DNA of 64,000 bases from positions 1 to 64,000 of the forward strand of contig NZ_JARXWI010000013.1 of the NCBI RefSeq assembly GCF_029893085.1, read 5' to 3'. The stretch is from Parabacteroides sp. PFB2-10. GTDB lineage: Bacteria; Bacteroidota; Bacteroidia; Bacteroidales; Tannerellaceae. The notes below the pieces were generated by a model. The model was not told where the DNA came from, did no database searches, and saw only the letters and a program-made list of their open reading frames with translations. This document shows, piece after piece, positions 1-64,000 of this stretch. Positions within the stretch are counted from its first letter, which is position 1. Each line of letters starts with the position of its first letter. The position numbers and the translations under genes are program-made.

Positions 1-178
1 GTATATACCCTCCTAACATATATTATATGTATAGAAAGCATACACGCGTTTCTTGTACTACTTTGTTGATTATGTAATTGTTTCAAAGAACTCTTCTCTT
101 TTATCTCACACCCACTTCAGGCATCAAAACAAGAAATTAAGGAGAAAAAAGAAGCAAATGATCTCACATTTGCGGGTG

Positions 179-210
179 CAAAGATAGGGCTATAAAACAT
201 ACAAAACAAA
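179..210 (-). promoter_or_regulatory. Bacteroidota-type promoter, leftward
   Basis: On the minus strand there is TATCTTTG (179-186), and a TTTG lies 20 bp upstream (207-210). This is the -33/-7 arrangement known for the Bacteroides primary sigma factor. It points out of the window to the left, so it probably drives a gene beyond position 1. The roughly 170 bases between it and the window edge hold no convincing start with a long frame, so the transcript may have a long leader. Confidence 0.6.
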
Positions 211-314
211 ATTTATTGAGAAGTTTTTTCAAAGTTTTTTAGAGAGAATGCATCAATCAGTTGAAATCAAGAGAATTATAAATTATTTTTTTTGATATTC
301 GACTGCATTGTTTG

Positions 315-362
315 TGCAACGGCCTACAAAGACGACGTCCTTCTTGGGACACCTGCGAGTAT
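315..362. repeat. Degenerate REP-like palindrome fragment
   Basis: The segment around ACGGCCTACAAAGA followed by an imperfect GTCC..GGGAC hairpin resembles the reverse complement of the outer arm of the compound palindrome at 14661-14724, with scattered substitutions. It is a decayed member of the same intergenic repeat family. The rest of 1-413 holds only the leftward promoter and AT-rich sequence. Confidence 0.55.
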
Positions 363-413
363 CAGATATGAAAAGATCAACAACAAACACTGAATAGTTA
401 GGTCCCTTATAAT

Positions 414-597
414 AATGTAAACAAACATTAAATCACCCATTTTCAACAAAACATCCAATTTACGATTTGTAATTTCGGTGGGAGTTTGCGCGCAAAAAAG
501 CGGGACTTTGAAGACAAACTCCCGGGAGAAACACTTTTTAACGTATGGGATTGTAAGTAAAACGATCGTTTTGCTTACAATCTATATTTTAACATTT
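414..597 (+). repeat. Dispersed ~184 bp palindromic repeat, copy A
   Basis: This is copy A of a repeat found five times in the window. Conserved landmarks in order are: AATGTAAACAAA at the left end; TACGATTTGTAATTTCG; a GGGAGTTTG...CAAACTCCC stem; CCCGGGAGAAACAC; TTTTTAACGTATGG; a 30 bp near-perfect palindrome at 551-580 (TTGTAAGTAAAACG and its complement); and TATTTTAACAT at the right end. It lies in the intergenic region before the DsbA-fold gene. No transposase is associated with it, and nothing in it supports a gene with a normal start. Confidence 0.85.
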
Positions 598-841
598 CAT
601 CATTTGCCATGCATCTTTTTGATCCTGAGCCCAATCAAAACAGAAATCGCTTAGCGATTCAAATTCATGCGCTGGTTTCTTTCAAAAATATGGGATCGTA
701 AATATTTTCCCGGTTGGGGAATTTTTCCTCAAATATTCTCATTAATAAACACTTAACTAAAAGAACAAAACATTTATTTTGTATGTTATAAAGACATAAA
801 GAAAAAGTACAAAACTGTTTTAGACAAAAAGAAAAAAGTGT

Positions 842-1378
842 ATGAGTATTGACATTATTTCCAAGGATCATGTATTAGGCCACCTGAACGCCCCAGTAGT
901 ATTGATTGAATATGCCGATTTTCAATGTCCTTATTGTAAACGCGCATATCACATATTGCGAGAAGCTAAAAGAATTATGGGAGATCGCTTGGCCATTGTA
1001 TTTCGTCACTTCCCTTTACAAGAGTTGCACGCGAACGCAGTTCATGCGGCCATCGCAGCTGAAACAGCAGGCGGGCAAGGTAAATTTTGGGAAATGCACG
1101 ATGCACTTTTCGAACATCAGGATTGCTTGGAGGATATATGCCTGATTGAATATGCAGGTAAAATCGGACTGGATGTAAAACGTTTTGAGAAACGCTTCGG
1201 GGAAGACCCCTATTTTCATAAGGTGAACAGGGATTATGAATCCGGATTGCACAATGGAGTGGATAGCACGCCAACCTTCTTCCTGAATGGAAAAAAGTAC
1301 GAAGGCAACTGGATGTCCGTTTCATTTATTGATCATCTGCAGGAATTGGCCGAACAGCATCTGAGCGTAACAAAATAA
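842..1378 (+). CDS. DsbA-family thioredoxin-fold protein (cytoplasmic)
   Basis: The 178-residue product has the thioredoxin-fold CPYC motif at residues 29-32, directly after the first beta strand, and a likely cis-proline in STPTFF (P144). The helical segment between them is the DsbA/2-hydroxychromene isomerase-type insertion. There is no signal peptide, so unlike classical DsbA it should be cytoplasmic, acting as a thiol oxidoreductase or thiol-dependent isomerase. Short proteins of this kind in Bacteroidota are usually annotated DsbA family or as the thioredoxin domain of an NhaA-type fusion. The gene stands alone and is followed by a strong terminator. Its substrate cannot be told from the sequence. 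The start is the first ATG of the frame, 18 bp after an A-rich stretch, with no clear Shine-Dalgarno, which is normal for this phylum. Confidence 0.85.
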   Translation: MSIDIISKDHVLGHLNAPVVLIEYADFQCPYCKRAYHILREAKRIMGDRLAIVFRHFPLQELHANAVHAAIAAETAGGQGKFWEMHDALFEHQDCLEDICLIEYAGKIGLDVKRFEKRFGEDPYFHKVNRDYESGLHNGVDSTPTFFLNGKKYEGNWMSVSFIDHLQELAEQHLSVTK

Positions 1379-1414
1379 ACGCACACAAGTAAGACCTTAC
1401 TATACGTTCCTGAG

Positions 1415-1450
1415 CCGGGAAACAGCCGAAAGGTTGTTTCCCGGTTTCTT
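1415..1450 (+). terminator. Rho-independent terminator
   Basis: A 13 bp stem (CCGGGAAACAGCC pairing with GGTTGTTTCCCGG, one G-U pair) with a GAAA loop is followed by a T-rich tail. It lies 37 bp after the DsbA-fold gene and ends its transcript. Confidence 0.9.
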
Positions 1451-1594
1451 TGTAACTAATCCTACTATTCCAGTTTTTTTGTTTTTTTTAGACGGGTTGA
1501 TTTCTAAGAGGAGTTCGACTCAGTGCTTGAGTTGGTCATTATTGGCTAATGTTTTATTTCCTATGATGATATTATATATATGCCGGAGAAGTTG

Positions 1595-1602
1595 TAAATT
1601 TG
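1595..1602 (+). promoter_or_regulatory. Probable -7 element of the alkC-like gene
   Basis: TAAATTTG matches TAnnTTTG and lies 107 bp upstream of the alkC-like start. No good -33 TTTG is visible at the expected spacing, so this is tentative. The remainder of 1451-1709 shows nothing else recognisable. Confidence 0.4.
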
Positions 1603-1709
1603 TAGATTAAGTAATTGAAAGCTTAGAATAAGAAGTACTAAAAGCTCCCTAAGAGAGTACAATTGAATATTTAGAAAACAATCCACTACAAGAATTAAAA
1701 GTATAAAAT

Positions 1710-2846
1710 ATGGCAGAGCCCTTTAAAAACATGTACAACAAGCAATTATTTGATCTGTTCACGAAAGACTTAAAGCTCATCATTCCCGACTTAGATACCC
1801 GTACATTCGTGTCGCAGGTAATGGACAAGGAGTGGGAAAACAGAGAACTCAAACAACGCACGGCACATATTGCAACAGTACTCAAAAGGTTCTTACCGGC
1901 AGACTACAAAGATGCAATGGCAAAAATACTCGAACTACTGGATCATATAGAACCCCGCTATCCGCATTGTTTCAAGATAGATGACACGAAGTTTGGCTTA
2001 CTCTTAGAGTATGGAGGAATATTAGATAACTACGTAGAGCAATATGGGCTGGACGATTACGAGACCTCTGTTAAAGCCATAGAGAGAATCACCCAGTTCA
2101 CAAGCTGTGAATTTGTGACCCATCAGTTCATTGTCAAATACCCCGATGCTATGATGGCACAAATGCTCATTTGGTCGAAGCATGCACATTGGGGAGTCCG
2201 TCGGTTGGCATCAGAAGGTTGCCGCCCACGCCTACCCTGGGCAATGGCTTTACCAAGCTTGAAAGCCAACCCTTCCCCTATCATTCCCATACTGGAAAAT
2301 CTAAAAAACGACCCGGCACGGTTTGTGCGGCTGAGTGTTGCCAACAACCTGAATGACATAGCCAAAGACAATCCCGAAGTGGTGATTGATTTGGCAAAAA
2401 GATGGCAAGGAGAGTCCGAAGAAGTCGATTGGATCATTAAACACGGTTGCCGGACACTCCTTAAACAAGGCAATCCGGAAGTGATGGAGTTATTCGGCTT
2501 GGGTTATACGAAATATATAACTATTAAAGACTTTCAGATCGCAACCCCCAAAGTGGAAGTCGGCAGTTCGTTGGAGTTTAGTTTCAACCTATTGAGTAAC
2601 AGCAACAAGGAAACTAAAATAAGACTTGAATACAGCTTGTATTACCAAAAGGCGAATGGCACCTTATCGAAGAAAGTTTGTAAAATCAGTGAGAAAGACT
2701 ACGCCGCCAACTCAACCACACCCATCACTCGGAAACACTCTTTCAAGGTAGTAACCACCCGAAAACTTCACCCCGGACTTCATCAGGTCGCTGTTATAAT
2801 CAACGGGAATGAATTTGCCAAACATGATTTCGAGCTGGTAGAATAA
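1710..2846 (+). CDS. AlkC-type DNA alkylation repair glycosylase
   Basis: The 378-residue protein begins with an all-helical HEAT-like repeat region (about residues 1-260), including the segment HWGVRRLASEGCRPRLPW followed by HEAT repeats with FVRLSVANNLNDIAKDNP. This is the core of the AlkC/AlkD alkylpurine DNA glycosylase superfamily, which excises cationic methylated bases such as 3-methyladenine without base flipping. The last ~110 residues (about 265-378) are a predicted beta-sandwich, matching the C-terminal Ig-like domain known in one AlkC subgroup and absent from AlkD. The product therefore fits the Ig-bearing AlkC group. No signal peptide is present, so it acts in the cytoplasm. It is a single-gene unit with a convergent methyltransferase 12 bp beyond its stop. 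A DNA-binding HEAT protein without glycosylase activity is the alternative. Confidence 0.87.
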   Translation: MAEPFKNMYNKQLFDLFTKDLKLIIPDLDTRTFVSQVMDKEWENRELKQRTAHIATVLKRFLPADYKDAMAKILELLDHIEPRYPHCFKIDDTKFGLLLEYGGILDNYVEQYGLDDYETSVKAIERITQFTSCEFVTHQFIVKYPDAMMAQMLIWSKHAHWGVRRLASEGCRPRLPWAMALPSLKANPSPIIPILENLKNDPARFVRLSVANNLNDIAKDNPEVVIDLAKRWQGESEEVDWIIKHGCRTLLKQGNPEVMELFGLGYTKYITIKDFQIATPKVEVGSSLEFSFNLLSNSNKETKIRLEYSLYYQKANGTLSKKVCKISEKDYAANSTTPITRKHSFKVVTTRKLHPGLHQVAVIINGNEFAKHDFELVE

Positions 2847-2858
2847 GGGAATTTCTGT

Positions 2859-3497
2859 TCAAATGACCTCCGGCTTTTTACATATAATGAGTGTAAACTT
2901 CATCGGAGGGCGAGATTTCATCTGTTTTACAGGTTCATCTATCTTCTGGATATCAATCGAACCGCAGTCGCGAAATTCTCGTTTTATGGAATCTTCGTCA
3001 TAAAAAAACAATTTTGCACCCTTTATACGTTCAAACCGGTCTTTACTAAGCTGTTTTCCTTGCCCGAACGAGGCATCTTCTTTAGAGATGGTAGAAAAGA
3101 CCATATATCCGCCGGGCTTTAACTGTTGAAAACAATCAACTATAAGTTTCTGCCTCTCATGCACATTCAACAAATGTATAAGGGCATAACAGAAAACAGC
3201 ATCGTACAACTCGTCATCGAACGGCATATCGGTTACAGAGCCATGATACACTTTTGCCGTTTCGCCAAAATGTTTTTCAGCCAGTTCGATAGCCGTTTCT
3301 GATATTTCTATTCCAGTTATTTCAAAACCATTGTCAAGAAACGGCTTTGCATTTCTTCCATATCCGAATCCGGGGATCAGTATCTTCTTTATTCCGTTCT
3401 TGCGGAATAATTCCAATGCGATATAAGCAGAATCAGCCGCTTCCAATCCCCACATAATCTGCTTGTCCCTAAAACTTAATTCCCAAAATTCAACCAT
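2859..3497 (-). CDS. Class I SAM-dependent methyltransferase
   Basis: The 212-residue protein has the Rossmann methyltransferase signature: motif I ILIPGFGYGRNA (about residues 39-50), an acidic end of strand 2 in ITGIEIS, motif II-like DAVFCYALIHLL, and LKPGGYMVFST as motif III. It fits the methyltransferase type 11/25 families. The substrate is not deducible. Some proteins of this type are annotated as tellurite-resistance TehB-like or thiopurine methyltransferase-like, but no diagnostic motif is visible. It is convergent with the AlkC-like gene, with 12 bp between stops, and no terminator is seen between them. It is not part of an operon. Confidence 0.85.
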   Translation of the reverse strand: MVEFWELSFRDKQIMWGLEAADSAYIALELFRKNGIKKILIPGFGYGRNAKPFLDNGFEITGIEISETAIELAEKHFGETAKVYHGSVTDMPFDDELYDAVFCYALIHLLNVHERQKLIVDCFQQLKPGGYMVFSTISKEDASFGQGKQLSKDRFERIKGAKLFFYDEDSIKREFRDCGSIDIQKIDEPVKQMKSRPPMKFTLIICKKPEVI

Positions 3498-3660
3498 CTT
3501 ATCTGTTTTTATCGTATTTGTTTACTTTCATCATCCTCCTCTTTTATAAAGGCATCTTTTAGTCCGTAAATATCTAAATAGTTTTTTGATTTGAGGATAA
3601 AAGCACTCAATAACAGTAATGTATTTACTAAATTTATAACCTTACATAAGAAGCCATAAT

Positions 3661-3858
3661 ATGAATATAATTACAGGAGCCAGCGGAAAGGTAGGTTCGG
3701 CATTAGTAAAAGAATTGGGTAACTTTGAGCATGAACAGAAAATACCGATGGTTTCACCACAGGATATAGCCAAGTTTATCGCTTCTGTTTTCATGAAGCC
3801 AACTTTTACTGAAAAGATTATTGAACTTATGCTGTTATGGCAGGCAGAGCATATTTAG
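3661..3858 (+). pseudogene. Remnant of NmrA/SDR-type NAD(P)-binding protein
   Basis: The 65-codon frame begins with MNIITGASGKVGSALVKEL, the glycine-rich Rossmann start of NmrA/atypical SDR NAD(P)-binding proteins. After about 20 residues it jumps to a segment (IPMVSPQDIAKFIASVF) that in the family lies near the C-terminal third. The roughly 200 residues between are missing. This is best read as an internal deletion that left the ends in frame. The sequence 3859-4037 after it shows no intact gene. A functional microprotein is unlikely. Confidence 0.7.
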
Positions 3859-4037
3859 ATTTCTATTACCGTTACACAAAATTTATCTCATAAAACTATG
3901 GCTGAAGTATTTTACGATATATTCTTGCCATTATGGGAGCTTCCCCGTTGCTCTTAATCGCATTCTTTTTAATGTAGAAAAGAATTTTAAATGTACTACG
4001 TATAATGATTCGTTCATTTTCGCACACTAAAATCCAA

Positions 4038-4221
4038 TATGTTAAAATATCGATTGTAAGCAAAACGGCCGTTTTACTTACAAACCCATACGTTAAAAAG
4101 TGTTTCTCCCGGGAGTTTGTCTCCAAAGTCCCGCTTTTTCACACGCAAAGTCCCACCGAAATTACAAATCGTAAATTGGGGGTTTCGTCGGAAATGGGCA
4201 AATTAACGTTTGTTTACATTG
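4038..4221 (-). repeat. Dispersed ~184 bp palindromic repeat, copy B
   Basis: This copy is in the reverse orientation relative to copies A, C and E. It carries the TGTTAAAATAT end, the near-perfect palindrome TTGTAAGCAAAACGG/CCGTTTTACTTACAA (4054-4083), AACGTTAAAAAGTG-type core, CCCGGGAGTTTG and the ACGTTTGTTTACATT end. It lies between the NmrA-like remnant and the GH9 gene. The remaining sequence to 4424 contains no recognised feature. Confidence 0.85.
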
Positions 4222-4424
4222 ATTCACTTTACACTCTACGTCCTCCCAACTTTGGCTGAACAGTTGCCAATCTGCCTGTTATACGTTAAAAATGCGAAAA
4301 TAATTTGCTGGTTTCGAGCGCGTATGCTTTCTTTGGTTTGCAAAAAATTTCCTTAGGGGAAAGCTTGATATATAGTCAGTTTTAGAGTAAAAACCATTCG
4401 TTTTTTCCAACAGGAGCAATATTA

Positions 4425-6968
4425 ATGTTTATGAAAAAAGTACTATTCTTTTTAGCAATTGTATTTCTATCGGCATGCTCACAAGAGTCTGGCCAAAAGG
4501 AATTGATACTCAACGATCTTGAGTATTTCGAAACACAAGGATTTAATGTATTGGTGTACAACAACCCGTTTACCGGTGGGTTTAACGATGAGAAAACAGC
4601 CGGTTTGGAGTTGATCCACCATGGTGTGCGGACATCGACAGGAGGAGGCATCAGGCTTTCCAACACACCCGAGCAATGGGACCTTGTTCCTCAAATGAAA
4701 AACCGAGTTGTCAACAAAGAGGCAAAGACCATCGAGGTGACGCTTAGTTATCCGGATTACAATTTTGATGCTCGCATGGTTGTTGCCGCCAAAGGCAAAG
4801 GGGTGGAAATTTCTATTCATCTCGACAAACCCGTTCCCGCGGCACTTGAAAAGGCTGCCGGCTTCAACCTGGAGTTCCTGCCGTCGCAGTATTGGGGCAA
4901 GACCTACCTGATGGATGGACGCGTCAGTTTGATTCCACGTTATGCCGTAGGCAATACCGTTACGCGGCCTAACAGCGAAAAGCCCAAACAATACAAAGGT
5001 TATGTCACTTACGACGACAGAGGTACCGACCGCTTTGTCGATCCACTGCCTTTGGAAACAGGGCGTACGATCGTTCTGGCATCCGATTCGCCCGAGCGTA
5101 TGGTAAAAATCACTTCCGAGGAGACCGACCTGTCGCTTTACGACGGCCGCATCCTGGCACAAAACGGCTGGTTTGTCGTGCGCAGTATGCTTCCGGCAGG
5201 GAAAACAGGGAAGGTATTGACCTGGACACTCGAAGGGAATACCATCGACAACTGGACGAGAGAACCGAATATTGGCTTCTCACAAGTGGGTTATATTCCT
5301 TCGCAACAGAAGGTTTCCGTGATCGAACTCGACAAAAAAGACAAACCTCTGGCGAAAGCATCTGTTTATAAAGTGGACGAAGGAGGAAAAGCAACCGAAG
5401 TATTCAGCGGCAAGGTGGAATCATGGGGTGACTACTATAAGTATCACTATGCAAAATTCGATTTCTCTGCGGTCAATACACCCGGTGTTTATTATATTAA
5501 ATATGGTAATCTGCAGACAAATCATTTCCTGATTGCAGACAACGTGTATAACAAGATAACCGATGCTACCAGCGACATCTGGATCCCCATTCACATGAAT
5601 CATATGTTTGTGAACGAGGGTTACCGGGTATGGCATGGCGAACCGTTCAAAGAGGGTTACTTGCAGGCTCCGCCTAATACCGACCACTTCGACCTGCATG
5701 GTCAGGGGCCGACCACCGACACCAAATACAAAGGATTGGAACATATACCGGGATTGAACATCGGTGGTTTCTTCGATGCCGGAGACTTCGATATCGAAAC
5801 AGGAGCCAACATCGGCGTAGTACAGAACTTTGTGCAAACATGGGAATACTTCAAACCGCTGCGCGACCAGACTTTTGTTAGCCAGGAGCAACGTTATGTT
5901 GACCTTCACCGTCCGGACGGAGCGCCTGACATCCTGCAGTTTATTGAACACGGAACATTGCAACTGGTTGCCCAGGCAGAGATCCTTGGCCACATGGCGC
6001 AAACCCTCTCCAACTCGGTTCTCGACAACTACCACCACCTGGGCGATGCCGCTTCTATCACAGACGGCCGTATCTACGATCCGAGCCTGGGTCCTTACGA
6101 AGTATCTCGCGATGGCAAGAGAAGCGGTGTGAAGGATGATATGTGGGCCTTTACCAGCCGCAATCCGGGACTCGACCTGCGGGCTGCCACAATGTTTGCT
6201 GCTGCAAGCCGGGCTCTCGAAGGATACAACGACGACCTCTCGGCAAGAGCCCTGACACAGTCGAAAAAACTATTGAAAGAGGCGACCGAACTGTTGGCAA
6301 AACAGCCGGCACGTGGTGGCCGATCCGGTAGCGGAGGTGGAGATATGACCACCAACCTGCAATTGTATATCACCACGGGTGAGCAGCAATATATCGACAA
6401 ATTCCTGGAACTCCTATGGCCGGCACTCGATCGCAACGTAAGTTCCACCATTCTGACCGCCCTGCACGCCATACCGCATCAGGATGCGGCTTTCAAAGAG
6501 AAACTCCGCCCCTATATGCTGAAATACAAGGAGTTTATCGAAGGACTTGATAATGATAACCCGTACGGAGTGCCTATCGGCATGGGCAACTGGGCAGGCA
6601 GCGGAGGCATTGTAAACTTTGGTACGACCATTTGCTTTGCCAACAAGCATTTCCCGGATATTATCGATGCCGGTCATGCGTTTAAAGCCACCAACTGGCT
6701 GTTTGGCTGCCATCCTTACCACAATTATTCGTTTGTGGCAACGGTTGGCGCTACCCGCCCCAAAGCAGTATTCTACGGTAACAACCGTGCCGACTTCTCT
6801 TTCATTCCGGGTAACGTGGCGCCGGGTCTTCTGTTCCGTCAGCCCGACCACTTTGAAAACTATGACGACTGGCCATTCCTTTGGGGACAAAACGAAGGAA
6901 CTATCGGTGGAAACACGGCCTATCTGATCTTCGGAAGTGCTTTCAAAAACATCATTATTTCTGAATAA
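4425..6968 (+). CDS. GH9-family glycoside hydrolase lipoprotein
   Basis: The 847-residue product starts with a lipoprotein signal peptide (lipobox LSAC, C18). Residues about 25-280 form a beta-rich domain that I do not recognise. Residues about 285-375 resemble the Ig-like N-terminal module of GH9 cellulases (NIGFSQVGYIP start, FSAVNTPGVYYIKYG end). The remainder is a GH9 (alpha/alpha)6 catalytic domain, with GGFFDAGDFD (D451 and D454, catalytic base region), RPDGAPDILQFIEHG, and WGQNEGTIGGNTAYL near the end, where E824 matches the GH9 acid. The substrate may be a beta-glucan or related glycan; GH9-like lipoproteins in this order are not always cellulases. It probably sits in the outer membrane or periplasm. 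It is followed by its own terminator and the MFS gene. ATG at 4431 is an alternative start that also keeps the signal peptide. Confidence 0.85.
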   Translation: MFMKKVLFFLAIVFLSACSQESGQKELILNDLEYFETQGFNVLVYNNPFTGGFNDEKTAGLELIHHGVRTSTGGGIRLSNTPEQWDLVPQMKNRVVNKEAKTIEVTLSYPDYNFDARMVVAAKGKGVEISIHLDKPVPAALEKAAGFNLEFLPSQYWGKTYLMDGRVSLIPRYAVGNTVTRPNSEKPKQYKGYVTYDDRGTDRFVDPLPLETGRTIVLASDSPERMVKITSEETDLSLYDGRILAQNGWFVVRSMLPAGKTGKVLTWTLEGNTIDNWTREPNIGFSQVGYIPSQQKVSVIELDKKDKPLAKASVYKVDEGGKATEVFSGKVESWGDYYKYHYAKFDFSAVNTPGVYYIKYGNLQTNHFLIADNVYNKITDATSDIWIPIHMNHMFVNEGYRVWHGEPFKEGYLQAPPNTDHFDLHGQGPTTDTKYKGLEHIPGLNIGGFFDAGDFDIETGANIGVVQNFVQTWEYFKPLRDQTFVSQEQRYVDLHRPDGAPDILQFIEHGTLQLVAQAEILGHMAQTLSNSVLDNYHHLGDAASITDGRIYDPSLGPYEVSRDGKRSGVKDDMWAFTSRNPGLDLRAATMFAAASRALEGYNDDLSARALTQSKKLLKEATELLAKQPARGGRSGSGGGDMTTNLQLYITTGEQQYIDKFLELLWPALDRNVSSTILTALHAIPHQDAAFKEKLRPYMLKYKEFIEGLDNDNPYGVPIGMGNWAGSGGIVNFGTTICFANKHFPDIIDAGHAFKATNWLFGCHPYHNYSFVATVGATRPKAVFYGNNRADFSFIPGNVAPGLLFRQPDHFENYDDWPFLWGQNEGTIGGNTAYLIFGSAFKNIIISE

Positions 6969-7010
6969 ACAGAGACGATGATAATCCATTCACGACACAT
7001 ATAATCAGTA

Positions 7011-7041
7011 AGAGAGGCCCAAATCGTGGCCTCTCTTTTTT
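7011..7041 (+). terminator. Rho-independent terminator after GH9 gene
   Basis: The 9 bp stem AGAGAGGCC/GGCCTCTCT with an 8-base loop is followed by a run of T. It lies 42 bp after the GH9 stop. It occupies the sequence that a longer reading of the next gene would cover, which supports the later transporter start at 7128. Confidence 0.85.
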
Positions 7042-7127
7042 GCATGTATGCTAATTCTGTACTATTTTTGAGCTCATTTTTTAAAAACGAAAAACACATT
7101 TACAATTACAATCTTACACAAAGTCAC

Positions 7128-8504
7128 ATGGGAAAAACTAAAAATCAGTGGAGTAGAGCATTCAAAGTCGCGTGCCTTGTTGAACTTTTCGAGCGAGCCG
7201 CCTATTATGGCGTATTTATTGTTATCACCCTTTATCTGAGCAGAATCCTTGGATTCAATGATATTCAGGCAGCAAGCATTGCCGGCGTATTCTCTGCCTG
7301 CCTCTATTTGCTTCCTACCTTTGCCGGTGCGTTGGCAGATAAGATCGGCTTTCGTAGCTCGATGCTATTGGCCTTTTCTTTGTTGACACTGGGATATCTG
7401 GGGCTCGGCCTGTTTCCGACCATGCTTGAGTCGGCGGGATTGGTAGAATACTCGATGACGACCAAGTTTACCGGTCTGTTGGAAAGCAGCGCACGCTACG
7501 GCATATTGCCCATTATGGCGTTGATCGTTTTGGGGGGATCGTTTATCAAAAGTGTGATTTCCGGAACAGTAGCGAAAGAAACCACGCCCGAGAACCGGGC
7601 TAAAGGCTTTTCGATCTTCTATTCGATGGTGAACATCGGTGCCTTTTCAGGGAAAACCATTGTGAAACCTCTGCGCGATGCGATGGGGAACGAGGGACTT
7701 ATCACACTCAATTACTTTTCAGCGTCCATGACATTCCTGGCGCTTATTGCCATCTGGTTCTTCTACAAAAGCACCCAGCATGCCGGAGAAGGGAAATCGT
7801 TCCGCGATATCTTCCGTGCCTTGGTGAAGGTGTGTAGCAACGGACGTCTGATTATTCTGATCTTTATCATTACAGGATTCTGGATGGTGCAACATCAGTT
7901 GTATGCGACCATGCCTAAATATGTGTTGCGCCTGGCGGGCGAAGGCGCCTCTCCCTCCTGGTATGCCAATGTAAACCCGCTGGTGGTGGTATTGACGGTA
8001 AACCTGGTGACGCAGCTTATGCGCAAGAAGACAGCACTTACCTCAATGACGTTCGGTATGTTTATCATGCCGGTGTCGGCGCTTTGCATGGCCTATGGGA
8101 ATGTATTGGATCCCTCGCAGTCGATTCTGGGCATGCACCCGGTGGCCTTTATGATGGTGGTGGGAATTGTTTTCCAGGGATTGGCCGAAACATTTATCTC
8201 GCCTCGTTTCTTAGAATACTTCTCTCTTCAGGCTCCTAAAGGAGAAGAGGGATTGTATCTCGGCTTCAGCCATCTGCATTCTTTCCTCTCTTCGCTCTTC
8301 GGATTCGGGCTGTCAGGCTTTTTATTGAATAAGTATTGCCCCGAGCCCATGTTGTTCAATAGCCATGCCGAATGGCAGGCAGCCAGCGCAAACGCTCATT
8401 ACATCTGGTATTACTTCGGAGCCATCGCCCTTGTTTCCGCTATTGCCCTGATTATTTACGGAATAGTGGTGAAGAAATTGGATAATCGGAAACAGGCTAT
8501 TTAG
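7128..8504 (+). CDS. MFS transporter, POT/peptide-transporter-like
   Basis: The 458-residue protein has about 12 hydrophobic segments. Helix 1 holds ELFERAAYYG, which matches the ExxERxxYYG motif of proton-dependent oligopeptide (POT/PTR) transporters. The typical MFS loop 2-3 segment follows as GALADKIGFRSSML. It is therefore an inner-membrane proton symporter, plausibly for peptides or a related small molecule. The ATG at 7128 (MGKTKNQW) is chosen because the longer frame back to 7026 crosses the terminator hairpin and adds an unrelated N-terminus. Its stop overlaps the convergent lipoprotein gene by 4 bp. Proximity to the GH9 gene may suggest joint use, but a terminator separates them. Confidence 0.82.
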   Translation: MGKTKNQWSRAFKVACLVELFERAAYYGVFIVITLYLSRILGFNDIQAASIAGVFSACLYLLPTFAGALADKIGFRSSMLLAFSLLTLGYLGLGLFPTMLESAGLVEYSMTTKFTGLLESSARYGILPIMALIVLGGSFIKSVISGTVAKETTPENRAKGFSIFYSMVNIGAFSGKTIVKPLRDAMGNEGLITLNYFSASMTFLALIAIWFFYKSTQHAGEGKSFRDIFRALVKVCSNGRLIILIFIITGFWMVQHQLYATMPKYVLRLAGEGASPSWYANVNPLVVVLTVNLVTQLMRKKTALTSMTFGMFIMPVSALCMAYGNVLDPSQSILGMHPVAFMMVVGIVFQGLAETFISPRFLEYFSLQAPKGEEGLYLGFSHLHSFLSSLFGFGLSGFLLNKYCPEPMLFNSHAEWQAASANAHYIWYYFGAIALVSAIALIIYGIVVKKLDNRKQAI

Positions 8505-9016
8505 AGACAGCCGCATCCATCTTCGGAACGGATAAGCTCATAACTCCATAAACGTTGCAGACGGTCAGCTTTTGAAAAGAAAAGCTGACCGTCTTCGCTA
8601 TGTTGCTCTGGAGCATAGATATCGATATTGCCAAGGTAGATTTGCCCGTCGCTTTTATACACTGTCGGCACAAACAGATAAGAAGAGAGCGGATCTTTGG
8701 CGCCGGGCACATCCTGAATATACAGGTAATAATAGGTTTCTCCCTCGTATGCATAAGAATCAATGAAGCTCCGGGGATAAGAGATCCCACCTGTATAGTC
8801 GACCCGGTTATAGAAATCCAGGTTCTTGTCGAGATAAGCTTTCACATTGCTCTTTGCCTCATTCAGCCAGGGAACCCTGTTCATGGGATTATCCGTATCC
8901 TGATTCACTATTTCAAACCAGTCATATGAGTTGATACGCTCTTTCTGACAGGAGGAGAACGATACAGACAATAGGACAACCAACAGCCATCCCCCAAATG
9001 ATTTCACGAATTTCAT
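8501..9016 (-). CDS. Hypothetical lipoprotein
   Basis: The 171-residue product has an SPII signal peptide (hydrophobic stretch LLVVLLSVSF, lipobox FSSC). I do not recognise the mature part. It is rich in Tyr and Asp and ends in DGCGCL. It is the downstream partner of the TlpA-like gene, 36 bp after it, so the two are probably co-transcribed and both act in the cell envelope. Its 3' part contains a perfect 14 bp inverted repeat (8560-8593), and its stop overlaps the convergent transporter gene. Confidence 0.7.
   Translation of the reverse strand: MKFVKSFGGWLLVVLLSVSFSSCQKERINSYDWFEIVNQDTDNPMNRVPWLNEAKSNVKAYLDKNLDFYNRVDYTGGISYPRSFIDSYAYEGETYYYLYIQDVPGAKDPLSSYLFVPTVYKSDGQIYLGNIDIYAPEQHSEDGQLFFSKADRLQRLWSYELIRSEDGCGCL
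8560..8593. repeat. Perfect 14 bp inverted repeat at a convergent gene end
   Basis: GACGGTCAGCTTTT (8560-8573) and its exact complement (8580-8593) are separated by six bases. The hairpin lies inside the 3' coding part of the minus-strand lipoprotein gene and 56 bp after the plus-strand transporter stop. There is no T run, so it is not a classical terminator on either strand, but it could stall or protect the converging transcripts. Confidence 0.7.
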
Positions 9017-9052
9017 TTATACATACATGAACCTACCCATTCGGCAGGCAAG

Positions 9053-11239
9053 TTAATCATTTTCTTCTTTCAACACTTTTTCCAAAGTCTGCTCGAAATT
9101 ATACATTTGGAAATTATCATCCATGATGCGCCCTTCGCGGTCGACCATCACATAGCGGGGGATACCATTGAATTTAAATAGCTCCCGCAGATATACGTAG
9201 TCATCCTGTTTTATCCGGTAGACGTTGGTCAATTCCTGTTCTTCAACAAACTTCTCATAATCCTTTAAAGGCGACTCTCTATCATTGGTGATAAAGAGAA
9301 AGGTCACATCCGGACTATCTTTGTATTTGGCGCGAGCCTCTTTTTGGCTTTTGATGCCGGAAATACAGGGCCCACAGGTGGTTGCCCAGAAATCGACAAA
9401 GATATATTTCCCTTTGAACTGGTCTGCCATACTGCGGAATATATCCGTTCCTTTCCCCGGAGGCAGCTTATAAGCTCCTTTCGACTGGGCAGCATAGGTG
9501 TCATTATATAATCGTACCGCCTCTGCTTTCAGGAAACTATGGGGAAGAGGCAGGATCAACTTGGCCAAGAAGTCCAATGCTTCTTCTTTTCCCAACTGCT
9601 CAAAATCAAATTTCATTTCACGCACCTTCGCTATATCATACATCAGACTGGGCGGCAATCCTAACACATGCGTATAGACAGAGTCTTTCTGTTGCCAAAG
9701 AGAGAGGTACATCGCCCCGAATTCCTGCTTCACATATTTTGCCATATATGCTTCAACCTGTTCTTTGTATTTAGCATTAAACGCGTTTGCGAGGCTCATA
9801 ATCTCCTTTTGTTCCTCTTGACTCGGATCTTCTTTTTTCTCTGCCATCTTATTAGAATAGGCTATATATTCTTCATCGGAAGCCTCTTTCGGGAGCCCTA
9901 ATTCATTGAATAGATAGTCAAACAGGCTTATCTTCGGTTGTGACATAACGACAAAGCTCCTTCCTCCTCTGAGTATATCCATATATTCAAAGCGGTTTAT
10001 CAGTGTACTAAAGGATGAAGTCATCAGCAGTTTCTGGTCATTCAGGGGTATTTTATGCAGGAAATCATAGAAAGAGAGAGGCAAAGACTTCACATCAGTC
10101 TCCCCTTTCTGCATACGATCCATTTTATAACGCATTTCGTATTCAAGCAAATAAACATAGTATTGTACCATATTTTCTACCTGAATGATATCTCGTGTAT
10201 GGGGAAGAAGCGCTTCCGTATCGAGAATTTTTTTGAGCGTTTCTTGCTTATTGCGCATAATCGAATCCAATAGAAGAACATAGTTGCCTGGTTCCAAAGA
10301 AATGTTATCATACAGTTTCATATAATCAACTTCAGGCAGACGGCTTTGGATACCTGCCAATTCCTTGTTGACCTCAGCCGCGGCACCGGCATATTGAATG
10401 TTTTCGAAACTATACCGGCGATTGCGGTAACGATCGGCCTTGCGAAACTCTTCCCAGTCTATCACCATCGACAAGGTCTGCCCCGGTTCGATATAGAAGT
10501 TGACAATCTGGTTCTGAAAAACAACATACTTATAGATCGGGTGTATCAACGGTATCTCGCCTTCGAAACGTCCGTCTTCATGTATCTGAATAACAACCGG
10601 CGAGCTTTCCCTCGTCAGCTCATTTTCGGCATAGACAATCCCCGACGCAAACCCGGCTTGGGGATGATAGCCCTTTATATACCCGATCAGCCGTGCCGGT
10701 TGACGAGAAAAGAAATCCTCACTATCCAGATCGATCAAGGTCTGCTGCGGTGCTTTCTTTAGTTCCTGTTCGATCCATTGGCGAACCTCTTCCGGCATCT
10801 CGCCTTTCGGTGCTGCTTTCGCTTTCGGATTCAAAGAAACTCCATACACAATGGTTCTGTCGCCTTCTCCGTAGTTTATCGTTTTTACCTTTTTGGAGTC
10901 TATCGGAGGGAAAATAAGGATCATGGTCGAGTCGCCCGATGCCGACATATAGATTTCTTTGTCCAGCTCTCCTTTTTCCATACCGGTAACGGTATAACGC
11001 TCGCCGGTATCCGCATCTTCAATAAAGGTAGCAGAGGGGAAACTTACCCACCAATGCGGAATAAATGTCGAATGAATATGCAGACGCGTCTCATTCGGAG
11101 TAATCTCTATTTTGGCTATATTCGTAATACCCGAAGCATTGAACTCATAAACCGGATTCGTAATAATCACATTCTTAGCCGATAGGCCGATCATTCCGGT
11201 AAGGAATAACACAAAAAACAACAAGATACTCTTTTTCAT
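9053..11239 (-). CDS. TlpA-like thioredoxin-domain protein
   Basis: The 728-residue protein has an N-terminal signal peptide (MKKSILLFFVLFLTGMIGLSA). A long beta-rich and helical region of about 580 residues lacks a recognised catalytic motif; it is reminiscent of the N-terminal parts of large Bacteroidota thiol-disulfide proteins. The C-terminal ~140 residues are a TlpA/ResA thioredoxin domain with FWATTCGPC (CGPC at 622-625) and the cis-proline loop GIPRYV (P694). It should be periplasmic and act in thiol-disulfide exchange. It is the first gene of a two-gene unit with the lipoprotein at 8501-9016. The upstream 120 bp to the GntR gene is AT-rich with no clear promoter. Confidence 0.85.
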   Translation of the reverse strand: MKKSILLFFVLFLTGMIGLSAKNVIITNPVYEFNASGITNIAKIEITPNETRLHIHSTFIPHWWVSFPSATFIEDADTGERYTVTGMEKGELDKEIYMSASGDSTMILIFPPIDSKKVKTINYGEGDRTIVYGVSLNPKAKAAPKGEMPEEVRQWIEQELKKAPQQTLIDLDSEDFFSRQPARLIGYIKGYHPQAGFASGIVYAENELTRESSPVVIQIHEDGRFEGEIPLIHPIYKYVVFQNQIVNFYIEPGQTLSMVIDWEEFRKADRYRNRRYSFENIQYAGAAAEVNKELAGIQSRLPEVDYMKLYDNISLEPGNYVLLLDSIMRNKQETLKKILDTEALLPHTRDIIQVENMVQYYVYLLEYEMRYKMDRMQKGETDVKSLPLSFYDFLHKIPLNDQKLLMTSSFSTLINRFEYMDILRGGRSFVVMSQPKISLFDYLFNELGLPKEASDEEYIAYSNKMAEKKEDPSQEEQKEIMSLANAFNAKYKEQVEAYMAKYVKQEFGAMYLSLWQQKDSVYTHVLGLPPSLMYDIAKVREMKFDFEQLGKEEALDFLAKLILPLPHSFLKAEAVRLYNDTYAAQSKGAYKLPPGKGTDIFRSMADQFKGKYIFVDFWATTCGPCISGIKSQKEARAKYKDSPDVTFLFITNDRESPLKDYEKFVEEQELTNVYRIKQDDYVYLRELFKFNGIPRYVMVDREGRIMDDNFQMYNFEQTLEKVLKEEND

Positions 11240-11359
11240 ACGCGCAACGTTTTACTCATGTTTTATAAATATATCAAACACAAAAATATACGATTATTTA
11301 ATAGTTTCGTATCGATTGTTCATTTTTTTTGAGTCTATCTATTTTTGGGGGATTTATAT

Positions 11360-11722
11360 TTATTTGTTTATATACCGTTCATAAGCCTTTGAGAGATCTT
11401 CTACGCTTACACCCAGTAGCTGCATTTCCTTGAAAACCGTAGGCAGGATCTCTTCCACAAACTGTGTATAGCGCATTTTCCGGATCTCTTCCCCGGCCGA
11501 GGGCGAGACGAAATAGCCGAGTCCCCGCTTGTTATAGATAATTTCATTAGCTTGCAGACGCTCGAAAGAGCGCATCACTGTGTTCGGATTCACTTCCATT
11601 TCAACAGCCAGTTCGCGTACCGAAGGAATACGCTCGTCGGCTTTGTACTCTCCACTGAGGATACGATCGCATATCCGATCGGCAATCTGGAGGAATATCG
11701 ATTGGTTGTTTGTATAATTCAT
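11360..11722 (-). CDS. GntR-family regulator, YtrA subfamily
   Basis: The 120-residue protein has the GntR winged helix-turn-helix at its N-terminus, including IPSVRELAVEMEVNPNTVMRSFERL, followed by IIYNKRGLGYFV. A short C-terminal helical tail of about 45 residues follows, in place of a large ligand-binding domain. This size and order are typical of the YtrA subfamily, which regulate ABC transporter operons. It is the last gene of the ABC operon. Its start overlaps the stop of the preceding membrane protein by 4 bp, so it is co-translated. It is expected to repress its own operon through the inverted repeat at 13992-14013 (inference). Confidence 0.9.
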   Translation of the reverse strand: MNYTNNQSIFLQIADRICDRILSGEYKADERIPSVRELAVEMEVNPNTVMRSFERLQANEIIYNKRGLGYFVSPSAGEEIRKMRYTQFVEEILPTVFKEMQLLGVSVEDLSKAYERYINK

Positions 11723-12450
11723 CGGATCTGCATCTTTTTTAGTCGGACATACGCCGCATAGAATAAAAGAATAGAAAAGACATATAGGATCGTATTCATA
11801 TGATCGACCAGGAAGTATAGGGGATTCTCTACCGCTATATAGGGTATCGTTACATCACCGGTAGAGAAGATATTCGTGAACAGATACATCTTCAGATAGG
11901 AATAAAGTCCGACGACAATCGCTTCCACGGCCATAGCAACGACCAATGCATATTTACGGAAAGATACTTGCGCTAAGAAGAAATAGGCAAAATGGAAGAT
12001 AATCAGCGCAAGAGTTCTCATTGCAAGCGGAAATCTAAAGCCATCTATTGAAACGTTTGATGATTCCATACCAAATAAATGGACGATAGGTCTGTCGTTC
12101 AAGCGAAAGGCAACTTGTGTAGAAAACCAAAATACAAAGATAAAGATGCCTATATAGAGTAATCCGACAATCAATAAAACTGTATACTTCTCTAAGGTAG
12201 AAGCAGGCAAAGTCAGCCACCGGCCTCTTAAAAGATGTATTTTCAGGCCGACATACCCAAAATAGCTAATTATTGTAAAAACAACCCCAAGCATAAAAAG
12301 ATTCCTATGCGTGTGAATACTACCATTCCACATCAGTAGCAGGTAACCTATTAGCAACAAGGCGATAGTCAACAGAAACGATTTCTTGTGCTCGATCCAA
12401 TCTGTTTTCAGAATCAGACCAATGCGTTTTATATTAAATGTATTGTTCAT
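11719..12450 (-). CDS. ABC transporter membrane protein (paralogue 2)
   Basis: The 243-residue protein has about six hydrophobic segments and no signal peptide. It starts with the pattern NIKRIGLILKTDWIEHKKSFLL, and the next gene upstream starts with NIKRVGWILRADWKEYTKLISL, so the two are tandem paralogues. The shared central motif WLTLPA[ST]TLEKY is also present. It probably forms the permease of the ABC transporter together with its paralogue and the ATPase. The class matches the ABC-2-like permeases of YtrABCDEF-type systems. Substrate and direction are unknown. It overlaps both neighbours by 4 bp. Confidence 0.82.
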   Translation of the reverse strand: MNNTFNIKRIGLILKTDWIEHKKSFLLTIALLLIGYLLLMWNGSIHTHRNLFMLGVVFTIISYFGYVGLKIHLLRGRWLTLPASTLEKYTVLLIVGLLYIGIFIFVFWFSTQVAFRLNDRPIVHLFGMESSNVSIDGFRFPLAMRTLALIIFHFAYFFLAQVSFRKYALVVAMAVEAIVVGLYSYLKMYLFTNIFSTGDVTIPYIAVENPLYFLVDHMNTILYVFSILLFYAAYVRLKKMQIR

Positions 12451-13136
12451 CGTTGTTGTTTTTTAAGTTGTACATAACCGATATACAAGAAAAGGAGAGC
12501 AAATAGATAAAAGATGATATCTGTCTGTTGCCCTAAGATATAATACGGGGCATCAAACACATGGAAAACAGAACCCATTGTGTAGATTTCCCAATGGCCA
12601 TTCATCAGACAATCAACAATAAAGGTCAGCCCCCCTAAAAACAAGGCCTCTATCAGGAAAGCAGCTCCCAGCGCATTTTTTCTAAAAATCGTCGTTATCA
12701 TTAAACAGTAAGCAAAATGGAGAGTTATAAAACCAAACCCTTTCAAAGGTTCTGCGAGTTGCTTCATGGAGTAAATAGGTGCATCTTGCAACAAATAGAG
12801 CACGACACGAACGAGGTGAAAAAGAAGTAAAAATGCACTGACATATACGATGCCGGCTATTAACAGAGCAACATATTTTTCCAGCGTTGTCGCCGGCAGT
12901 GTCAACCAAAGGCCTTTTGAGTGATGTATTTTTTGGTCGGCATAATTCTGATATACAAGCAAGGTCAAAAACAATCCAAACCATAAACCCGTAAACTGGG
13001 AAGGCTCTGTTCCCGACCGCATCACAAGTAAAGAAGGAACTATCATACAAACTGCTAAAGAAATCAGTTTTGTATATTCTTTCCAATCTGCGCGTAAGAT
13101 CCAACCGACACGTTTTATATTGAATTCAGCATTCAT
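12447..13136 (-). CDS. ABC transporter membrane protein (paralogue 1)
   Basis: The 229-residue protein has about six hydrophobic segments, is a paralogue of the next gene downstream, and shares the NIKRVGWILRADWKEY start and WLTLPATTLEKY. It lies 12 bp after the ATPase gene and overlaps the following permease gene by 4 bp. A heterodimeric permease is the simplest reading. Its exact substrate cannot be read from the sequence. Confidence 0.82.
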   Translation of the reverse strand: MNAEFNIKRVGWILRADWKEYTKLISLAVCMIVPSLLVMRSGTEPSQFTGLWFGLFLTLLVYQNYADQKIHHSKGLWLTLPATTLEKYVALLIAGIVYVSAFLLLFHLVRVVLYLLQDAPIYSMKQLAEPLKGFGFITLHFAYCLMITTIFRKNALGAAFLIEALFLGGLTFIVDCLMNGHWEIYTMGSVFHVFDAPYYILGQQTDIIFYLFALLFLYIGYVQLKKQQR

Positions 13137-13148
13137 CGTCGCTTCCGT

Positions 13149-13976
13149 TTAACGGGTGAATATTCGATTGATTTCTTTCGGCTGTTGTGTGACAGCCTGA
13201 AACAGGAGTTCCAAGGAAACAGGCGTCTCTTCATTCAAGACATTTTCGCCTACGCCCATGGTGCCCATTGGTGTCTGTTCCGTGTAGAACACGTTGTCGT
13301 CGGCAGTGACCGGACGGAAGAACAAACGCTTCGAAACTTCGTCTAAGGAGCTGTTCAGAAGAATACGCCGCCGCTCCATAATCAAGACCGAATCGATCAG
13401 ACTCTCCAGGTCGCGCACCTGATGTGTGGAGATGATCACCGTCTGCTCATCGTTCATACTCGATGCCACCAGGCGGCGGAAAACGGCTTTCGACGGAATA
13501 TCCAAACCGTTGGTCGGTTCATCCATCAACAACAAAGGGGTATGAGCAGCCAGTGCCAGCGTGATAGCCGCCTTTTTGCGTTGCCCCAGCGACATCTTCG
13601 ACATCCGCCTATCGGTCTCTATTTCAAACGATTCGATACAGGTATCCCATATATCTTTCCGGAAATCGGGAAAGAAGGGCGCATACATACGACCATATTC
13701 CACGATCGTGACATCCGGCAAACTCACCTCTTCCGGCAACAGATAGATTTGCTGTAGAAATCCGACCGCCCTTTCTTTCGGCACATAACCCATCACACGG
13801 CAATCGCCCTGTTGCGGAAACAACAACCCACACAACACATGCAACAACGTTGTCTTCCCCTCTCCGTTTTTGCCCAATAGGCCGTAAATATGCCCTGGAG
13901 TCATTTTCAGGTTTAACTTGTCAAGCACCGGAGTGTTTCTTTTGTAAGCAAAGCTTACCTCTTTTAATTGAATCAT
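13149..13976 (-). CDS. ABC transporter ATP-binding protein
   Basis: The 275-residue ATPase shows Walker A GKNGEGKT (residues 35-42), the signature MSLGQRKKA, Walker B LLLMDEPTNGLD and a switch histidine in VIISTHQVRDLE. The C-terminal ~60 residues after the nucleotide-binding domain are an accessory region seen in YtrB-like and bacitracin-exporter-like ATPases. It is the first gene of the four-gene operon, with a promoter and probable operator immediately upstream. Systems of this layout often respond to cell-envelope stress or antibiotics, but that is inference. Confidence 0.9.
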   Translation of the reverse strand: MIQLKEVSFAYKRNTPVLDKLNLKMTPGHIYGLLGKNGEGKTTLLHVLCGLLFPQQGDCRVMGYVPKERAVGFLQQIYLLPEEVSLPDVTIVEYGRMYAPFFPDFRKDIWDTCIESFEIETDRRMSKMSLGQRKKAAITLALAAHTPLLLMDEPTNGLDIPSKAVFRRLVASSMNDEQTVIISTHQVRDLESLIDSVLIMERRRILLNSSLDEVSKRLFFRPVTADDNVFYTEQTPMGTMGVGENVLNEETPVSLELLFQAVTQQPKEINRIFTR

Positions 13977-13991
13977 ATTTTTAAATTTTTA

Positions 13992-14013
13992 GTGTATTAG
14001 TTCATTAGTACAC
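13992..14013. promoter_or_regulatory. Probable GntR/YtrA operator
   Basis: GTGTATTAGTTC followed by ATTAGTACAC forms an imperfect palindrome with GTGTA/TACAC ends. It lies between the -7 element and the ATPase start, just downstream of the predicted transcription start. The position fits a repressor site for the GntR regulator encoded by the same operon. Confidence 0.55.
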
Positions 14014-14015
14014 CG

Positions 14016-14023
14016 CAAATGTA
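14016..14023 (-). promoter_or_regulatory. -7 element of the ABC operon
   Basis: The minus strand reads TACATTTG, a match to TAnnTTTG, 40 bp upstream of the ATPase start. A TTG is found about 15 bp further upstream, closer than the usual 19-21 bp, so the -33 element is uncertain. Confidence 0.55.
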
Positions 14024-14193
14024 AGTCTTTTTTCAAGACAAACAAGTATTTTTCTATTTTTTTCGATCCGGAAAGCAAAAAAAAGAACAAACACCCTTTC
14101 AAACGCCCATTTGACAATACATAAATATAAAGGCGACTATGATAATATGTCAAATTGAATCCCCACCGGTATATAATGATTTTGTCACTTTAC

Positions 14194-14381
14194 AATAATG
14201 TGAATATATGTTAATTTGCCCGTTTTCGGCGAAACCCCGAATTTACGATTTGTAATTTCGGCGGGAGTTTGCGCGCAAAAAAGCGGGAGTTCGGAGACAA
14301 ACTCCCGGGAGAAACACTTTTTAACGTATGGGATTGTAAGTAAAACGGGCGTTTTGCTTACAATCCGTATTTTAACATTTC
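14194..14381 (+). repeat. Dispersed ~184 bp palindromic repeat, copy C
   Basis: This copy has the same orientation as copy A and is nearly full length: AATAATGTGAATATATG left end, TACGATTTGTAATTTCGG, GGGAGTTTGCGCGCAAAAAA, CCCGGGAGAAACAC, the near-perfect palindrome ATTGTAAGTAAAACGG/GCGTTTTGCTTACAAT (14333-14364; one mismatch pair in the arms and a mismatched centre), and TATTTTAACATTTCG. It lies upstream of the ABC operon promoter, transcribed away from it. Confidence 0.87.
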
Positions 14382-14446
14382 GAGAGGGTGGAGTGCGAAA
14401 ATGAACGGTGAGATCGTTAAATTGGATAGGATGTAAAGATGTCATC

Positions 14447-14630
14447 TCTTTATGCGAGGCTTGCCGAGCTATCAATTGCCGTCGGTTTCAACCGACGGAT
14501 CAAGGATGTTTTTCTTCATGGCTTTAGCCAAAACATATTACACATTTGGCTAAAGCCATTTCATTTTGCCTTCTCTAACCGTCGGTTGAAACCGACGGCA
14601 ATTGATAGCTCGGCAAGCCTCGCATAAAGA
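14447..14630. repeat. Compound perfect palindrome (52 bp arms)
   Basis: The arms 14447-14498 and 14579-14630 are exact reverse complements over 52 bp. Each arm ends in a 20 bp self-complementary unit, CCGTCGGTTTCAACCGACGG, which can fold alone. Between the arms a second inverted repeat of 15 bp, ATGGCTTTAGCCAAA (14518-14532) and its complement (14545-14559), flanks a 12-base loop. The structure is therefore hierarchical. No coding potential is evident. The self-complementary ends resemble REP/BIME units. Confidence 0.92.
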
Positions 14631-14670
14631 ATGAAAAATCTTTACATATTACATAATTGGAAGATCTCCG

Positions 14671-14849
14671 CAGATGTCCCGGGAGGGACATCATCTTTGT
14701 AGGCCGTTGCTTTAGCATCGGTATATATGTCCCAAATCCAAACCGGGCGTGCCGCAGGTATGCCATCATCACAGATCGCGTACCTGCGGCACGCATATAA
14801 TGGAATTCAATGCATTAATACCGATGCTAAAGCAACGGCCTACAAAGAT
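14671..14849. repeat. Second compound palindrome (32 bp and 14 bp arms)
   Basis: Perfect 32 bp arms lie at 14693-14724 and 14818-14849 (core GGCCGTTGCTTTAGCATCGG). An inner perfect 14 bp pair GCGTGCCGCAGGTA lies at 14747-14760 and 14781-14794. A small hairpin GATGTCCC/GGGACATC (14673-14692) abuts the left arm. A decayed relative of the left part is at 315-362. This block and the preceding palindrome fill most of the gene-free stretch between the ABC operon and the propeller lipoprotein. Confidence 0.9.
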
Positions 14850-14937
14850 ATACAACCGTTCCGGTTGCACTATCCACCTTCACATATTACAATATTTGAA
14901 TACCCTTTCCTGTTTCGCCCCAACTAACCACTAATCA

Positions 14938-15016
14938 CTAATTCCTTTCTCCCTTCTCCTTTCTCCCTTTTCCCTATTCCCATCCTCCCATTCTCCCATC
15001 CTCCCATCTCCTTTAC
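14938..15016 (+). repeat. Polypyrimidine tract with CTCCCAT repeats
   Basis: About 79 bases are almost purely C and T, with TTTCTCCC and CTCCCAT units repeated in tandem. No gene is present. The remaining sequence to 15184 is an AT-rich leader of the propeller lipoprotein with no confident promoter. Confidence 0.6.
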
Positions 15017-15184
15017 TTCGTGTAATACCTCCTCCATATAAGTTTACAGATAAATCCTCCGACATTCTTTTTCTTGAAAGAATTTATACCTATTTTCACT
15101 CGCTAAATAGAGACATTATTCCATCTTCTTTCATGGCATCCATGCGGAAGATTATTTTAATCACAGCGTAATAGTTCAATAGTT

Positions 15185-16291
15185 ATGAAAAAAGTTTTAT
15201 TCATTCTTTTTGTGTTAGCCCTGTTCTCTTGCAAAAAAGCGAATACTTCGCAGGGTGGCAAAACCGACAGCGCGGCAGTGACAACGCTGAAATTCAATCC
15301 CAAAAAGTTTGTTTCTATTTACGACACGCCTTTCTTTGAAAAGAAAAAGGTAGTAACATTAGAGGTTTCAGACGAATCTTTAGTTGCCGGATATCCCTCT
15401 TTATTTCAGGACGAAACTCATTTTTATATTTACACCCCCAACCAGCCGGCTCCGGTTCTCCGGTTCGACAAAAAGGGGCATTTTGTAAATGCCATTGGAG
15501 CCATAGGAGAAGGCCCGGCGGAATATGTTTTATGTTCGGATGTCTTGTATGATGAAAAAGAAAAGCTGATCAATATATTGACAGATGTAAAAATAAAACA
15601 ATACAAGCCTGATGGTGCTTATCAGCAATCGATCGATCATGATTTGCCGGCCAGTACTTTTGTAAAAGACGAACAGGATGATTGTTATTGGTTCTATATC
15701 GGCAACAACAGCATGTATAGTCCCTATAAGTTGTTTAAACGGAATTTCCGGACAGGAACGGTCGAAAAGTATTTATATGAAGAGTCACAATTATTCCCTA
15801 TGATAGAAAATAATTTTTCAAAATGTGGAACAACTACCTTTAGGGAGACTTTCAATAACAAACTGTACCATATCGCAAACGGGCAGTTGACGGAACGATT
15901 CACTGTTGACTTCGGCTCCTTATCACTGCCCGCTTTCATACACCAGGAAGATCCTATGTCGGTGTTAGACAAACTGAATAATACACATTACGCCACCATA
16001 AGAGGGTTTTACGAGAACGACAACTACGTCTATCTCCTTATCTCCGAAAAAACCAAAGAGGATCCGATTCCCTTCTTTTACCATTGGATCATTAAAAAGG
16101 AAAACAATACAAGTCTGTTAATCAAACAGGTCAAACATCTGTCGGAAGAGTCCTATCTATTCTTCCCTCAGTTTCTGACAGACGATGATGATCTTTACTT
16201 TATCGGTTACATCCTGGAACAGGAAGAAGCGTTGGGTAATCCCGAAGAAAACCCTTCTATTGTCAGTATAAATCTGAAAGAACTGTTGTAA
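15185..16291 (+). CDS. 6-bladed beta-propeller lipoprotein
   Basis: The 368-residue product has an SPII signal peptide (MKKVLFILFVLALFSC, C16). The mature protein matches the 6-bladed beta-propeller lipoproteins of Bacteroidota (BF3164/DUF4934-like). Evidence is the recurring blade pattern, including VLRFDKKGHFVNAIGAIGEGPAEYV, which corresponds to the family's G.G.GP.EY motif, and DVLYDEKEKLINILTD. The function is not established; such proteins are envelope-associated and may bind carbohydrate or peptide. It stands alone between the palindrome block and ileS. Confidence 0.8.
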   Translation: MKKVLFILFVLALFSCKKANTSQGGKTDSAAVTTLKFNPKKFVSIYDTPFFEKKKVVTLEVSDESLVAGYPSLFQDETHFYIYTPNQPAPVLRFDKKGHFVNAIGAIGEGPAEYVLCSDVLYDEKEKLINILTDVKIKQYKPDGAYQQSIDHDLPASTFVKDEQDDCYWFYIGNNSMYSPYKLFKRNFRTGTVEKYLYEESQLFPMIENNFSKCGTTTFRETFNNKLYHIANGQLTERFTVDFGSLSLPAFIHQEDPMSVLDKLNNTHYATIRGFYENDNYVYLLISEKTKEDPIPFFYHWIIKKENNTSLLIKQVKHLSEESYLFFPQFLTDDDDLYFIGYILEQEEALGNPEENPSIVSINLKELL

Positions 16292-16388
16292 GGGGCGGTG
16301 AATACAGGCTTGTTATAAGGCCTGCATTTCTTATGGGAATTATATGAATTCCTTTGCTTTCTGTCTTTTCATTGTCGAATAATATGAG

Positions 16389-16396
16389 TACCTTTG
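16389..16396 (+). promoter_or_regulatory. -7 element of ileS
   Basis: TACCTTTG matches TAnnTTTG and lies 38 bp upstream of the ileS ATG. A clear TTTG at the normal -33 spacing is not seen. Confidence 0.55.
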
Positions 16397-16434
16397 CGCA
16401 ATTTTTAATGTGAGTCATAAAGTTTGAAGAAAAG

Positions 16435-19400
16435 ATGAATAAGAAGTTTACCGAATATTCGAAGTTTGACCTGTCGGGTGTGAATAAAGAAGTGCTGAAA
16501 AAGTGGCAGGATGGCGACATCTTCCATAAAAGCCTTCAGATACGCGAAGGCAAGCCGTCGTTTGTGTTTTATGAAGGGCCTCCTTCAGCCAATGGTATGC
16601 CGGGTATTCACCATGTGATCGCACGCTCAATCAAAGATATATTCTGCCGCTACAAGACCATGAAGGGTTTCGAGGTGAAACGCAAAGCGGGTTGGGATAC
16701 CCATGGGTTGCCTGTGGAGCTGAGTGTGGAAAAGGCATTAGGGATAACCAAAGAGGATATCGGTAAAAAGATTTCGGTGGCCGACTACAACGCCGCCTGC
16801 CGGAAGGATGTGATGAAATACACCAAAGAATGGGAAGACCTGACGGAGAAGATGGGCTACTGGGTGGATATGGATGACCCGTATATCACCTATGAGAGCA
16901 AATACATCGAGACGTTGTGGTTCCTATTGAAGGAGCTTTACCAAAAAGGACTTTTATATAAAGGATATACCATTCAGCCCTATTCTCCGGCTGCCGGGAC
17001 GGGGTTGAGCACACACGAATTGAATCAGCCGGGATGTTACCGGGATGTGAAAGATACGACCTGTACGGCGCAATTCTATATTCAGGATCCTAAGCCTGAG
17101 ATGACGCAGTTTGGCGATCCTTTCTTCCTGGCCTGGACAACGACTCCCTGGACATTGGCCTCCAATACGGCGCTTTGCGTTGGGCCGAACATTACCTACG
17201 TGGCTGTTCAGTCTTACAATCCCTATACGGGTATGCCGATCACGGCCGTACTGGCTAAAGACCTGGTGCCTGCTTATTTCAGTGAGAAGGCAGCCGATCT
17301 GGCATTGGAAGACTACAAGCAGGGCGACAAACTGGTCCCTTTCAAGGTAGTAGGCGAATGGAAAGGTTCCGAATTGGCCGGCATGCGTTATGAGCAACTG
17401 ATCCCCTGGGTGAATCCGGGCGAAGGGGCTTTCCGCGTGATCACCGGTGACTTTGTGACGACCGAAGACGGTACGGGTATCGTACATATAGCGCCCACCT
17501 TTGGTGCCGACGACGACCGGGTGGCGAAAGCCAACGGTGTGCCTCCCCTTATGATGCTCGACAGAGAGAAGGTGATGCGCCCCATGGTCGATCAGACCGG
17601 AAAGTATTACCGCCTGGAAGACCTGGATCCTATCTTTGTACAAAAACATATGAACGCGGCTGACTACGACCCGTTTGCGGGAAGTTTCGTAAAGAACGCG
17701 TTTGATAAAAACCTGACCGAAAAAGACGAAACACTGGATGTACGTCTTTGCATGATGCTGAAGGTGCAGAACCGTGTGTTCCGTATCGAAAAGCAGGTGC
17801 ACAATTATCCGCACTGCTGGCGTACGGATAAGCCGGTGTTATACTATCCGCTGGATAGCTGGTTTATTCGCACCACGGCCTGTCGCGACCGGATGATCGA
17901 ACTCAACAACACGATCAACTGGAAACCGCAGAGCACCGGAACAGGGCGCTTCGGTAAATGGCTGGAAAACCTGCAGGACTGGAACCTGAGCCGCAGCCGT
18001 TATTGGGGTACTCCGCTGCCGATCTGGCGCACGGAAGACGGATTGGAAGAGATCTGTATCGGCTCGGTAGCCGAACTGATGGAAGAGATTCGGAAGTCGA
18101 TCGATGCGGGTATCATGGAAAATAATCCGTTTGCAGACTTTACCCCCGGTGATTACTCGGAAGAAAACTATAAACGGATCGATCTGCATCGTCCGTATGT
18201 GGATGAGATCGTATTAGTTTCAACCAGTGGCAAACCGATGAAACGTGAGGCAGACCTGATCGACGTGTGGTTTGATTCGGGCGCTATGCCTTATGCACAG
18301 ATTCATTATCCGTTTGAAAATAAAGAGATTCTCGATAATAAAACCGTTTACCCTGCCGACTTTATTGCCGAAGGGGTCGACCAGACACGCGGTTGGTTCT
18401 TTACCTTGCATGCACTGGGCACGATGATATTCGACAGCGTAGCTTTCAAAGCGGTGGTGTCCAACGGACTGGTGCTCGATAAGAATGGCAATAAGATGTC
18501 GAAACGCCTGGGCAATGCGGTGGATCCGTTCGATACAATCGAAAAGCATGGATCCGATCCGTTGCGTTGGTATATGATTACCAATGCCTCGCCTTGGGAC
18601 AATCTGAAATTCGACGCGGAAGGAATGGACGAGGTGCGCCGTAAGTTCTTCGGTACGCTTTACAATACCTACTCTTTCTTCGCCCTTTATGCCAATGTGG
18701 ACGGATTCGACTACTCCGAAGCCGATGTAGCCTGGGAAAAACGGCCGGAGATCGACCGTTGGATCCTCTCTTTGTTGAATTCGCTGGTGAAGGATGTCGA
18801 TGGCTATTATGACACATACGAGCCGACACGTGCCGGACGGGCTATTTCAACCTTTGTCAACGATCACCTGAGCAACTGGTATGTGCGTCTGAACCGTCGC
18901 CGTTTCTGGGGTGGAGGCATGACGGAAGATAAATTGTCGGCCTATCAGACGCTATATAGCTGTCTGGAAACAGTGGCTAAACTGATGGCTCCGATTGCTC
19001 CGTTCTATGGCGACCAATTATTCCTCGACCTCGTGGGCGTTACCGGACGCGAGAAGGTAGAATCAGTGCATCTGGCTGATTTTCCGGCTTACGACGAGGC
19101 GAAAATCGACAAAGTACTCGAAGAACGTATGCAGATGGCACAGGATATCTCTTCTATGATATTGGCCTTGCGTCGTAAAGTGAATATCAAGGTGCGTCAG
19201 CCGCTCCAAACCATTATGGTTCCGGTATTGGATGCGACCCAACAAGAACATATCGAAGCCGTAAAAGCGCTTATCCTCAATGAGGTGAACGTGAAAGAGA
19301 TGCAGTTTGTTGACAATGCGGCTGGTATTCTGGTGAAGAAGATCAAGCCGGACTTCAAGAAACTGGGACCGCGTTACGGAAAGATTATGAAGAGTCTTGC

Positions 19401-19854
19401 GGCGGCTATTCAGGCGATGACGCAGGATGATATCAACCTGTTTGAAGCCAAAGGCGCGTTTACCTTACCCGTCGAAGGACAGGAGGCAACCCTGGAGTTG
19501 GCGGATGTGGAAATCATCTCCGAAGATATCCCCGGATGGCTGGTGGCCAATGAAGGCCGTTTGACCGTCGCGCTCGATATCACCATTACGGAAGACCTGC
19601 GTAAAGAGGGCTTGGCACGCGAATTAGTGAACCGTATTCAGAACCTGCGTAAGAGTAGTGGCTTTGATATTACGGACAAGATTCAGGTGACTCTGCTCTC
19701 ATCCGAAGAGATGGATGCGGCTGTTCAGGCATTTGGCGATTATATTTCCAATCAGGTATTGGCCGAATCGATCGAGGTTGTTGATGTGATCAGTGACGCT
19801 ATCGAACTCGATTTTGAAGACTTCCAACTGTCTGTTCGGATAGAAAAGGTATAA
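16435..19854 (+). CDS. ileS: Isoleucyl-tRNA synthetase
   Basis: The 1139-residue class I synthetase charges tRNA-Ile. The HIGH-type region is PPSANGMPGIHH (residues 49-60), the WDTHGLPVE motif follows, and KMSKR is at 687-691. The CP1 editing domain lies between (about 200-420, with TTPWTLASNTALCV and DGTGIVHIAPTFG). A long C-terminal anticodon-binding region extends to the end without the four-cysteine zinc tail of E. coli IleS. Length and layout fit the larger, eukaryote-like type 2 IleRS found in Bacteroidota, a class known to tolerate mupirocin better. It is followed 112 bp later by the DksA-like gene under its own promoter. Confidence 0.98.
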   Translation: MNKKFTEYSKFDLSGVNKEVLKKWQDGDIFHKSLQIREGKPSFVFYEGPPSANGMPGIHHVIARSIKDIFCRYKTMKGFEVKRKAGWDTHGLPVELSVEKALGITKEDIGKKISVADYNAACRKDVMKYTKEWEDLTEKMGYWVDMDDPYITYESKYIETLWFLLKELYQKGLLYKGYTIQPYSPAAGTGLSTHELNQPGCYRDVKDTTCTAQFYIQDPKPEMTQFGDPFFLAWTTTPWTLASNTALCVGPNITYVAVQSYNPYTGMPITAVLAKDLVPAYFSEKAADLALEDYKQGDKLVPFKVVGEWKGSELAGMRYEQLIPWVNPGEGAFRVITGDFVTTEDGTGIVHIAPTFGADDDRVAKANGVPPLMMLDREKVMRPMVDQTGKYYRLEDLDPIFVQKHMNAADYDPFAGSFVKNAFDKNLTEKDETLDVRLCMMLKVQNRVFRIEKQVHNYPHCWRTDKPVLYYPLDSWFIRTTACRDRMIELNNTINWKPQSTGTGRFGKWLENLQDWNLSRSRYWGTPLPIWRTEDGLEEICIGSVAELMEEIRKSIDAGIMENNPFADFTPGDYSEENYKRIDLHRPYVDEIVLVSTSGKPMKREADLIDVWFDSGAMPYAQIHYPFENKEILDNKTVYPADFIAEGVDQTRGWFFTLHALGTMIFDSVAFKAVVSNGLVLDKNGNKMSKRLGNAVDPFDTIEKHGSDPLRWYMITNASPWDNLKFDAEGMDEVRRKFFGTLYNTYSFFALYANVDGFDYSEADVAWEKRPEIDRWILSLLNSLVKDVDGYYDTYEPTRAGRAISTFVNDHLSNWYVRLNRRRFWGGGMTEDKLSAYQTLYSCLETVAKLMAPIAPFYGDQLFLDLVGVTGREKVESVHLADFPAYDEAKIDKVLEERMQMAQDISSMILALRRKVNIKVRQPLQTIMVPVLDATQQEHIEAVKALILNEVNVKEMQFVDNAAGILVKKIKPDFKKLGPRYGKIMKSLAAAIQAMTQDDINLFEAKGAFTLPVEGQEATLELADVEIISEDIPGWLVANEGRLTVALDITITEDLRKEGLARELVNRIQNLRKSSGFDITDKIQVTLLSSEEMDAAVQAFGDYISNQVLAESIEVVDVISDAIELDFEDFQLSVRIEKV

Positions 19855-19893
19855 TAAATACCGCTTGGGTATAGAGAGTCTCGAAAATAGAAT

Positions 19894-19901
19894 TATATTT
19901 G
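19894..19901 (+). promoter_or_regulatory. -7 element before the DksA/TraR-like gene
   Basis: TATATTTG matches TAnnTTTG and lies 65 bp upstream of the next start codon, in the 112 bp gap after ileS. No convincing -33 element is visible. Confidence 0.5.
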
Positions 19902-19966
19902 TATATAGTAAACAAGTATTGCATATAGAGAAGAAAATTAATTGTTGAACCGAAAACAGTAGAACC

Positions 19967-20347
19967 ATGGCAGAGAAAACAAGATATTCGGATGCTGAAC
20001 TCGAGGAGTTTCGCGCCATTATATTAGAAAAGTTGGAGAAAGCGAAGAAAGATTATGAATTGTTGCGCTCGGGAGTAACCAATTCCGACGGCAATGATGT
20101 GTCAGATACTTCGCCTACTTTCAAAGTATTGGAAGAGGGAGCCGCCACCTTGTCGAAAGAGGAGGCAGGCCGTTTGGCACAGCGTCAGATGAAGTTTATC
20201 CAGAATCTGCAGGCCGCTTTGATCCGTATTGAAAACAAAACCTATGGTGTTTGCCGTGAAACCGGTAAGCTGATCCCGAAAGAACGCCTGCGTGCGGTGC
20301 CGCATGCCACATTGAGTATTGAGGCAAAGCAGGGTGGAGCAAAGTGA
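19967..20347 (+). CDS. TraR/DksA-family protein with degenerate zinc finger
   Basis: The 126-residue protein has an N-terminal coiled-coil (about residues 8-90). A short C-terminal domain follows, beginning IENKTYGVCRETGKLIPKERLRAVPHAT, which is the DksA/TraR zinc-finger context. Only one of the four expected zinc cysteines is present (C in YGVC); positions of the others hold T, P/A and similar residues. The fold probably persists without zinc. By family it would bind the secondary channel of RNA polymerase and modulate transcription. It sits directly upstream of lspA, as in many Bacteroidota genomes. Confidence 0.85.
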   Translation: MAEKTRYSDAELEEFRAIILEKLEKAKKDYELLRSGVTNSDGNDVSDTSPTFKVLEEGAATLSKEEAGRLAQRQMKFIQNLQAALIRIENKTYGVCRETGKLIPKERLRAVPHATLSIEAKQGGAK

Positions 20348-20438
20348 AAATTGATAATTGAAAATTGATAATTGGCAGACCGTTCGTTTAGCGGGTAAGG
20401 CAATTGGCAAGGAAGATTTGTCGTAATTGAGATAATTA

Positions 20439-21092
20439 ATGAAAAATTCAACAGGAACTTTTATCAATACACATAAAGGATGGGGAGCAGTGTTTATTGT
20501 AATGCTGCTCCTTCTGCTTGACCAGGCGTTGAAGATCTGGGTAAAGACTCACATGGAGCTGCATGAGAGCATCCGGATCACATCGTGGTTCTATATCTAC
20601 TTCACGGAGAACCCGGGCATGGCATTTGGGATGGAGGTGATGAGTAAATTATTCCTCTCCCTGTTCCGGATCGTAGCGGTGGGATTCATTGGCTATTACC
20701 TGTACACACTGGTAAAGAAAGATTTTAAAATGGGCTTTATCGCGACAATAGCCCTTATCTTTGCCGGAGCGATTGGTAATATTGTCGACTCTGTTTTCTA
20801 CGGAGTGATCTTTGATCATAGCTACGGACAGGTGGCGACACTCTTCCCGGAAGGCGGCGGATATGATACCTGGTTGCATGGAAAAGTGGTCGATATGTTC
20901 TATTTCCCGTTGATTGAAACGACCTGGCCCGATTGGATGCCTATCTGGGGAGGCAAGGAGTTTGTCTTCTTCCGTCCGATCTTTAATCTGGCAGACTCGG
21001 CCATTTGCGTCGGAGTCTTTATCTTACTCTTGTTTTACCGGCATACCCTGTCGGTAAGTTTGTCGAAAGAAGAAAAAAAGGATGTGGAATAA
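20439..21092 (+). CDS. lspA: Lipoprotein signal peptidase (signal peptidase II)
   Basis: The 217-residue inner-membrane aspartyl protease cleaves signal peptides of prolipoproteins. It has four hydrophobic segments. The catalytic aspartates are D117 in GAIGNIVDS and D186 in FNLADSAIC. Between them is a ~40-residue periplasmic insertion (with TLFPEGGGYDTWLHGKVVD) that is longer than in proteobacterial LspA but usual in Bacteroidota. The many lipoproteins in this window are its expected substrates. Its 3' end overlaps the next gene by 11 bp. Confidence 0.96.
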   Translation: MKNSTGTFINTHKGWGAVFIVMLLLLLDQALKIWVKTHMELHESIRITSWFYIYFTENPGMAFGMEVMSKLFLSLFRIVAVGFIGYYLYTLVKKDFKMGFIATIALIFAGAIGNIVDSVFYGVIFDHSYGQVATLFPEGGGYDTWLHGKVVDMFYFPLIETTWPDWMPIWGGKEFVFFRPIFNLADSAICVGVFILLLFYRHTLSVSLSKEEKKDVE

Positions 21093-21927
21093 GCAACACA
21101 TACTCTTTCATTTTTTTCAGAAAACCCTGCTTTCACACCTGAAAAGTGGAGGTGGGTGTCTCTTTGTATTGTCTTTTTTCTTTTTAGGGCTGGCTTGTAG
21201 CAAGGCACCGAGCGGTATTCTCTCGGAGAAAGAGATGCAGCGGGTGCAAACGGATATGATGATTGCCGATGCCCTAACCAATATAAACTATAAAGATTTC
21301 TCGAACGATACGGCTAAAATTGCCTTATACGAATCGGTCTTCCGTAAGCATAAGATTACGCAGGCGGTGTATGATAGTTCGCTGGTTTGGTACGGGAAAA
21401 ACCTCGATATCTATATGAAGATGTACGATCGTATGTTGGCAGATGTCAACCGGCGTATCCGTGATCTGGGTGATATACAGGCAGATGCTGCTCCTACCTC
21501 GAACCGTGACTCGGTCAACATCTGGCCTCGCCGCAGCTTTATGGTATTCCAACCTAAAGCCTTGTTCAATGGGGTTACTTTCGATATCAAGCCGGAGCAG
21601 AACTATGCTTCGGGCAGCTCCTTTGTGTTGGGTATGCGCGTTTGGGGTATGCCGGACGATATGCGTTCCCATCCGGAACTGCGTATCAGTGTGGTGCAGC
21701 GTGATACGATCCTGACCGAGCAGGCAACAATCGAAAAGGACGGCTACTACGAACTGGCCTTATCCTCTATGCCTACCCGCCAGGTGCAACGTGTTTACGG
21801 ATATGTCTGGCTGAACAATAACGACTCTGCCTATCATAAGATTTATATTGACGGGCTGAAGCTTACGCGTTATAACTACGGCACCACTTTTGAAACCCAG
21901 TGGGGCGAAGCCGAATCGACCGAATAA
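21082..21927 (+). CDS. DUF4296 lipoprotein
   Basis: The 281-residue protein has a late hydrophobic signal segment (LFVLSFFFLGLAC) with a lipobox cysteine around residue 39. The conserved helical DUF4296 region follows (ILSEKEMQRVQTDMMIADAL ... YDSSLVWYGKNLDIYMKMYDRM). The C-terminal ~130 residues are beta-rich. DUF4296 genes typically lie next to lspA in Bacteroidota, as here, with an 11 bp overlap that indicates translational coupling. The function is unknown; it may be an envelope lipoprotein chaperone or quality-control factor, but that is speculation. Confidence 0.85.
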   Translation: MWNKQHILFHFFQKTLLSHLKSGGGCLFVLSFFFLGLACSKAPSGILSEKEMQRVQTDMMIADALTNINYKDFSNDTAKIALYESVFRKHKITQAVYDSSLVWYGKNLDIYMKMYDRMLADVNRRIRDLGDIQADAAPTSNRDSVNIWPRRSFMVFQPKALFNGVTFDIKPEQNYASGSSFVLGMRVWGMPDDMRSHPELRISVVQRDTILTEQATIEKDGYYELALSSMPTRQVQRVYGYVWLNNNDSAYHKIYIDGLKLTRYNYGTTFETQWGEAESTE

Positions 21928-21937
21928 CCCCTCTCTC

Positions 21938-22258
21938 ATGCGTCGGATAGCCTCCCATTTTATCTGGTATCGCCATGTCTACACTTTACATTACCTGGAA
22001 ATTGACGAGCGGGGATGCTTCCGCGGTGTGTATCCTTTATGTGAAGAGATAGCCGGTACCGCCTTCTTCGACGGGGTATTAATCCCTGTTCCTATCGATT
22101 TAAAAGAAAATTTCCATCCGGACGAATGGGAAAGTGCCACGGAGAATCTCCGGATAGGTGATCCGGTTCAGGTGATCCGTCTAACCGGTTTAGAGGCTTC
22201 GGCGGCGAAACTCGGCGCATACGATGGCCGTTGCCGTTGCCACATTGAGCGACTCTGA
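21938..22258 (+). CDS. Small hypothetical protein overlapping a convergent gene
   Basis: The 106-residue frame starts at ATG 21938 (MRRIASHFIWYRHVYTLHYLEID), 11 bp after the DUF4296 stop, and ends inside the convergent methyltransferase gene. The pattern (I/Y)LEIDERG followed by FFDGVLIP resembles the N-terminal composite beta domain of amidohydrolases, but the metal-binding barrel is absent. The last 23 codons lie antisense to the methyltransferase's conserved C-terminal motif. I do not assign a function. Its position in the lspA unit suggests co-transcription. Confidence 0.6.
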   Translation: MRRIASHFIWYRHVYTLHYLEIDERGCFRGVYPLCEEIAGTAFFDGVLIPVPIDLKENFHPDEWESATENLRIGDPVQVIRLTGLEASAAKLGAYDGRCRCHIERL

Positions 22259-22948
22259 GGTGTCTCTGCCGGCAGGAAAGCTGGGGATAAATAGTTTTTC
22301 GTTCACCAAGGCCTCTATCTCAGGAGAAATGCCATTCCCTTCATTGCCCATAATAAGGATACCTGTTTCGGTAAGCTCCTTGGTGTAGATATTCTCTCCA
22401 TCCAACAATGTACCATATAGCGGTATATTCTTCTCCTTTTGCTGCGTAAGCCATTCGACCAGATCGGTATAAACCACCTTGACACGGGCAAGCGCCCCCA
22501 TGGTAGCCTGCACCACTTTGGGATTAAACACATCCGCCGTGTCAGGACTGCACACAATCGACTCCAGGCCAAACCAATCGGCTATGCGAATGATCGTGCC
22601 TAAGTTGCCGGGATCCTGCACCCCATCCAAGGCCAGTACCAACTGACCGGCCGTATCGACCGCTTCGATCGACCAGTCGGGTTGCCGGAAAACAGCAATC
22701 ACATCCTGCGGGTTCTTCAACAGGCTCGCTTTGCGGATATCCTCTTCATCAGCGTCAAGTAATTCGCGGGCGGGCAGGTCACCCTGCGTCGCCAGCCAGG
22801 ATGATTTGGCAAGGATAAGTTCCGCTTCGAAAGCAGGCAACATGTCGGCCACCAGTTTGTTTCCTTCGGCCAGAAAAAGCCCCGACTCGTTCCGTTGCTT
22901 TTTCTTTTCTAACGATTTGATCTGTTTAACCCTGTTTTTGCTTATCAT
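22190..22948 (-). CDS. TrmH/SpoU-family RNA 2'-O-methyltransferase
   Basis: The 252-residue protein has an N-terminal substrate-binding domain (about 1-95) and a SPOUT catalytic domain. The SPOUT motifs are: motif 1 ALDGVQDPGNLGTIIRIADWFG, with the N and R residues of the family; motif 2 LIMGNEGNGIS; and motif 3 SLNVATATAIVCAEF at the end. SpoU enzymes methylate ribose in tRNA or rRNA using SAM through a trefoil knot. The exact target is not deducible. It overlaps the convergent small gene by 69 bp and is divergent from the BamA/TamA-like gene, with both -7 elements in the 77 bp between them. Confidence 0.92.
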   Translation of the reverse strand: MISKNRVKQIKSLEKKKQRNESGLFLAEGNKLVADMLPAFEAELILAKSSWLATQGDLPARELLDADEEDIRKASLLKNPQDVIAVFRQPDWSIEAVDTAGQLVLALDGVQDPGNLGTIIRIADWFGLESIVCSPDTADVFNPKVVQATMGALARVKVVYTDLVEWLTQQKEKNIPLYGTLLDGENIYTKELTETGILIMGNEGNGISPEIEALVNEKLFIPSFPAGRDTSESLNVATATAIVCAEFRRRSL

Positions 22949-22967
22949 ATTTGCCTGTTTTACGCAG

Positions 22968-22975
22968 CAAAAGTA
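22968..22975 (-). promoter_or_regulatory. -7 element of the TrmH-family gene
   Basis: The minus strand reads TACTTTTG, a TAnnTTTG match 20 bp upstream of the start codon. It is 21 bp from the opposite-facing element at 22997-23004, so the two promoters are back to back. Confidence 0.55.
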
Positions 22976-22996
22976 GATGAAATTATTTAATTTCAG

Positions 22997-23004
22997 TACT
23001 TTTG
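22997..23004 (+). promoter_or_regulatory. -7 element of the BamA/TamA-family gene
   Basis: TACTTTTG matches TAnnTTTG and lies 21 bp before ATG 23026. It overlaps the possible upstream TTG start at 23002, which argues for the ATG as the real start. Confidence 0.55.
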
Positions 23005-23025
23005 CTTTCTAAAAGCAAAGAAAGG

Positions 23026-25380
23026 ATGAAAGGTTTGGTGCGTTTACTTTGTTGCTTGATATTTGCAGCTGTTTTAGCTTCCTGTAGCTCTACTAAATTT
23101 GTGAGCGAAGGAGAATATCTGCTTGACAAGGTGCAGATCGATTCCGACAATCCCGACTACAAACCGACCGACCTCAAGCCCTACCTTCGACAACAACCCA
23201 ATTTTAAGCTCTTCGGATTGGTCAGATGGCAGCTTTATGTCTACAACTGGTCTGGCCGCAACGATAAGAACTGGGTCAACAAACAACTCCGTCGAATCGG
23301 TGAAAAACCTGTATTGCTGGATACTACTTTGGTCGAACAGTCGGCGGACGAACTGAGCCGTTTCCTTTACAATAAAGGCTATATCAACGCAGAGGTAAAT
23401 GCTTCTGTCGATACGTCCCGCCATAAAAAGGCAACCGTTACCTATCATATCACATCCAACGATCCGTATCGCATTCGCCAGTACAATATGGAGCTCGACG
23501 ATCCGCGCGTCGATAGCATTGCCCATTTGCAGCCACAACACCGCTCGCGCTTGTCCGCAGCCTTCCGCTCCGCACCGGAGGGCCTTACCCCTTTGGTCAA
23601 AGAGGGTGCCCTTTTCGACCGCGATCTGCTCGACCAGGAGCGCCAACGCCTGACCACCCTCTTCAGGCGGCATGGCTACTATGCCTTCAACCGCGATCAC
23701 CTGGCCTATTGGGCCGATAGCTCTTTCCAACAAAATGTGGTGGATATGGGCATGGTGTTGCGCCCATTCAGACGGTATCAACCCGACGGGACATACGTCG
23801 ATACGCTTCACCGCCCGTTTTATATCCAGGATGTCACGATCCTGACCGACTATAACGCCCTGGATCTCGATGCCGATTCGCGCTTCACGCAGACCGATTC
23901 GGTGACAAACGGTAACATACATATACGTTATGGTATTTCGGGCAAGAGCATCCGCCCCGGTGTTTTGCGCAATGCCACCTACTTAGTGCCCGGCCAGATC
24001 TATAACGAGCGACAGGTCGAGCAGACCTATTCCGCCTTCTCTTCCTTGCATGCCTTGAAGAATACCAATATCCGCTTTGAGGAATTTGAAGAGAACGATA
24101 CCCTGAAATTGCATGCCACCATCCTGACATCACCGGCCAAACCGCAGAGTTTCGGGGTCGACCTGGAAGGAACGCATAATGCCGGTGACCTGGGCTTTGC
24201 CTCCAGTCTCAGCTATCAACATCGCAACCTCTTCAAGGGTGCCGAAGTGTTTACTGCCCGTATCCGCGGTGCGTACGAATCGCTTTCGGGCAACCGGGGC
24301 AGTGGACTCGACAGCTATTGGGAGTATGGAGGAGAGGCCTCCATCCGTTTTCCCAGCTTCCTCTTTCCGTTCATCAGTCATGATTTCAAACGTAAGCTGC
24401 GTGCTTCGACAGAATTGAGGGTCAGTTATAACAACCAGAGGCGTCCGGAGTATGAACGGGCGATCGTGTCGGGAGGCTGGAACTATATCTGGCAGGATAG
24501 GAGCAATGCACTGGCGCGCCATACCTTCAAACTGTTGGATGTCGATTATGTTTTCCTCTCGCGTGTGCAGAGCTCTTTTATCGATTCCCTGCCGGCTTCC
24601 ATGGTGTTGTATAATTATTCTGATCAGTTTATCGTTTCCTCCGGCTATACCTACTCGTTCAACAGCTATACGCCGCAGAACCGTATGCGCAATACCCATT
24701 CATTGCGTATCTCTTTCGAAGCAGCCGGTAATATATTGTACGGCCTATCTTCTCTTTTGAATGCCGACAAGGACAAAAACGGCCGTTATAAACTGCTTGG
24801 TATCAATTATTCTCAATTTGTGAAGGGAGATGTCGATTTCAGCAAGGGAATTATCCTCGACAACCGCAACCGCCTGGCCTTTCATGTGGGAGTAGGAGCC
24901 GCCATCCCGTATGGCAATGCCGAGATGATGCCTTTCGAGAGACGTTATTTCTCCGGAGGAGCTAACAGCGTGCGCGGTTGGTCGGTGCGTACCCTGGGGC
25001 CGGGAAGTATGCCACGCACATCGGCGACCAATTTTGCTTTGCAGGTGGGGGATATACGTCTCGATCTCAACCTGGAATACCGCACCAAACTGTTCTGGAA
25101 GTTTGAACTGGCCTCCTATATCGATGCCGGAAATATATGGACTATTCGCAAATACGAAGACCAGCCGAATGGTAATTTTGAATTCAAACGTTTCTACAAA
25201 GAGATAGCCGTCTCTTACGGCTTGGGGCTTCGACTCGACTTCGACTTCTTCTTAGTGCGTTTAGACACGGGAATGAAAGCCTACAACCCGCAAGAACGCG
25301 GCGATCGCCAGTGGCCCCTCCTGCATCCAAAACTCAGCAAAGACTTTGCCTGGCACTTTGCTGTGGGTTATCCGTTCTGA
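23026..25380 (+). CDS. BamA/TamA-family outer membrane protein (lipidated)
   Basis: The 784-residue product has an SPII signal peptide (LLCCLIFAAVLASC). POTRA-like repeats follow (about residues 30-420, e.g. KPVLLDTTLVEQSADELSRFLYNKGY and VPGQIYNERQVEQTYSAFSSL). A C-terminal 16-strand beta-barrel follows, with the Omp85 motif VRGWS in SGGANSVRGWSVR. It ends in a barrel-type aromatic residue (GYPF). It should insert or export outer-membrane proteins, or act as a TamA-like factor. A lipid anchor on an Omp85 protein is common in Bacteroidota. The ATG at 23026 is preferred over the TTG at 23002. Confidence 0.92.
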   Translation: MKGLVRLLCCLIFAAVLASCSSTKFVSEGEYLLDKVQIDSDNPDYKPTDLKPYLRQQPNFKLFGLVRWQLYVYNWSGRNDKNWVNKQLRRIGEKPVLLDTTLVEQSADELSRFLYNKGYINAEVNASVDTSRHKKATVTYHITSNDPYRIRQYNMELDDPRVDSIAHLQPQHRSRLSAAFRSAPEGLTPLVKEGALFDRDLLDQERQRLTTLFRRHGYYAFNRDHLAYWADSSFQQNVVDMGMVLRPFRRYQPDGTYVDTLHRPFYIQDVTILTDYNALDLDADSRFTQTDSVTNGNIHIRYGISGKSIRPGVLRNATYLVPGQIYNERQVEQTYSAFSSLHALKNTNIRFEEFEENDTLKLHATILTSPAKPQSFGVDLEGTHNAGDLGFASSLSYQHRNLFKGAEVFTARIRGAYESLSGNRGSGLDSYWEYGGEASIRFPSFLFPFISHDFKRKLRASTELRVSYNNQRRPEYERAIVSGGWNYIWQDRSNALARHTFKLLDVDYVFLSRVQSSFIDSLPASMVLYNYSDQFIVSSGYTYSFNSYTPQNRMRNTHSLRISFEAAGNILYGLSSLLNADKDKNGRYKLLGINYSQFVKGDVDFSKGIILDNRNRLAFHVGVGAAIPYGNAEMMPFERRYFSGGANSVRGWSVRTLGPGSMPRTSATNFALQVGDIRLDLNLEYRTKLFWKFELASYIDAGNIWTIRKYEDQPNGNFEFKRFYKEIAVSYGLGLRLDFDFFLVRLDTGMKAYNPQERGDRQWPLLHPKLSKDFAWHFAVGYPF

Positions 25381-25456
25381 TCATTTCCTCCTAACTATCC
25401 CTTTCCCCTTCCCCTATTCTCTTCTGGGGAATCGGTGTAGCTAAACAGCGACAAGA

Positions 25457-25740
25457 ACCAATTTCTCTTCCAGTAAGGTAAGAAGAGAAAACTTGTACCT
25501 GCTGCATATTGTGCCGCGGGAGCCACACAGACACGATGAAGGAATAACGGGCGGAAAGGTTGTTTTCCGGTACGTTGTAAATTAAATAGGGGTAGCTTCG
25601 ATTATCCTCTTCTTCTTCCAATTCTTCCATTCTTTCAGTAACAACAACGAACGATCCTTTCGGAAAGTTCTCTTGATGGAGTGAATAAGCGATGTTGGTC
25701 GTTCCTCCTTCAAGAGTCGGAAAGCCATTGACAGCGGGGG
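25457..25740 (-). pseudogene. Collinear mosaic remnant of the pilus operon
   Basis: Four consecutive pieces match four separate places in the adjacent pilus operon, on the same strand and in the same order. 25488-25525 equals 27446-27483 exactly (38 bp). 25530-25571 matches 28341-28382 (two mismatches). 25563-25692 matches 31575-31702 (a 3 bp insertion and substitutions). 25691-25739 matches 32116-32164 (one mismatch). Junctions show short shared sequence, such as TTTTCCGGT between pieces two and three. A hairpin-like segment before piece one (25457-25487) loosely resembles the 3' flank of the operon. It looks like a duplicated copy of about 5 kb collapsed by successive deletions. It encodes nothing intact. 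Confidence 0.85.
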
Positions 25741-25930
25741 GGAGCTATACGGACTAAAGACACATGGTTTGGAGCCAAATATACATCCTATATGCATCGA
25801 AGGATGCCGGCTCAAAAAGCGCTTATTGCTATTGCACGCAAAATACTGATGATCGTATGGCATATTGTATTGCACATAAATGCATATTTACCTATTGAAA
25901 AAACCTCTTTTGAGGATCGGATATACCTAA
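25741..25930 (+). pseudogene. IS110-family transposase C-terminal remnant
   Basis: Read in the frame of 25741, the sequence gives GAIRTKDTWFGAKYTSYM followed by HRRMPAQKALIAIARKILM and IVWHIVLHINAYLP. This is the characteristic C-terminal part of IS110/IS116/IS902 transposases (RTKD..LGA+Y......KRA..A.A.K.L...H.). The rest of the transposase is missing: upstream the sequence switches directly to the mosaic remnant. The original IS end and the point of truncation cannot be fixed without a reference copy. Confidence 0.75.
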
Positions 25931-25973
25931 AGTCAGATCAGAAGGGATCCTGGAGTTATTTAATTATAAAGGA

Positions 25974-26103
25974 AATGTTAAAATATCGATTGTAAGCAAA
26001 ACGGCCGTTTTGCTTACAAATCCATACGTTAAAAAGTGTTTCTCCCGGGAGTTTGTAAAAAAAGCCCTGCCGGTTCGGAAAAAAAGTCCCGCGTTTTTGA
26101 CAA
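25974..26103 (-). repeat. Dispersed palindromic repeat, copy D (truncated)
   Basis: The palindrome-bearing half of the ~184 bp repeat is present: AATGTTAAAATATCGATTG, the 30 bp perfect palindrome TTGTAAGCAAAACGG/CCGTTTTGCTTACAA, then CGTTAAAAAGTG and TCTCCCGGGAGTTTGT. After 26056 it is interrupted by unrelated bases before AAAAAGTCCCGC, and the other end is lost. It is the only damaged copy of the five. Confidence 0.8.
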
Positions 26104-26265
26104 AATGATATTTGGCTAAGGCCGATCTTCGATTCGCTTAGCGCAGCGTAAAGCAATTTGATAATCGCTTAACGAGCGAAGCGAAGTGCAAAGCAAAATG
26201 ATATTTGGCTAAGGCCGATCTTCGATTCGCTTAGCGCAGCGTAAAGCAAAATGATATTTTGGAAA
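26101..26265. repeat. 56 bp direct repeat, 93 bp period
   Basis: Identical 56 bp units (26101-26156 and 26194-26249) contain GGCCGATCTTCGATTCGC and CTTAGCGCAGCGTAAAGC. They are separated by a spacer with related palindromic bits (ATCGCTTAACGAGCGAAGCG). A third copy begins at 26247 and stops after a few bases. No protein is encoded. Two units with a palindromic spacer do not make a CRISPR array. Confidence 0.85.
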
Positions 26266-26281
26266 TCTTCAAAAAGGGAAG

Positions 26282-26533
26282 GATTGGAAGATCGTGTTAT
26301 TGACAATTTTTGGTGACAAAATTTCTCCTCCTTAGCAAAGGAGGAGTACCCGAACGAAGAGAGGGGGAGGTGGTTTGATCATTTATATATTTGTCAACAA
26401 CATAACATATATAGAGTTACACCAAACCACCTCCCCCCTCGTACCTCGGGGTACTCCTCCTTTGCTAAGGAGGAGAAATTTGGATACTATTTTGTTACTA
26501 AAAAACCTTCACATTTTCCCAGATTGGAAGATC
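26282..26533. repeat. Hairpin element flanked by 12 bp direct repeats
   Basis: A long imperfect inverted repeat has arms of about 58 bp (26319-26376 and 26424-26481). Each arm contains the self-complementary unit CTCCTCCTTAGCAAAGGAGG, and an AT-rich loop of about 47 bp separates them. The identical 12-mer GATTGGAAGATC lies on both sides (26282-26293 and 26522-26533), as a target duplication would. The arms differ by several bases and small gaps. The unit resembles multicopy intergenic hairpins known in Bacteroidota genomes. Confidence 0.75.
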
Positions 26534-26641
26534 AATAGCAATCGCAGAATAGTTACAAGAGGTCACTTTTCTTCCTTTAAGGCAAGAAGAAGAGAAACGT
26601 AAAAATCTGAGTTTTAATGGAGGGCAGCCCTTTGTCTTTGC

Positions 26642-28489
26642 TTATCGGAAGTAGGTGATAACAACATATCCGTTGGAAGATGGCCGTGTTGTATTGGTTG
26701 GAAGGGTGAGGCCGGGGTTGGGCGCTTGAGTAGCGACATAATTCTGGCCACCTTTGCCACCGCCGCCGCCTCTGGAGTTTGATCCTCCACCAGCTTTTCC
26801 TCTTGCTCCGCCATTTCCTCCGTATAGGTATCCACCGCCACCGCCGCCACCGGCTCCGCCCCACGCGGCAACCCCACTTCCGGTCTCACCATTAGCTCCT
26901 GCACTACCATTAGTGTCGCTACTCGCTGTTGTAGCTCCGGCTCCTCCACTATTAGAGGCATTATCCCCATTGTCGGCATTACCATCACCTCCCATGCCAC
27001 CGCTGCTGCCGGTACCTGTTGAATTTCCACTACCACCACCACTGCCTGCTGCACCGCCGGAGCAAATTAATGTTCCGCTCAATGCGTTAGATGAAAGCAC
27101 GAATGTAGCTGCTCCGCCTCCTCCTCCTGCTCCGGCATAGTTATAGCCTGAAAGGCCTACCCAACCTCCACTGGCATCACCACCTTTTCCTCCATTCCCA
27201 TAACTCCAATTATTGGTTCCTCCATTTGCCCCGGTTCCAGATCCTTGATCACCAGAAGCCATACTAGCTCCGGCTGAACCTACATATATAAACAATGGTG
27301 TATCTTTCTCTAATTTATATAACCCGGACGCTTTTATCGCTTTTCCTCCATCTCTTTGAGTGTTCGAAGACCTCTCTCCTTTTCCGCCTTTACCTCCATC
27401 ACCTCCCCAGGCTTCGATATAGTAGTAGCCGGATTTAGAAACCGTAAAACTTGTACCTGCTGCATATTGTGCCGCGGGAGCCAGACGGATCCGGTGAATC
27501 TTGCCTCTTTCGAAGTTTACTCCGGAGGTGGTGTATAATGTTTTGTAAGCATTACTGGAGGAGGCCGTAGTGAATGTGAATGTTAATGTTTGTCCGGATA
27601 GATCTTTCACGGGCATAGGGATATACACTGCGCTTCCATCGCCTGCGGTAAGGCCGCCATCCGATATATTGACAGTCACGCTGTTGGAACCTCCTGAAAG
27701 TGTATAGGTGCTATCCAGCGGATTGTACTGCATAGTGCCATTGATACGGGTTGCATCGCTTGTGCTGCTTCCAACCGTCATGGTAATAGAAGTGACGGCA
27801 TCCGGCATAAGCCGTACATCCATCTCGATGGCTGCATAGGAGAGGATATGCTCGTAGTCGAAATGCAGTCCGCCCAACTGATAAACAGGGTCTACATCGC
27901 CTTCGGGGAAAAATATCTCCGGTTCTTCATTCTTTACAACAGCAACCATGGGTGCATACTTCGCCGGTACAAATGTATTGGACGCGATGGTGTAGGAACT
28001 CAGCATCGTGAATTGCAGGGTAGAAGGGAAAGAAGCAGAAGCCAGGCCATTGATGTTATGGGGAAAGAAAGAGTAAAAGTCGAAATGGGTTCCCGCATCC
28101 ATTAAGTTTTGGTATTGGACTTGAACAAGATCAGTTAGAAAAGTGGTACGCAGGGCAGGCTCCAGATTCATTGCTGTCAGCTCCATATTTTTGAAGCCTG
28201 AAACAATATTTACTGGCTCATTCACCTTCGTGACAGACATAACCACTTGATCTCCCTTGTCCCACCAATACTCATACGTATCCAGATTCAACGTGGCACG
28301 CGTATCGGGCATTTCCCCTTTTGTCTGGCTGCGTCCTCCGGACACGATGAAGGAATAACGGGCAGAAGGGTTGTTTTCCGGTTTCCCTTTTTCATTATTC
28401 TTATAGATACCTTCTTCTTGCGCGCACGACAAGGCACACAAAGCAAGGATAGCCATCCATATTTTCCGTATATATAGGTTTGTCTTCAT
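26642..28489 (-). CDS. Fimbrillin-like lipoprotein with glycine-rich C-terminal domain
   Basis: The 615-residue product is a lipoprotein (lipobox ALSC). Residues about 25-340 look like a fimbrillin/Mfa1-like beta-sandwich, with the SARYSFIVSGG start and FDYEHILSYAAIEMDV, the family H-L core. Residues about 345-615 form a different domain. It opens with FTVSKSGYYYIEAWGGDGGKGG, is glycine-rich throughout, and closes with NGYVVITYFR. This bracket matches the glycine-rich domain known from ALK/LTK-type receptors and several bacterial surface proteins. It is the last gene of the pilus operon, so a tip adhesin or terminal surface subunit is a reasonable inference. Two pieces of this gene (27446-27483, 28341-28382) recur in the mosaic remnant next to it. 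Confidence 0.82.
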   Translation of the reverse strand: MKTNLYIRKIWMAILALCALSCAQEEGIYKNNEKGKPENNPSARYSFIVSGGRSQTKGEMPDTRATLNLDTYEYWWDKGDQVVMSVTKVNEPVNIVSGFKNMELTAMNLEPALRTTFLTDLVQVQYQNLMDAGTHFDFYSFFPHNINGLASASFPSTLQFTMLSSYTIASNTFVPAKYAPMVAVVKNEEPEIFFPEGDVDPVYQLGGLHFDYEHILSYAAIEMDVRLMPDAVTSITMTVGSSTSDATRINGTMQYNPLDSTYTLSGGSNSVTVNISDGGLTAGDGSAVYIPMPVKDLSGQTLTFTFTTASSSNAYKTLYTTSGVNFERGKIHRIRLAPAAQYAAGTSFTVSKSGYYYIEAWGGDGGKGGKGERSSNTQRDGGKAIKASGLYKLEKDTPLFIYVGSAGASMASGDQGSGTGANGGTNNWSYGNGGKGGDASGGWVGLSGYNYAGAGGGGGAATFVLSSNALSGTLICSGGAAGSGGGSGNSTGTGSSGGMGGDGNADNGDNASNSGGAGATTASSDTNGSAGANGETGSGVAAWGGAGGGGGGGYLYGGNGGARGKAGGGSNSRGGGGGKGGQNYVATQAPNPGLTLPTNTTRPSSNGYVVITYFR

Positions 28490-28501
28490 TACTCAACAGT
28501 A

Positions 28502-29659
28502 TTAAAACTCATATATATCCTCTCCATCTTCCGGTGATTCCAGATCTCCGCTTATTACCACATTCAGATACATCCGGCGAGAATCGTCCTGCACATTGGA
28601 AACACCGTCCACATAAACGTTTACTCTGTATATACAGTTACGATCGATATCAAAATTACCATACAATGGAGTACTATTTTCGTATCCCTTACCAACAAGC
28701 ACGTAGGTTTGAAGCACCTCGTTATCTTCAGCATTTCCCTGAAAATTGAATTCAAAGGCGAATTTAGGAGCCTTTGCCTTTCGATCTTTCGCATTCAAAT
28801 TCGCAACAGTTCCCCTACGGTTCTCGAGACAATAGACTTCAAGGTAATGCCATTCATATCTATTAGGAGGTTGTTCCTCGATGGGGTGGTTAACAACGCG
28901 GCGAATATCAGTTAGGGAAGAGCGGTTGTAACCTGCAGTAACAGGCGTAAGGGATTGGGGATAATCATCTTTAGCTCCAATTTCATCAATGGTCGTGTGA
29001 CGTTCGACGATCCAGGAGTAGGCGGGAAGATTGTTTGAATAGCACGAGAGCAATTCCACACTGGAAAGATTATTTCCCGAAGCATCCACCAGATTGTATA
29101 TATTAACTTCCATTTTGGAATACAGGCTGCGCAGTTTGAGTGTAACAGTCGTTGTCTGGATTGGATTGTTTAATGTAACTACTGCAAACGGACTGGTTTT
29201 GGAACCACTGATCATCGGCATTTTAGTAGGTGCTTTACCTGGTTCTGCCGAAGAGATAAAGTATTTATTGTTAAGGTGAGCTATATTGGTTACATCATCG
29301 AAATAGGTCTCCGCCGTATAGTCGTCGGGGCAGTTGGCATCGACGAGGTTAGCGATAACAAATACCCGGTAGGTACCGCCCCTTTTTAAATATACTCTCT
29401 CGCCGTCGGTATACTTGATAGTCCGGCGATGAAGCACCTTATCCTCGGTTCCGTCAAACACGATAATGGTAGCGTTTTCAATCGCGGTTAACGAGGGATC
29501 GATACCGGCACGTGACACCTGTACCGATCCGTTTAACCCCACCAGTTCGATAGCAACCAGCTCCTCTTCTTCGATCGGCAGCTCCGTCTTACTGCATCCT
29601 GCGAAGAGGACCAACAGCAACAAAGCATATATTATATATCGTATCGTTTTCATCTTCAT
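28502..29659 (-). CDS. DUF4906/FimA-like fimbrial (tip-type) lipoprotein
   Basis: The 385-residue lipoprotein (lipobox FAGC) has two beta-sandwich parts. Features typical of Bacteroidales FimA/DUF4906 minor subunits are visible: ATIIVFDGTEDKVLHRRTI early (the mini-fimbrial domain), VTLKLRSLYSKMEVNIYN in the middle, and YRVNVYVDGVSNVQDDSRRMYLNVVIS at the end. Such proteins are minor or tip subunits of type V pili, transported as lipoproteins and then processed. It lies 12 bp upstream of the glycine-rich gene. It is less like the fimbrillins than the next six genes are to each other. Confidence 0.75.
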   Translation of the reverse strand: MKMKTIRYIIYALLLLVLFAGCSKTELPIEEEELVAIELVGLNGSVQVSRAGIDPSLTAIENATIIVFDGTEDKVLHRRTIKYTDGERVYLKRGGTYRVFVIANLVDANCPDDYTAETYFDDVTNIAHLNNKYFISSAEPGKAPTKMPMISGSKTSPFAVVTLNNPIQTTTVTLKLRSLYSKMEVNIYNLVDASGNNLSSVELLSCYSNNLPAYSWIVERHTTIDEIGAKDDYPQSLTPVTAGYNRSSLTDIRRVVNHPIEEQPPNRYEWHYLEVYCLENRRGTVANLNAKDRKAKAPKFAFEFNFQGNAEDNEVLQTYVLVGKGYENSTPLYGNFDIDRNCIYRVNVYVDGVSNVQDDSRRMYLNVVISGDLESPEDGEDIYEF

Positions 29660-29671
29660 ATCTCAAATCTG

Positions 29672-30910
29672 TTAATCGTATCGCTGATCGAACCACCATT
29701 CCTCCGCCTCGGCCGCTTCGAGTCGGATCTCCGCCGTTTCTAATAATTTGAAGGCCAGGTTATATATTTTCCCTGCTAACGGCATGACGCCAGTCTTCTC
29801 CGGATCGAAGTCATAAGTAACATACACCGGATTATTCTTACCTCGGATGGAAGTAAATATACTGAACGTATAGGTTTGCGCAGGCATAGCAAGCATATAG
29901 CCGAATTCCACCGCTGCGGCCGTAGCGTAGGTAGTAGGTAGTGACAAAGAGCCTGTCACCGGATTACCGTTCGTGTCTTTGGGACGAACTGCCGGGTATT
30001 CGGTGGTTAATCCCCGCTCCGCGTCGAAAAGCTCATCATCATATTTACCTGCGTCAGCCTGTTTACCTATATTCAATCCTATTCTCTTTGGCTGATTAAT
30101 AAGTTTCACGGAGTCGATGGTGCCATAAAGACTTTTCGCCAGTGCGCTCTCGGCAAAGAAATGACACCGCAAGGCGGTGAGCTTGTGCGAAAAGGTCAGT
30201 GCCTCAGTGAAGGGATGCTCAATATTTCCTCCTCCCATAGTCGAAGCCATGATGTCCTGACTTCCGTCTACCTCGAAGACTACCGCCGCCCCTAAAACAT
30301 CATCCCAGATGATGGTTCCATTCTCATCCTCTTCAACGTTTTCAATATCATAGATAGCATGATAGGGATAGAATGCCACCATGTAATAGTAGATCCCCAT
30401 CTCGTCGTAAAAAACCTGTTGAATGGCATCTCCCTTACGGTTGGTATATTCGATATTTCCCGTCCAAACGGTAGGGCCGGTGGCACCGGCATGAGGATCG
30501 GGGGTTATAGGGTCATCGGATGCTTCTTCGGTATAATTTCCAGGTTTGTCGTTTGGGGATTGCCCCCCGAAGAACCCGTAGTCAAGGTAAGTAGTCGGGT
30601 CATTCCATTCCGCGACGGTAGGGGGAGTATTATTTTCGTAAGAACCAAACTCTATCGTCACGATCCCTATTTTCAACTGATAGGGCGGGAGCCCGTCGCT
30701 GTTTGGAATGGGATGAATCATACCACCGGGATCGTTATACTCGTCATCGGCGCGCGTGGGGATACCCGGAGCCGGCAAAGAACCGCTCAACTCAACACGT
30801 GCCTTTTCGGGTCTCTTTGTCGGAATGGGTGTATCTTCCTCATCGTTGCATCCAAAGAGCAGCGTCAGGCAGCATAAGGCGATTATATAGAGCGTTTGTC
30901 TCATATCCAA
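29672..30910 (-). CDS. Fimbrillin-family (Mfa-like) lipoprotein
   Basis: The 412-residue lipoprotein has lipobox LLFGC and an acidic N-terminus. The beta-sandwich pattern of the fimbrillin family is visible: an H-K-L-T-A-L core in FTEALTFSHKLTALRCHFF, and a late strand IYNLAFKLLETAEIRLEAA. It differs from the three closely similar fimbrillins in lacking the TKAP segment. It lies 3 bp after the upstream fimbrillin stop and 12 bp before the tip-type gene, so it is part of one transcript. It is probably a minor pilus subunit. Confidence 0.75.
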   Translation of the reverse strand: MDMRQTLYIIALCCLTLLFGCNDEEDTPIPTKRPEKARVELSGSLPAPGIPTRADDEYNDPGGMIHPIPNSDGLPPYQLKIGIVTIEFGSYENNTPPTVAEWNDPTTYLDYGFFGGQSPNDKPGNYTEEASDDPITPDPHAGATGPTVWTGNIEYTNRKGDAIQQVFYDEMGIYYYMVAFYPYHAIYDIENVEEDENGTIIWDDVLGAAVVFEVDGSQDIMASTMGGGNIEHPFTEALTFSHKLTALRCHFFAESALAKSLYGTIDSVKLINQPKRIGLNIGKQADAGKYDDELFDAERGLTTEYPAVRPKDTNGNPVTGSLSLPTTYATAAAVEFGYMLAMPAQTYTFSIFTSIRGKNNPVYVTYDFDPEKTGVMPLAGKIYNLAFKLLETAEIRLEAAEAEEWWFDQRYD

Positions 30911-30913
30911 TTA

Positions 30914-32065
30914 TTAAAATCCCTCAATCTCCCGTAGTGTCTCATCTTCCAGCCATTCATCTATGGGGTTACTACTCTGAAATTCAATCCACGCCCCCGA
31001 GATGGATAACTTCACAATGAATGTCATCACATAGCCCGGCTTATTCAGCTTCACGTCAGGGAAAGGCATCGTTATATAATGTTCCGTATTCGATGGGGAA
31101 TCCGAGGCATCGTGATGGATGAACGCGACGTTTACCGCCGTAAAATTCTTACTAAGCTCGATATTCTGCGGAATGATCATCAGGCAATTTGCATAATCTC
31201 TTCCACCCATAGGCTCTAATGCACCGGCATCTACCATCAACGGATCTTCCCATAGGTAGTCGAACGCGTAGTCTGCGGGTTCGTATCCTTCATCATCATT
31301 CAATTCGGGTATATTGGTCCAGGTGGCGGTAGCCATATCAAACCGGCCGGTATTGATAATGCGTCCCGCTGTCATATTAAATTCGGTGACTTCGTAGCGT
31401 TCGACCTCGTTCGGTAAAGGATCATCATTCTCTACCAAAGGGGCAATCATAAAGCGAAGCCAGAGCAGCGCGTGCTTCATGTTGTACTTCACGCTGCCAT
31501 TGTTTTTTTCGTAGTTGATGTTTTGCACATCCGCATTATATTCCGAATAGAGCAGGTCGATCTGCTCGCTCATATTTTCCGGTACGCTGTAAATTAAATA
31601 GGGGTAGCTTATAGTATCCTCTTCTTCCAATTCTTTTATTTTCTCAGGAACAACAGCGAACGATCCTTTCGGAAAGTTCTCTTGATGGGGTGAATAAGCG
31701 AAGAAGGTATTCTTTATCGCTGGGTTGGCGGGCCAATAGGCTATGGGGGTGTAACTCCAGGATGATAACTCACCGGTCTCTTCATTCACAACCATTCGTT
31801 CGGCAAGCGCGTTATCGAATAGGTTGGGCGCTGTCTTACCATTAAAATCGTCCGTTCCCGTTGAGTAACCGATAATGCCAAGCGAGAGTATCTGGTCGGC
31901 CGTAGTCGTAACCTCCGCTTTGGTCAGGTCGGCATCTACATATAAACCGATCTTACGCGAGTTGTCCGGTGGTGTAGGCTCCTCTGCTTGTTCTTTGTCG
32001 CAACCCCATAACAGAGTTGCAAACAGGAATAATCCGATATATATATTACGGTTCATCATCATCAT
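30914..32065 (-). CDS. Fimbrillin-family lipoprotein
   Basis: The 383-residue lipoprotein begins MMMMNRNIYIGLF; the lipobox is LLWGC. Fimbrillin hallmarks include KAEVTTTADQILSLGIIGYSTG, the AYSPHQENFPKGSF segment and NMKHALLWLRFMIA. The segment EELEEEDTISYPYLIYSVPEN (31575-31702 at the DNA level) is the source of the third mosaic piece at 25563-25692. The start overlaps the stop of the upstream gene (ATGA). The ATG cluster leaves the exact start uncertain within 9 bp. Likely a structural or accessory subunit of the same pilus. Confidence 0.78.
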   Translation of the reverse strand: MMMMNRNIYIGLFLFATLLWGCDKEQAEEPTPPDNSRKIGLYVDADLTKAEVTTTADQILSLGIIGYSTGTDDFNGKTAPNLFDNALAERMVVNEETGELSSWSYTPIAYWPANPAIKNTFFAYSPHQENFPKGSFAVVPEKIKELEEEDTISYPYLIYSVPENMSEQIDLLYSEYNADVQNINYEKNNGSVKYNMKHALLWLRFMIAPLVENDDPLPNEVERYEVTEFNMTAGRIINTGRFDMATATWTNIPELNDDEGYEPADYAFDYLWEDPLMVDAGALEPMGGRDYANCLMIIPQNIELSKNFTAVNVAFIHHDASDSPSNTEHYITMPFPDVKLNKPGYVMTFIVKLSISGAWIEFQSSNPIDEWLEDETLREIEGF

Positions 32066-33669
32066 TTTTTTCTTATGATAAGCGTTCCTGGGTTGGTAAG
32101 CACATCCGATGGGTTGATGTTGGTCGTTCCTCCTTCAAGAGTCGGAAAGCCATCGACAGCGGGGAGTGTGGCAGACGTGGTGCCGTCTACATCATCTATC
32201 TCATAGCCTCCTTCACTTGCCCATTTCTCCCAGTCGATTCCCGGATGATCGCCTGTCTTGATCGTCTGTTTGGCTGACACAAGATCCCAATTCTCTTGAT
32301 AATTCTTCAGGACAACAGTAGATTGCCTGGTTGGGTCATCATGATCATTGGGGTCGGTGGGGTCGCCGTGGTACGTATCCCATTTGCGAATCAGTTTCTT
32401 CATGTCGAACATAACATGCTGCCCCGTCTTGAAACTGGATAACAGACCCGCAGTGGTCAGCACTGCCACATCAAACTCCATATCGTGGGTTACATCGTTC
32501 ACACCATACAAGCCAAAATACTTGTATGTATGCGAAAAACTATTTGCGTTGATCTTATTGAGTACATCCAGGGCGAATAGCATGTTTTCCGCATCTTTTT
32601 TTCTGTACATGGTAAGCATAATCGTTTGCAACACAAGGCTGGTAGCCCACTCGCCGATTGTTATATCATCGGAATCAGCCACCTCGACGCTGATTTCGTT
32701 TCCCCGGAAGTTCAAGGTGACATTAAATGAACGGCCTTGCGTAGATCCTTCAAAGGGAGTACTCTCCGTTTTCAGATCCAGTCCAATTGTTTTGTCGCTT
32801 CCATTGGAGGTCTTAATGCGCAACGTATATTCATTGCCGTCACCTGCCGTAACCGGCGCAGCAAGGATATAAGCTTGTGGTGCCAGATCATCACTCTTCA
32901 GGGCGATAGGGATCCCGGTAGAATAGTTTGAAACCGGTGTATCGTCTGCTACCAGATGTGCGCTTAGCGTGCTGATACTATTGTCTACCGAATAGGCGGA
33001 GTTCACGGGAACCGCTGCTCCCATATTCGCAGCACCCAATGATACGGTTACTTTGTTTTTGGTATTCGTCAATTGTAAATCCGTAATATCTCCCCAAGCC
33101 GCCGGTATACCAGCGTTTTCAGTTACCAGTGTGATATGCAGCTTTGTCAACAGGTGGTTGAATGTAAATTCCGGCTTCTCCGCCGCCTGCGAGATGTCCG
33201 AAGAGGTTTGCAGGGCAAACATCACATCCTCTTTACCGGTAAAGGTAAAAGAGGCGGTGGTAGTCGGAGAAGCGCTCCAGCCGGTAGCTGGATAGAGGCC
33301 GCAGAAATAAAGCGAAGAGCCATCGAGTTCATAAAAACTCTTTCCCGAAAATCCTTCCGTATCATACGGTGTTCTTCCTGCCCCTGTGAAGGTCATCGTG
33401 CCGTCGGCATGAAGCTTGCCGGTTGACGCCGTATAATCACCGGAGGTTTTCGAGGCAAGTACCCGCGCCTTTAACGGACTATCCACGCTCGGGCTCGTCT
33501 CGTTATAGGGCGCTTTGGTCTCGACGGAAGGTTGACGCAGGGAGGTAGCACTGGCGACAATCTCCGCCCCCGTATTGCCTCCGATGAAGTCAGGGTCATT
33601 GTCTGAACAACCAGACAAGAGCCCTAATCCCATCAAACAAAGAAATAGTATGTGTCTACCCTTTTTCAC
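32062..33669 (-). CDS. Fimbrillin-family lipoprotein with extended C-terminus
   Basis: The 535-residue lipoprotein (lipobox LLSGC) has an N-terminal fimbrillin part (about 20-330). Its signatures are VETKAPYN, LKARVLASKT, FTFTGKEDVMFALQTS, FTFNHLLTKLHITLV, AAWGDITDLQLTN and FNVTLNFRGNE, which are shared with the next two upstream fimbrillins. The extra ~200 C-terminal residues (GEWATSLVLQTIMLTMYRKK to LTNPGTLIIRKK) are not fimbrillin-like and I do not recognise them. The 3' end supplied the fourth mosaic piece. It is one of three closely related paralogues in the operon. The extension may make it a modified major or tip subunit. Confidence 0.8.
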   Translation of the reverse strand: MKKGRHILFLCLMGLGLLSGCSDNDPDFIGGNTGAEIVASATSLRQPSVETKAPYNETSPSVDSPLKARVLASKTSGDYTASTGKLHADGTMTFTGAGRTPYDTEGFSGKSFYELDGSSLYFCGLYPATGWSASPTTTASFTFTGKEDVMFALQTSSDISQAAEKPEFTFNHLLTKLHITLVTENAGIPAAWGDITDLQLTNTKNKVTVSLGAANMGAAVPVNSAYSVDNSISTLSAHLVADDTPVSNYSTGIPIALKSDDLAPQAYILAAPVTAGDGNEYTLRIKTSNGSDKTIGLDLKTESTPFEGSTQGRSFNVTLNFRGNEISVEVADSDDITIGEWATSLVLQTIMLTMYRKKDAENMLFALDVLNKINANSFSHTYKYFGLYGVNDVTHDMEFDVAVLTTAGLLSSFKTGQHVMFDMKKLIRKWDTYHGDPTDPNDHDDPTRQSTVVLKNYQENWDLVSAKQTIKTGDHPGIDWEKWASEGGYEIDDVDGTTSATLPAVDGFPTLEGGTTNINPSDVLTNPGTLIIRKK

Positions 33670-33685
33670 GCTATAAGTTTACTAC

Positions 33686-34786
33686 TTATTCTACATCTAC
33701 CGCAGCGCCGCCCGATGCAACCCATTCCGCTACAGTAGCCGTAGCCGTAATGCCTGTTGCTTGGAATGTTAATGCGATCTCAAAAGATTTACCTTGGGTA
33801 GATCCCGTAAATTCAGTAGATGGCGCATCCTTTTGCCTTAAATTTATCTTTACTTCACGACCTCCCGTATAAGTAGAAGAATAGATTTTTAATGTAAAAT
33901 CAGCTGTTCCGGTTGCTGTGATGGGTGCCACCATAGCGTAAGCGTTAGGAGAGTCAGGGAAATTAGTGCCCAATGTTATAACTTTATCTCCATCTCCACC
34001 AGTTTCTACTTCTGAAACCGCAACATCTGTTCCCGTATGATAGAAGGGGATAACGACCGTTGTTGATCCACTTTTGGAAGGAACCACGGCTGGTATAGGG
34101 GTGCCTTCTGCCGGCTTTGTTGCCATCGTTACTGTTACCGTATTAAGCGGTTCTACCGCTGCTCCTCCAGCTTTTATTAAATCTATCCCTGTGATATTCC
34201 CCCAAGCAGCTTTCCCATCAGTATCCGCTTTCACAGACACATTCAACAGGGTCAATAGGTGATTGAATTCCAGATTAGGAACAGTTCCACCAAGAGCAGC
34301 ATCTTTTGTATTGGATACCTGCCAGGCATACATTACATCTTCTTTACCGGTAAAGGTAAAAGAGGCTTTTTTAACAGCATCACCGCTAGCATCCGAAGCA
34401 GGAAGCGTCCATGTATCATACGGATGGAATCCGCTGAAATAGATAGCTGAATTACTCCCTGGATAATAGGTGGTAGTGGAAGGAGTAGTTTCATAACCTA
34501 CCGCAGTAGGCGTTCCTTCAGAGCTTATGAAAATCATTTTTCCGTTTGAATAAAGAGACTTATACTCAAGCGATGTTGCTGAAGAAACAACCCGTGCTGT
34601 CAAATTCGCAGTTGTTCCCGGCGTTGTATCCATATACGGTGCCTTTGTCTCTACGCCAATCGCCAGGCTTTTGGCGCTTAGGGTGATCGCTACCGGATCG
34701 GTCTCTTCGGGTATCAGTTCATTATCTCCCGAGTTACAGGCACTCAACAGACAAATGGATAATGCGAATACTAAATACTTTTTCAT
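33686..34786 (-). CDS. Fimbrillin-family lipoprotein
   Basis: The 366-residue lipoprotein (lipobox LLSAC) has the shared segments VETKAPYMD, FTFTGKEDVMYAWQVS, LEFNHLLTLLNVSVK and AAWGNITGIDLIK, and ends VAEWVASGGAAVDVE. The TKAP region lies where the N-terminal donor strand of FimA pilins lies, and an Arg (LTARVVS) follows it, which is where a gingipain-type protease cuts related pilins. This makes it a candidate major or structural pilin. A 26 bp run identical to the next paralogue (33228-33255 and 34344-34371) marks recent homology between the genes. Confidence 0.82.
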   Translation of the reverse strand: MKKYLVFALSICLLSACNSGDNELIPEETDPVAITLSAKSLAIGVETKAPYMDTTPGTTANLTARVVSSATSLEYKSLYSNGKMIFISSEGTPTAVGYETTPSTTTYYPGSNSAIYFSGFHPYDTWTLPASDASGDAVKKASFTFTGKEDVMYAWQVSNTKDAALGGTVPNLEFNHLLTLLNVSVKADTDGKAAWGNITGIDLIKAGGAAVEPLNTVTVTMATKPAEGTPIPAVVPSKSGSTTVVIPFYHTGTDVAVSEVETGGDGDKVITLGTNFPDSPNAYAMVAPITATGTADFTLKIYSSTYTGGREVKINLRQKDAPSTEFTGSTQGKSFEIALTFQATGITATATVAEWVASGGAAVDVE

Positions 34787-34821
34787 TTTTGTATGTATTT
34801 AAATTGTTCTTTATTTATTTT

Positions 34822-35898
34822 TTATTCGATAGTACCTGCTCCTGTTCCGCCGGCTACCCAATCGGTCACTGTTGCCGTAGCTTTGATTTCTGTTCCTTTG
34901 AAAGTAAGCGTAACATTAAAAGCATATCCCGCCGTATTTGTTACTTCAGCATTTTTTGGGGTAAGCTGTACTGTAACAGGGATGGCAGTCGTGGCAGTCG
35001 TTGTTTTTATATTCAGTACATAAGCGTTTTGTGCGTCTGTACCAGACAGCGTAACCGGTGTTACCAATGAATAAGCCACCCGTGCTGCTGCAGTGGGGAT
35101 TTCAATACTTTTCTCTCCCAAATTGGCAACAACAGTATCTTTAGCATGATAGGCAGTTGCACCTGCTTTGTAGAAAGGAATAGTTCCGGTAGTACCGAAT
35201 GTAACAGCGTTTGTAGAGAAAGTCACGGTTGCGATCGTATTTACCGCAGCAAGCCCTGAGCTACCCTTTGCCTGCGTTAAACTAAGATCGGTGATTTTGC
35301 CCCAGGCAGCAGATGTTTCTGCTTTAGCCGTAGCATCATCACCGCCTGCCACCACCAATATATTCAGTTTTGTCAGCTTATGTGTGAAGGCTAACGTAGG
35401 ATAAGAAGGGGTCGTGCCCGTTGCTGCAGATTTACTGGTACTCACTTGCGCCGCTGTCATAATATCGCTCTTCCCGTCAATCGGGTGAGTCGTTGCTGTT
35501 CCAAAAGTGCTCCATCCGCCGGTGCCAATGGCAGCCGGATAAAGCCCCACCATATAGATGGTCTGATCCCCGGGAAAAGATTTGTTTCCACCGGTTTCGA
35601 TAGAGGCAAAAGCGACAGGTGTTTCTCCATTAGCCGTAAATGTCATCGTCCCGTTTGTATGGAGCGCTGAATAATTATCTTCTGTTTTAGAGACCAACAC
35701 CCTTGCGGTTAAATTGTTGGTGCCGCTAATCGCCCCTTCAAACGGTGCTTTTGTTTCCACCTCCAAGGTCAACGCTTTGGATTTAGCCATAATTGCTACC
35801 TCCTGCGTGTTGTCAAAACCGTTGTCATCCTTTGAGCAACCGGTCCATGCCGTAGCCATTCCTATGGCGGCTACCATCCATAAATAACTTTTCTTCAT
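34822..35898 (-). CDS. Fimbrillin-family lipoprotein
   Basis: The 358-residue lipoprotein (signal MKKSYLWMVAAIGMATAWTGC) shares LTLEVETKAPFEG, LTARVLVSKT, SAAWGKITDLSLTQAK and FNVTLTFKGTEIKATATVTDWV with the next two downstream genes. Its composition, rich in Ala, Thr and Gly, is typical of an abundant pilin. The C-terminal DWVAGGTGAGTIE matches the C-terminal strand of these subunits. It has 58 bp to the upstream gene and 35 bp to the next. It is a good candidate for a major pilin. ATG 35904 is an alternative start two codons earlier. Confidence 0.82.
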   Translation of the reverse strand: MKKSYLWMVAAIGMATAWTGCSKDDNGFDNTQEVAIMAKSKALTLEVETKAPFEGAISGTNNLTARVLVSKTEDNYSALHTNGTMTFTANGETPVAFASIETGGNKSFPGDQTIYMVGLYPAAIGTGGWSTFGTATTHPIDGKSDIMTAAQVSTSKSAATGTTPSYPTLAFTHKLTKLNILVVAGGDDATAKAETSAAWGKITDLSLTQAKGSSGLAAVNTIATVTFSTNAVTFGTTGTIPFYKAGATAYHAKDTVVANLGEKSIEIPTAAARVAYSLVTPVTLSGTDAQNAYVLNIKTTTATTAIPVTVQLTPKNAEVTNTAGYAFNVTLTFKGTEIKATATVTDWVAGGTGAGTIE

Positions 35899-35962
35899 GA
35901 TCATTCTTTTTTAAATTATTACTTGTTTTTATTATTTTCTTCTTTTATAGTTGTTTTTACGC

Positions 35963-36916
35963 TTATCTATCTATCGTGCCCGATCCTTCGCCTCCCTCTT
36001 TCCAGGGGGTGACCCAGGCGGTCGTTTCTATATCCACCTCTATCTCTTCCTCTTTTTTCCGGAACGTCAGGGTGATCTCATACGAATGCCCCGCGGCAAA
36101 AGTGGATTCACCCAGAGGGGTTATGCATACATCCCGGAATATGCCTTTGTTGTCGGTCGCGATGTCCAGATAGAACTGTCGCAATCCGGGTTGCAACATC
36201 AGGCTGCCGGCAATCTTCTGTGGCTTCTCCTCTGTGCCCGTTATCTTCACGGGATAGGAAGAGGGGAGAGCAATATGTTGCGGATTAGACCAATCACCCA
36301 AATTGCCATCTTCGATATACAAGACAGAAGAGGTATTGACATCCCTGAATGTGATACTTTCTATGGCCGTTTCGCTAAAGTCACCCTCATCGATCAAGAC
36401 AAAATGGAACTGGCTCAACAGATGGTTATAGGCTAAAGAGGCCGGTATTTTATTGTCGGATCCGACCACCGGATCGGCATACATCAGGTCTTCCTCGCCT
36501 GTCAGGGTGAAGTGAAGTAACGGAGCGGCTCCCGTTTGCTCTTCCATATAGTTCGCCCCTGCTTCGCCGGTCGGCGCATACGGATAATAGGAGTAGAAAC
36601 GTACCTCTTCGCGGTAGGGATAATAATAGGTTCCTTCCCACTGAAGCCTGCCTGTCTCTGTATCGACAGCAGTTGTGCGCACATGGGGCATCACCGCCGG
36701 TAGCGACCAATCGGTGATGGCATAGATGCCTATCCGGTCGCCCATCTTGGCCAGGTCGGAGAGATCGTTGACGGAGGCACGCGATTCATAGGCATCAGTT
36801 TTCACCCCCAGCGTTATTTTAGCGCAAGAGGGCACCGGTGCCGTCTCCTCTTTCACGCAAGAGAACAGGGCGCAGATGCCAAAACAGGCTACTATGAATC
36901 GTTTAGTTTTCATCAT
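35963..36916 (-). CDS. Fimbrillin-family lipoprotein
   Basis: The 317-residue lipoprotein (lipobox LFSC) is shorter and more diverged. It keeps the fimbrillin plan: ITLGVKTDAYESRA, HFTLTGEEDLMYADPVV, LAYNHLLSQFHFVL and a C-terminal YEITLTFRKKEEEIEVD followed by WVTPWKEGGEGSGTIDR. It overlaps the preceding gene by 4 bp (ATGA), so the two are translationally coupled. It may be the anchor-proximal subunit, given its position after the FimB-like gene. Confidence 0.78.
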   Translation of the reverse strand: MMKTKRFIVACFGICALFSCVKEETAPVPSCAKITLGVKTDAYESRASVNDLSDLAKMGDRIGIYAITDWSLPAVMPHVRTTAVDTETGRLQWEGTYYYPYREEVRFYSYYPYAPTGEAGANYMEEQTGAAPLLHFTLTGEEDLMYADPVVGSDNKIPASLAYNHLLSQFHFVLIDEGDFSETAIESITFRDVNTSSVLYIEDGNLGDWSNPQHIALPSSYPVKITGTEEKPQKIAGSLMLQPGLRQFYLDIATDNKGIFRDVCITPLGESTFAAGHSYEITLTFRKKEEEIEVDIETTAWVTPWKEGGEGSGTIDR

Positions 36917-37827
36917 TCTGTTATATCTCCCGTACCTTTTCCCTCTTCCCAGGGTTTAACCGTTGCTGTCAGGCCACCGTCGATCACCTCCAGCTCTACC
37001 TCAATCTCAACGGGAATATCGATTGGTATATCACCTTTGTTGCTGTCCAGTATGTCGGTTATAACCTCGCTCAGGTCGACCTCTGCCCAATAAGTGTTCG
37101 ATTCGTCGTCTTCGAGTACCACATGCATCTTGTTATGATAATGCGTTCCATTGGACGGATTATAGAGTCCCAATAGGTGAATAACTGCCGTAGCCGTATT
37201 ATCCTCGCTTAGTTCAATGTCAAAAGGGATCTTCCAGTCGGTCTCATCGCCAACGGGCAGTCCGGTCGCCAGGTAAACAGCATAATAAACACCTTCGAGC
37301 ATACCACTTATGCGCTGATATTCATCGCCATTTGTAACACTAAACTGTAGGAAAAGCGTTCTTGTCAGGGCATACATCCGGGAATGTACGATTGTTTCCT
37401 CTTCGGCAGTAACCATGGCTGATTCCACTGCCAGGCGGAAGGCGTTTTCGGAAGGGAGGAGTTCTTTGGCGTCAGTTTTTGTCTGATCGACCCGGATAGC
37501 GGTTGCTTTCGCCTGATGGTAATCATCGAGATCCGTAAAGTCGAGACCCAAGGTATTGGTGTTATGGCTGATAAGGGAATAAATGCCTGCTTCGGTAGTG
37601 ATACTATATTCCGACGAAGCGGTTTCCAGGTGTAAGGGGGTCGCCTCCATCTGGTAGAGATGGGTATTAAGCACAGGGGTTACCTCTTGTTCTTCCCACT
37701 CGGGATAAACATGCAGTATGCCTTTTGTCTCCTTAGTCTTCTCTTGCAACGTAGCTTCCGTGCAAGCAATCATAAAAAGAACAAAGACAAATAACCCTAT
37801 TACTAAAAATCGATTCCTTACTTGCAT
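36913..37827 (-). CDS. DUF5119/FimB-Mfa2-like lipoprotein
   Basis: The 304-residue lipoprotein has a signal peptide (LFVFVLFMIAC) and starts the mature part KTKGILHVYPEWEEQEVTP. The GxLHVYPEW motif is typical of DUF5119 proteins, which follow DUF3575 genes in Bacteroidales pilus clusters. The C-terminus is an isolated W-x-G strand PWEEGKGTGDITE, as in the fimbrillins downstream. By synteny it corresponds to the FimB/Mfa2 role of membrane anchor and length control. It is the second gene of the operon. Confidence 0.78.
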   Translation of the reverse strand: MQVRNRFLVIGLFVFVLFMIACTEATLQEKTKETKGILHVYPEWEEQEVTPVLNTHLYQMEATPLHLETASSEYSITTEAGIYSLISHNTNTLGLDFTDLDDYHQAKATAIRVDQTKTDAKELLPSENAFRLAVESAMVTAEEETIVHSRMYALTRTLFLQFSVTNGDEYQRISGMLEGVYYAVYLATGLPVGDETDWKIPFDIELSEDNTATAVIHLLGLYNPSNGTHYHNKMHVVLEDDESNTYWAEVDLSEVITDILDSNKGDIPIDIPVEIEVELEVIDGGLTATVKPWEEGKGTGDITE

Positions 37828-37860
37828 TCAATTATATCATGAATCACTGATATCTTTCCC

Positions 37861-38535
37861 CTAAAATCGGTAAGCCAGGCTGATATTCCACTCCATGACT
37901 CCCCATTTGTTCGCTTTTTCTTCTCCGATATAAAATTTATCAGGATCGCTCCACTCATACGCGCGCGCGTTAGAATCTCTATATCCCGCGCGAACGCCTG
38001 TTTCAACACCTAATCCTTTATAAATAGTCCAATAGTATCCAACAGAAAGCCCAGCCTGCCAATATTTTCCGGTATAATTATCCGTTGGGCGGGTCGCATT
38101 TGCTGTTTTACTCTTATTGCGCACATCGTAATCTCCGGCTCCTATAAATGCCCCGACATAAAGCCCGGTATTTTTATTCCCCATCAACCAACGACGTGGC
38201 TCCATACTATAACCAGAAACGCCCCAAAATGTTCGCTCAGCCCCGTAATTCCAATACGCGTACATCGCAGACGCTTGTAGCGACCACTGGGAAGAAATGA
38301 AATATTCAACTGTGAGATTAGGGGTAAAAGCGGTATGCTTGAACTCCGATGTGAATCCGATCCAACGTAAACTGTTTGTTTTAAAGGCTAATAGAGGAGA
38401 TTCCTTTTCTTTTACTTCCTGAGCACCTGATTCAAGAATCTCTTTTTTTTGCTCAGCATGAAGCGGAACAAAACTCCATAGTATAAAAATCAACACATGC
38501 AATATACCCCTACTCTTATTGTAAGCATTATTCAT
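37861..38535 (-). CDS. DUF3575 outer-membrane-like protein
   Basis: The 224-residue protein has a signal peptide (HVLIFILWSFVPLHA). Its mature part matches the DUF3575 family: LLAFKTNSLRW near the start, FTPNLTVEYFISSQWSLQASAMYAYW, RRWL, GLYVGAFIGAGDYDV, and an end in MEWNISLAYRF, typical of an outer-membrane beta-barrel. DUF3575 genes open fimbrial loci in Bacteroides and Parabacteroides, as here. It is the first gene of the operon; no TAnnTTTG promoter is obvious in the 350 bp upstream. Confidence 0.85.
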   Translation of the reverse strand: MNNAYNKSRGILHVLIFILWSFVPLHAEQKKEILESGAQEVKEKESPLLAFKTNSLRWIGFTSEFKHTAFTPNLTVEYFISSQWSLQASAMYAYWNYGAERTFWGVSGYSMEPRRWLMGNKNTGLYVGAFIGAGDYDVRNKSKTANATRPTDNYTGKYWQAGLSVGYYWTIYKGLGVETGVRAGYRDSNARAYEWSDPDKFYIGEEKANKWGVMEWNISLAYRF

Positions 38536-38828
38536 TAATACGCTCTATTATAGAACCATATACACCCTTCATCAAACAATAACAAAAAATTTCCCCCTTA
38601 TATTCAATAAAGTTTGTACACTTACCTGTTAAATTAAAAATACAGCCAATGAATTTCCACACTTATCCTTCTACAAAGGAAGGCATTTTATTTGATAATA
38701 CGAAAAAAACCAGCGATTTATCATTGGTTTTCTCTACAAATTGATCATTTCACACTTCTTTCGCTTCATTTATAGTCCGAAGCACCCACCTGGGAGCCTC
38801 TCGTCCGCTGAAAAAGAAGGGATAAGAA
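38536..38828. other. Intergenic region upstream of the pilus operon
   Basis: About 290 bp before DUF3575 and after the rpoD terminator hold no gene. A weak inverted repeat (AAAACCA/TGGTTTT, 38711-38733) and AT-rich stretches are visible. No paired inverted repeats flanking a promoter were seen, so an invertible promoter is not supported. A leader or regulatory region for the pilus operon is likely, but not demonstrable from the sequence. Confidence 0.4.
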
Positions 38829-38861
38829 CAAAAAAACTGCCACCCCTCAACGGGATGGCAG
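38829..38861 (-). terminator. Rho-independent terminator of rpoD
   Basis: On the minus strand CTGCCATCCC, a 5-base loop and GGGGTGGCAG (one mismatch or G-U pair) are followed by TTTTTTT. It ends the rpoD transcript 27 bp after its stop codon. Confidence 0.9.
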
Positions 38862-38887
38862 CACAAATAATTTCTTTTGAAGAGGTT

Positions 38888-39748
38888 TTACCCTAAATAA
38901 GTTTTTAGGAGCTTGCTACGTGTTCCTTGTCTCAATCTTCTGATTGCCTTTTCTTTGATCTGGCGGACGCGCTCTCTTGTGAGGCCAAATTTGTCGCCAA
39001 TCTCTTCTAATGTCATTTCCTGACAGCCAATACCGAAAAACATTTTGATTATCTCACACTCTCTTTCGGTCAATGTAGCAAGCGCTCTATCAATCTCCTT
39101 AGCTAATGATTCGTTCATCAACGACCGGTCGGCGATCGGAGCATCATCGTTCACAAGTACGTCTAAGAGGCTGTTGTCTTCGCCTTCCACGAACGGAGCA
39201 TCCACCGAGATATGACGTCCGGACACCTTCAGGGTATCGGAAATCTTATCAACAGGGATATCCAATTCATCTGCCAGCTCTTCGGGAGAAGGACGACGTT
39301 CGTTTTCCTGTTCGAATTTCGAGAAGGCTTTGCTGATCTTATTCAGCGAACCTACCTGATTCAACGGGAGACGAACAATACGTGACTGCTCTGCCAACGC
39401 CTGCAGAATAGACTGGCGAATCCACCATACCGCATAAGAAATAAACTTAAAACCACGCGTCTCGTCGAATTTTTCTGCCGCTTTAATCAAACCCAGGTTG
39501 CCTTCATTAATCAGGTCGGGCAAACTTAAGCCTTGATTTTGATATTGCTTTGCAACAGAAACAACGAAACGCAAATTGGCTCTTGTCAATTTCTCTAATG
39601 CTTTACGGTCTCCTCTTTTAATAGCCTGTGCCAATTCTACTTCCTCTTCCACCGTGATAAGATCTTCACGCCCAATCTCTTGGAGATACTTATCAAGGGA
39701 AGCGCTTTCGCGATTGGTAATGGACTTGGTAATCTTTAGTTGTCTCAT
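38888..39748 (-). CDS. rpoD: Primary RNA polymerase sigma factor (sigma-70)
   Basis: The 286-residue sigma factor contains region 1.2 ([27 protein letters not shown]), region 2 with the -10-binding segment [14 protein letters not shown], region 3 ([18 protein letters not shown]) and region 4 with the [23 protein letters not shown]. It lacks a long N-terminal region 1.1, as is known for the Bacteroides primary sigma factor. It recognises the TTTG/TAnnTTTG promoters listed here. The start is at ATG 39748 (MRQLKITKS). A longer frame upstream would cross the promoter at 39778. It is monocistronic with its own terminator. Confidence 0.96.
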
Positions 39749-39777
39749 CCAATTTGTTTCATTGAAAATATGGGGTG

Positions 39778-39785
39778 CAAAGTTA
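39778..39785 (-). promoter_or_regulatory. -7 element of rpoD
   Basis: The minus strand reads TAACTTTG, a match to TAnnTTTG 29 bp before the rpoD start. This places the start of transcription inside the longer possible frame and supports the 39748 start. Confidence 0.6.
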
Positions 39786-39873
39786 CACTTTTTTTCGGAT
39801 AAATTGGCTGAATGCACCCCACATCCAGCCAATTAAGTACCTTTAACAATCTTTTTACCCAAAAGACGAACGC

Positions 39874-41397
39874 CTATTCTGCTAAATCGATCGCATAATA
39901 CCTCGAACGTCCATTCGGATACATCCCTTTAATAAACAACACCTGGTCATCCGTCGACTTCATCACATTCTCCACAATCTTTTCAAATTCCTCCGGAGTA
40001 GACACGCGTTGATCATTCACGACCATGATAATATATCCTTTCGTAATACCGGTTTCTTTAAACTTTCCATTGGAAACACCGGTCACCTCGATACCATATC
40101 GAATACCATATTGTCTTTTCTGACTATCTGTCAGTTCCTTAAAGGCAGCACCCAACACATCGGCCACATCACCACGGTTCTTCACCACCTCCGTATTGCC
40201 CTGCGCATTTCGCAACTCTACGGTAAAGGTTTGTTTCTTACCATAACGGTCTACTTCAACCTTCACCTTATCACCCGGACGATACTTACTAATCTGTTCC
40301 TGCAATGCGCTTGCCGTACGGATAGTTACATTATTCACGCCAACAATCACGTCACCCACTTCCATACCGGCTTCCCGGGCAGAGCTGCGATCGGTAAATT
40401 CGGCAACATACGCACCTTCCGTCACCTTCAGATTTTCCTTGTCTTTTTTCACTTTTTCATCCGAAGAGAAAGGCATATTTTGTATATCAAGCATAGAAAC
40501 CCCCATAATAGCCCGTTGCACCACGCCGTACTGTTTCAGGTCTGCCGCTACTTTTCCGGCAATACTGATAGGCACCGCAAAGGAGTATCCGGCAAAATTT
40601 CCGGTTTCCGAATAGATCGCGGTATTGATACCCACCAGTTCTCCTTTCGTATTCACCAAGGCGCCCCCACTATTACCCGGGTTCACCGCTGCATCTGTCT
40701 GGATAAACGACTCGATTCCGCCATTCGTGCGGGTGATACCACCACGTCCTTTGGCGCTGACAATACCGGCGGTCACCGTCGATGTCAGGTTGAAGGGGTT
40801 ACCGATAGCCAATACCCACTCACCCACTTTCAGGGCTTCCGAGTCACCAAACGGGATCGTTGCCAGGTCGTTTGCCTCAATCTTAATCAGGGCAATATCG
40901 GTTTGCGGATCGGCCCCGATCACTTTCGCCGAAAATTTCCGGTTATCGTTCAGGGTCACTTCCAATTCATCTGCCCCGTCGATCACATGGTTGTTGGTCA
41001 TAATATAGCCATCTACCGAGATGATCACGCCCGAGCCCGAACCCACACGGGGTTGCGGTTGCATCTGTCCGCGACCGCCAAAGCCAAAAAAGTATTCTTC
41101 CAGCGGATGTACATATTGCCTTCCGCTACGCTGCTGCGCTTTGGCCGTTGCTTTAATATGCACAACAGCATGCACCGAGTTCTCCGCAGCTACCGTAAAA
41201 TCGATATTCTCTGCAGCCACGGTGTTATAATTGGCATAATGAAATGGTTGTTGTTTAAACCCATATTCCGAGTCCACCGAATAGGTCGGCTCCGACAATT
41301 TTTTATTTGTCAGGTATGAACTCGTACCAATAGCGGCACCTACACTAATAGCTGCTACTGCCACAACCCCTAATAGATTCTTCCACGCTTTCTTCAT
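39874..41397 (-). CDS. DegQ/HtrA-family periplasmic serine protease (Do)
   Basis: The 507-residue protein has an N-terminal signal/anchor (LLGVVAVAAISVGAAIG). Its trypsin-like protease domain shows H137 (TNNHV), D167 (TDIALIKIE) and S243 (NPGNSGGALV). Two PDZ domains follow (about 300-400 with MLDIQNMPF ... AGMEVGDVIVGVNNV, and about 420-500). It degrades or refolds damaged envelope proteins. Fimbriae and lipoproteins in this window would be natural clients. It is monocistronic. Confidence 0.93.
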   Translation of the reverse strand: MKKAWKNLLGVVAVAAISVGAAIGTSSYLTNKKLSEPTYSVDSEYGFKQQPFHYANYNTVAAENIDFTVAAENSVHAVVHIKATAKAQQRSGRQYVHPLEEYFFGFGGRGQMQPQPRVGSGSGVIISVDGYIMTNNHVIDGADELEVTLNDNRKFSAKVIGADPQTDIALIKIEANDLATIPFGDSEALKVGEWVLAIGNPFNLTSTVTAGIVSAKGRGGITRTNGGIESFIQTDAAVNPGNSGGALVNTKGELVGINTAIYSETGNFAGYSFAVPISIAGKVAADLKQYGVVQRAIMGVSMLDIQNMPFSSDEKVKKDKENLKVTEGAYVAEFTDRSSAREAGMEVGDVIVGVNNVTIRTASALQEQISKYRPGDKVKVEVDRYGKKQTFTVELRNAQGNTEVVKNRGDVADVLGAAFKELTDSQKRQYGIRYGIEVTGVSNGKFKETGITKGYIIMVVNDQRVSTPEEFEKIVENVMKSTDDQVLFIKGMYPNGRSRYYAIDLAE

Positions 41398-41822
41398 ACA
41401 CTTTCAATCTTTTAATTAAACACTTAATTTTAACATTTTATTTATGCACAAATAAACTCAAAAATCGTGCTGTTATTCCCTACTCCACCTCCTTTTTCAA
41501 CTCTTTTAACGCCTTACAGGCTCCGCTTAACGGGGATTAACAGTACTGTGCATAACAATGTACTCATTTCGAATCCTCCTGCCATTTCGACAGTCGTCCA
41601 TATATAGAACAGACAAACTTCCCGAAGGTTTAAACCATTTTGTCAGTTTAAGTCTTTTTTAGGATAATGCAAGCAATTTGCTGGCTGAGCATGGTCGCCT
41701 GCAAATTCTCTCGACAAAAATAACGCCGACAGAAATAACAATTTTGATAGAACACTATAAATCCCGTAGATGAATAAGAGGGGGAATAGTTACGTTAATT
41801 TCAATTAATCGACTATTTATGG
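41398..41822. other. Intergenic region, no gene recognised
   Basis: The ~470 bp between htrA and the DUF1080 gene are divergent upstream regions. AT-rich stretches and an incomplete palindrome (CTCCGCTTAACGGGGATTAA, 41521-41540) are visible, but no terminator, RNA or complete gene is supported. Confidence 0.4.
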
Positions 41823-41830
41823 TATTTTTG
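41823..41830 (+). promoter_or_regulatory. -7 element of the DUF1080 gene
   Basis: TATTTTTG matches TAnnTTTG and lies 40 bp before ATG 41870. No TTTG is present at -33 spacing. Confidence 0.45.
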
Positions 41831-41869
41831 TAATTCTCAAACATAAGTAAAAATCTAAAATACAAACAC

Positions 41870-43210
<1,341 letters not shown>

Positions 43211-43219
<9 letters not shown>

Positions 43220-46200
43220 ATTCACCATCTTACGTGCCTCCTCCTCGGAGAGACGACGGCGGGAGGCATAGTCGGCAAGCTGGTCTTCGCCAATGGCTCC
43301 GATGAGGAAATAATCGGCTTCAGGATGGGCGATATAGAGTCCGCTGACAGAGGCTGTCGGCAACATGGCACCGTTCTCCGTCAGGCGAATGCCGATGCGG
43401 GAGATATCCAACAGGCGGTCAATCGTGAAGTTCAGTCCCTGATCGGGCAAGGATGGATAACCAATGGCCGGACGGATCCCTTGGTAGTGCGCTTTGAATA
43501 GCTCTTCCACCGGTAAAGACTCCTCGGGGGCATATCCCCAGAACTCCGTTCGTACCTTTTTATGGAGGTACTCGGCAGTGGCCTCGGCCAGGCGGTCGGT
43601 TACTGTTTGCAACAACAGGGCATTGTAGGTATCGCCATCGGCTTCAAACTGTTGCTTCAGGTAATCCATGCCGGCTCCTCCGGTTACGGCAAAGGCGCCC
43701 ACATAATCGGTTCTGCCTTCTGTTCGCGGCATCACATAGTCGGCCAGCGAGCGGCAAACCGCTTCGTCGCGCTTGGCTTGCTGACGCAACATCGGGAATG
43801 ACTCCTCGCCTATATAGAGCGTATCGTTCTCACTATAAGCTGGAAAGAGGCCGTAAACCGCCTTGCAATATTCCGCTTTCAGTCCGACAAGGCGATCCAA
43901 CAGGCGGTTGGCATCCTTATAGAGCTGCATCGCTTCAGCCGCTTTGCCTCTTTTCTCTTCCGGAAACGAGGAGAGCCAGGAGGCACGACAGGCATCACAA
44001 CCGTGCAAACGGGTGATCTCCGCATAGGAGGCGCCTAACTTCCAGGCGGAAAAGAAATAGGTCCAATTGATATAAGGAATGACCTCTTCCACGGGGATAT
44101 AGGAAATTTCCTGGATTCCTTTCTGTTGAGGCTCGACAGGCGAATAGGTTTGCCAGTCGATTGAAATTCGGTTTTCACGCGCTTTTTGCAAAGAAAGAAG
44201 AGAAATCTCTTTCTGGTTTACGCCCAAACACAAGGCTTCTTGCTCTTTGTTTAATTCTTCGATAAAAGCATCGCGTGTCAGGGGATTTAATAGTTTGGCA
44301 GCCACCAATGGAGTCTGCGACGCATCGACCACATGGATCACCGGATAGTTATAATGAGGAGCGATCTTCACAGCCGTATGCAACTTAGAGGTCGTGGCTC
44401 CACCGATCATCAACGGAATCTGCAAACCGGCTTTCTGCATCGCGTCGGCTACCTGAACCATCTCGTCCAACGAGGGGGTAATCAGGCCGGAGAGGCACAC
44501 CAGATCGGGTTTTTCCTCGATGGCTTTGCGGATAATCTCTTCTGCCGGCACCATAACACCCAGGTCGATCACTTCGTAATTGTTGCAGGAGAGGACGATA
44601 GAGACGATGTTCTTGCCGATATCATGCACATCACCTTTCACGGTGGCAAACAATACCTTACCGGCTTTCGAGGAGGCCTCGGCGGCTTTCTGCTTTTCAA
44701 TGACCGGTTGCAGAATGGCAACCGCCTTTTTCATCGTACGGGCTGTCTTCACTACCTGCGGGAGAAACATCTTGCCTGCCCCGAAAAGCTCACCGACCCG
44801 GTTCATTCCGTTCATCAGCGGGCCGTCGATAATGTCTACCGCCTGCGGATATTGCTGCAAAGCCTCTTGGATATCGGCCTCCAGCCAATCGGTAAGGCCT
44901 TTCATCAAAGCCTGCTCCAGTCGTTCGCCGACCGGGCTTTCGCGCCATATCTCTTGTTTCTTTTCAAGTGTATCGGGTGTTTGTGGCTGTTGGTTCTGCG
45001 CATAGGTGATCAATTCGTCCACCGCTTCCGCACGGCGCGCCAGGATTACATCCTCCAAAAGACTGCGTAATTCGGCGCTTATATCATCGTATTGTACAGC
45101 TGTCGAAGGGTTCACAATGCCCATATCCATGCCTTTCGCTATGGCGTGGTAGAGGAATACGGCGTGCATCGCTTCGCGCAAATAGTTATTGCCCCGGAAA
45201 GAGAAAGAGAGATTGCTGATGCCGCCGCTGACTTTAGCGCCCGGCAGGTGCTTTTTGATCCATTCCACCGTACGAATAAAGGCCAGGGCATACCCATTGT
45301 GTTCCTCGATACCGGTGGCAATCGCCAGTACATTCGGGTCAAAAATGATATCCTGCGGAGGGAATGCTATCTTCTGTGTGAGCAAACGGTACGCCCGTTC
45401 GCATATTTCAATCTTGCGCTCGTAGGTGTCGGCCTGCCCTTTCTCGTCGAAAGCCATGACAACGACGGCGGCTCCTAAGCTGCGAATACGCGTTGCACGA
45501 GCCAGAAACACCTCTTCGCCCTCTTTCAGTGAGATGGAGTTGACGATGCTTTTGCCTTGTACACACATCAATGCCTGTTCGATCACCTCCCACTTCGAGG
45601 AATCGATCATCACAGGGACACGGGCTATATCGGGCTCCGCGGCGATAAGATGCAGGAAGTGACACATCTCCTTCGCGGTATCCAGCATACCATCGTCCAT
45701 ATTGATATCGATCACCTGCGCACCATCTTCCACCTGCTTGCGGGCAATCGAGAGGGCTTCTTCCTGTTTCCCCTCTTTAATCAGACGAAGAAACTTGCGT
45801 GAACCCGCCACATTGCAGCGTTCACCGATATTGATAAAGTTATTTTCCGGTTTTATTTCAAGCAGTTCCAGACCCGACAGCCAAAGATCAGTCGGCTTTT
45901 CTGCCGGGATATGCGGCTTAGCTCCCCGTACAAAGGCAGGGTATTGGGCGACATGATCGGGCGTCGTGCCGCAGCATCCGCCTAAGATATTCACTAATCC
46001 CTCTTCGACAAACGGCCGGACATGCGTAGCCATCAATTCAGGCGTCTCATCGTATGTGCCGAAACTATTGGGAAGCCCCGCATTTGGGTAGGCACTGATA
46101 TAGTAAGGTGCTACGCTGGCCAATTCCTTCAGGTAAGGTTTCATATCGGCCGCGCCAAACGAACAATTCAATCCGATGCTAATGATCGGCGCATGCTGCA

Positions 46201-46930
46201 CAGAGGCCAGAAACGCAGCCAGTGTTTGTCCGGAGAATGTGCGCCCCCCTTTCCCGGAAAGGGTGACGGAGAGCATGATCGGAAGCTCTTTATCTTTTTC
46301 TTTCAATACATCCACAGCCGCTTCCAATCCGGCTTTGGCATTGAGCGTATCGAATACGGTCTCGAAAAGAAGAATATCCACGCCTCCATCCACCAATGCC
46401 TCGATCTGTTCCTTGTAGGCGTCGTAAAGATCGCGATAGCTTACCGCCCGGTAGGCAGGATCATTCACATCCGGGCTCATGGAGGCGGTCTTATTGGTCG
46501 GACCGATAGAGCCTGCCGTAAAGAGTATACGATCGGTGCCGGCGGCACAGCTGTCTACCGCCTCCCTCACTAACCGGGCAGCGGCCAGGTTAATCTCCCG
46601 TACCTGTTGTTGCATGCCATAATCAGCCAGTGATATGGCATTGGCATTAAATGTATTAGTAGTGATTATATCCGCGCCGGCTCGCAGGTAATCCGCATGG
46701 ATGGAAGCAAGCACATCGGGGCGTGTCAGGCATAAAAGATCGTTATTCCCTTTTTGTTGTTCCGGAACGTCGCGGAATTGCTCTCCCCTGTAATCTTCTT
46801 CCGTCAGTTGAAAGCGTTGGATCATCGTACCCAATCCGCCATCCAAGACGAGGATGCGAGTTGATAATTGATGACTGAATATGGATAAAGGAGAGGAGGG
46901 TGAAGGGGTTATTTGCTTATTTGTATGCAT
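43211..46930 (-). CDS. metH: Cobalamin-dependent methionine synthase
   Basis: The protein has the full modular order: homocysteine S-methyltransferase domain ([15 protein letters not shown], zinc cysteines around LNCSFG and [11 protein letters not shown]), pterin-binding domain ([18 protein letters not shown]), cobalamin cap and B12-binding domain with [11 protein letters not shown] (histidine ligand), and the SAM-binding activation domain (about the last 330 residues, with [14 protein letters not shown]). It transfers methyl from methyltetrahydrofolate to homocysteine. No cobalamin riboswitch is visible directly upstream, where smpB lies. The start is taken as ATG 46930; the ATG at 46984 is an alternative. 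Confidence 0.96.
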
Positions 46931-47014
46931 ATTGTCAAAGTAATTATAGTGTAGAGGATTTATTGTCAATAGCTTATCAGTCATCCATTGTCAATTATCC
47001 ATTTAAAAACCGCT

Positions 47015-47476
47015 TTAGCGTTTAAACGCCCTGTCCATTTCGCGTTTATCGTCACGCTCTTTGATCGATTCGCGTTTGTCATACACCTTCTTTCCTTTCC
47101 CGATGGCGATGACGACTTTTGCCAATCCCTTTTCATTGATAAACATGCGGGTCGGAACAATGGTAAAGCCACTATTTGTTGTCGCGCCCTCCAATTTGCG
47201 TATCTCCTTGCGGTTCAATAACAGCTTTCGGTCGCGTCGTGCCGTATGATTATTGTAGGTGCCGTAAAAATACTCCGCGATATACATATTCTTGACCCAC
47301 ACTTCGCCCCTTTCCACTACGCAATAGGTATCCACCAGGCTACCTTTCCCCAGGCGAAGGGATTTGATCTCCGTTCCCGTCAGGACTATGCCTGCCGTAA
47401 ACGATTCGAGCAACTCATAATCAAAAGTTGCCCGTTTATTTTTGATCTGTATGTTATTTGATATCTTTTCTTTCAT
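47015..47476 (-). CDS. smpB: SsrA-binding protein
   Basis: The 153-residue protein matches SmpB throughout: [70 protein letters not shown] and the C-terminal lysine-rich [23 protein letters not shown]. It binds tmRNA for trans-translation. The ssrA gene is not in this window. It is upstream of metH with an 84 bp gap to the ATG at 46930 (30 bp to 46984), and 12 bp after the Yip1-like gene. Confidence 0.97.
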
Positions 47477-47488
47477 TTTTTCGCTATT

Positions 47489-48055
47489 TCAAAAACGTAA
47501 TCCGGGCATCAATAGCTTCAGAATAATCTCAATCACATTCGGCACAAGCAGAATCATACCCGTAACCACCGCTACAAACTTCACCTTCTCGTTCTCTTCA
47601 ACCTGCATATAGGCGGGTGCCCCTTCCCAAACGATATAGAATGTATAAAGAACAAATATTTTCAAAAAGAAAAACTCCGGAACCAACATCAACAGAGCAG
47701 TAAGCGCAAACAGGAAGGAAGAGGAGTAACCTACAAAATACTGCCAGCGTTTCAGGTCTTTCTCGCGCTTAAACCATCCGCTACCTATCTCATTCAATAA
47801 ATAGACCGTCAGGTGATATCCGCCGAAGAAAGCAACCAACGTGCGGATAGAGGCTTTCAAGGCCACCTCCACATCGAACTCTTTCCGGGTTACTAATATT
47901 CCCAAGAATGCAGCCACCGTAAGCAATCCCATCAAAGGATACACGAATCGTCCCAGAAAGTCTTCCTTTCCTTCTTCCTTATTGGCCAGTTCTTCCCAGG
48001 CTTTTCTGGGTTGCCAGGCGAGCGAAACGACCCATTTGAATATCTCTTTAAACAT
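47489..48055 (-). CDS. Yip1-family membrane protein
   Basis: The 188-residue protein has five hydrophobic segments, starting with FKEIFKWVVSLAWQPRKAWEEL and a P-R-x-x-W motif typical of Yip1/DUF1282-like proteins, and ending EIILKLLMPGLRF. The function is not established in bacteria. Start at 48055 (MFKEIF) is chosen since the residues upstream add no hydrophobic or conserved sequence. It is the first gene of a run with smpB and metH. Confidence 0.75.
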   Translation of the reverse strand: MFKEIFKWVVSLAWQPRKAWEELANKEEGKEDFLGRFVYPLMGLLTVAAFLGILVTRKEFDVEVALKASIRTLVAFFGGYHLTVYLLNEIGSGWFKREKDLKRWQYFVGYSSSFLFALTALLMLVPEFFFLKIFVLYTFYIVWEGAPAYMQVEENEKVKFVAVVTGMILLVPNVIEIILKLLMPGLRF

Positions 48056-48092
48056 AATTTCGTCACACAATTGGTTCTACAAAAGTAGCGAA

Positions 48093-48851
48093 TTAATCGA
48101 TTTCCGATAACAGAACACCATACAAAGCGGTAGACGACCAACTCAAAACACTATCGCCATCTACCACCTGCACCCGGTTTGCATATTGAAACCGGAAAAA
48201 TAACGAGTCTTTTCCTGCTTCCTGCTCTTTCAGGGCAGCTTCTTTGAGGAAAGAGCCCAGATTCAATGCATGTATCTCTGTTACAGTCGACTTCAGCGAG
48301 TCAACCCCTCCTTCACGAATGGCACGCAGACAGAACTCGTAATAGCGGCCTGTTTCTTCCGTTTCACGGAACACACTATCGCGGTTAAACGCCAGCGTAA
48401 AGGCTTCCGTTTGCCCTTCGCGGTGTTCTTTCTGGTCGATATGCACAAAAAAACGTCCTTTCAGAAGTTGTCCTTTATTCATATTCAAGGTCAGAAACTG
48501 CTCGTTTGCGGAAGGAACCGTATCGGGAAGCGCCTCTTCCGTCTCCTCCAACTGATGTTGTCTGACCGGTTCCAAGGTCGACATTTCTACGGTATAGACT
48601 CCTGACTTCGCAGGCTGACTGAAATCGGCTTTAAATTCGACTAAGAAACAATCCCCAGCCTGGCTTCCGTTTAGTTCCGGAAAAGATATCTGTCGGATAT
48701 CCACTCCGTCTGAGGTAGACAGACTCAAAGAGGGTTCTGTTGTAACCACGCCATAGCGGAAATACCCCATACGGTCGCTCGACTCGCCCATACAAGACGT
48801 AAGGCAGAATAAAAGCAGTAGATAGAAGCTATTGAATAAGAAATTTCTCAT
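48093..48851 (-). CDS. Lipoprotein of NigD-like architecture
   Basis: The 252-residue protein has an SPII signal peptide (FYLLLLFCLTSC). The mature part has an N-terminal small beta domain beginning MGYFRYGVV and a C-terminal domain. Its layout resembles the lipoprotein at 49044-49829 (both start with a Met-Gly-Phe/Tyr-Gly-Val segment after the signal), and both are remotely like NigD lipoproteins. The evidence for the family is weak. It has its own promoter and is followed 38 bp later by the Yip1-like gene. Confidence 0.6.
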   Translation of the reverse strand: MRNFLFNSFYLLLLFCLTSCMGESSDRMGYFRYGVVTTEPSLSLSTSDGVDIRQISFPELNGSQAGDCFLVEFKADFSQPAKSGVYTVEMSTLEPVRQHQLEETEEALPDTVPSANEQFLTLNMNKGQLLKGRFFVHIDQKEHREGQTEAFTLAFNRDSVFRETEETGRYYEFCLRAIREGGVDSLKSTVTEIHALNLGSFLKEAALKEQEAGKDSLFFRFQYANRVQVVDGDSVLSWSSTALYGVLLSEID

Positions 48852-48873
48852 GACGGATGCCTTTTAGCTGGGG

Positions 48874-48904
48874 CAAAGATAGTGAATGTTGAATGCAGAG
48901 CCAA
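48874..48904 (-). promoter_or_regulatory. Promoter of the lipoprotein at 48093
   Basis: The minus strand has TATCTTTG (48874-48881), and a TTG lies 20 bp upstream (48902-48904). The spacing matches the Bacteroidota -33/-7 arrangement. The start codon is 23 bp downstream. Confidence 0.6.
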
Positions 48905-48970
48905 GCTTGCTTGAGCTATGCTGAGGCGCATCCTATCTTCGCAGCATTTATATTGCAAATATACGAAAAT

Positions 48971-49018
48971 AAACAAAAAGAGGCGTAACAATGCAGAAAC
49001 TCTGCCATGTTACGCCTC
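48971..49018 (-). terminator. Rho-independent terminator after the ECF operon
   Basis: On the minus strand GGAGGCGTAACATGGCAGA, loop, then TCTGCATTGTTACGCCTC forms a stem of about 16 bp with one mismatch, followed by TTTTTG. It lies 26 bp beyond the stop of the lipoprotein gene at 49044. Confidence 0.9.
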
Positions 49019-49043
49019 CGATTATCGCTGAAATGGTTTATTC

Positions 49044-49829
49044 TTATTGCTGTGGTGCGTCAACTCTTAATCTGTAAGTAGTCACATTATCCCCCCAAAC
49101 AGGAGCACCGGTCTCTTCATCAAAATCTTGCACATGTTTGAATTCAAGGGCAAAGATTGTTCTTCCTGCCGCATATTCTTTATCATTAATCCGCGTAAGA
49201 TGGCCATAGGTATAAAAAGGACTGATATCGGCTAAATCCTTATCACTTCCTTCGCCTTCCGTTTCCATAACACCTCGTACATAGAAGGTATATACGTAAA
49301 CCCCGTCTTTCATAACAGGTTCCGCAGAGGGATCATAGTATAAAGACCAGCTATTTTTCTGTTTTTCCTTTCCAACATATACAGGTGTCAGAAAAAGATA
49401 ATCGCCAATAGCCGCAAAATATTGTGGCGATTCCACACCATAGGCTCCGTGTTTTAAGGCTATTTCACCCGGCAATGCTTCATCTAAATTAGAAACTACC
49501 GGATTAAAGTTTCCCTTGTCTAATTCAACCGGTTTCTGCAACAGGGTAACATAAGCAAATCCATTGGTTGCACTATTCGCATTATTCGGATCGGCTGTGT
49601 CATATTCGAAATTCAACCAAACACAATCGCCGTTCATCAGTGTGTCAAAATCCGTAGCATAAAGCGCTCCCCATCCGTAAACATGTGCAACATTCCTAAA
49701 CATAGCGCCGTTATTTATCACACCAAATCCATACCCTTCTGTTACCGTGTTCGTATCCCCCAAACAAGAGGTAAGCAACATAACTACGGCAGCCATCATG
49801 GCCACTCCCAACATCTTAATCTTTTTCAT
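49044..49829 (-). CDS. Lipoprotein downstream of ECF sigma/anti-sigma
   Basis: The 261-residue protein has an SPII signal peptide (MAAVVMLLTSC). The mature part begins TNTVTEGYGFGVINNGAMFRN and is beta-rich. Its general plan resembles the lipoprotein at 48093-48851, so the two may be distant paralogues with NigD-like character. It is the last gene of the ECF operon (49 bp after the anti-sigma-like gene) and is closed by a strong terminator. It may be a target or partner of the sigma system (inference). Confidence 0.65.
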   Translation of the reverse strand: MKKIKMLGVAMMAAVVMLLTSCLGDTNTVTEGYGFGVINNGAMFRNVAHVYGWGALYATDFDTLMNGDCVWLNFEYDTADPNNANSATNGFAYVTLLQKPVELDKGNFNPVVSNLDEALPGEIALKHGAYGVESPQYFAAIGDYLFLTPVYVGKEKQKNSWSLYYDPSAEPVMKDGVYVYTFYVRGVMETEGEGSDKDLADISPFYTYGHLTRINDKEYAAGRTIFALEFKHVQDFDEETGAPVWGDNVTTYRLRVDAPQQ

Positions 49830-49878
49830 TTCTTTTTTTACTGTTAATAAATTGTATGATTCATATTTGTTTTTTCAT

Positions 49879-51180
49879 CTAAAATCCCAAACGGAAACCC
49901 AGCTGCACACTCAGATTAAATGGTTTTTCCGAATAGATGATCGGATTATCGCTCTTTTCGTCCATAAAGCTACTGCCATTATCGAAATGATAGCCGGCTC
50001 CCACTTCGCCATAGGCACTTAAGAAACGAAGAAGCGGATAGCTCACGCCGGCGCGCGCATTCACCGAAAGCAATGGTTCTTTCATTCGTGTGGATTTCTT
50101 ACTATCGTCCCAGGTCACATTCTGTGAGTTTATATCACGCACCAGTTCACCCTTCTGAGTACCTGCCACGTTCAATTCCGCCAACACACCTGCCGAAGCA
50201 TACACCATAAACCGATTCCATTCTGCAATCTTATAGGTAACCGACAGAGGAATACCGACCATGTGCAGCTGTTGTTTCACCTTCACCTGATAGCCTCCTT
50301 CCACCGGTGTCGTATTCCAGTTAGAAGAAAGATAAGAATAATTCAGACCGCTTTGCAATGCCCAGCGATCGTTCAGGTAATAGTTGATACCCAAGCCAAA
50401 AGAGACTGGTTTGTTGTGATGAATATCCGTTTTAGGCAGCGGCTTGTCTTCCGAGGCGGCATTCAATATAATCAGATCCTCGCTGCGCAGTCCCATGGTG
50501 CTTACCATGTAGTTCGGCACCGAATTGCTGGCTCCTACCGAGACACCACCCGCTCCCATGCCAAAGCCCCAACGGCGGGGTACTTTTTCTTTTTCCGCCG
50601 GGCGGGTCGCCGCATCGGCTAAAAGGACAGGAGCTTCCTGCTCCCTGTCGCCAGGAGATTTCGAAGCCACATCTTCACGCTGCTTATCCACTTCACTTGT
50701 GGCTTCCGAAACCTTCCGTTCATCATCACCGACATCTATAGTCTTCAACTCTTTATCCTCTTCACTTTTCCCAACCGGGAAAATCTCTCTCACTTTTCTT
50801 ATTTCTTTCTTTCCGGCAGATTGATTGGCCAAAACCGGGCGAGTGGCCAGTTCCGGTTGAACCGCCTGATAAGTATCATCCACCACATCTACACCTTTCT
50901 CCATCCGTGTCTTGACCTCTTCTGTCCGGCGTTCTATTTCCTGAGCAATCTGCGGCGAAACATCTTCTGAGTCAATCATAAACAGACCGCCTATCGTAAG
51001 CAAGATAGCAATCGCCGCGGCCGCCACCCAGACTCCGGCTTTCCGATAGAAGGGAACAACCCTGCCAACTGGAAGTCTGCCTGCAATGGCATCCCAATCA
51101 CTGTCTATCGTTTCGGCCTCAAAATCATATAATTTCGACCGGAACAGATCATCAATACTATCTCTTTCTTTATCGTTCAT
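49879..51180 (-). CDS. Putative anti-sigma protein with TM and C-terminal outer-membrane-like domain
   Basis: The 433-residue product starts at ATG 51180 (MNDKERDSIDD), overlapping the sigma gene's stop. Residues 1-50 are a small cytoplasmic segment (SKLYDFEAETIDSDWDAIAGRLP) like anti-sigma N-termini in Bacteroidota. One TM helix follows (VWVAAAAIAILLTIGGLFM). A charged coiled region of about 140 residues comes next. The last ~200 residues have an outer-membrane beta-barrel character (FGLGINYYLNDRWALQSGLNYSYLS, ending VQLGFRLGF). Such fusions could link the inner and outer membranes and sense envelope state. Its partner is the ECF sigma factor. Confidence 0.75.
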   Translation of the reverse strand: MNDKERDSIDDLFRSKLYDFEAETIDSDWDAIAGRLPVGRVVPFYRKAGVWVAAAAIAILLTIGGLFMIDSEDVSPQIAQEIERRTEEVKTRMEKGVDVVDDTYQAVQPELATRPVLANQSAGKKEIRKVREIFPVGKSEEDKELKTIDVGDDERKVSEATSEVDKQREDVASKSPGDREQEAPVLLADAATRPAEKEKVPRRWGFGMGAGGVSVGASNSVPNYMVSTMGLRSEDLIILNAASEDKPLPKTDIHHNKPVSFGLGINYYLNDRWALQSGLNYSYLSSNWNTTPVEGGYQVKVKQQLHMVGIPLSVTYKIAEWNRFMVYASAGVLAELNVAGTQKGELVRDINSQNVTWDDSKKSTRMKEPLLSVNARAGVSYPLLRFLSAYGEVGAGYHFDNGSSFMDEKSDNPIIYSEKPFNLSVQLGFRLGF

Positions 51181-51718
51181 GTACATTATCCTCAAATAAT
51201 TCATTAATCTTACGTTGTAGTATCTGTTTGGCACGAGTGTATTGCGAGCGCGAAGTACTTTCAGTTATACCGAGTGTTTCCCCGATCTCTTTATGCGAAT
51301 AGCCCTCGATCGCAAATAAGTTGAATACCGTACGAAAACCCACCGGCAGCTCATGCACCAACTGCATCAATTCACCGGCTGTCATGGCTGATATCACCGT
51401 ATTGTCGGCAGAGGCCAGCTCCGCCGTGTTATCGAGATCGGTTGATTCCCGCAATACATCTGATCGCCTCAGATATTCCAACGCATTATTAACAAAGATC
51501 TTTCGCATCCAACCTTCAAACGAGCCTGCACTGGCATAAGAGTCCAGACTGGTAAACACTTTTACGAAACCATCCTGAAGCAAATCGCGGGCGGTCTCCC
51601 TATCGCTTATATAGCGCAGGCAAACTCCCAACATCTTGCGGGAATATGTCTCGTAGAGCTCTTTTTGAGCCCGTCTGTTCCCCTTCCTACAACTCTCTAT
51701 CAGTTGTTTCTCGTTCAT
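51170..51718 (-). CDS. ECF-type RNA polymerase sigma factor
   Basis: The 182-residue protein has region 2 (ARDLLQDGFVKVFTSLDSYASAGSFEGWMRKIFVNNALEYLRR) and region 4 (LPVGFRTVFNLFAIEGYSHKEIGETLGITESTSRSQYTRAKQILQ), separated by a short linker. It is sigma-70 ECF type. The next gene starts within its stop region (11 bp overlap), so the two are coupled. By the usual logic the next gene encodes its anti-sigma factor. Target promoters cannot be seen from this window. Confidence 0.93.
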   Translation of the reverse strand: MNEKQLIESCRKGNRRAQKELYETYSRKMLGVCLRYISDRETARDLLQDGFVKVFTSLDSYASAGSFEGWMRKIFVNNALEYLRRSDVLRESTDLDNTAELASADNTVISAMTAGELMQLVHELPVGFRTVFNLFAIEGYSHKEIGETLGITESTSRSQYTRAKQILQRKINELFEDNVHER

Positions 51719-51852
51719 TCAGTCGTGCCATCACTGCCTCCGCAGAGGCCATACAATTAGTATGATGTTTGTAAATACAGAAACGCTGCATGGCTTACAA
51801 AAATCGTCTGTCAAAAAAAACAAAAACGATTTTCGCTTTTGCAAAACAAAGG

Positions 51853-51860
51853 CAAAGATA
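51853..51860 (-). promoter_or_regulatory. -7 element of the ECF operon
   Basis: The minus strand reads TATCTTTG, a TAnnTTTG match about 135 bp upstream of the ECF sigma start. The -33 TTTG is not seen at 19-21 bp, so this is partial evidence. The rest of 51719-51950 is AT-rich without a gene. Confidence 0.45.
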
Positions 51861-51950
51861 AGGGCAAGCAGATAATAACAGTTCGTTTGATAAATATATT
51901 TAACGTATATCCACCTGCTATTTTCCGAAACAGTCCACTATCTTTTTTTC

Positions 51951-52000
51951 AAAAAAATAACGGAACACTAAAGAGTGGGGGTACTCTTTAAGTTCCGTTA
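51951..52000 (-). terminator. Rho-independent terminator of the GIY-YIG-like gene
   Basis: The minus strand gives TAACGGAACTTAAAGAGT, a loop, ACTCTTTAGTGTTCCGTTA and then ATTTTTTT. The stem is about 18 bp with one bulge. It ends the transcript of the gene at 52070-52351, 69 bp beyond its stop. Confidence 0.85.
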
Positions 52001-52069
52001 GAGGGGGTGTATATAGTAAAGGGGGTTAGTGAAGCACCTTTTTAATATCAAACAAGTACATACTTCACT

Positions 52070-52351
52070 TTAAAAACTTCTATATAAAGAAAAATCCTCA
52101 TGCAAATCACGAAAAGTCGGATTATAATAGCGAATCGTATGATACAGGCCTTTGCTACTTAATGTATTCAGAAGCTGCTTATGAGCCAACCCTTCATCGG
52201 TCGAATTAAATTGCTCAAAGTAAAGCAATTCACACCCGTCACTTTCCTGTAACACTTGGGAGAAGGTCTCTGCCGACCGAATACACAAAGGGTGGTCAGT
52301 CCCCTTTTCCCGGTCTATGTAGACCCAGCAATAACGATTCTCGCATTTCAT
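52070..52351 (-). CDS. Degenerate GIY-YIG-like small protein
   Basis: The 93-residue protein (start ATG 52351, MKCENRYCWVYIDREKG) keeps the fold-level pattern of GIY-YIG (UPF0213/URI) proteins. A first strand YCWVYI is present. The middle part LLYFEQFNSTDEGLAHKQLL resembles the family's LVYYEEFDSIEEAIAREKQL, and the end YYNPTFRDLHEDF resembles NPEWRDL. The catalytic GIY...YIG and Arg/Glu positions are replaced or missing, so nuclease activity is doubtful. It has its own terminator. It is divergent from ribF across a 500 bp gap. Confidence 0.65.
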   Translation of the reverse strand: MKCENRYCWVYIDREKGTDHPLCIRSAETFSQVLQESDGCELLYFEQFNSTDEGLAHKQLLNTLSSKGLYHTIRYYNPTFRDLHEDFSLYRSF

Positions 52352-52632
52352 GATTAAAGAATTTATCCAGTTGAACACAGAGCAAAGATGAAAAGAAAAG
52401 CATCAACGCATGTTGCAAATTAGAAAAAACTTGTTTCAATTTCAAAAAAAGCACATCTGTTTGTGTCTTTTTACATCAATTTTAAACGGACTTTTGTCTA
52501 ATCTATTACAAAACAGTCGATTTACGCTGATTGCATTCTTCCCTTCCGGAATACAACAGTTATGTGAAACAGGTTCGATATACAAGAGATGGCACCCTAT
52601 ACCTAAAAAAATCTCATGTTTTTTTGAGCCTT

Positions 52633-52699
52633 GAGAATTCTTTCTCACGATTTTTTCGACCCTGAGAAAAAGTTCTCCCCCGCGTGAGAAAAAATTCTC
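52633..52699. promoter_or_regulatory. Three GAGAA-N4-TTCTC palindromic sites
   Basis: The 14-mers GAGAATTCTTTCTC (52633-52646), GAGAAAAAGTTCTC (52664-52677) and GAGAAAAAATTCTC (52686-52699) are all GAGAA-N4-TTCTC. Centre-to-centre distances are 31 and 22 bp, about three and two helical turns. The cluster lies about 155-220 bp before the ribF start and 280-350 bp from the divergent GIY-YIG-like start. It looks like an operator array for an unknown factor. Confidence 0.55.
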
Positions 52700-52813
52700 T
52701 GGGGCTAAAAATTTGTGAGAATAATGAAACTTCATTTTGTTGATTGGAATAAGAAGAAAAAGGAACGTCCTGTCCAAATAAGAAATGCCGGGCTGTTTGT
52801 AGGCAAAAATAGC

Positions 52814-52821
52814 TATCTTTG
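52814..52821 (+). promoter_or_regulatory. -7 element of ribF
   Basis: TATCTTTG matches TAnnTTTG and lies 33 bp before ATG 52855. A TTTG lies 13 bp upstream, closer than normal. It overlaps the beginning of the longer reading frame (52819), which supports 52855 as the start. Confidence 0.55.
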
Positions 52822-52854
52822 CTCCTATATTCTATTGTAGTGGATATTTTCCTG

Positions 52855-53781
52855 ATGAAAATTATTAAAGACACGAAAGAATTACAAGGTATCGAACTGG
52901 CTGTTACGGCCGGTTTCTTCGATGGCGTACACAGAGGGCATCGCTTCCTGATCGAACGTTTACAAACCATGGCGTCACAAAGGGGTCTTCCCACGGCGGT
53001 CATCACCTTTCCACAGCATCCGCGTAAGGTACTTCAGGCGGATTATCAGCCGAAACTTCTGAATTCCTTTCCGGAAAAACTGCAACACCTTGAAGAAACA
53101 GGGATCGACTATTGCATCCTGCTTGACTTTACACCGAAATTATCGCGGTTGACAGCCAAAGAGTTTATCCGTACGATCCTGGCCGATCAGCTGCATACCA
53201 AGCTATTGCTTGTCGGCTACGACCATCGCTTCGGGCATAACCGGGCAGAGGGGCTAACGGAATATATGGCTTACGGGAAGGATTGCGATATAGAAGTCTT
53301 GCCGGGTGAAGAGCTCGAAGCGGGAACATCCGCTGTCAGTTCTTCGGAGATACGACGGCAACTCCTTTCAGGCCATGTAGAAACGGCTGCCCGCTTGCTC
53401 ACCTATCCCTACCAGATCAAGGGGCATATCGTCGGCGGTCACCAGGTAGGGCGCAAACTGGGTTTCCCTACGGCCAACATCCGGGTGGATGAACCCTTCA
53501 AAGTGATCCCGGCGATCGGCGTCTATGCCGTCAGCGTGTATATACAAGACAATGTCTATGCCGGCATGTTGTATATCGGCAGTCGCCCTACGCTCAACAA
53601 TGGAGAGGATATTACGCTTGAGGTCAACATTTTCGACTTCAATGAAGATATTTACAATAACGAGATTAGCGTTTCGTTTATTCATTATGTGCGAGGAGAC
53701 ATCCGGTTCGATTCTCTGGAAGCCCTGAAAGATCAATTGGAGAAAGACCGTCAGACGGTAAAAGCACTGATGCAGGGTTGA
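52855..53781 (+). CDS. ribF: Bifunctional riboflavin kinase/FAD synthetase
   Basis: The 309-residue protein has an N-terminal nucleotidyltransferase (FAD synthetase) domain with AVTAGFFDGVHRGHRFLI (HxGH-like) and VGYDHRFGHNRAE, and a C-terminal riboflavin kinase domain with GHIVGGHQVGRKLGFPTANIRV. It makes FMN and FAD from riboflavin. The start at 52855 (MKIIKDTKELQGIELAVTAG) excludes the hydrophobic upstream extension that overlaps the promoter. It is followed 29 bp later by the M20 peptidase gene. Confidence 0.96.
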   Translation: MKIIKDTKELQGIELAVTAGFFDGVHRGHRFLIERLQTMASQRGLPTAVITFPQHPRKVLQADYQPKLLNSFPEKLQHLEETGIDYCILLDFTPKLSRLTAKEFIRTILADQLHTKLLLVGYDHRFGHNRAEGLTEYMAYGKDCDIEVLPGEELEAGTSAVSSSEIRRQLLSGHVETAARLLTYPYQIKGHIVGGHQVGRKLGFPTANIRVDEPFKVIPAIGVYAVSVYIQDNVYAGMLYIGSRPTLNNGEDITLEVNIFDFNEDIYNNEISVSFIHYVRGDIRFDSLEALKDQLEKDRQTVKALMQG

Positions 53782-53810
53782 CCGGATAGTTTCACGAAAA
53801 ACACCATACA

Positions 53811-54878
53811 ATGGAACATTACTACGAAGCAATCGATATACTGAAAGGCATGATCCGCATACCTTCCTTTAGCCGGGAAGAGGAGGCGGTGGCTAATTTT
53901 CTGCAGGAAACCTGGCAGAAAGCAGGGCATAATGTTCACCGGAAGGGAAATAACCTTTGGCTGATTGCACCCGGATTCGACTTTTCCAAGCCGACCATCC
54001 TGTTGAATTCCCATATCGATACCGTAAAACCGGTTGCCGGATGGACAAAAGACCCCTTTGTTCCTACGGAAGAGGAGGGCGTGATCTACGGTCTGGGCAG
54101 CAACGATGCCGCTGCCAGTGTCGTGTCTCTGTATGAAACATTTGTCGTTATCAGCCGGAAACAACAAGCCTATAACCTGATATTTCTAGCCTCTTGCGAA
54201 GAAGAGGTATCCGGAAAGCAAGGCATCGAATCGGTATTACCTGACCTGCCCCGTATCGATTTCGCCCTTGTCGGCGAACCAACGGGTATGCATCCGGCCA
54301 TCGCTGAAAAGGGATTGATGGTATTGGACTGCACCGCCATAGGCAAATCGGGCCATGCCGCCCGCAACGAAGGCATAAACGCCATTACATTAGCCTTGAA
54401 AGATATCGAATGGTTCAACTCTTATCAGTTCCCAAAGCAGAGCGAACTCCTGGGACCTGTAAAGATGACCGTAACCATGATACAGGCGGGCACGCAACAC
54501 AATGTCATACCGGATCGCTGTGAGTTTACGGTAGATATCCGCACCAACGAGTATTATCCGAACAAGGAGCTCTTCGAATTGATCGCAAAAGCGGTTGATT
54601 GCGAAGTAAAAGCGCGTAGTTTCCGACTCAATTCCAGTTCGATTTCTCCGGATCACCCTTTTGTTGCCAGGGCGGTTATGATGGGAAAAACACCTTTCGG
54701 TTCCCCTACCCTGAGCGATCAGGCGTTGATGTCGTTTCCTTCCGTCAAGATCGGTCCGGGCGATTCCGCTCGTTCCCACTCGGCCGATGAATACATCGAA
54801 GAGATAGAAATCAGGGAAGCTATCGATACATACGTGCGATTACTGGATGGATTACATCTTTCTCATGGCGATAAATGA
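53811..54878 (+). CDS. M20-family deacylase/peptidase (ArgE-like)
   Basis: The 355-residue enzyme has M20 metal-site motifs: NSHIDTVKP (H68, D70), GSNDAAAS (D99), the catalytic Glu pair in CEEEVSG, a GEPT motif, and the late histidine in ARSHSADEY. This is the ArgE/DapE/acetylornithine deacetylase group. In Bacteroidota some of these act on N-succinyl-ornithine in arginine biosynthesis. No arginine gene is adjacent here, so the substrate is open. Its stop overlaps the start of the flippase gene (ATGA). Confidence 0.85.
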   Translation: MEHYYEAIDILKGMIRIPSFSREEEAVANFLQETWQKAGHNVHRKGNNLWLIAPGFDFSKPTILLNSHIDTVKPVAGWTKDPFVPTEEEGVIYGLGSNDAAASVVSLYETFVVISRKQQAYNLIFLASCEEEVSGKQGIESVLPDLPRIDFALVGEPTGMHPAIAEKGLMVLDCTAIGKSGHAARNEGINAITLALKDIEWFNSYQFPKQSELLGPVKMTVTMIQAGTQHNVIPDRCEFTVDIRTNEYYPNKELFELIAKAVDCEVKARSFRLNSSSISPDHPFVARAVMMGKTPFGSPTLSDQALMSFPSVKIGPGDSARSHSADEYIEEIEIREAIDTYVRLLDGLHLSHGDK

Positions 54879-56371
54879 AAGGATTAATCAACGATACAAG
54901 CAACCAGACACAGGTTTTCTGGATCGGTCTCGGTAAACTGAGTTCATTTGCGCTTGCCTTTGTCAGTGCCGCCATCCTGTCGCGCTACCTGAATAAAGAA
55001 GATTACGGCACCTACAAGCAGGTGATGTATATCTATTCCGCTTTTGTTCTTATCTTCACCGTCGGGCTTCCGGAAACGCTTACCTATTTTCTTCCCAAGC
55101 TAACCAAAAGCGAAGGGAAACATTTAGTCAACCGGTTTGAGTTGACATTCGTACTCCTGGGGCTTATTTTCTCCGCTTTTATCTATTTCTCTTCAGGTAT
55201 TGTAGCAGACATACTCAACAACCCCGCCTTGGAAAAGGCATTGCGCATCTATGCTCCTGTTCCGCTACTGCTTATGCCGACCTTCTCTATCGAGAGCGTT
55301 TACCTGCGGGAACAGAAAACCCACTACCTGGCCATGTACACGGTCTTTTCCCGTATCGTGGTATTACTTAGCATCATACTGCCGGTTATCCTCTACAAGG
55401 CCGACTGCGAAACGGCCTTGCGTGGATTGGTTCTCTCCTCTTTCCTGATGCTTCTGGCTGCTCTTTTTCTTATCTACCGTCCATACAGAGGCTACCGTGC
55501 GGAGCCTTCATCGCTTCACCTCCGGGATATAGCCGCCTATGCTATTCCGCTTATGGGCGCCGACTTATGCATTATGCTCTCCGGTTCGGCCGATCAATTC
55601 TTTGTAAGCCGCTACTTCGGTGAGGTCACCTTCGCGGAATTTGCCAATGGGTATATGCCATTTCCACTGGCTCCTATGATCACTGGCTCGGTAATGGCGG
55701 TGTTGATCCCGTTGTTCTCCCGCGCCAATACGCCACAACTGTTCGGGGAAGCGATCGGTTCGTGGCAAAAGGCAATTCTGAAAACAAGCCTGATCCTATA
55801 TCCTTTATTAATATACAGCCTTTTCTTTGCGACGGAAATCATTGTTTTCATTTACGGAAAGGAATACAATGTTTCGGCCATCTATTTCCAGATAGCCCTG
55901 ATAAGCAATTTTGTCAATATATATCCCTTCCTACCTATTATCTTAGCGCTGAAAAAGATGAAGATATATGTCGGTTTTTACCTGATATCAGCTATTTCTA
56001 TCTGGTTGACGGAAGCCGTCACCATCGTTCTCTTTCCGTCGCCCGTCGTTATAGCCTGTGTGTCGGCTGCAAACTCTATCTTGCTATACGTCGCCTTTTA
56101 TAGCTATATCAGATACAGGCTTCACATCCATGTGTTTACAAAAAAAACGGTTTTATCGCTATCAAAAATAATCGGTCACGCCATCCTGATCATCCTGCCC
56201 GTCAGGTTGTTGCTATTCCCCCATATCGAAACATTGCCTTTATTATTGAACCAGACGATCGCATTCGGCCTGTTCTTTCTGGCAATTCTTCTTACCGGGA
56301 GATGGCTGGGGCTCGATTACAAAAGCATTATATGGCCTATATTTCAATCACTATTAAAGAAAAAAGAATGA
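54875..56371 (+). CDS. Polysaccharide flippase (Wzx/MATE-like)
   Basis: The 498-residue protein has about 12-14 TM segments and begins with NQTQVFWIGLGKLSSFALAFVSAAILSRYLNKEDYGTYKQVM, typical of Wzx/MurJ-like oligosaccharide flippases (MOP superfamily). No signal peptide is needed. It may export lipid-linked saccharides. The gene sits between an M20 deacylase and an asparagine-synthase-like gene, each overlapping by 4 bp, a trio that suggests one envelope-building unit, but no glycosyltransferases are present. Function within the trio is not known. Confidence 0.85.
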   Translation: MKGLINDTSNQTQVFWIGLGKLSSFALAFVSAAILSRYLNKEDYGTYKQVMYIYSAFVLIFTVGLPETLTYFLPKLTKSEGKHLVNRFELTFVLLGLIFSAFIYFSSGIVADILNNPALEKALRIYAPVPLLLMPTFSIESVYLREQKTHYLAMYTVFSRIVVLLSIILPVILYKADCETALRGLVLSSFLMLLAALFLIYRPYRGYRAEPSSLHLRDIAAYAIPLMGADLCIMLSGSADQFFVSRYFGEVTFAEFANGYMPFPLAPMITGSVMAVLIPLFSRANTPQLFGEAIGSWQKAILKTSLILYPLLIYSLFFATEIIVFIYGKEYNVSAIYFQIALISNFVNIYPFLPIILALKKMKIYVGFYLISAISIWLTEAVTIVLFPSPVVIACVSAANSILLYVAFYSYIRYRLHIHVFTKKTVLSLSKIIGHAILIILPVRLLLFPHIETLPLLLNQTIAFGLFFLAILLTGRWLGLDYKSIIWPIFQSLLKKKE

Positions 56372-57990
56372 TACATATAGATCTTTACAGAAAAAATTGG
56401 ATCACCCAAGGCGCGGTGTCAACCATCGGCTGGGCCGAATGGATGGGGAAAAGCTACACCGGAGAAGCGTTTAATCAATTGATCCTATCCAGTATCCGCC
56501 AAAAAGAATACACCCTTAGCCAATTGGCCTCCGGATTGAATGGAAACTATGCCATTGTCATACATTCAAAGACCTCGGCATTCCTCATCTCCGACCATAT
56601 CCGCTCCTACCCTCTTCTCTACTTGAAAGAAAAAGGAGATATCTATATTACGGACAATCTATTGGCTTCTTTTGAAAAATATGACTTGACCCCTACTGTT
56701 GATATCCGCAAAGCCGAAGTGTTTCTGACAGCAGGAATGACATTGGAAGACTCGACCATTTACGAAGATATATATGCCCTTCAGGCCGCTGAGATAGTTC
56801 GAATAAACGATCAGGAGACAGAGAAGAAGCGCTATTTCACCTATTCTTCGAATTTTGATCCGAAAAGAAAACTATCTGTCACAGAAGAGGTGGAAAAGCA
56901 AAACGAACTCTTCACCCGCCTGTTTCGCCGTATGCAGGAAAGTGCTCCGGATGTACGCAACTGGATCGTTCCGTTGAGCGGCGGACATGACTCCCGGATG
57001 GTGATCAATCAAATGCATAAACTGGGTGTCAAAAACCTGATTTGTTATTCCTATGGTTCGCCCGGCAATAAACAATCCCGCTTGAGTCAGCAAATTGCCG
57101 ACGCATTGGGTTATGCCTGGCACTTTGTGGAATATACACCGGAGAAATGGCAAGAGCTACGCGAAAGTCCTGATTTCGATCGTTACTTCGACTTCGCGTT
57201 CAATGGTGTGAGCGATCCGCATATTCAAGACCTATTGGCTGTATCCGAATTGAATAAGCAAGGCATTCTGCAACCGGGCGACATCTTTATACCCGGCCAT
57301 ACGTTTGATTTCCTCACCGGAGCCTATTGCTTCGACGGGATAGAGAAACTGCGATCCAAACAGCAGGTCTACAACTACCTCGCCCCCTACTTCAATCAAT
57401 GGGAATCAACGAAGAGAGGCGCCACAGTCTTTGAGGAGTTATCGGCTATGATCGAACATTTTCAGCAGTCGCCACGCAACTTTCCCGAATATTTTCACTG
57501 GCAGGAACGCCATGCCAAATTCATACAAAACAGTGTGCGGGTTTATGAATATTTCGGGTTCGACTGGCGTACGCCACTTTGGGACAAAGAATTGATGGCG
57601 TATTGGCAACAGATTCCGGTCAAAGAGAAGAAATATCGGCGCTTCCTTTATGCCTGTGAGAAAAACGGATTGTATGAAGAACCGCTTCGTTCGATTCCCT
57701 TCGACATGAGAATGAGGCCGGCAAGCACAAAAACAAAATTAATAGCTGCGCTGCCCGATTCCTGGAGGCGCAAACTAACCTATCACGTACGAAAAGAGAC
57801 ACCTCGTTCGGATGATGCCCTCTATATGGTGTATGCCGCCGGTTCGCCCCGTTTCCCGGAACAGATGCCATACGACAAGCTGCCCAACAGGCTACGTCGT
57901 TACCTGAAACCTTATGTAAAACGTCCCCTGCATTGGTTTCCGGACAACGACAATAATACCTTATACGCCATCCGAAAGGTTCGATTTTGA
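56368..57990 (+). CDS. Asparagine-synthase-like protein (no glutaminase Cys)
   Basis: The 540-residue protein (start ATG 56368) has an N-terminal region (about 1-165) like a class II glutamine amidotransferase but without the N-terminal catalytic Cys (it begins MIHIDLYRKN). An asparagine-synthase PP-loop domain follows, with SGGHDSR (204-210) and LICYSYGSPGNKQSRL. It should activate a carboxylate with ATP to form an amide or lactam-like bond from ammonia or an amine. Such proteins occur in capsule, antibiotic and polysaccharide modification loci. It ends 27 bp before the convergent DUF4858-like gene. Confidence 0.85.
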   Translation: MIHIDLYRKNWITQGAVSTIGWAEWMGKSYTGEAFNQLILSSIRQKEYTLSQLASGLNGNYAIVIHSKTSAFLISDHIRSYPLLYLKEKGDIYITDNLLASFEKYDLTPTVDIRKAEVFLTAGMTLEDSTIYEDIYALQAAEIVRINDQETEKKRYFTYSSNFDPKRKLSVTEEVEKQNELFTRLFRRMQESAPDVRNWIVPLSGGHDSRMVINQMHKLGVKNLICYSYGSPGNKQSRLSQQIADALGYAWHFVEYTPEKWQELRESPDFDRYFDFAFNGVSDPHIQDLLAVSELNKQGILQPGDIFIPGHTFDFLTGAYCFDGIEKLRSKQQVYNYLAPYFNQWESTKRGATVFEELSAMIEHFQQSPRNFPEYFHWQERHAKFIQNSVRVYEYFGFDWRTPLWDKELMAYWQQIPVKEKKYRRFLYACEKNGLYEEPLRSIPFDMRMRPASTKTKLIAALPDSWRRKLTYHVRKETPRSDDALYMVYAAGSPRFPEQMPYDKLPNRLRRYLKPYVKRPLHWFPDNDNNTLYAIRKVRF

Positions 57991-58017
57991 AGCTGTTTTG
58001 AATTTTATGGGAGCTTC

Positions 58018-58707
58018 TTAATCTGTTTGTACAGAGTCAGGAAGCAATTCCGGAACAGAGTCTTTTTTCACCCATAGCGTGACCAAAGGCAAAGGCAATG
58101 CCTCCTTTCTCCGGTGGTAGGTGGCCGAATCGCTTGCCACGACTAAACGTTCCGTTCGGGATGTAGCATAGCTTTGCATCTTTTTCTTTTGTTCCCGAGA
58201 GGGATTTTCGTTGTAATTCTTCAGATTCTTCGCCGTCAGGGAGTTTTTATAGAACTGGCGGTATGTTTTGCTGAAGAGCATATTCAACGGATGCACAAAA
58301 TCAGTCTGAAAAACACCTGCAGGTCCCTCAAACGTAGTACCTCCCATCGGAAGCTCCAAAATCGGAGGGGTTGGTGGATTAAAGAAACGGATAAAAAGAG
58401 CCGGAGGCAGATCCGTCCAGTCGAATTCACGGGGCACAGCCGAATCAATCGACTGGAAGTATTCTTCAAAATCAATCAATAAGGGCAACTCCCGCGCCGC
58501 TTCCATCATGGGTGTGACCGGCTTGTTCCCAGGGTTAATCAATAACCCCTTCTGAATAGCATCCATGGTTTCCGGATTCAACCGCAAGGTATCTTTCCCG
58601 CTCAATACATTTTTCAACCACAGGGAATCTGTCAGCGTCCATTGTGCCCATAGGTTCCCTACCGTAAGAAAACCAAAGACTAAGAAAAAAAGTAATCGTC
58701 TGTTCAT
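58018..58707 (-). CDS. DUF4858-like exported protein
   Basis: The 229-residue protein has a signal peptide (MNRRLLFFLVFGFLTVGNLWAQ). A proline-rich central part contains FIRFFNPPTPPILELPMGGTTFEG, and a basic C-terminal region includes NENPSREQKKKMQSY. It fits the Bacteroidales-restricted DUF4858 family, whose function is unknown. The start at 58707 is chosen for the signal peptide; ATG 58728 would add seven residues. It is convergent with the asparagine-synthase-like gene. Confidence 0.7.
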   Translation of the reverse strand: MNRRLLFFLVFGFLTVGNLWAQWTLTDSLWLKNVLSGKDTLRLNPETMDAIQKGLLINPGNKPVTPMMEAARELPLLIDFEEYFQSIDSAVPREFDWTDLPPALFIRFFNPPTPPILELPMGGTTFEGPAGVFQTDFVHPLNMLFSKTYRQFYKNSLTAKNLKNYNENPSREQKKKMQSYATSRTERLVVASDSATYHRRKEALPLPLVTLWVKKDSVPELLPDSVQTD

Positions 58708-58725
58708 CTGCACGTGTATCTGCTG

Positions 58726-58733
58726 CAAAAATA
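58726..58733 (-). promoter_or_regulatory. -7 element of the DUF4858-like gene
   Basis: The minus strand reads TATTTTTG, a TAnnTTTG match 18 bp before the start codon at 58707, close enough that the leader would be very short. No TTTG is seen at -33 spacing. Confidence 0.4.
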
Positions 58734-58842
58734 AAACAGTTTTTGACGTAAGCCACTATATTTTAATTAATTTACCTTTACGATAAGTATTCTTAAGGGT
58801 TTTTAGCCGATAGAAGCCAACCCGAAAAGGCTAACGCGTATT

Positions 58843-59024
58843 AATGTAAACAAATGTTAATTCACCCATTTTCACCAAATACCCCAACTTACGATTTGAA
58901 ATTTTCGCGGGACTTTGCGCGCAAAAAAGCGGGACTTCGGAGACAAAGTCCCGGGAGAAACACTTTTTAACGTATGGAATTGTAAGCAAAACGGCCGTTT
59001 TGCTTACAATCAATATTTTAACAA
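58843..59024 (+). repeat. Dispersed ~184 bp palindromic repeat, copy E
   Basis: Full-length copy in the orientation of A and C: AATGTAAACAAATG, TACGATTTGAAATTTTCGC, GGGACTTTGCGCGCAAAAAA, CCCGGGAGAAACAC, ACGTATGGAATTG, the 30 bp perfect palindrome TTGTAAGCAAAACGG/CCGTTTTGCTTACAA (58980-59009) and TATTTTAACAAT. It lies between the DUF4858-like gene and the fucose operon. The following ~190 bp, starting ATCGCTTAGCC (a short motif also seen after copy A near 646-656), has no gene. Confidence 0.87.
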
Positions 59025-59214
59025 TCGGAAATCGCTTAGCCGTAGGCGCAGAGCAAATAACATTCGCTTCCCGAAGGATCAGAAGCAATTGGATTTTTGG
59101 GGTCTGGAACTTACATCACCCTATGGGTTATTTGTCGCTTATTCTAACTTTTTTCCCGGAGGAGATGGTTATTGTGAAATCATATCTGTTCGATTTGCTG
59201 TCAGGTCGGTCGAT

Positions 59215-61068
59215 TCAATAATTCCGGATGGTCGCATAGACACCATACGACTCCTTATCTATATCAAAGAAGGGACGAAGCGGGTATGTGTTTCCGTCGT
59301 TCACTAAGCGGAAGCGTGCCTGTTCCTCGTCCGTAACAGAGAGATTTGTCAACAGCTCTTCCGCCCTGTTTCCTTTCAAGACAACCTCTTTGTTGCTCTC
59401 GAAAGCCAAAAGCATTGGGCCGTAATAGATGGCAAATACCTTCGGGGTGTCGGGCATGGCCTTCAGGTGGAAGTCATAATGGAATACAAGCGTTACCTCA
59501 TCTTTGTCGCGCCAAGTCCGGTTTAATTCGAGGTAAGAGGCGGGCGATGTGTTGACCGCTTGTTTCTCTTTGTTGACATACACTTCTACCTCATTCGCCC
59601 AGGAGGGGATGAATAGTTTCAGGGTGAATGTCGATTTCTGTTTGGTTGAAACCGTAAAACGAACAGCTTTGTCTTTCGGAAAATGGCTATCCTGCGCCAA
59701 TCGCACTTTCTTTTCTTTCCAATTCACTTCGGAAGGGGTATAGAGATTCACCCAAAGTGCCGAATCATCATGATAATAAATGCCGGAATTAAGTTGCGAA
59801 AAAGCCTCGACAGACGAGCCACTACAACAGAAGAAATCATTCTCTTTCAGGTATTTCTTATTACGTGGCGAACCCAAAGGCAGATGATACACATAAGAAC
59901 CGCTATGATCACTTTGCGTCGGAAGCACGGCATTGTAGAACATATTCATATAGACATCCGCATAAGCCGGGTCGGCTGTCCACGAAAAGAGATACGAGGT
60001 CAGCTTTTGCGTATTATGCGACACGCAGCTCTCGGCAATCTCCTTGCTTAAGGTATTGCAAAGATGATCGGGTTCGCCCCAATGTTCCGCCGTGACAGAG
60101 GTCGGGGTGGTCGCAATCGGCCGCGGACCACTACTCGAACCATTCGCATAGGCATGCCGGTGAATAAGCATATCCCAGAAATGAATAACAGCGTTATGGT
60201 ATTTTTCTTCTTGGGTGATGGAATAGCGTTCGGCAAAACCATTGACAAGCACCAAGTGGGTGTTGGCATGAAGTCCCGACAAAATATCTTCATTCCGGGA
60301 CAATGGCGTGAGAAACCACTCCGGATCGAACAGCTCAGCTAACGCCAGATATTTCGGATCGCCGGACAGTTTGTACAACTTATACAACAGTTCATTCATG
60401 GCGCCCATCTCATTCTGCGGATTGGCAACAGCCGTGTACATCATTTTCCGGATCGTTTCTTCATCTAATTTGGACATACGATTATCGGCATAGGAGGCCA
60501 TACCAAGCAAGATATCATACGCTTTTTTATTGCCCGTCCGGGTGTAAACGTCCAATAAACCCTGCATAATCTTCTGGTAGGTGTAATAAGGCGCCCAGAC
60601 TCCTGTGAACTTCTCCTCCAACAGCTCGAAGCTCTTCGCAGGGAAAGCGCTTAAATAACCTCCTCCCAGGGCTTGTTGGCATCGGTACAATTCATCGATC
60701 AGGTATGTCAGGCGTTCATTTAGTTGCGGATCCTGGTATTTCTCCACTAAGGTGGACACAGCAGAGAGATAATGCCCCACGAAATGTCCTCTCAAGCCAA
60801 TACCCGGAGATTCCCAACCATCTAAAGGCGTAGCCTCCGAGGGCAGACCGGCTGTCACCCGGAAGTTATGCAACAATCTGTCGGGATCCAATGATTTCAG
60901 GTAGGCCGTGTTAAGCTCTTCCCGGTCTTTTACCCAGGAAGGCTTTAACACAACCTCTTGCTGGCTAAAGGAGGAAACCTTTTCTACCGGCTGCTTGTAT
61001 GTCGGATTCTGCGCAAATGAATAAAAACAGACAAACGATATGATGCCTGTAATAATAGTTTTTCGCAT
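59215..61068 (-). CDS. GH127-family glycoside hydrolase (DUF1680)
   Basis: The 617-residue protein has a signal peptide (MRKTIITGIISFVCFYSFAQ). It shows the (alpha/alpha)6 GH127 features: GWESPGIGLRGHFVGHYLSA, NPQNEMGAMNELLYKLY, and the zinc/cysteine site with E346 and C348 (EIAESCVSHN) and C414-C415 (FFCCSGSS), which corresponds to the catalytic cysteine cluster of known beta-L-arabinofuranosidases. The C-terminal part is beta-sandwich. It is the last gene of the fucose operon, 35 bp after the fucosidase gene. Family members act on L-arabinofuranose-containing glycans; activity in a fucose context is an inference. Confidence 0.9.
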   Translation of the reverse strand: MRKTIITGIISFVCFYSFAQNPTYKQPVEKVSSFSQQEVVLKPSWVKDREELNTAYLKSLDPDRLLHNFRVTAGLPSEATPLDGWESPGIGLRGHFVGHYLSAVSTLVEKYQDPQLNERLTYLIDELYRCQQALGGGYLSAFPAKSFELLEEKFTGVWAPYYTYQKIMQGLLDVYTRTGNKKAYDILLGMASYADNRMSKLDEETIRKMMYTAVANPQNEMGAMNELLYKLYKLSGDPKYLALAELFDPEWFLTPLSRNEDILSGLHANTHLVLVNGFAERYSITQEEKYHNAVIHFWDMLIHRHAYANGSSSGPRPIATTPTSVTAEHWGEPDHLCNTLSKEIAESCVSHNTQKLTSYLFSWTADPAYADVYMNMFYNAVLPTQSDHSGSYVYHLPLGSPRNKKYLKENDFFCCSGSSVEAFSQLNSGIYYHDDSALWVNLYTPSEVNWKEKKVRLAQDSHFPKDKAVRFTVSTKQKSTFTLKLFIPSWANEVEVYVNKEKQAVNTSPASYLELNRTWRDKDEVTLVFHYDFHLKAMPDTPKVFAIYYGPMLLAFESNKEVVLKGNRAEELLTNLSVTDEEQARFRLVNDGNTYPLRPFFDIDKESYGVYATIRNY

Positions 61069-61103
61069 ATAATTCTTTTATTAAAAATCCTTCTCCTGTG
61101 TTC

Positions 61104-62648
61104 TTACGAACCATGCTTCATCACTTCGTTGACTGCTTCGGATGCCAGATGCTGGCCAACCGGCTTATCGAAAGTAATCTTGAAGGAATAGGCATATGCA
61201 CAAGGTTTGTTCTTCGGAAAAGAGAGCTTCAGCCCTTTATCGGTCTGTTCCCAGGCGATCTTCTCTTCGGATCCCAACAGTGTGACTTGCTGTATCTTCG
61301 CATCCGCGATAGCCTCCTTATCTAAAGAGGTGACAAATACGCCTTTCTCATCCCAGTTCAACACAATGGCATAGAAATCATTGCCTTTGGTTGTGAAACG
61401 AATATCGCGTGTGCTGTAGGGCGTGGCCGTATTATCCGTAAAAGAGCCTTTTGTCGGTTCAGCATCTCCTTCGCCAAATTTCTTCCAGCAACGCGTACTG
61501 TAGATAGCCTCTCCGTTTACCTCCAGCCATTTTCCGATCGAGAGCAATACCGCTTTCTGTTCGTCCGTAATGGTTCCGTCGGCACGAGGGCCGATATTCA
61601 ACAACAGATTCCCGTTTTTACTGACGATATCAATCAAATCATGCACGATCTGTTCCGGGGTTTTATTCTCTTCACCATCGATATACGACCAGGATCTCTT
61701 TCCCACCGAGGTGTCGGTTTGCCAGGGAAACTGCATCATCTTACCTGACTTGCCGCGCTCCACGTCCCATACATGTATATGGGTCGGATAGCCTTGCTTG
61801 GTATTTACCGCCACTTGGTCGCCCCAATCCAGGGCATTGTTGTAATAATAGGCCAAAAACTTATTGAAATAGGGCATCAGCACCGGGTTATTCACTGTCC
61901 AGTCGAACCAGATCAGCTTGGGTTCGTACTTATTGATCAACTCATACGTGTGGGTAAGCCATTCACGGGCAAGCTCTTCTGTATACTTTTCGGTTTCATA
62001 GCGGCGACCGTAGAGCGAGATACTCATATCCTGCACATCTGACGGAAACTGCATGCCGCCATTGAAGAACCAGGCATTCTCCGCCCTGTGGGTAGACAGA
62101 CCGAAGACAAGTCCCTCTTTTTCGACAGCCGTCTTCAATAAACCCACAATATCTTTCTTCGGTCCCATTTTCACGGAGTTCCACTCATTGAGATCACTAT
62201 CGTACATGGAGAATCCATCGTGGTGCTCGGCTACGGGCACAACATATTTAGCACCGGATCTTTTAAACAGATCAGCCCATTCGTCGGCATCAAACTTCTC
62301 CGCCTTAAACATCGGAACAAAATCTTTATACCCGAACTCCGTGTGAGCGCCCCAAGTCTTTATGTGGTGTTTATACTCCCGGCTATCCTGCAGATACATA
62401 GTCCGGGCATACCATTCACTGCCGTAAGCCGGCACGGCATACACACCCCAATGGATGAAGATACCAAACTTCGCATCGACAAACCATTCGGGGAATTGAT
62501 AATTCTCCGCCAGGTTATCCCAATTGGGCTGAAACACTTCCGTGCCTTTAGGCGAAGCGACGGAATCAATGTTGTAAGAGACTTTTTTCTCCGGTTGGCA
62601 AGCCACAAGACAAACCGGCACTAACAACGCTGTTAAAAGTTTTTTCAT
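61104..62648 (-). CDS. GH29 alpha-L-fucosidase (lipoprotein)
   Basis: The 514-residue protein has an SPII signal peptide (LLVPVCLVAC, C17). It starts the catalytic barrel with WFVDAKFGIFIHWGVYAVP, a GH29 hallmark, then AEHHDGFSMYDS, and LIWFDWTV with D249 as the likely nucleophile. The C-terminal ~120 residues are a beta-sandwich. It removes alpha-linked fucose from glycans. The ATG at 62648 (MKKLLTALLV) gives the signal peptide; the frame extends further upstream but into the mutarotase gene. The operon places it beside the fucose transporter and mutarotase. Confidence 0.92.
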   Translation of the reverse strand: MKKLLTALLVPVCLVACQPEKKVSYNIDSVASPKGTEVFQPNWDNLAENYQFPEWFVDAKFGIFIHWGVYAVPAYGSEWYARTMYLQDSREYKHHIKTWGAHTEFGYKDFVPMFKAEKFDADEWADLFKRSGAKYVVPVAEHHDGFSMYDSDLNEWNSVKMGPKKDIVGLLKTAVEKEGLVFGLSTHRAENAWFFNGGMQFPSDVQDMSISLYGRRYETEKYTEELAREWLTHTYELINKYEPKLIWFDWTVNNPVLMPYFNKFLAYYYNNALDWGDQVAVNTKQGYPTHIHVWDVERGKSGKMMQFPWQTDTSVGKRSWSYIDGEENKTPEQIVHDLIDIVSKNGNLLLNIGPRADGTITDEQKAVLLSIGKWLEVNGEAIYSTRCWKKFGEGDAEPTKGSFTDNTATPYSTRDIRFTTKGNDFYAIVLNWDEKGVFVTSLDKEAIADAKIQQVTLLGSEEKIAWEQTDKGLKLSFPKNKPCAYAYSFKITFDKPVGQHLASEAVNEVMKHGS

Positions 62649-62682
62649 TTCTAATCTAAGTTTTAAAGTATAACTGTTTTGA

Positions 62683-63069
62683 CTACTCATACAGATGGAA
62701 AATCCGATCCATCTGCTTCCATTTTTCCGAGGAACTCGCCTTGGGATCAGCCACCTGAAAGATCGACATATACTCTTCCCATTCGGCTTGACGGGGAAGG
62801 GTTGCCAGCTTTTGGAAGGCCGTCTCCCATTCAAAGTCCAAAGGGGTCTCGACGATCATAAACAACCGTGTTCCCAACAGGTAGATCTCCATTTCCAAAA
62901 TACCGACCGACTGGATGCCTTCTTTGATCTCCGGCCAATGACAAGCTTCGCTATGTCGTTTCACATACTCCTGTATTAATGCAGGATCCTCTTTCAGATC
63001 CAATGTCTGGCAGTAACGTTTTGTCGGAACGGAATAGATCTTTTGCGGATATCCTTCTTCTTTTTTCAT
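62683..63069 (-). CDS. L-rhamnose/L-fucose-type mutarotase (RhaM family)
   Basis: The 128-residue protein matches the RhaM-type mutarotase family: RYCQTLDLKEDPALIQEYVKRHSEACHWPEI, GIQSVGILEMEIYLLGTRLFMIVETPLDF and LPRQAEWEEYMSIFQ. It interconverts the alpha and beta anomers of a deoxysugar. Although the family is named for rhamnose, its place directly after the fucose permease points to fucose. It is 15 bp after the permease stop and 34 bp before the fucosidase start. Confidence 0.9.
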   Translation of the reverse strand: MKKEEGYPQKIYSVPTKRYCQTLDLKEDPALIQEYVKRHSEACHWPEIKEGIQSVGILEMEIYLLGTRLFMIVETPLDFEWETAFQKLATLPRQAEWEEYMSIFQVADPKASSSEKWKQMDRIFHLYE

Positions 63070-63084
63070 CTTTATTGTATCTGT

Positions 63085-64000
63085 TTAATCTATAACCTTA
63101 TACCCTTTCCAACCATAATAGGCACAGAAAATGAAACATATCAACGGAACAAAGTAAGCCAGATGGTAGAATTGTTCATTGATATCCATCAGATGCCCCG
63201 TAAGCGGTGGAAGCACAACATTGCCGACAATGGCCATCACTAAGAAAGCAGAGCCGCTTTTCGTCTTGCTTCCCAGCCCTTTGAGCGCCAGGGAGAATTG
63301 AGTCGGATACATAATCGACATAAAGAAAGAGACACCCAGCATGGCATACAAACCGATCATGCCACCGAAAGCCATAATAACGCCGCATAAGAAGATATTG
63401 GCAAGCGCGTAAACCACCAGCATATTCTGCGGTTTGAAACGAACCATCAACAGCGTACCGATCCAACGTCCAAGAAGGAATGCCAGCATATACAATCCGA
63501 AATAGGTCGTAGCCGTACCTTCCGACAGGCCGACATATTTGCAACAATAGATCAGGAACATGGCATTGATCGCCGTTTGCCCACCATTGTAAAAGAATTG
63601 CGCAATCACTCCCCAACGCAGATGAGACGATTTGAGTACACTGAAATCAATTAGTTTCTCCCCTTTCGCATTGCCTTCTTCCTGTCCACCTTCCTGAATT
63701 TTCGGCAAATGCGAGAAGATAAACACCACAGCAATCAGAATCAACACAATAGCCAACACCAAATAGGGCGTCTTCATGGCATTGGTCTCGAATTGAACAA
63801 AGCCTTCCCAACCGCCTGGATAGCTGGCCGGTATCGTTTCACGGGTATAATCATGCCCGCTTAACACCAATTTACTCAAAAACATCGCAGCAATAAAGGC
63901 ACCCAACCCATTGAACGATTGTGCCAAATTAAGCCGACGCGGAGCCGTAGCCGGGTCGCCTAAAACCGTTACGTAGGGATTAGCTGCCGTTTCCAGGAAG
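63085..64000 (-). CDS. fucP: L-fucose:H+ symporter (FucP family), partial
   Basis: The visible part (about 305 residues) is an MFS permease of the FucP type. Its features are FLETAANPYVTVLGDP from the first helices, AQSFNGLGAFIAA, FYNGGQTAINAMFLIYCC, RWIGTLLMVRFKP and the end YYGWKGYKVID. The family imports L-fucose with a proton. The start lies beyond the right edge of the window. It heads the operon permease-mutarotase-fucosidase-GH127. Confidence 0.92.
   Translation of the reverse strand, partial: FLETAANPYVTVLGDPATAPRRLNLAQSFNGLGAFIAAMFLSKLVLSGHDYTRETIPASYPGGWEGFVQFETNAMKTPYLVLAIVLILIAVVFIFSHLPKIQEGGQEEGNAKGEKLIDFSVLKSSHLRWGVIAQFFYNGGQTAINAMFLIYCCKYVGLSEGTATTYFGLYMLAFLLGRWIGTLLMVRFKPQNMLVVYALANIFLCGVIMAFGGMIGLYAMLGVSFFMSIMYPTQFSLALKGLGSKTKSGSAFLVMAIVGNVVLPPLTGHLMDINEQFYHLAYFVPLICFIFCAYYGWKGYKVID

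What the first reader, a model, noticed from the sequence alone, without database searches (positions are those of the whole stretch)
25457..25740. Collinear mosaic remnant of the adjacent pilus operon
A 280 bp stretch carries four pieces that match 27446, 28341, 31575 and 32116 in order and on the same strand (three different genes). Identity is high: 38/38, 40/42, about 90% and 48/49. Two junctions show short shared sequence (TTTTCCGGT; GA). The simplest reading is a duplicated ~5 kb of the operon reduced by repeated deletions at microhomologies. An alternative is a silent donor cassette for fimbrillin recombination, since the pieces are still close in sequence.
Basis: seen in the sequence. 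Interest (0 to 1): 0.8.

Follow-up and report, generated by a model that had tools for sequence, protein, structure and literature searches.

The report
Shredded relic of duplicated pilus operon
Just past the end of a bacterial pilus operon lies a 289-base scar made of four, perhaps five, short pieces of that same operon in the original order, most likely the last trace of an old extra copy that was almost wholly deleted; it is a clean example of ordinary genome decay and shows no sign of function.

Summary
Window 25488-25739 consists of four pieces that match 27446, 28341, 31575 and 32116 (+), in order and on one strand. A probable fifth piece (25451-25486 versus 26555-26590, the operon's 3' flank) extends the chain. 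Splicing the native operon at four points (removing 851, 853, 3201 and 416 bp at shared AAA, CGGA, TTTTCCGGT and GA) gives 289 bases that align over the whole of 25451-25739 with no filler. The scar is unique in its genome and absent from four other genomes of the genus. Compared with homologous operons in two relatives, the scar keeps the older state at three or more sites that the native operon has lost, and it carries its own changes. Differences are mostly amino-acid-changing, and no start codon precedes the fused frame. So it is an old, non-coding by-product of the operon's ancestor, neither a misassembly nor a recent copy. Best reading: tandem duplication followed by microhomology deletions (about 62%). 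Serious rival: one microhomology template-switching event (about 27%), because four deletions leaving islands of only 40-130 bp is unusual. The silent-cassette idea has no support. Interest is modest.

The parts
25451..25486 (+). Probable piece 0: remnant of the operon's 3' flank (native 26555-26590; both copies have a hairpin-like TTTCTCTTC...GAAGAGAAA)
   Evidence: score 30, shuffle maximum 23 in 200 shuffles against the local flank (p<0.005); more diverged than the other pieces (7/34 versus 16/264, Fisher p=0.009), so tentative
25488..25529 (+). Piece A: from the last operon gene (native 27446-27489)
   Evidence: 38/38 identical, then two substitutions around the CGGA junction
25530..25571 (+). 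Piece B: from the 5' part of the same gene (native 28341-28382)
   Evidence: 40/42 identical; ends in TTTTCCGGT shared with piece C
25563..25692 (+). Piece C: from a fimbrillin-like gene (native 31575-31701)
   Evidence: 89% identity, 11 mismatches and one 3-base insertion that keeps the frame
25691..25739 (+). Piece D: from the 3' part of the next fimbrillin-like gene (native 32116-32164)
   Evidence: 48/49 identical
26642..28489 (-). Source gene of A and B: last operon gene, 615 aa, glycine-rich C-terminal part, no Pfam or NCBIfam match
30914..32065 (-). Source gene of C: Mfa_like_1 fimbrillin-like protein (PF13149, E=1.6e-12)
32062..33669 (-). Source gene of D: Mfa_like_1 fimbrillin-like protein (PF13149, E=2.1e-12)
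26642..38535 (-). Native ten-gene fimbriae-type operon (Mfa_like_1, weak FimA/FimD-type and DUF3575 proteins)
23002..25380 (+). Flanking convergent gene tamL (translocation and assembly module lipoprotein)
   Evidence: NF052279, 814.6 bits against a cut-off of 400

Best explanation
An ancestor carried a second, tandem, same-strand copy of at least 5.6 kb of the fimbriae operon (native 26555-32164), immediately downstream of the present one. The extra copy was not maintained. Four or more deletions between short shared sequences (AAA, CGGA, TTTTCCGGT, GA) removed about 95% of it and left five short islands joined without filler. The remnant then drifted without coding constraint while the native operon went on evolving. 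Shown: the pieces, their order and strand, the zero-filler junctions, the shared ancestry with later independent divergence, and the lack of a start codon. Inferred: that an intact duplicate once existed and that the deletions were separate events.
For: Pieces in order and on one strand; if template segments were chosen at random, four pieces in this order and on this strand would have a chance of about 0.003. Splicing the native sequence at four points reproduces all of 25451-25739. All four junctions have microhomology; chance of at least 9 bp is 1e-4, at least 4 bp 0.018, at least 3 bp 0.055 and at least 2 bp 0.16. The relic sits directly downstream of the operon, as one copy of a tandem duplication would. 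The E-rich insertion in piece C is present in the native gene and the relic but not in the two relatives, so the copy arose in this lineage after that change. The relic keeps ancestral states at three sites (Thr codon in C, TCC in B, Asn in D) where the native copy changed, and has its own changes (Pro to Leu in B and in C, Ser to Asn in C). Most differences change amino acids, and stops lie just upstream of the fused D-C-B frame, so there is no coding constraint.
Against: No genome with an intact or half-decayed second copy was found. Under random decay, five islands of at least 30 bp with no shorter ones occur in at most about 3% of simulations for any deletion length tried; five or more islands occur in 23-35% with mean deletions of 100-200 bp, but in about 3% or fewer with mean deletions of 500 bp or more. 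Piece 0 is more diverged than the others (p=0.009). The junctions D-C-B keep the native reading frame (chance 1/9), which pure decay does not predict.
Confidence: 0.62

Rival explanations
1. One-step templated insertion: during repair or restart of a broken fork downstream of the operon, the polymerase copied several short patches from the operon, jumping forward at microhomologies (MMBIR/FoSTeS-like). The mosaic was born as it is and no full duplicate ever existed.
For: Islands of 40-130 bp with 2-9 bp microhomology at each junction are what serial template switching gives; the MMBIR paper reports discontinuous duplications with 2-5 bp junctional microhomology (PMC2621351). Decay simulations seldom leave this many clean islands.
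Against: All pieces lie in one order and on one strand, which free template choice does not predict (about 0.003 for four pieces), although forward skipping along one template would. No inverted or out-of-order patch and no non-templated bases are seen.
Confidence: 0.27
2. Silent donor cassette: the mosaic stores variant fimbrillin sequence used for gene conversion of the expressed operon.
For: The pieces are still about 94% identical to the native copies (16 mismatches in 252 columns) and lie in the same orientation next to the operon.
Against: It mixes three genes and a 3' flank, with 38-130 bp of homology each. The native operon and the relic each keep independent changes, with no shared recent tract against the two relatives. 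One locus is no cassette array, and the relative G002 has none beside its operon, only dispersed repeats.
Confidence: 0.03
3. Functional antisense RNA: read-through from tamL, which ends at 25380 on the + strand, carries the mosaic and pairs with four sites of the operon mRNA, which is transcribed from the - strand.
For: Strand and position are right; no + strand terminator-like site was found between tamL and the mosaic.
Against: Unique to this genome; no promoter-like site, no Rfam match, folding no better than shuffles (z -1.0); no conservation can be tested.
Confidence: 0.04
4. Assembly artefact joining reads from the operon.
For: Reads cannot be inspected here, and the sister genome's contig breaks 113 bp past tamL.
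Against: 16 substitutions and a 3-base indel in 252 columns, several in the ancestral state shared with relatives, cannot come from reads of the present operon; 2-9 bp overlaps are too short for an assembler.
Confidence: 0.01

Closest known systems
Highly degraded bacterial pseudogenes removed by deletion (Kuo and Ochman 2010, PMC2916853)
   Same: Non-coding relic of a gene copy, reduced mainly by deletions
   Different: Here the relic is a chain of several short islands from three genes of a still-intact neighbouring operon, so every junction can be read exactly
MMBIR/FoSTeS complex rearrangements (PMC2621351, 2009)
   Same: Discontinuous duplicated patches with short microhomology at each junction
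   Different: All patches are in source order and on one strand, with no inversion
Silent fimbrial or pilin donor cassettes (general knowledge, e.g. pilS of Neisseria)
   Same: Partial, unexpressed copies of pilus genes near the expressed locus
   Different: No array, no complete variable domain, several genes mixed, no conversion tract

Membership tests
Pseudogene relic of a duplicated operon | Homologous to a functional locus, with order and strand kept | tested here: met
Pseudogene relic of a duplicated operon | No intact reading frame or start; amino-acid-changing differences unconstrained | tested here: met
Pseudogene relic of a duplicated operon | Duplicate once complete (intermediate or intact copy in a relative) | tested here: inconclusive
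   none found in four same-genus genomes or G011; no same-species strain held
MMBIR/FoSTeS templated insertion | Microhomology at each junction | tested here: met
   also met by deletion
MMBIR/FoSTeS templated insertion | Pieces arise in one event, inserted into a previously continuous site | not testable with these tools
   no relative with the empty site; the sister contig ends 113 bp after tamL
Silent donor cassette | Conversion tracts shared between donor and expressed gene | tested here: not met
   independent divergence on both sides, judged on two relatives only
Silent donor cassette | Substantial part of one expressed gene present | tested here: not met
   38-130 bp from each of four places in three genes

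The most novel reading that the evidence does not exclude
The mosaic is transcribed as part of the tamL 3' end and acts as a multi-site antisense RNA on the fimbrial mRNA, i.e. a regulator born from debris of its own target.
Probability: 0.03. Interest if true: 0.75.

Novelty: new member of a known kind. Interest (0 to 1): 0.3.

Why it matters
It is a fully readable example of how a bacterial operon copy disappears, or of a template-switch scar: each junction can be placed, nothing is left over, and polarised substitutions show that it is not recent. If more strains were sequenced it could separate stepwise deletion from one-step template switching in a bacterium. It reveals no new gene system.

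Tried and rejected
Searched for more of the chain to the right (25741-25985): no match to the operon, to its upstream side or to related genomes. Looked for a similar mosaic downstream of the operon in G002: the repeats there are dispersed elements of that genome. Looked for further operon copies in the own genome: none. Looked for the empty site in the sister genome G003: its contig ends 113 bp past tamL, and its rpoD block has other neighbours. Tested a chimeric gene: D-C-B are in frame, but stops lie directly upstream and A is out of frame. No Rfam family, promoter-like site or unusual fold. Phage records: no match. A paper search for bacterial duplication remnants with microhomology gave nothing useful.

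Full report
OBSERVATION. Each piece scores far above shuffled sequence (76, 74, 190 and 93 against shuffle maxima of 24-30). The chain has no parallel elsewhere in the window, and the operon has no other copy in the genome. The left edge can be pushed out by a weaker, probable fifth piece, 25451-25486 against 26555-26590, in the operon's 3' flank; it scores 30 against a shuffle maximum of 23.

ANATOMY. If native 26555-26597, 27449-27489, 28343-28382, 31584-31701 and 32118-32164 are joined, the result is 289 bases long and aligns to 25451-25739 in 293 columns with 22 mismatches and 8 gap columns, and no base is left unexplained at any junction. The four joins remove 851, 853, 3201 and 416 bp. 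The shared bases are AAA, CGGA, TTTTCCGGT and GA. In 200,000 random joins within the same region, 9 or more shared bases occur with frequency 1e-4, 4 or more with 0.018, 3 or more with 0.055 and 2 or more with 0.16. The CGGA reading requires two later substitutions beside the join, and the AAA reading depends on the tentative fifth piece. The other two junctions are unambiguous.

SURROUNDINGS. The source is a ten-gene operon on the - strand (26642-38535) of fimbrillin-like proteins (Pfam Mfa_like_1, weak FimA/FimD-type matches, DUF3575). The relic lies between its 3' end and the convergent tamL gene. A homologous operon exists in one same-genus genome (G002) and in G011, one of whose contigs has the same length (21587) and the same match as a contig of Parabacteroides sp. 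OttesenSCG-928-G21. The nearest relative, G003 (TamL 96% identical), has no detectable copy of this operon, and its contig stops 113 bp after tamL, so the empty site cannot be read.

AGE AND CONSTRAINT. With G002 and G011 as outgroups, the relic keeps the older state at three sites where the native operon changed: a Thr codon that became Pro in the source of C, TCC that became TCT in B, and Asn that became Asp in D. It also has its own changes: Pro to Leu in B, Pro to Leu and Ser to Asn in C. Both copies therefore descend from one ancestor and have diverged independently. An E-rich insertion in piece C is shared only by the relic and the native gene, so the copying happened in this lineage. 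Most differences change an amino acid. The D-C-B joins happen to be in frame, but stops lie directly before the frame and no start codon is present; A is out of frame. The relic is not a gene.

MECHANISM. Tandem duplication with deletion at microhomologies accounts for order, strand, position, junctions and lack of filler. Its weak point is island size. In simulated random decay to 200-400 bp, five or more islands of at least 30 bp are found in 23-35% of runs if deletions average 100-200 bp, but in about 3% or fewer if they average 500 bp or more, and five islands with no tiny ones in at most about 3% for any length tried. The simulation's deletion lengths are assumed, not measured. A single template-switching repair event (MMBIR-like; PMC2621351) makes short patches naturally, but would not by itself demand source order and strand (about 0.003 for four pieces with free choice). 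I put deletion at 62% and template switching at 27%. The remaining ideas (cassette, antisense regulator, artefact) have little or negative support.

VERDICT. A real, well-preserved genomic scar of a known kind (a degraded duplicate), notable mainly because every junction can be read. Interest 0.3.

Noticed in passing
25972-26160: Dispersed repeat element with dozens of copies (many 93-99% identical over 84-100 bp) across the same genome and diverged copies in the sister genome G003; contains a perfect 15-bp inverted repeat (TTGTAAGCAAAACGG/CCGTTTTGCTTACAA).
   Followed up: partly
26313-26493: Second dispersed element: 59-bp arms, 86% complementary, shared with G002, G003, G004 and G011, several copies at or near contig ends, so probably an assembly breaker.
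   Followed up: no
26101-26163 and 26194-26256: Direct tandem copies of a 63-bp unit, 97% identical, between the relic and the operon.
   Followed up: no
26642-28489: Last operon gene: glycine-rich C-terminal part, no Pfam or NCBIfam match, conserved as last operon gene in G002 and G011.
   Followed up: no
33214-33255 and 34325-34366: 42-bp stretch 93% identical between two neighbouring fimbrillin genes (encodes FTFTGKEDVM), perhaps a conversion tract or a strongly kept motif.
   Followed up: no
L077 (G003 C1) versus window 38828-41663: The rpoD block has different downstream neighbours in the sister genome, so the operon lies at a rearrangement or insertion breakpoint.
   Followed up: partly

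Follow-up and report, generated by a model that had tools for sequence, protein, structure and literature searches.

A Parabacteroides pilin operon ends in a fimbrillin-like lipoprotein with an ALK/LTK-type glycine-rich domain, a probable type V pilus tip pilin

The window that we analysed is the 64-kb stretch (64,000 nucleotides) at the start of contig NZ_JARXWI010000013.1 of Parabacteroides sp. PFB2-10. It contains a closely spaced run of genes, all on the minus strand, from position 38535 to 26642:

37861..38535, minus strand: DUF3575 outer-membrane-type protein, first of the run (Pfam)
36913..37827, minus strand: DUF5119-like protein, candidate Mfa2-type anchor (below the Pfam cut-off; conserved order)
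35963..36916, minus strand: Mfa_like_1 fimbrillin, candidate stalk (E 2.7e-19; conserved order)
29672..35904, minus strand: five fimbrillin-like lipoprotein genes, at 29672, 30914, 32062, 33686 and 34822 (order kept in G002 and G027)
28502..29659, minus strand: preceding gene, DUF4906/FimA-like pilin (both matches just under the Pfam cut-off; neighbour in all three genomes)
26642..28489, minus strand: whole gene, fimbrillin-like lipoprotein with a C-terminal ALK/LTK-type glycine-rich domain, 615 amino acids (open reading frame list; full-length orthologues)

The initial annotation had described 26642-28489 as the last gene of a pilus operon, and the run does end there. Nine operon genes are collinear in G002, a genome of the same genus, and in G027, from another genus, with the glycine-rich fusion gene last each time. 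The gene sits in a pilin operon with a candidate stalk and a candidate anchor, the latter identified from a sub-threshold DUF5119 match. Full-length orthologues matched the product at 64% in G027 and at 52-55% in G002; the G002 orthologue was unlisted in the local blastp of operon genes and was found by direct comparison (E 2e-134). Within the operon, the only inverted repeat found in a search for an invertible promoter was one of 20 nt at 75%. The Bacteroides-type promoter pattern occurred four times in the window, with two expected, and not immediately upstream of the run. In G027, an open reading frame that by eye resembles a tyrosine recombinase adjoins the operon in divergent orientation. 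The second longest pilin of the window's operon, after the product of 26642-28489, is the 535-residue product of 32062-33669, which carries Mfa_like_1 and an additional C-terminal part of more than 200 residues and could likewise be at the tip or have an accessory function.

The 615-residue product is divided as follows:

28424..28489, minus strand: signal peptide and lipobox (LSC, Cys22; sequence, invariant in three orthologues)
28298..28300, minus strand: Arg64 in PDTRAT, possible maturation site for a protease of the clostripain/gingipain type (same residue in all three orthologues; proposed from P. gingivalis Rgp sites)
27467..28423, minus strand: N-terminal part, residues 23-341, probably a divergent fimbrillin region of two sandwiches (fimbrillin profile matched by hhalign; low-confidence fold match)
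26645..27466, minus strand: C-terminal glycine-rich domain, residues 342-615, ALK/LTK GRD-like (shuffle control, profile comparisons, predicted fold)
27383..27430, minus strand: opening strand with the first run of glycines, GYYYIEAWGGDGGKGG, residues 354-369 (sequence; alignment with canonical bacterial domains)
27098..27127, minus strand: internal hallmark GGGGGAATFV, residues 455-464 (lines up with the corresponding motif of ALK)
26651..26671, minus strand: closing strand GYVVITY, residues 607-613 (sequence; domain model)

Two features expected of type V pilus tip pilins are present, namely a signal peptide with a lipobox (LSC22) and an Arg/Lys site past the lipidated N terminus. Mfa proteins of P. 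gingivalis have Rgp sites at Arg43-54 (PMC5789003), and by sequence Cys22 and Arg64 are consistent with the way in which type V pilins mature, as lipoproteins cut by a protease (PMC5789003). The glycine-rich domain of about 270 residues that the initial annotation placed between GYYYIEAWGGDGGKGG and GYVVITY was confirmed: it spans 274 residues, 85 of them glycine (31%), compared with 6.7% glycine in residues 1-341.

A fimbrillin-like N-terminal part had also been claimed, and here the outcome was divided. Searches of Pfam and of PDB sequences with this part gave no match, and hhalign comparison with the operon's other pilins one by one gave none either; the likeness was recovered, as that of a remote fimbrillin, by profile-profile comparison, by fold comparison and from operon context. 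Aligned to a fimbrillin profile with hhalign, the N-terminal part scored E 8e-8 (1.9e-3 under other settings), and a single-sequence HMM gave 6.8 bits, with shuffled copies reaching 6.2 at most. A low-confidence full-length model, too weak for describing domain orientation, had as its best folds other than ALK the Bacteroides fimbrial/adhesion proteins 3sy6, 4h40 and 3ufi (Z 6.7-7.0); this evidence is not fully independent, because the alignment behind the model included fimbrillins. We conclude that the N-terminal part is probably a divergent fimbrillin. It was present in 3 of 123 genomes of the family, every time with the glycine-rich domain, and the operon thus appears patchily distributed.

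The kinship of the C-terminal domain with ALK/LTK, which had been proposed from its opening and closing motifs alone, was upheld by profile search, profile-profile comparison, shuffle control and fold comparison. Standard searches missed it. The window protein gives no match to Pfam PF12810 (ALK_LTK_GRD), nor do its orthologues; nothing meaningful was returned from Pfam, NCBIfam and PHROG, and single-protein phmmer against the PDB yielded a weak match to an antibody linker only. As the PF12810 gathering score, a detection threshold and not a biological feature, is not reached, we describe the domain as homologous and ALK-GRD-like without counting it as a formal member of the Pfam family. In relatives from the same bacterial family Pfam does recognise ALK_LTK_GRD domains, and a canonical HMM was built from ten of these, in other Bacteroidales of that family, with the window protein left out. 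The window domain scored 41.6 bits with this HMM, whereas 500 copies of it shuffled within 20-residue windows had a mean of -37 (s.d. 6) and a maximum of -16. Because shuffled copies score at least 57 bits lower, the likeness exceeds composition, and a low-complexity artefact was rejected. The search against glycine-rich families proposed with the initial annotation, missed by PF12810, succeeded between profiles: hhalign of the window-type profile with the canonical profile gave 98.9% and E 1.3e-17. When a profile of the window domain and its two orthologues was compared with the whole PDB (E<=10), the only chains returned were ALK and LTK (best E 1.3e-6), which the profile of canonical relatives reached at 1.5e-12. 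The segment GGGGGAATFV...LICSGG aligns in register with GGGATD.R...RILVAGGGG of canonical bacterial domains, and also with ALK. These comparisons show that the glycine-rich domain is homologous to the ALK/LTK ligand-binding domain beyond composition.

Structure prediction, suggested as a check, pointed the same way. An AlphaFold2 model of the domain (mean pLDDT 68.5, pTM 0.77) had an ALK-like fold, and its first 21 Foldseek matches were all ALK and LTK. VIA-align gave Z 13.2 for ALK (rmsd 3.4 over 179 residues), 12.9 for LTK and 10.7 for nematode ALK, followed by the fibre of cyanophage Pam3 (8.8) and the tail tip of Bxb1 (8.5); scores then fell steeply, the next rows being TNF-family ligands at Z 4.0. 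The predicted fold is a TNF-like sandwich with a glycine-rich insertion. In the model DSSP, which has no polyglycine-helix class, assigns hardly any strands or helices to the glycine-rich segment, where block pLDDT ranges from 27 to 85. Loss of the C-terminal domain in homologues would have counted against the original proposal; both orthologues retain it.

Compared with the GRD of ALK/LTK (PF12810; 7lrz, 7mzy, 7nx0, 7lir), the window domain has the same motif order and a TNF-like sandwich interrupted by glycine-rich segments, and matches at Z 13 over about 180 residues with 24-28% identity. It differs in residing on a bacterial pilin, not a receptor kinase, in lacking an EGF-like module and in scoring below Pfam detection. 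The Pam3 tail fibre gp24 (7ypx; PMC9608196) is structurally related to it (Z 8.8), and published work linked the gp24 fold to ALK and proposed that the domain binds host receptors (PMC9608196). That protein is a trimeric phage fibre that needs the chaperone gp25, whereas the window gene is a pilin fusion with no such chaperone seen. The fold is shared by numerous predicted viral proteins, among which are many phage structural proteins. Searching phage genomes by tblastn with the window domain and with the canonical domain gave no matches, and a scan of viral contigs was likewise empty.

Fusions of the same architecture occur elsewhere. In sister genera, Mfa_like_1 and ALK_LTK_GRD are found in single proteins, both above Pfam cut-offs, and G446, a genome of another family, carries such fusions too. 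In these genomes both parts match Pfam directly and the genes may be multi-copy, whereas the window gene is single copy with both parts divergent. The G446 genes form an array (C1:1956505-1990619; L046-L048) of 16 fimbrillin genes in two arms, eight on each strand, and an ALK-type glycine-rich domain ends 15 of them. With one exception the spacers are 64 nt long, and each contains a perfect inverted repeat, TCTCTTCTCTC-GCG-GAGAGAAGAGA. Two gene pairs are identical. The remaining gene, L047:8432-10027, joins the common N-terminal part to an unrelated C-terminal domain with a WYLPSVGQW motif, possibly Lcl/C-type-lectin-like (by eye; no Pfam hit), suggesting exchange of whole domains. Genes 1956505 and 1966329 share 94% DNA identity in the N-terminal part and 55% in the C-terminal part, and across 55 pairs the median protein identity was 67% in the N-terminal part versus 45% in the glycine-rich domain. 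Within the domain, variation was least at positions aligned with predicted strands (0.99 bits) and greater at non-glycine loop positions (1.79 bits). A fixed chassis with a variable binding surface would be expected to vary in this way, and conservation of the chassis with divergence of the glycine-rich domains supports a binding role for the latter. A tyrosine recombinase gene (1955328-1956338) adjoins the array. Between the arms, 550 nt are enclosed by a 107-nt inverted repeat (96%), which may mark an invertible control region, although a divergent promoter region present twice would give the same picture. From its sequence, the array looks like a system for pilus-tip variation.

The domain is found on other chassis in Bacteroidales, in Listeria-Bacteroides repeat proteins and, by eye, in FGE-sulfatase-like or collagen-like proteins; it is thus a general surface module, not one confined to pili.

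Three further genomes bear on its distribution. G020, from the window's own family, had 14 ALK_LTK_GRD matches (loci L014, L018, L021 and L023-L033), often at contig ends, as if the assembly had been broken by repeats. In G471 (L052, L068, L076) the glycine-rich domain may be present in as many as 29 copies, six of which were scored; the three copies inspected lie behind a domain that looks FGE-sulfatase-like (AYCSWSGLRPMSELE), another multi-copy chassis. In G100 (L005:1-2319), a secreted protein with a 1915-residue frame begins with a closely similar glycine-rich domain, which is followed by Listeria-Bacteroides repeats.

Our preferred reading, to which we give a probability of about 0.72, is that the product of 26642-28489 is the tip pilin of a type V pilus and bears an ALK-fold receptor-binding module. 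We infer a tip adhesin because the protein is a lipoprotein pilin, its gene is the last of the operon, and its C-terminal fold binds ligand in ALK and is proposed to bind receptors in the phage fibre. The protein would be exported as a lipoprotein via Cys22, and a surface clostripain-type protease would probably cut after Arg64, a maturation step that would free the groove of the fimbrillin part (residues ~65-341, with the presumed fimbrillin fold) for the donor strand of the next pilin. The 274-residue ALK/LTK-type domain would replace the C-terminal donor strand of a shaft pilin. This domain, predicted to be a TNF-like beta sandwich in which the strands are connected by glycine-rich loops that bundle together, would be exposed at the distal end of the pilus and may act in adhesion by binding a putative receptor, either glycan or protein, on a host cell, on mucus or on another bacterium. 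Known type V tip pilins (Mfa3-5 and FimC-E of Porphyromonas; tip pilins of Bacteroides) are lipoprotein fimbrillins encoded in pilin operons with an extra C-terminal domain (PMC12632263, PMC5789003), as the window protein probably is too. The adhesive domains named in the publications surveyed are lectin domains, or a vWF domain in the atypical Mfa5, whereas the C-terminal domain of the window protein is of ALK type. Tip pilins with extra, ligand-binding C-terminal domains were already known, as was, through Pfam, the presence of the ALK-type domain in bacteria; a full-text literature search, incomplete in coverage, found no report that joins a fimbrillin with an ALK-type domain.

With about nine candidate pilins in the operon, another of them may be the tip. 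The protein may instead be an accessory surface lipoprotein, its ALK-fold binding domain carried on a fimbrillin-like chassis that is lipid-anchored or decorates the shaft. The number of pilins favours this, as do the adjacent DUF4906/FimA-like protein, which partly matches a model of the FimD tip adhesin, the great divergence of the N-terminal part and the occurrence of the domain on non-pilus chassis. We nevertheless consider it unlikely, given a gene that is last in a conserved pilin operon, an invariant Arg64 past the lipobox and the same architecture on an undisputed Mfa_like_1 chassis. It is very improbable that the glycine-rich part owes its likeness to ALK to composition and is a spacer, whether flexible, disordered or of low complexity: the 31% glycine and the pLDDT below 50 at residues 172-208 of the 282-residue query would suit a spacer, but the gap to shuffles of the same composition, PDB matches to ALK/LTK and to no other glycine-rich chains, and the ALK-like fold argue against one. 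Receptor mimicry, in which the domain would capture host ALK/LTK ligands (ALKAL cytokines), draws on homology confined to the ligand-binding domain but is scarcely credible for a fold common on predicted phage proteins, a domain found on proteins of many bacteria and an identity of about 25%.

Beyond this locus, we tentatively propose, at somewhat under even odds, that ALK-fold glycine-rich domains serve several Bacteroidales as interchangeable, rapidly varying receptor-binding tips of their type V pili, with a fold common to phage tail fibres, and that in some genomes (G446) two-armed arrays, which would recombine and lie next to a tyrosine recombinase and a possibly invertible control segment, amount to an antigenic-variation-like system for pilus tips. 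The ligands of type V pilus tips are largely unknown (PMC12632263), and a tip domain whose relatives ALK, LTK and Pam3 gp24 have been solved would give work on them a structural footing, together with a fragment of known limits for assays. Bacterial adhesive fibres would also join phage fibres in bearing a domain that is mostly familiar from a human receptor linked to cancer, a distribution that bears on the origin of the animal domain.
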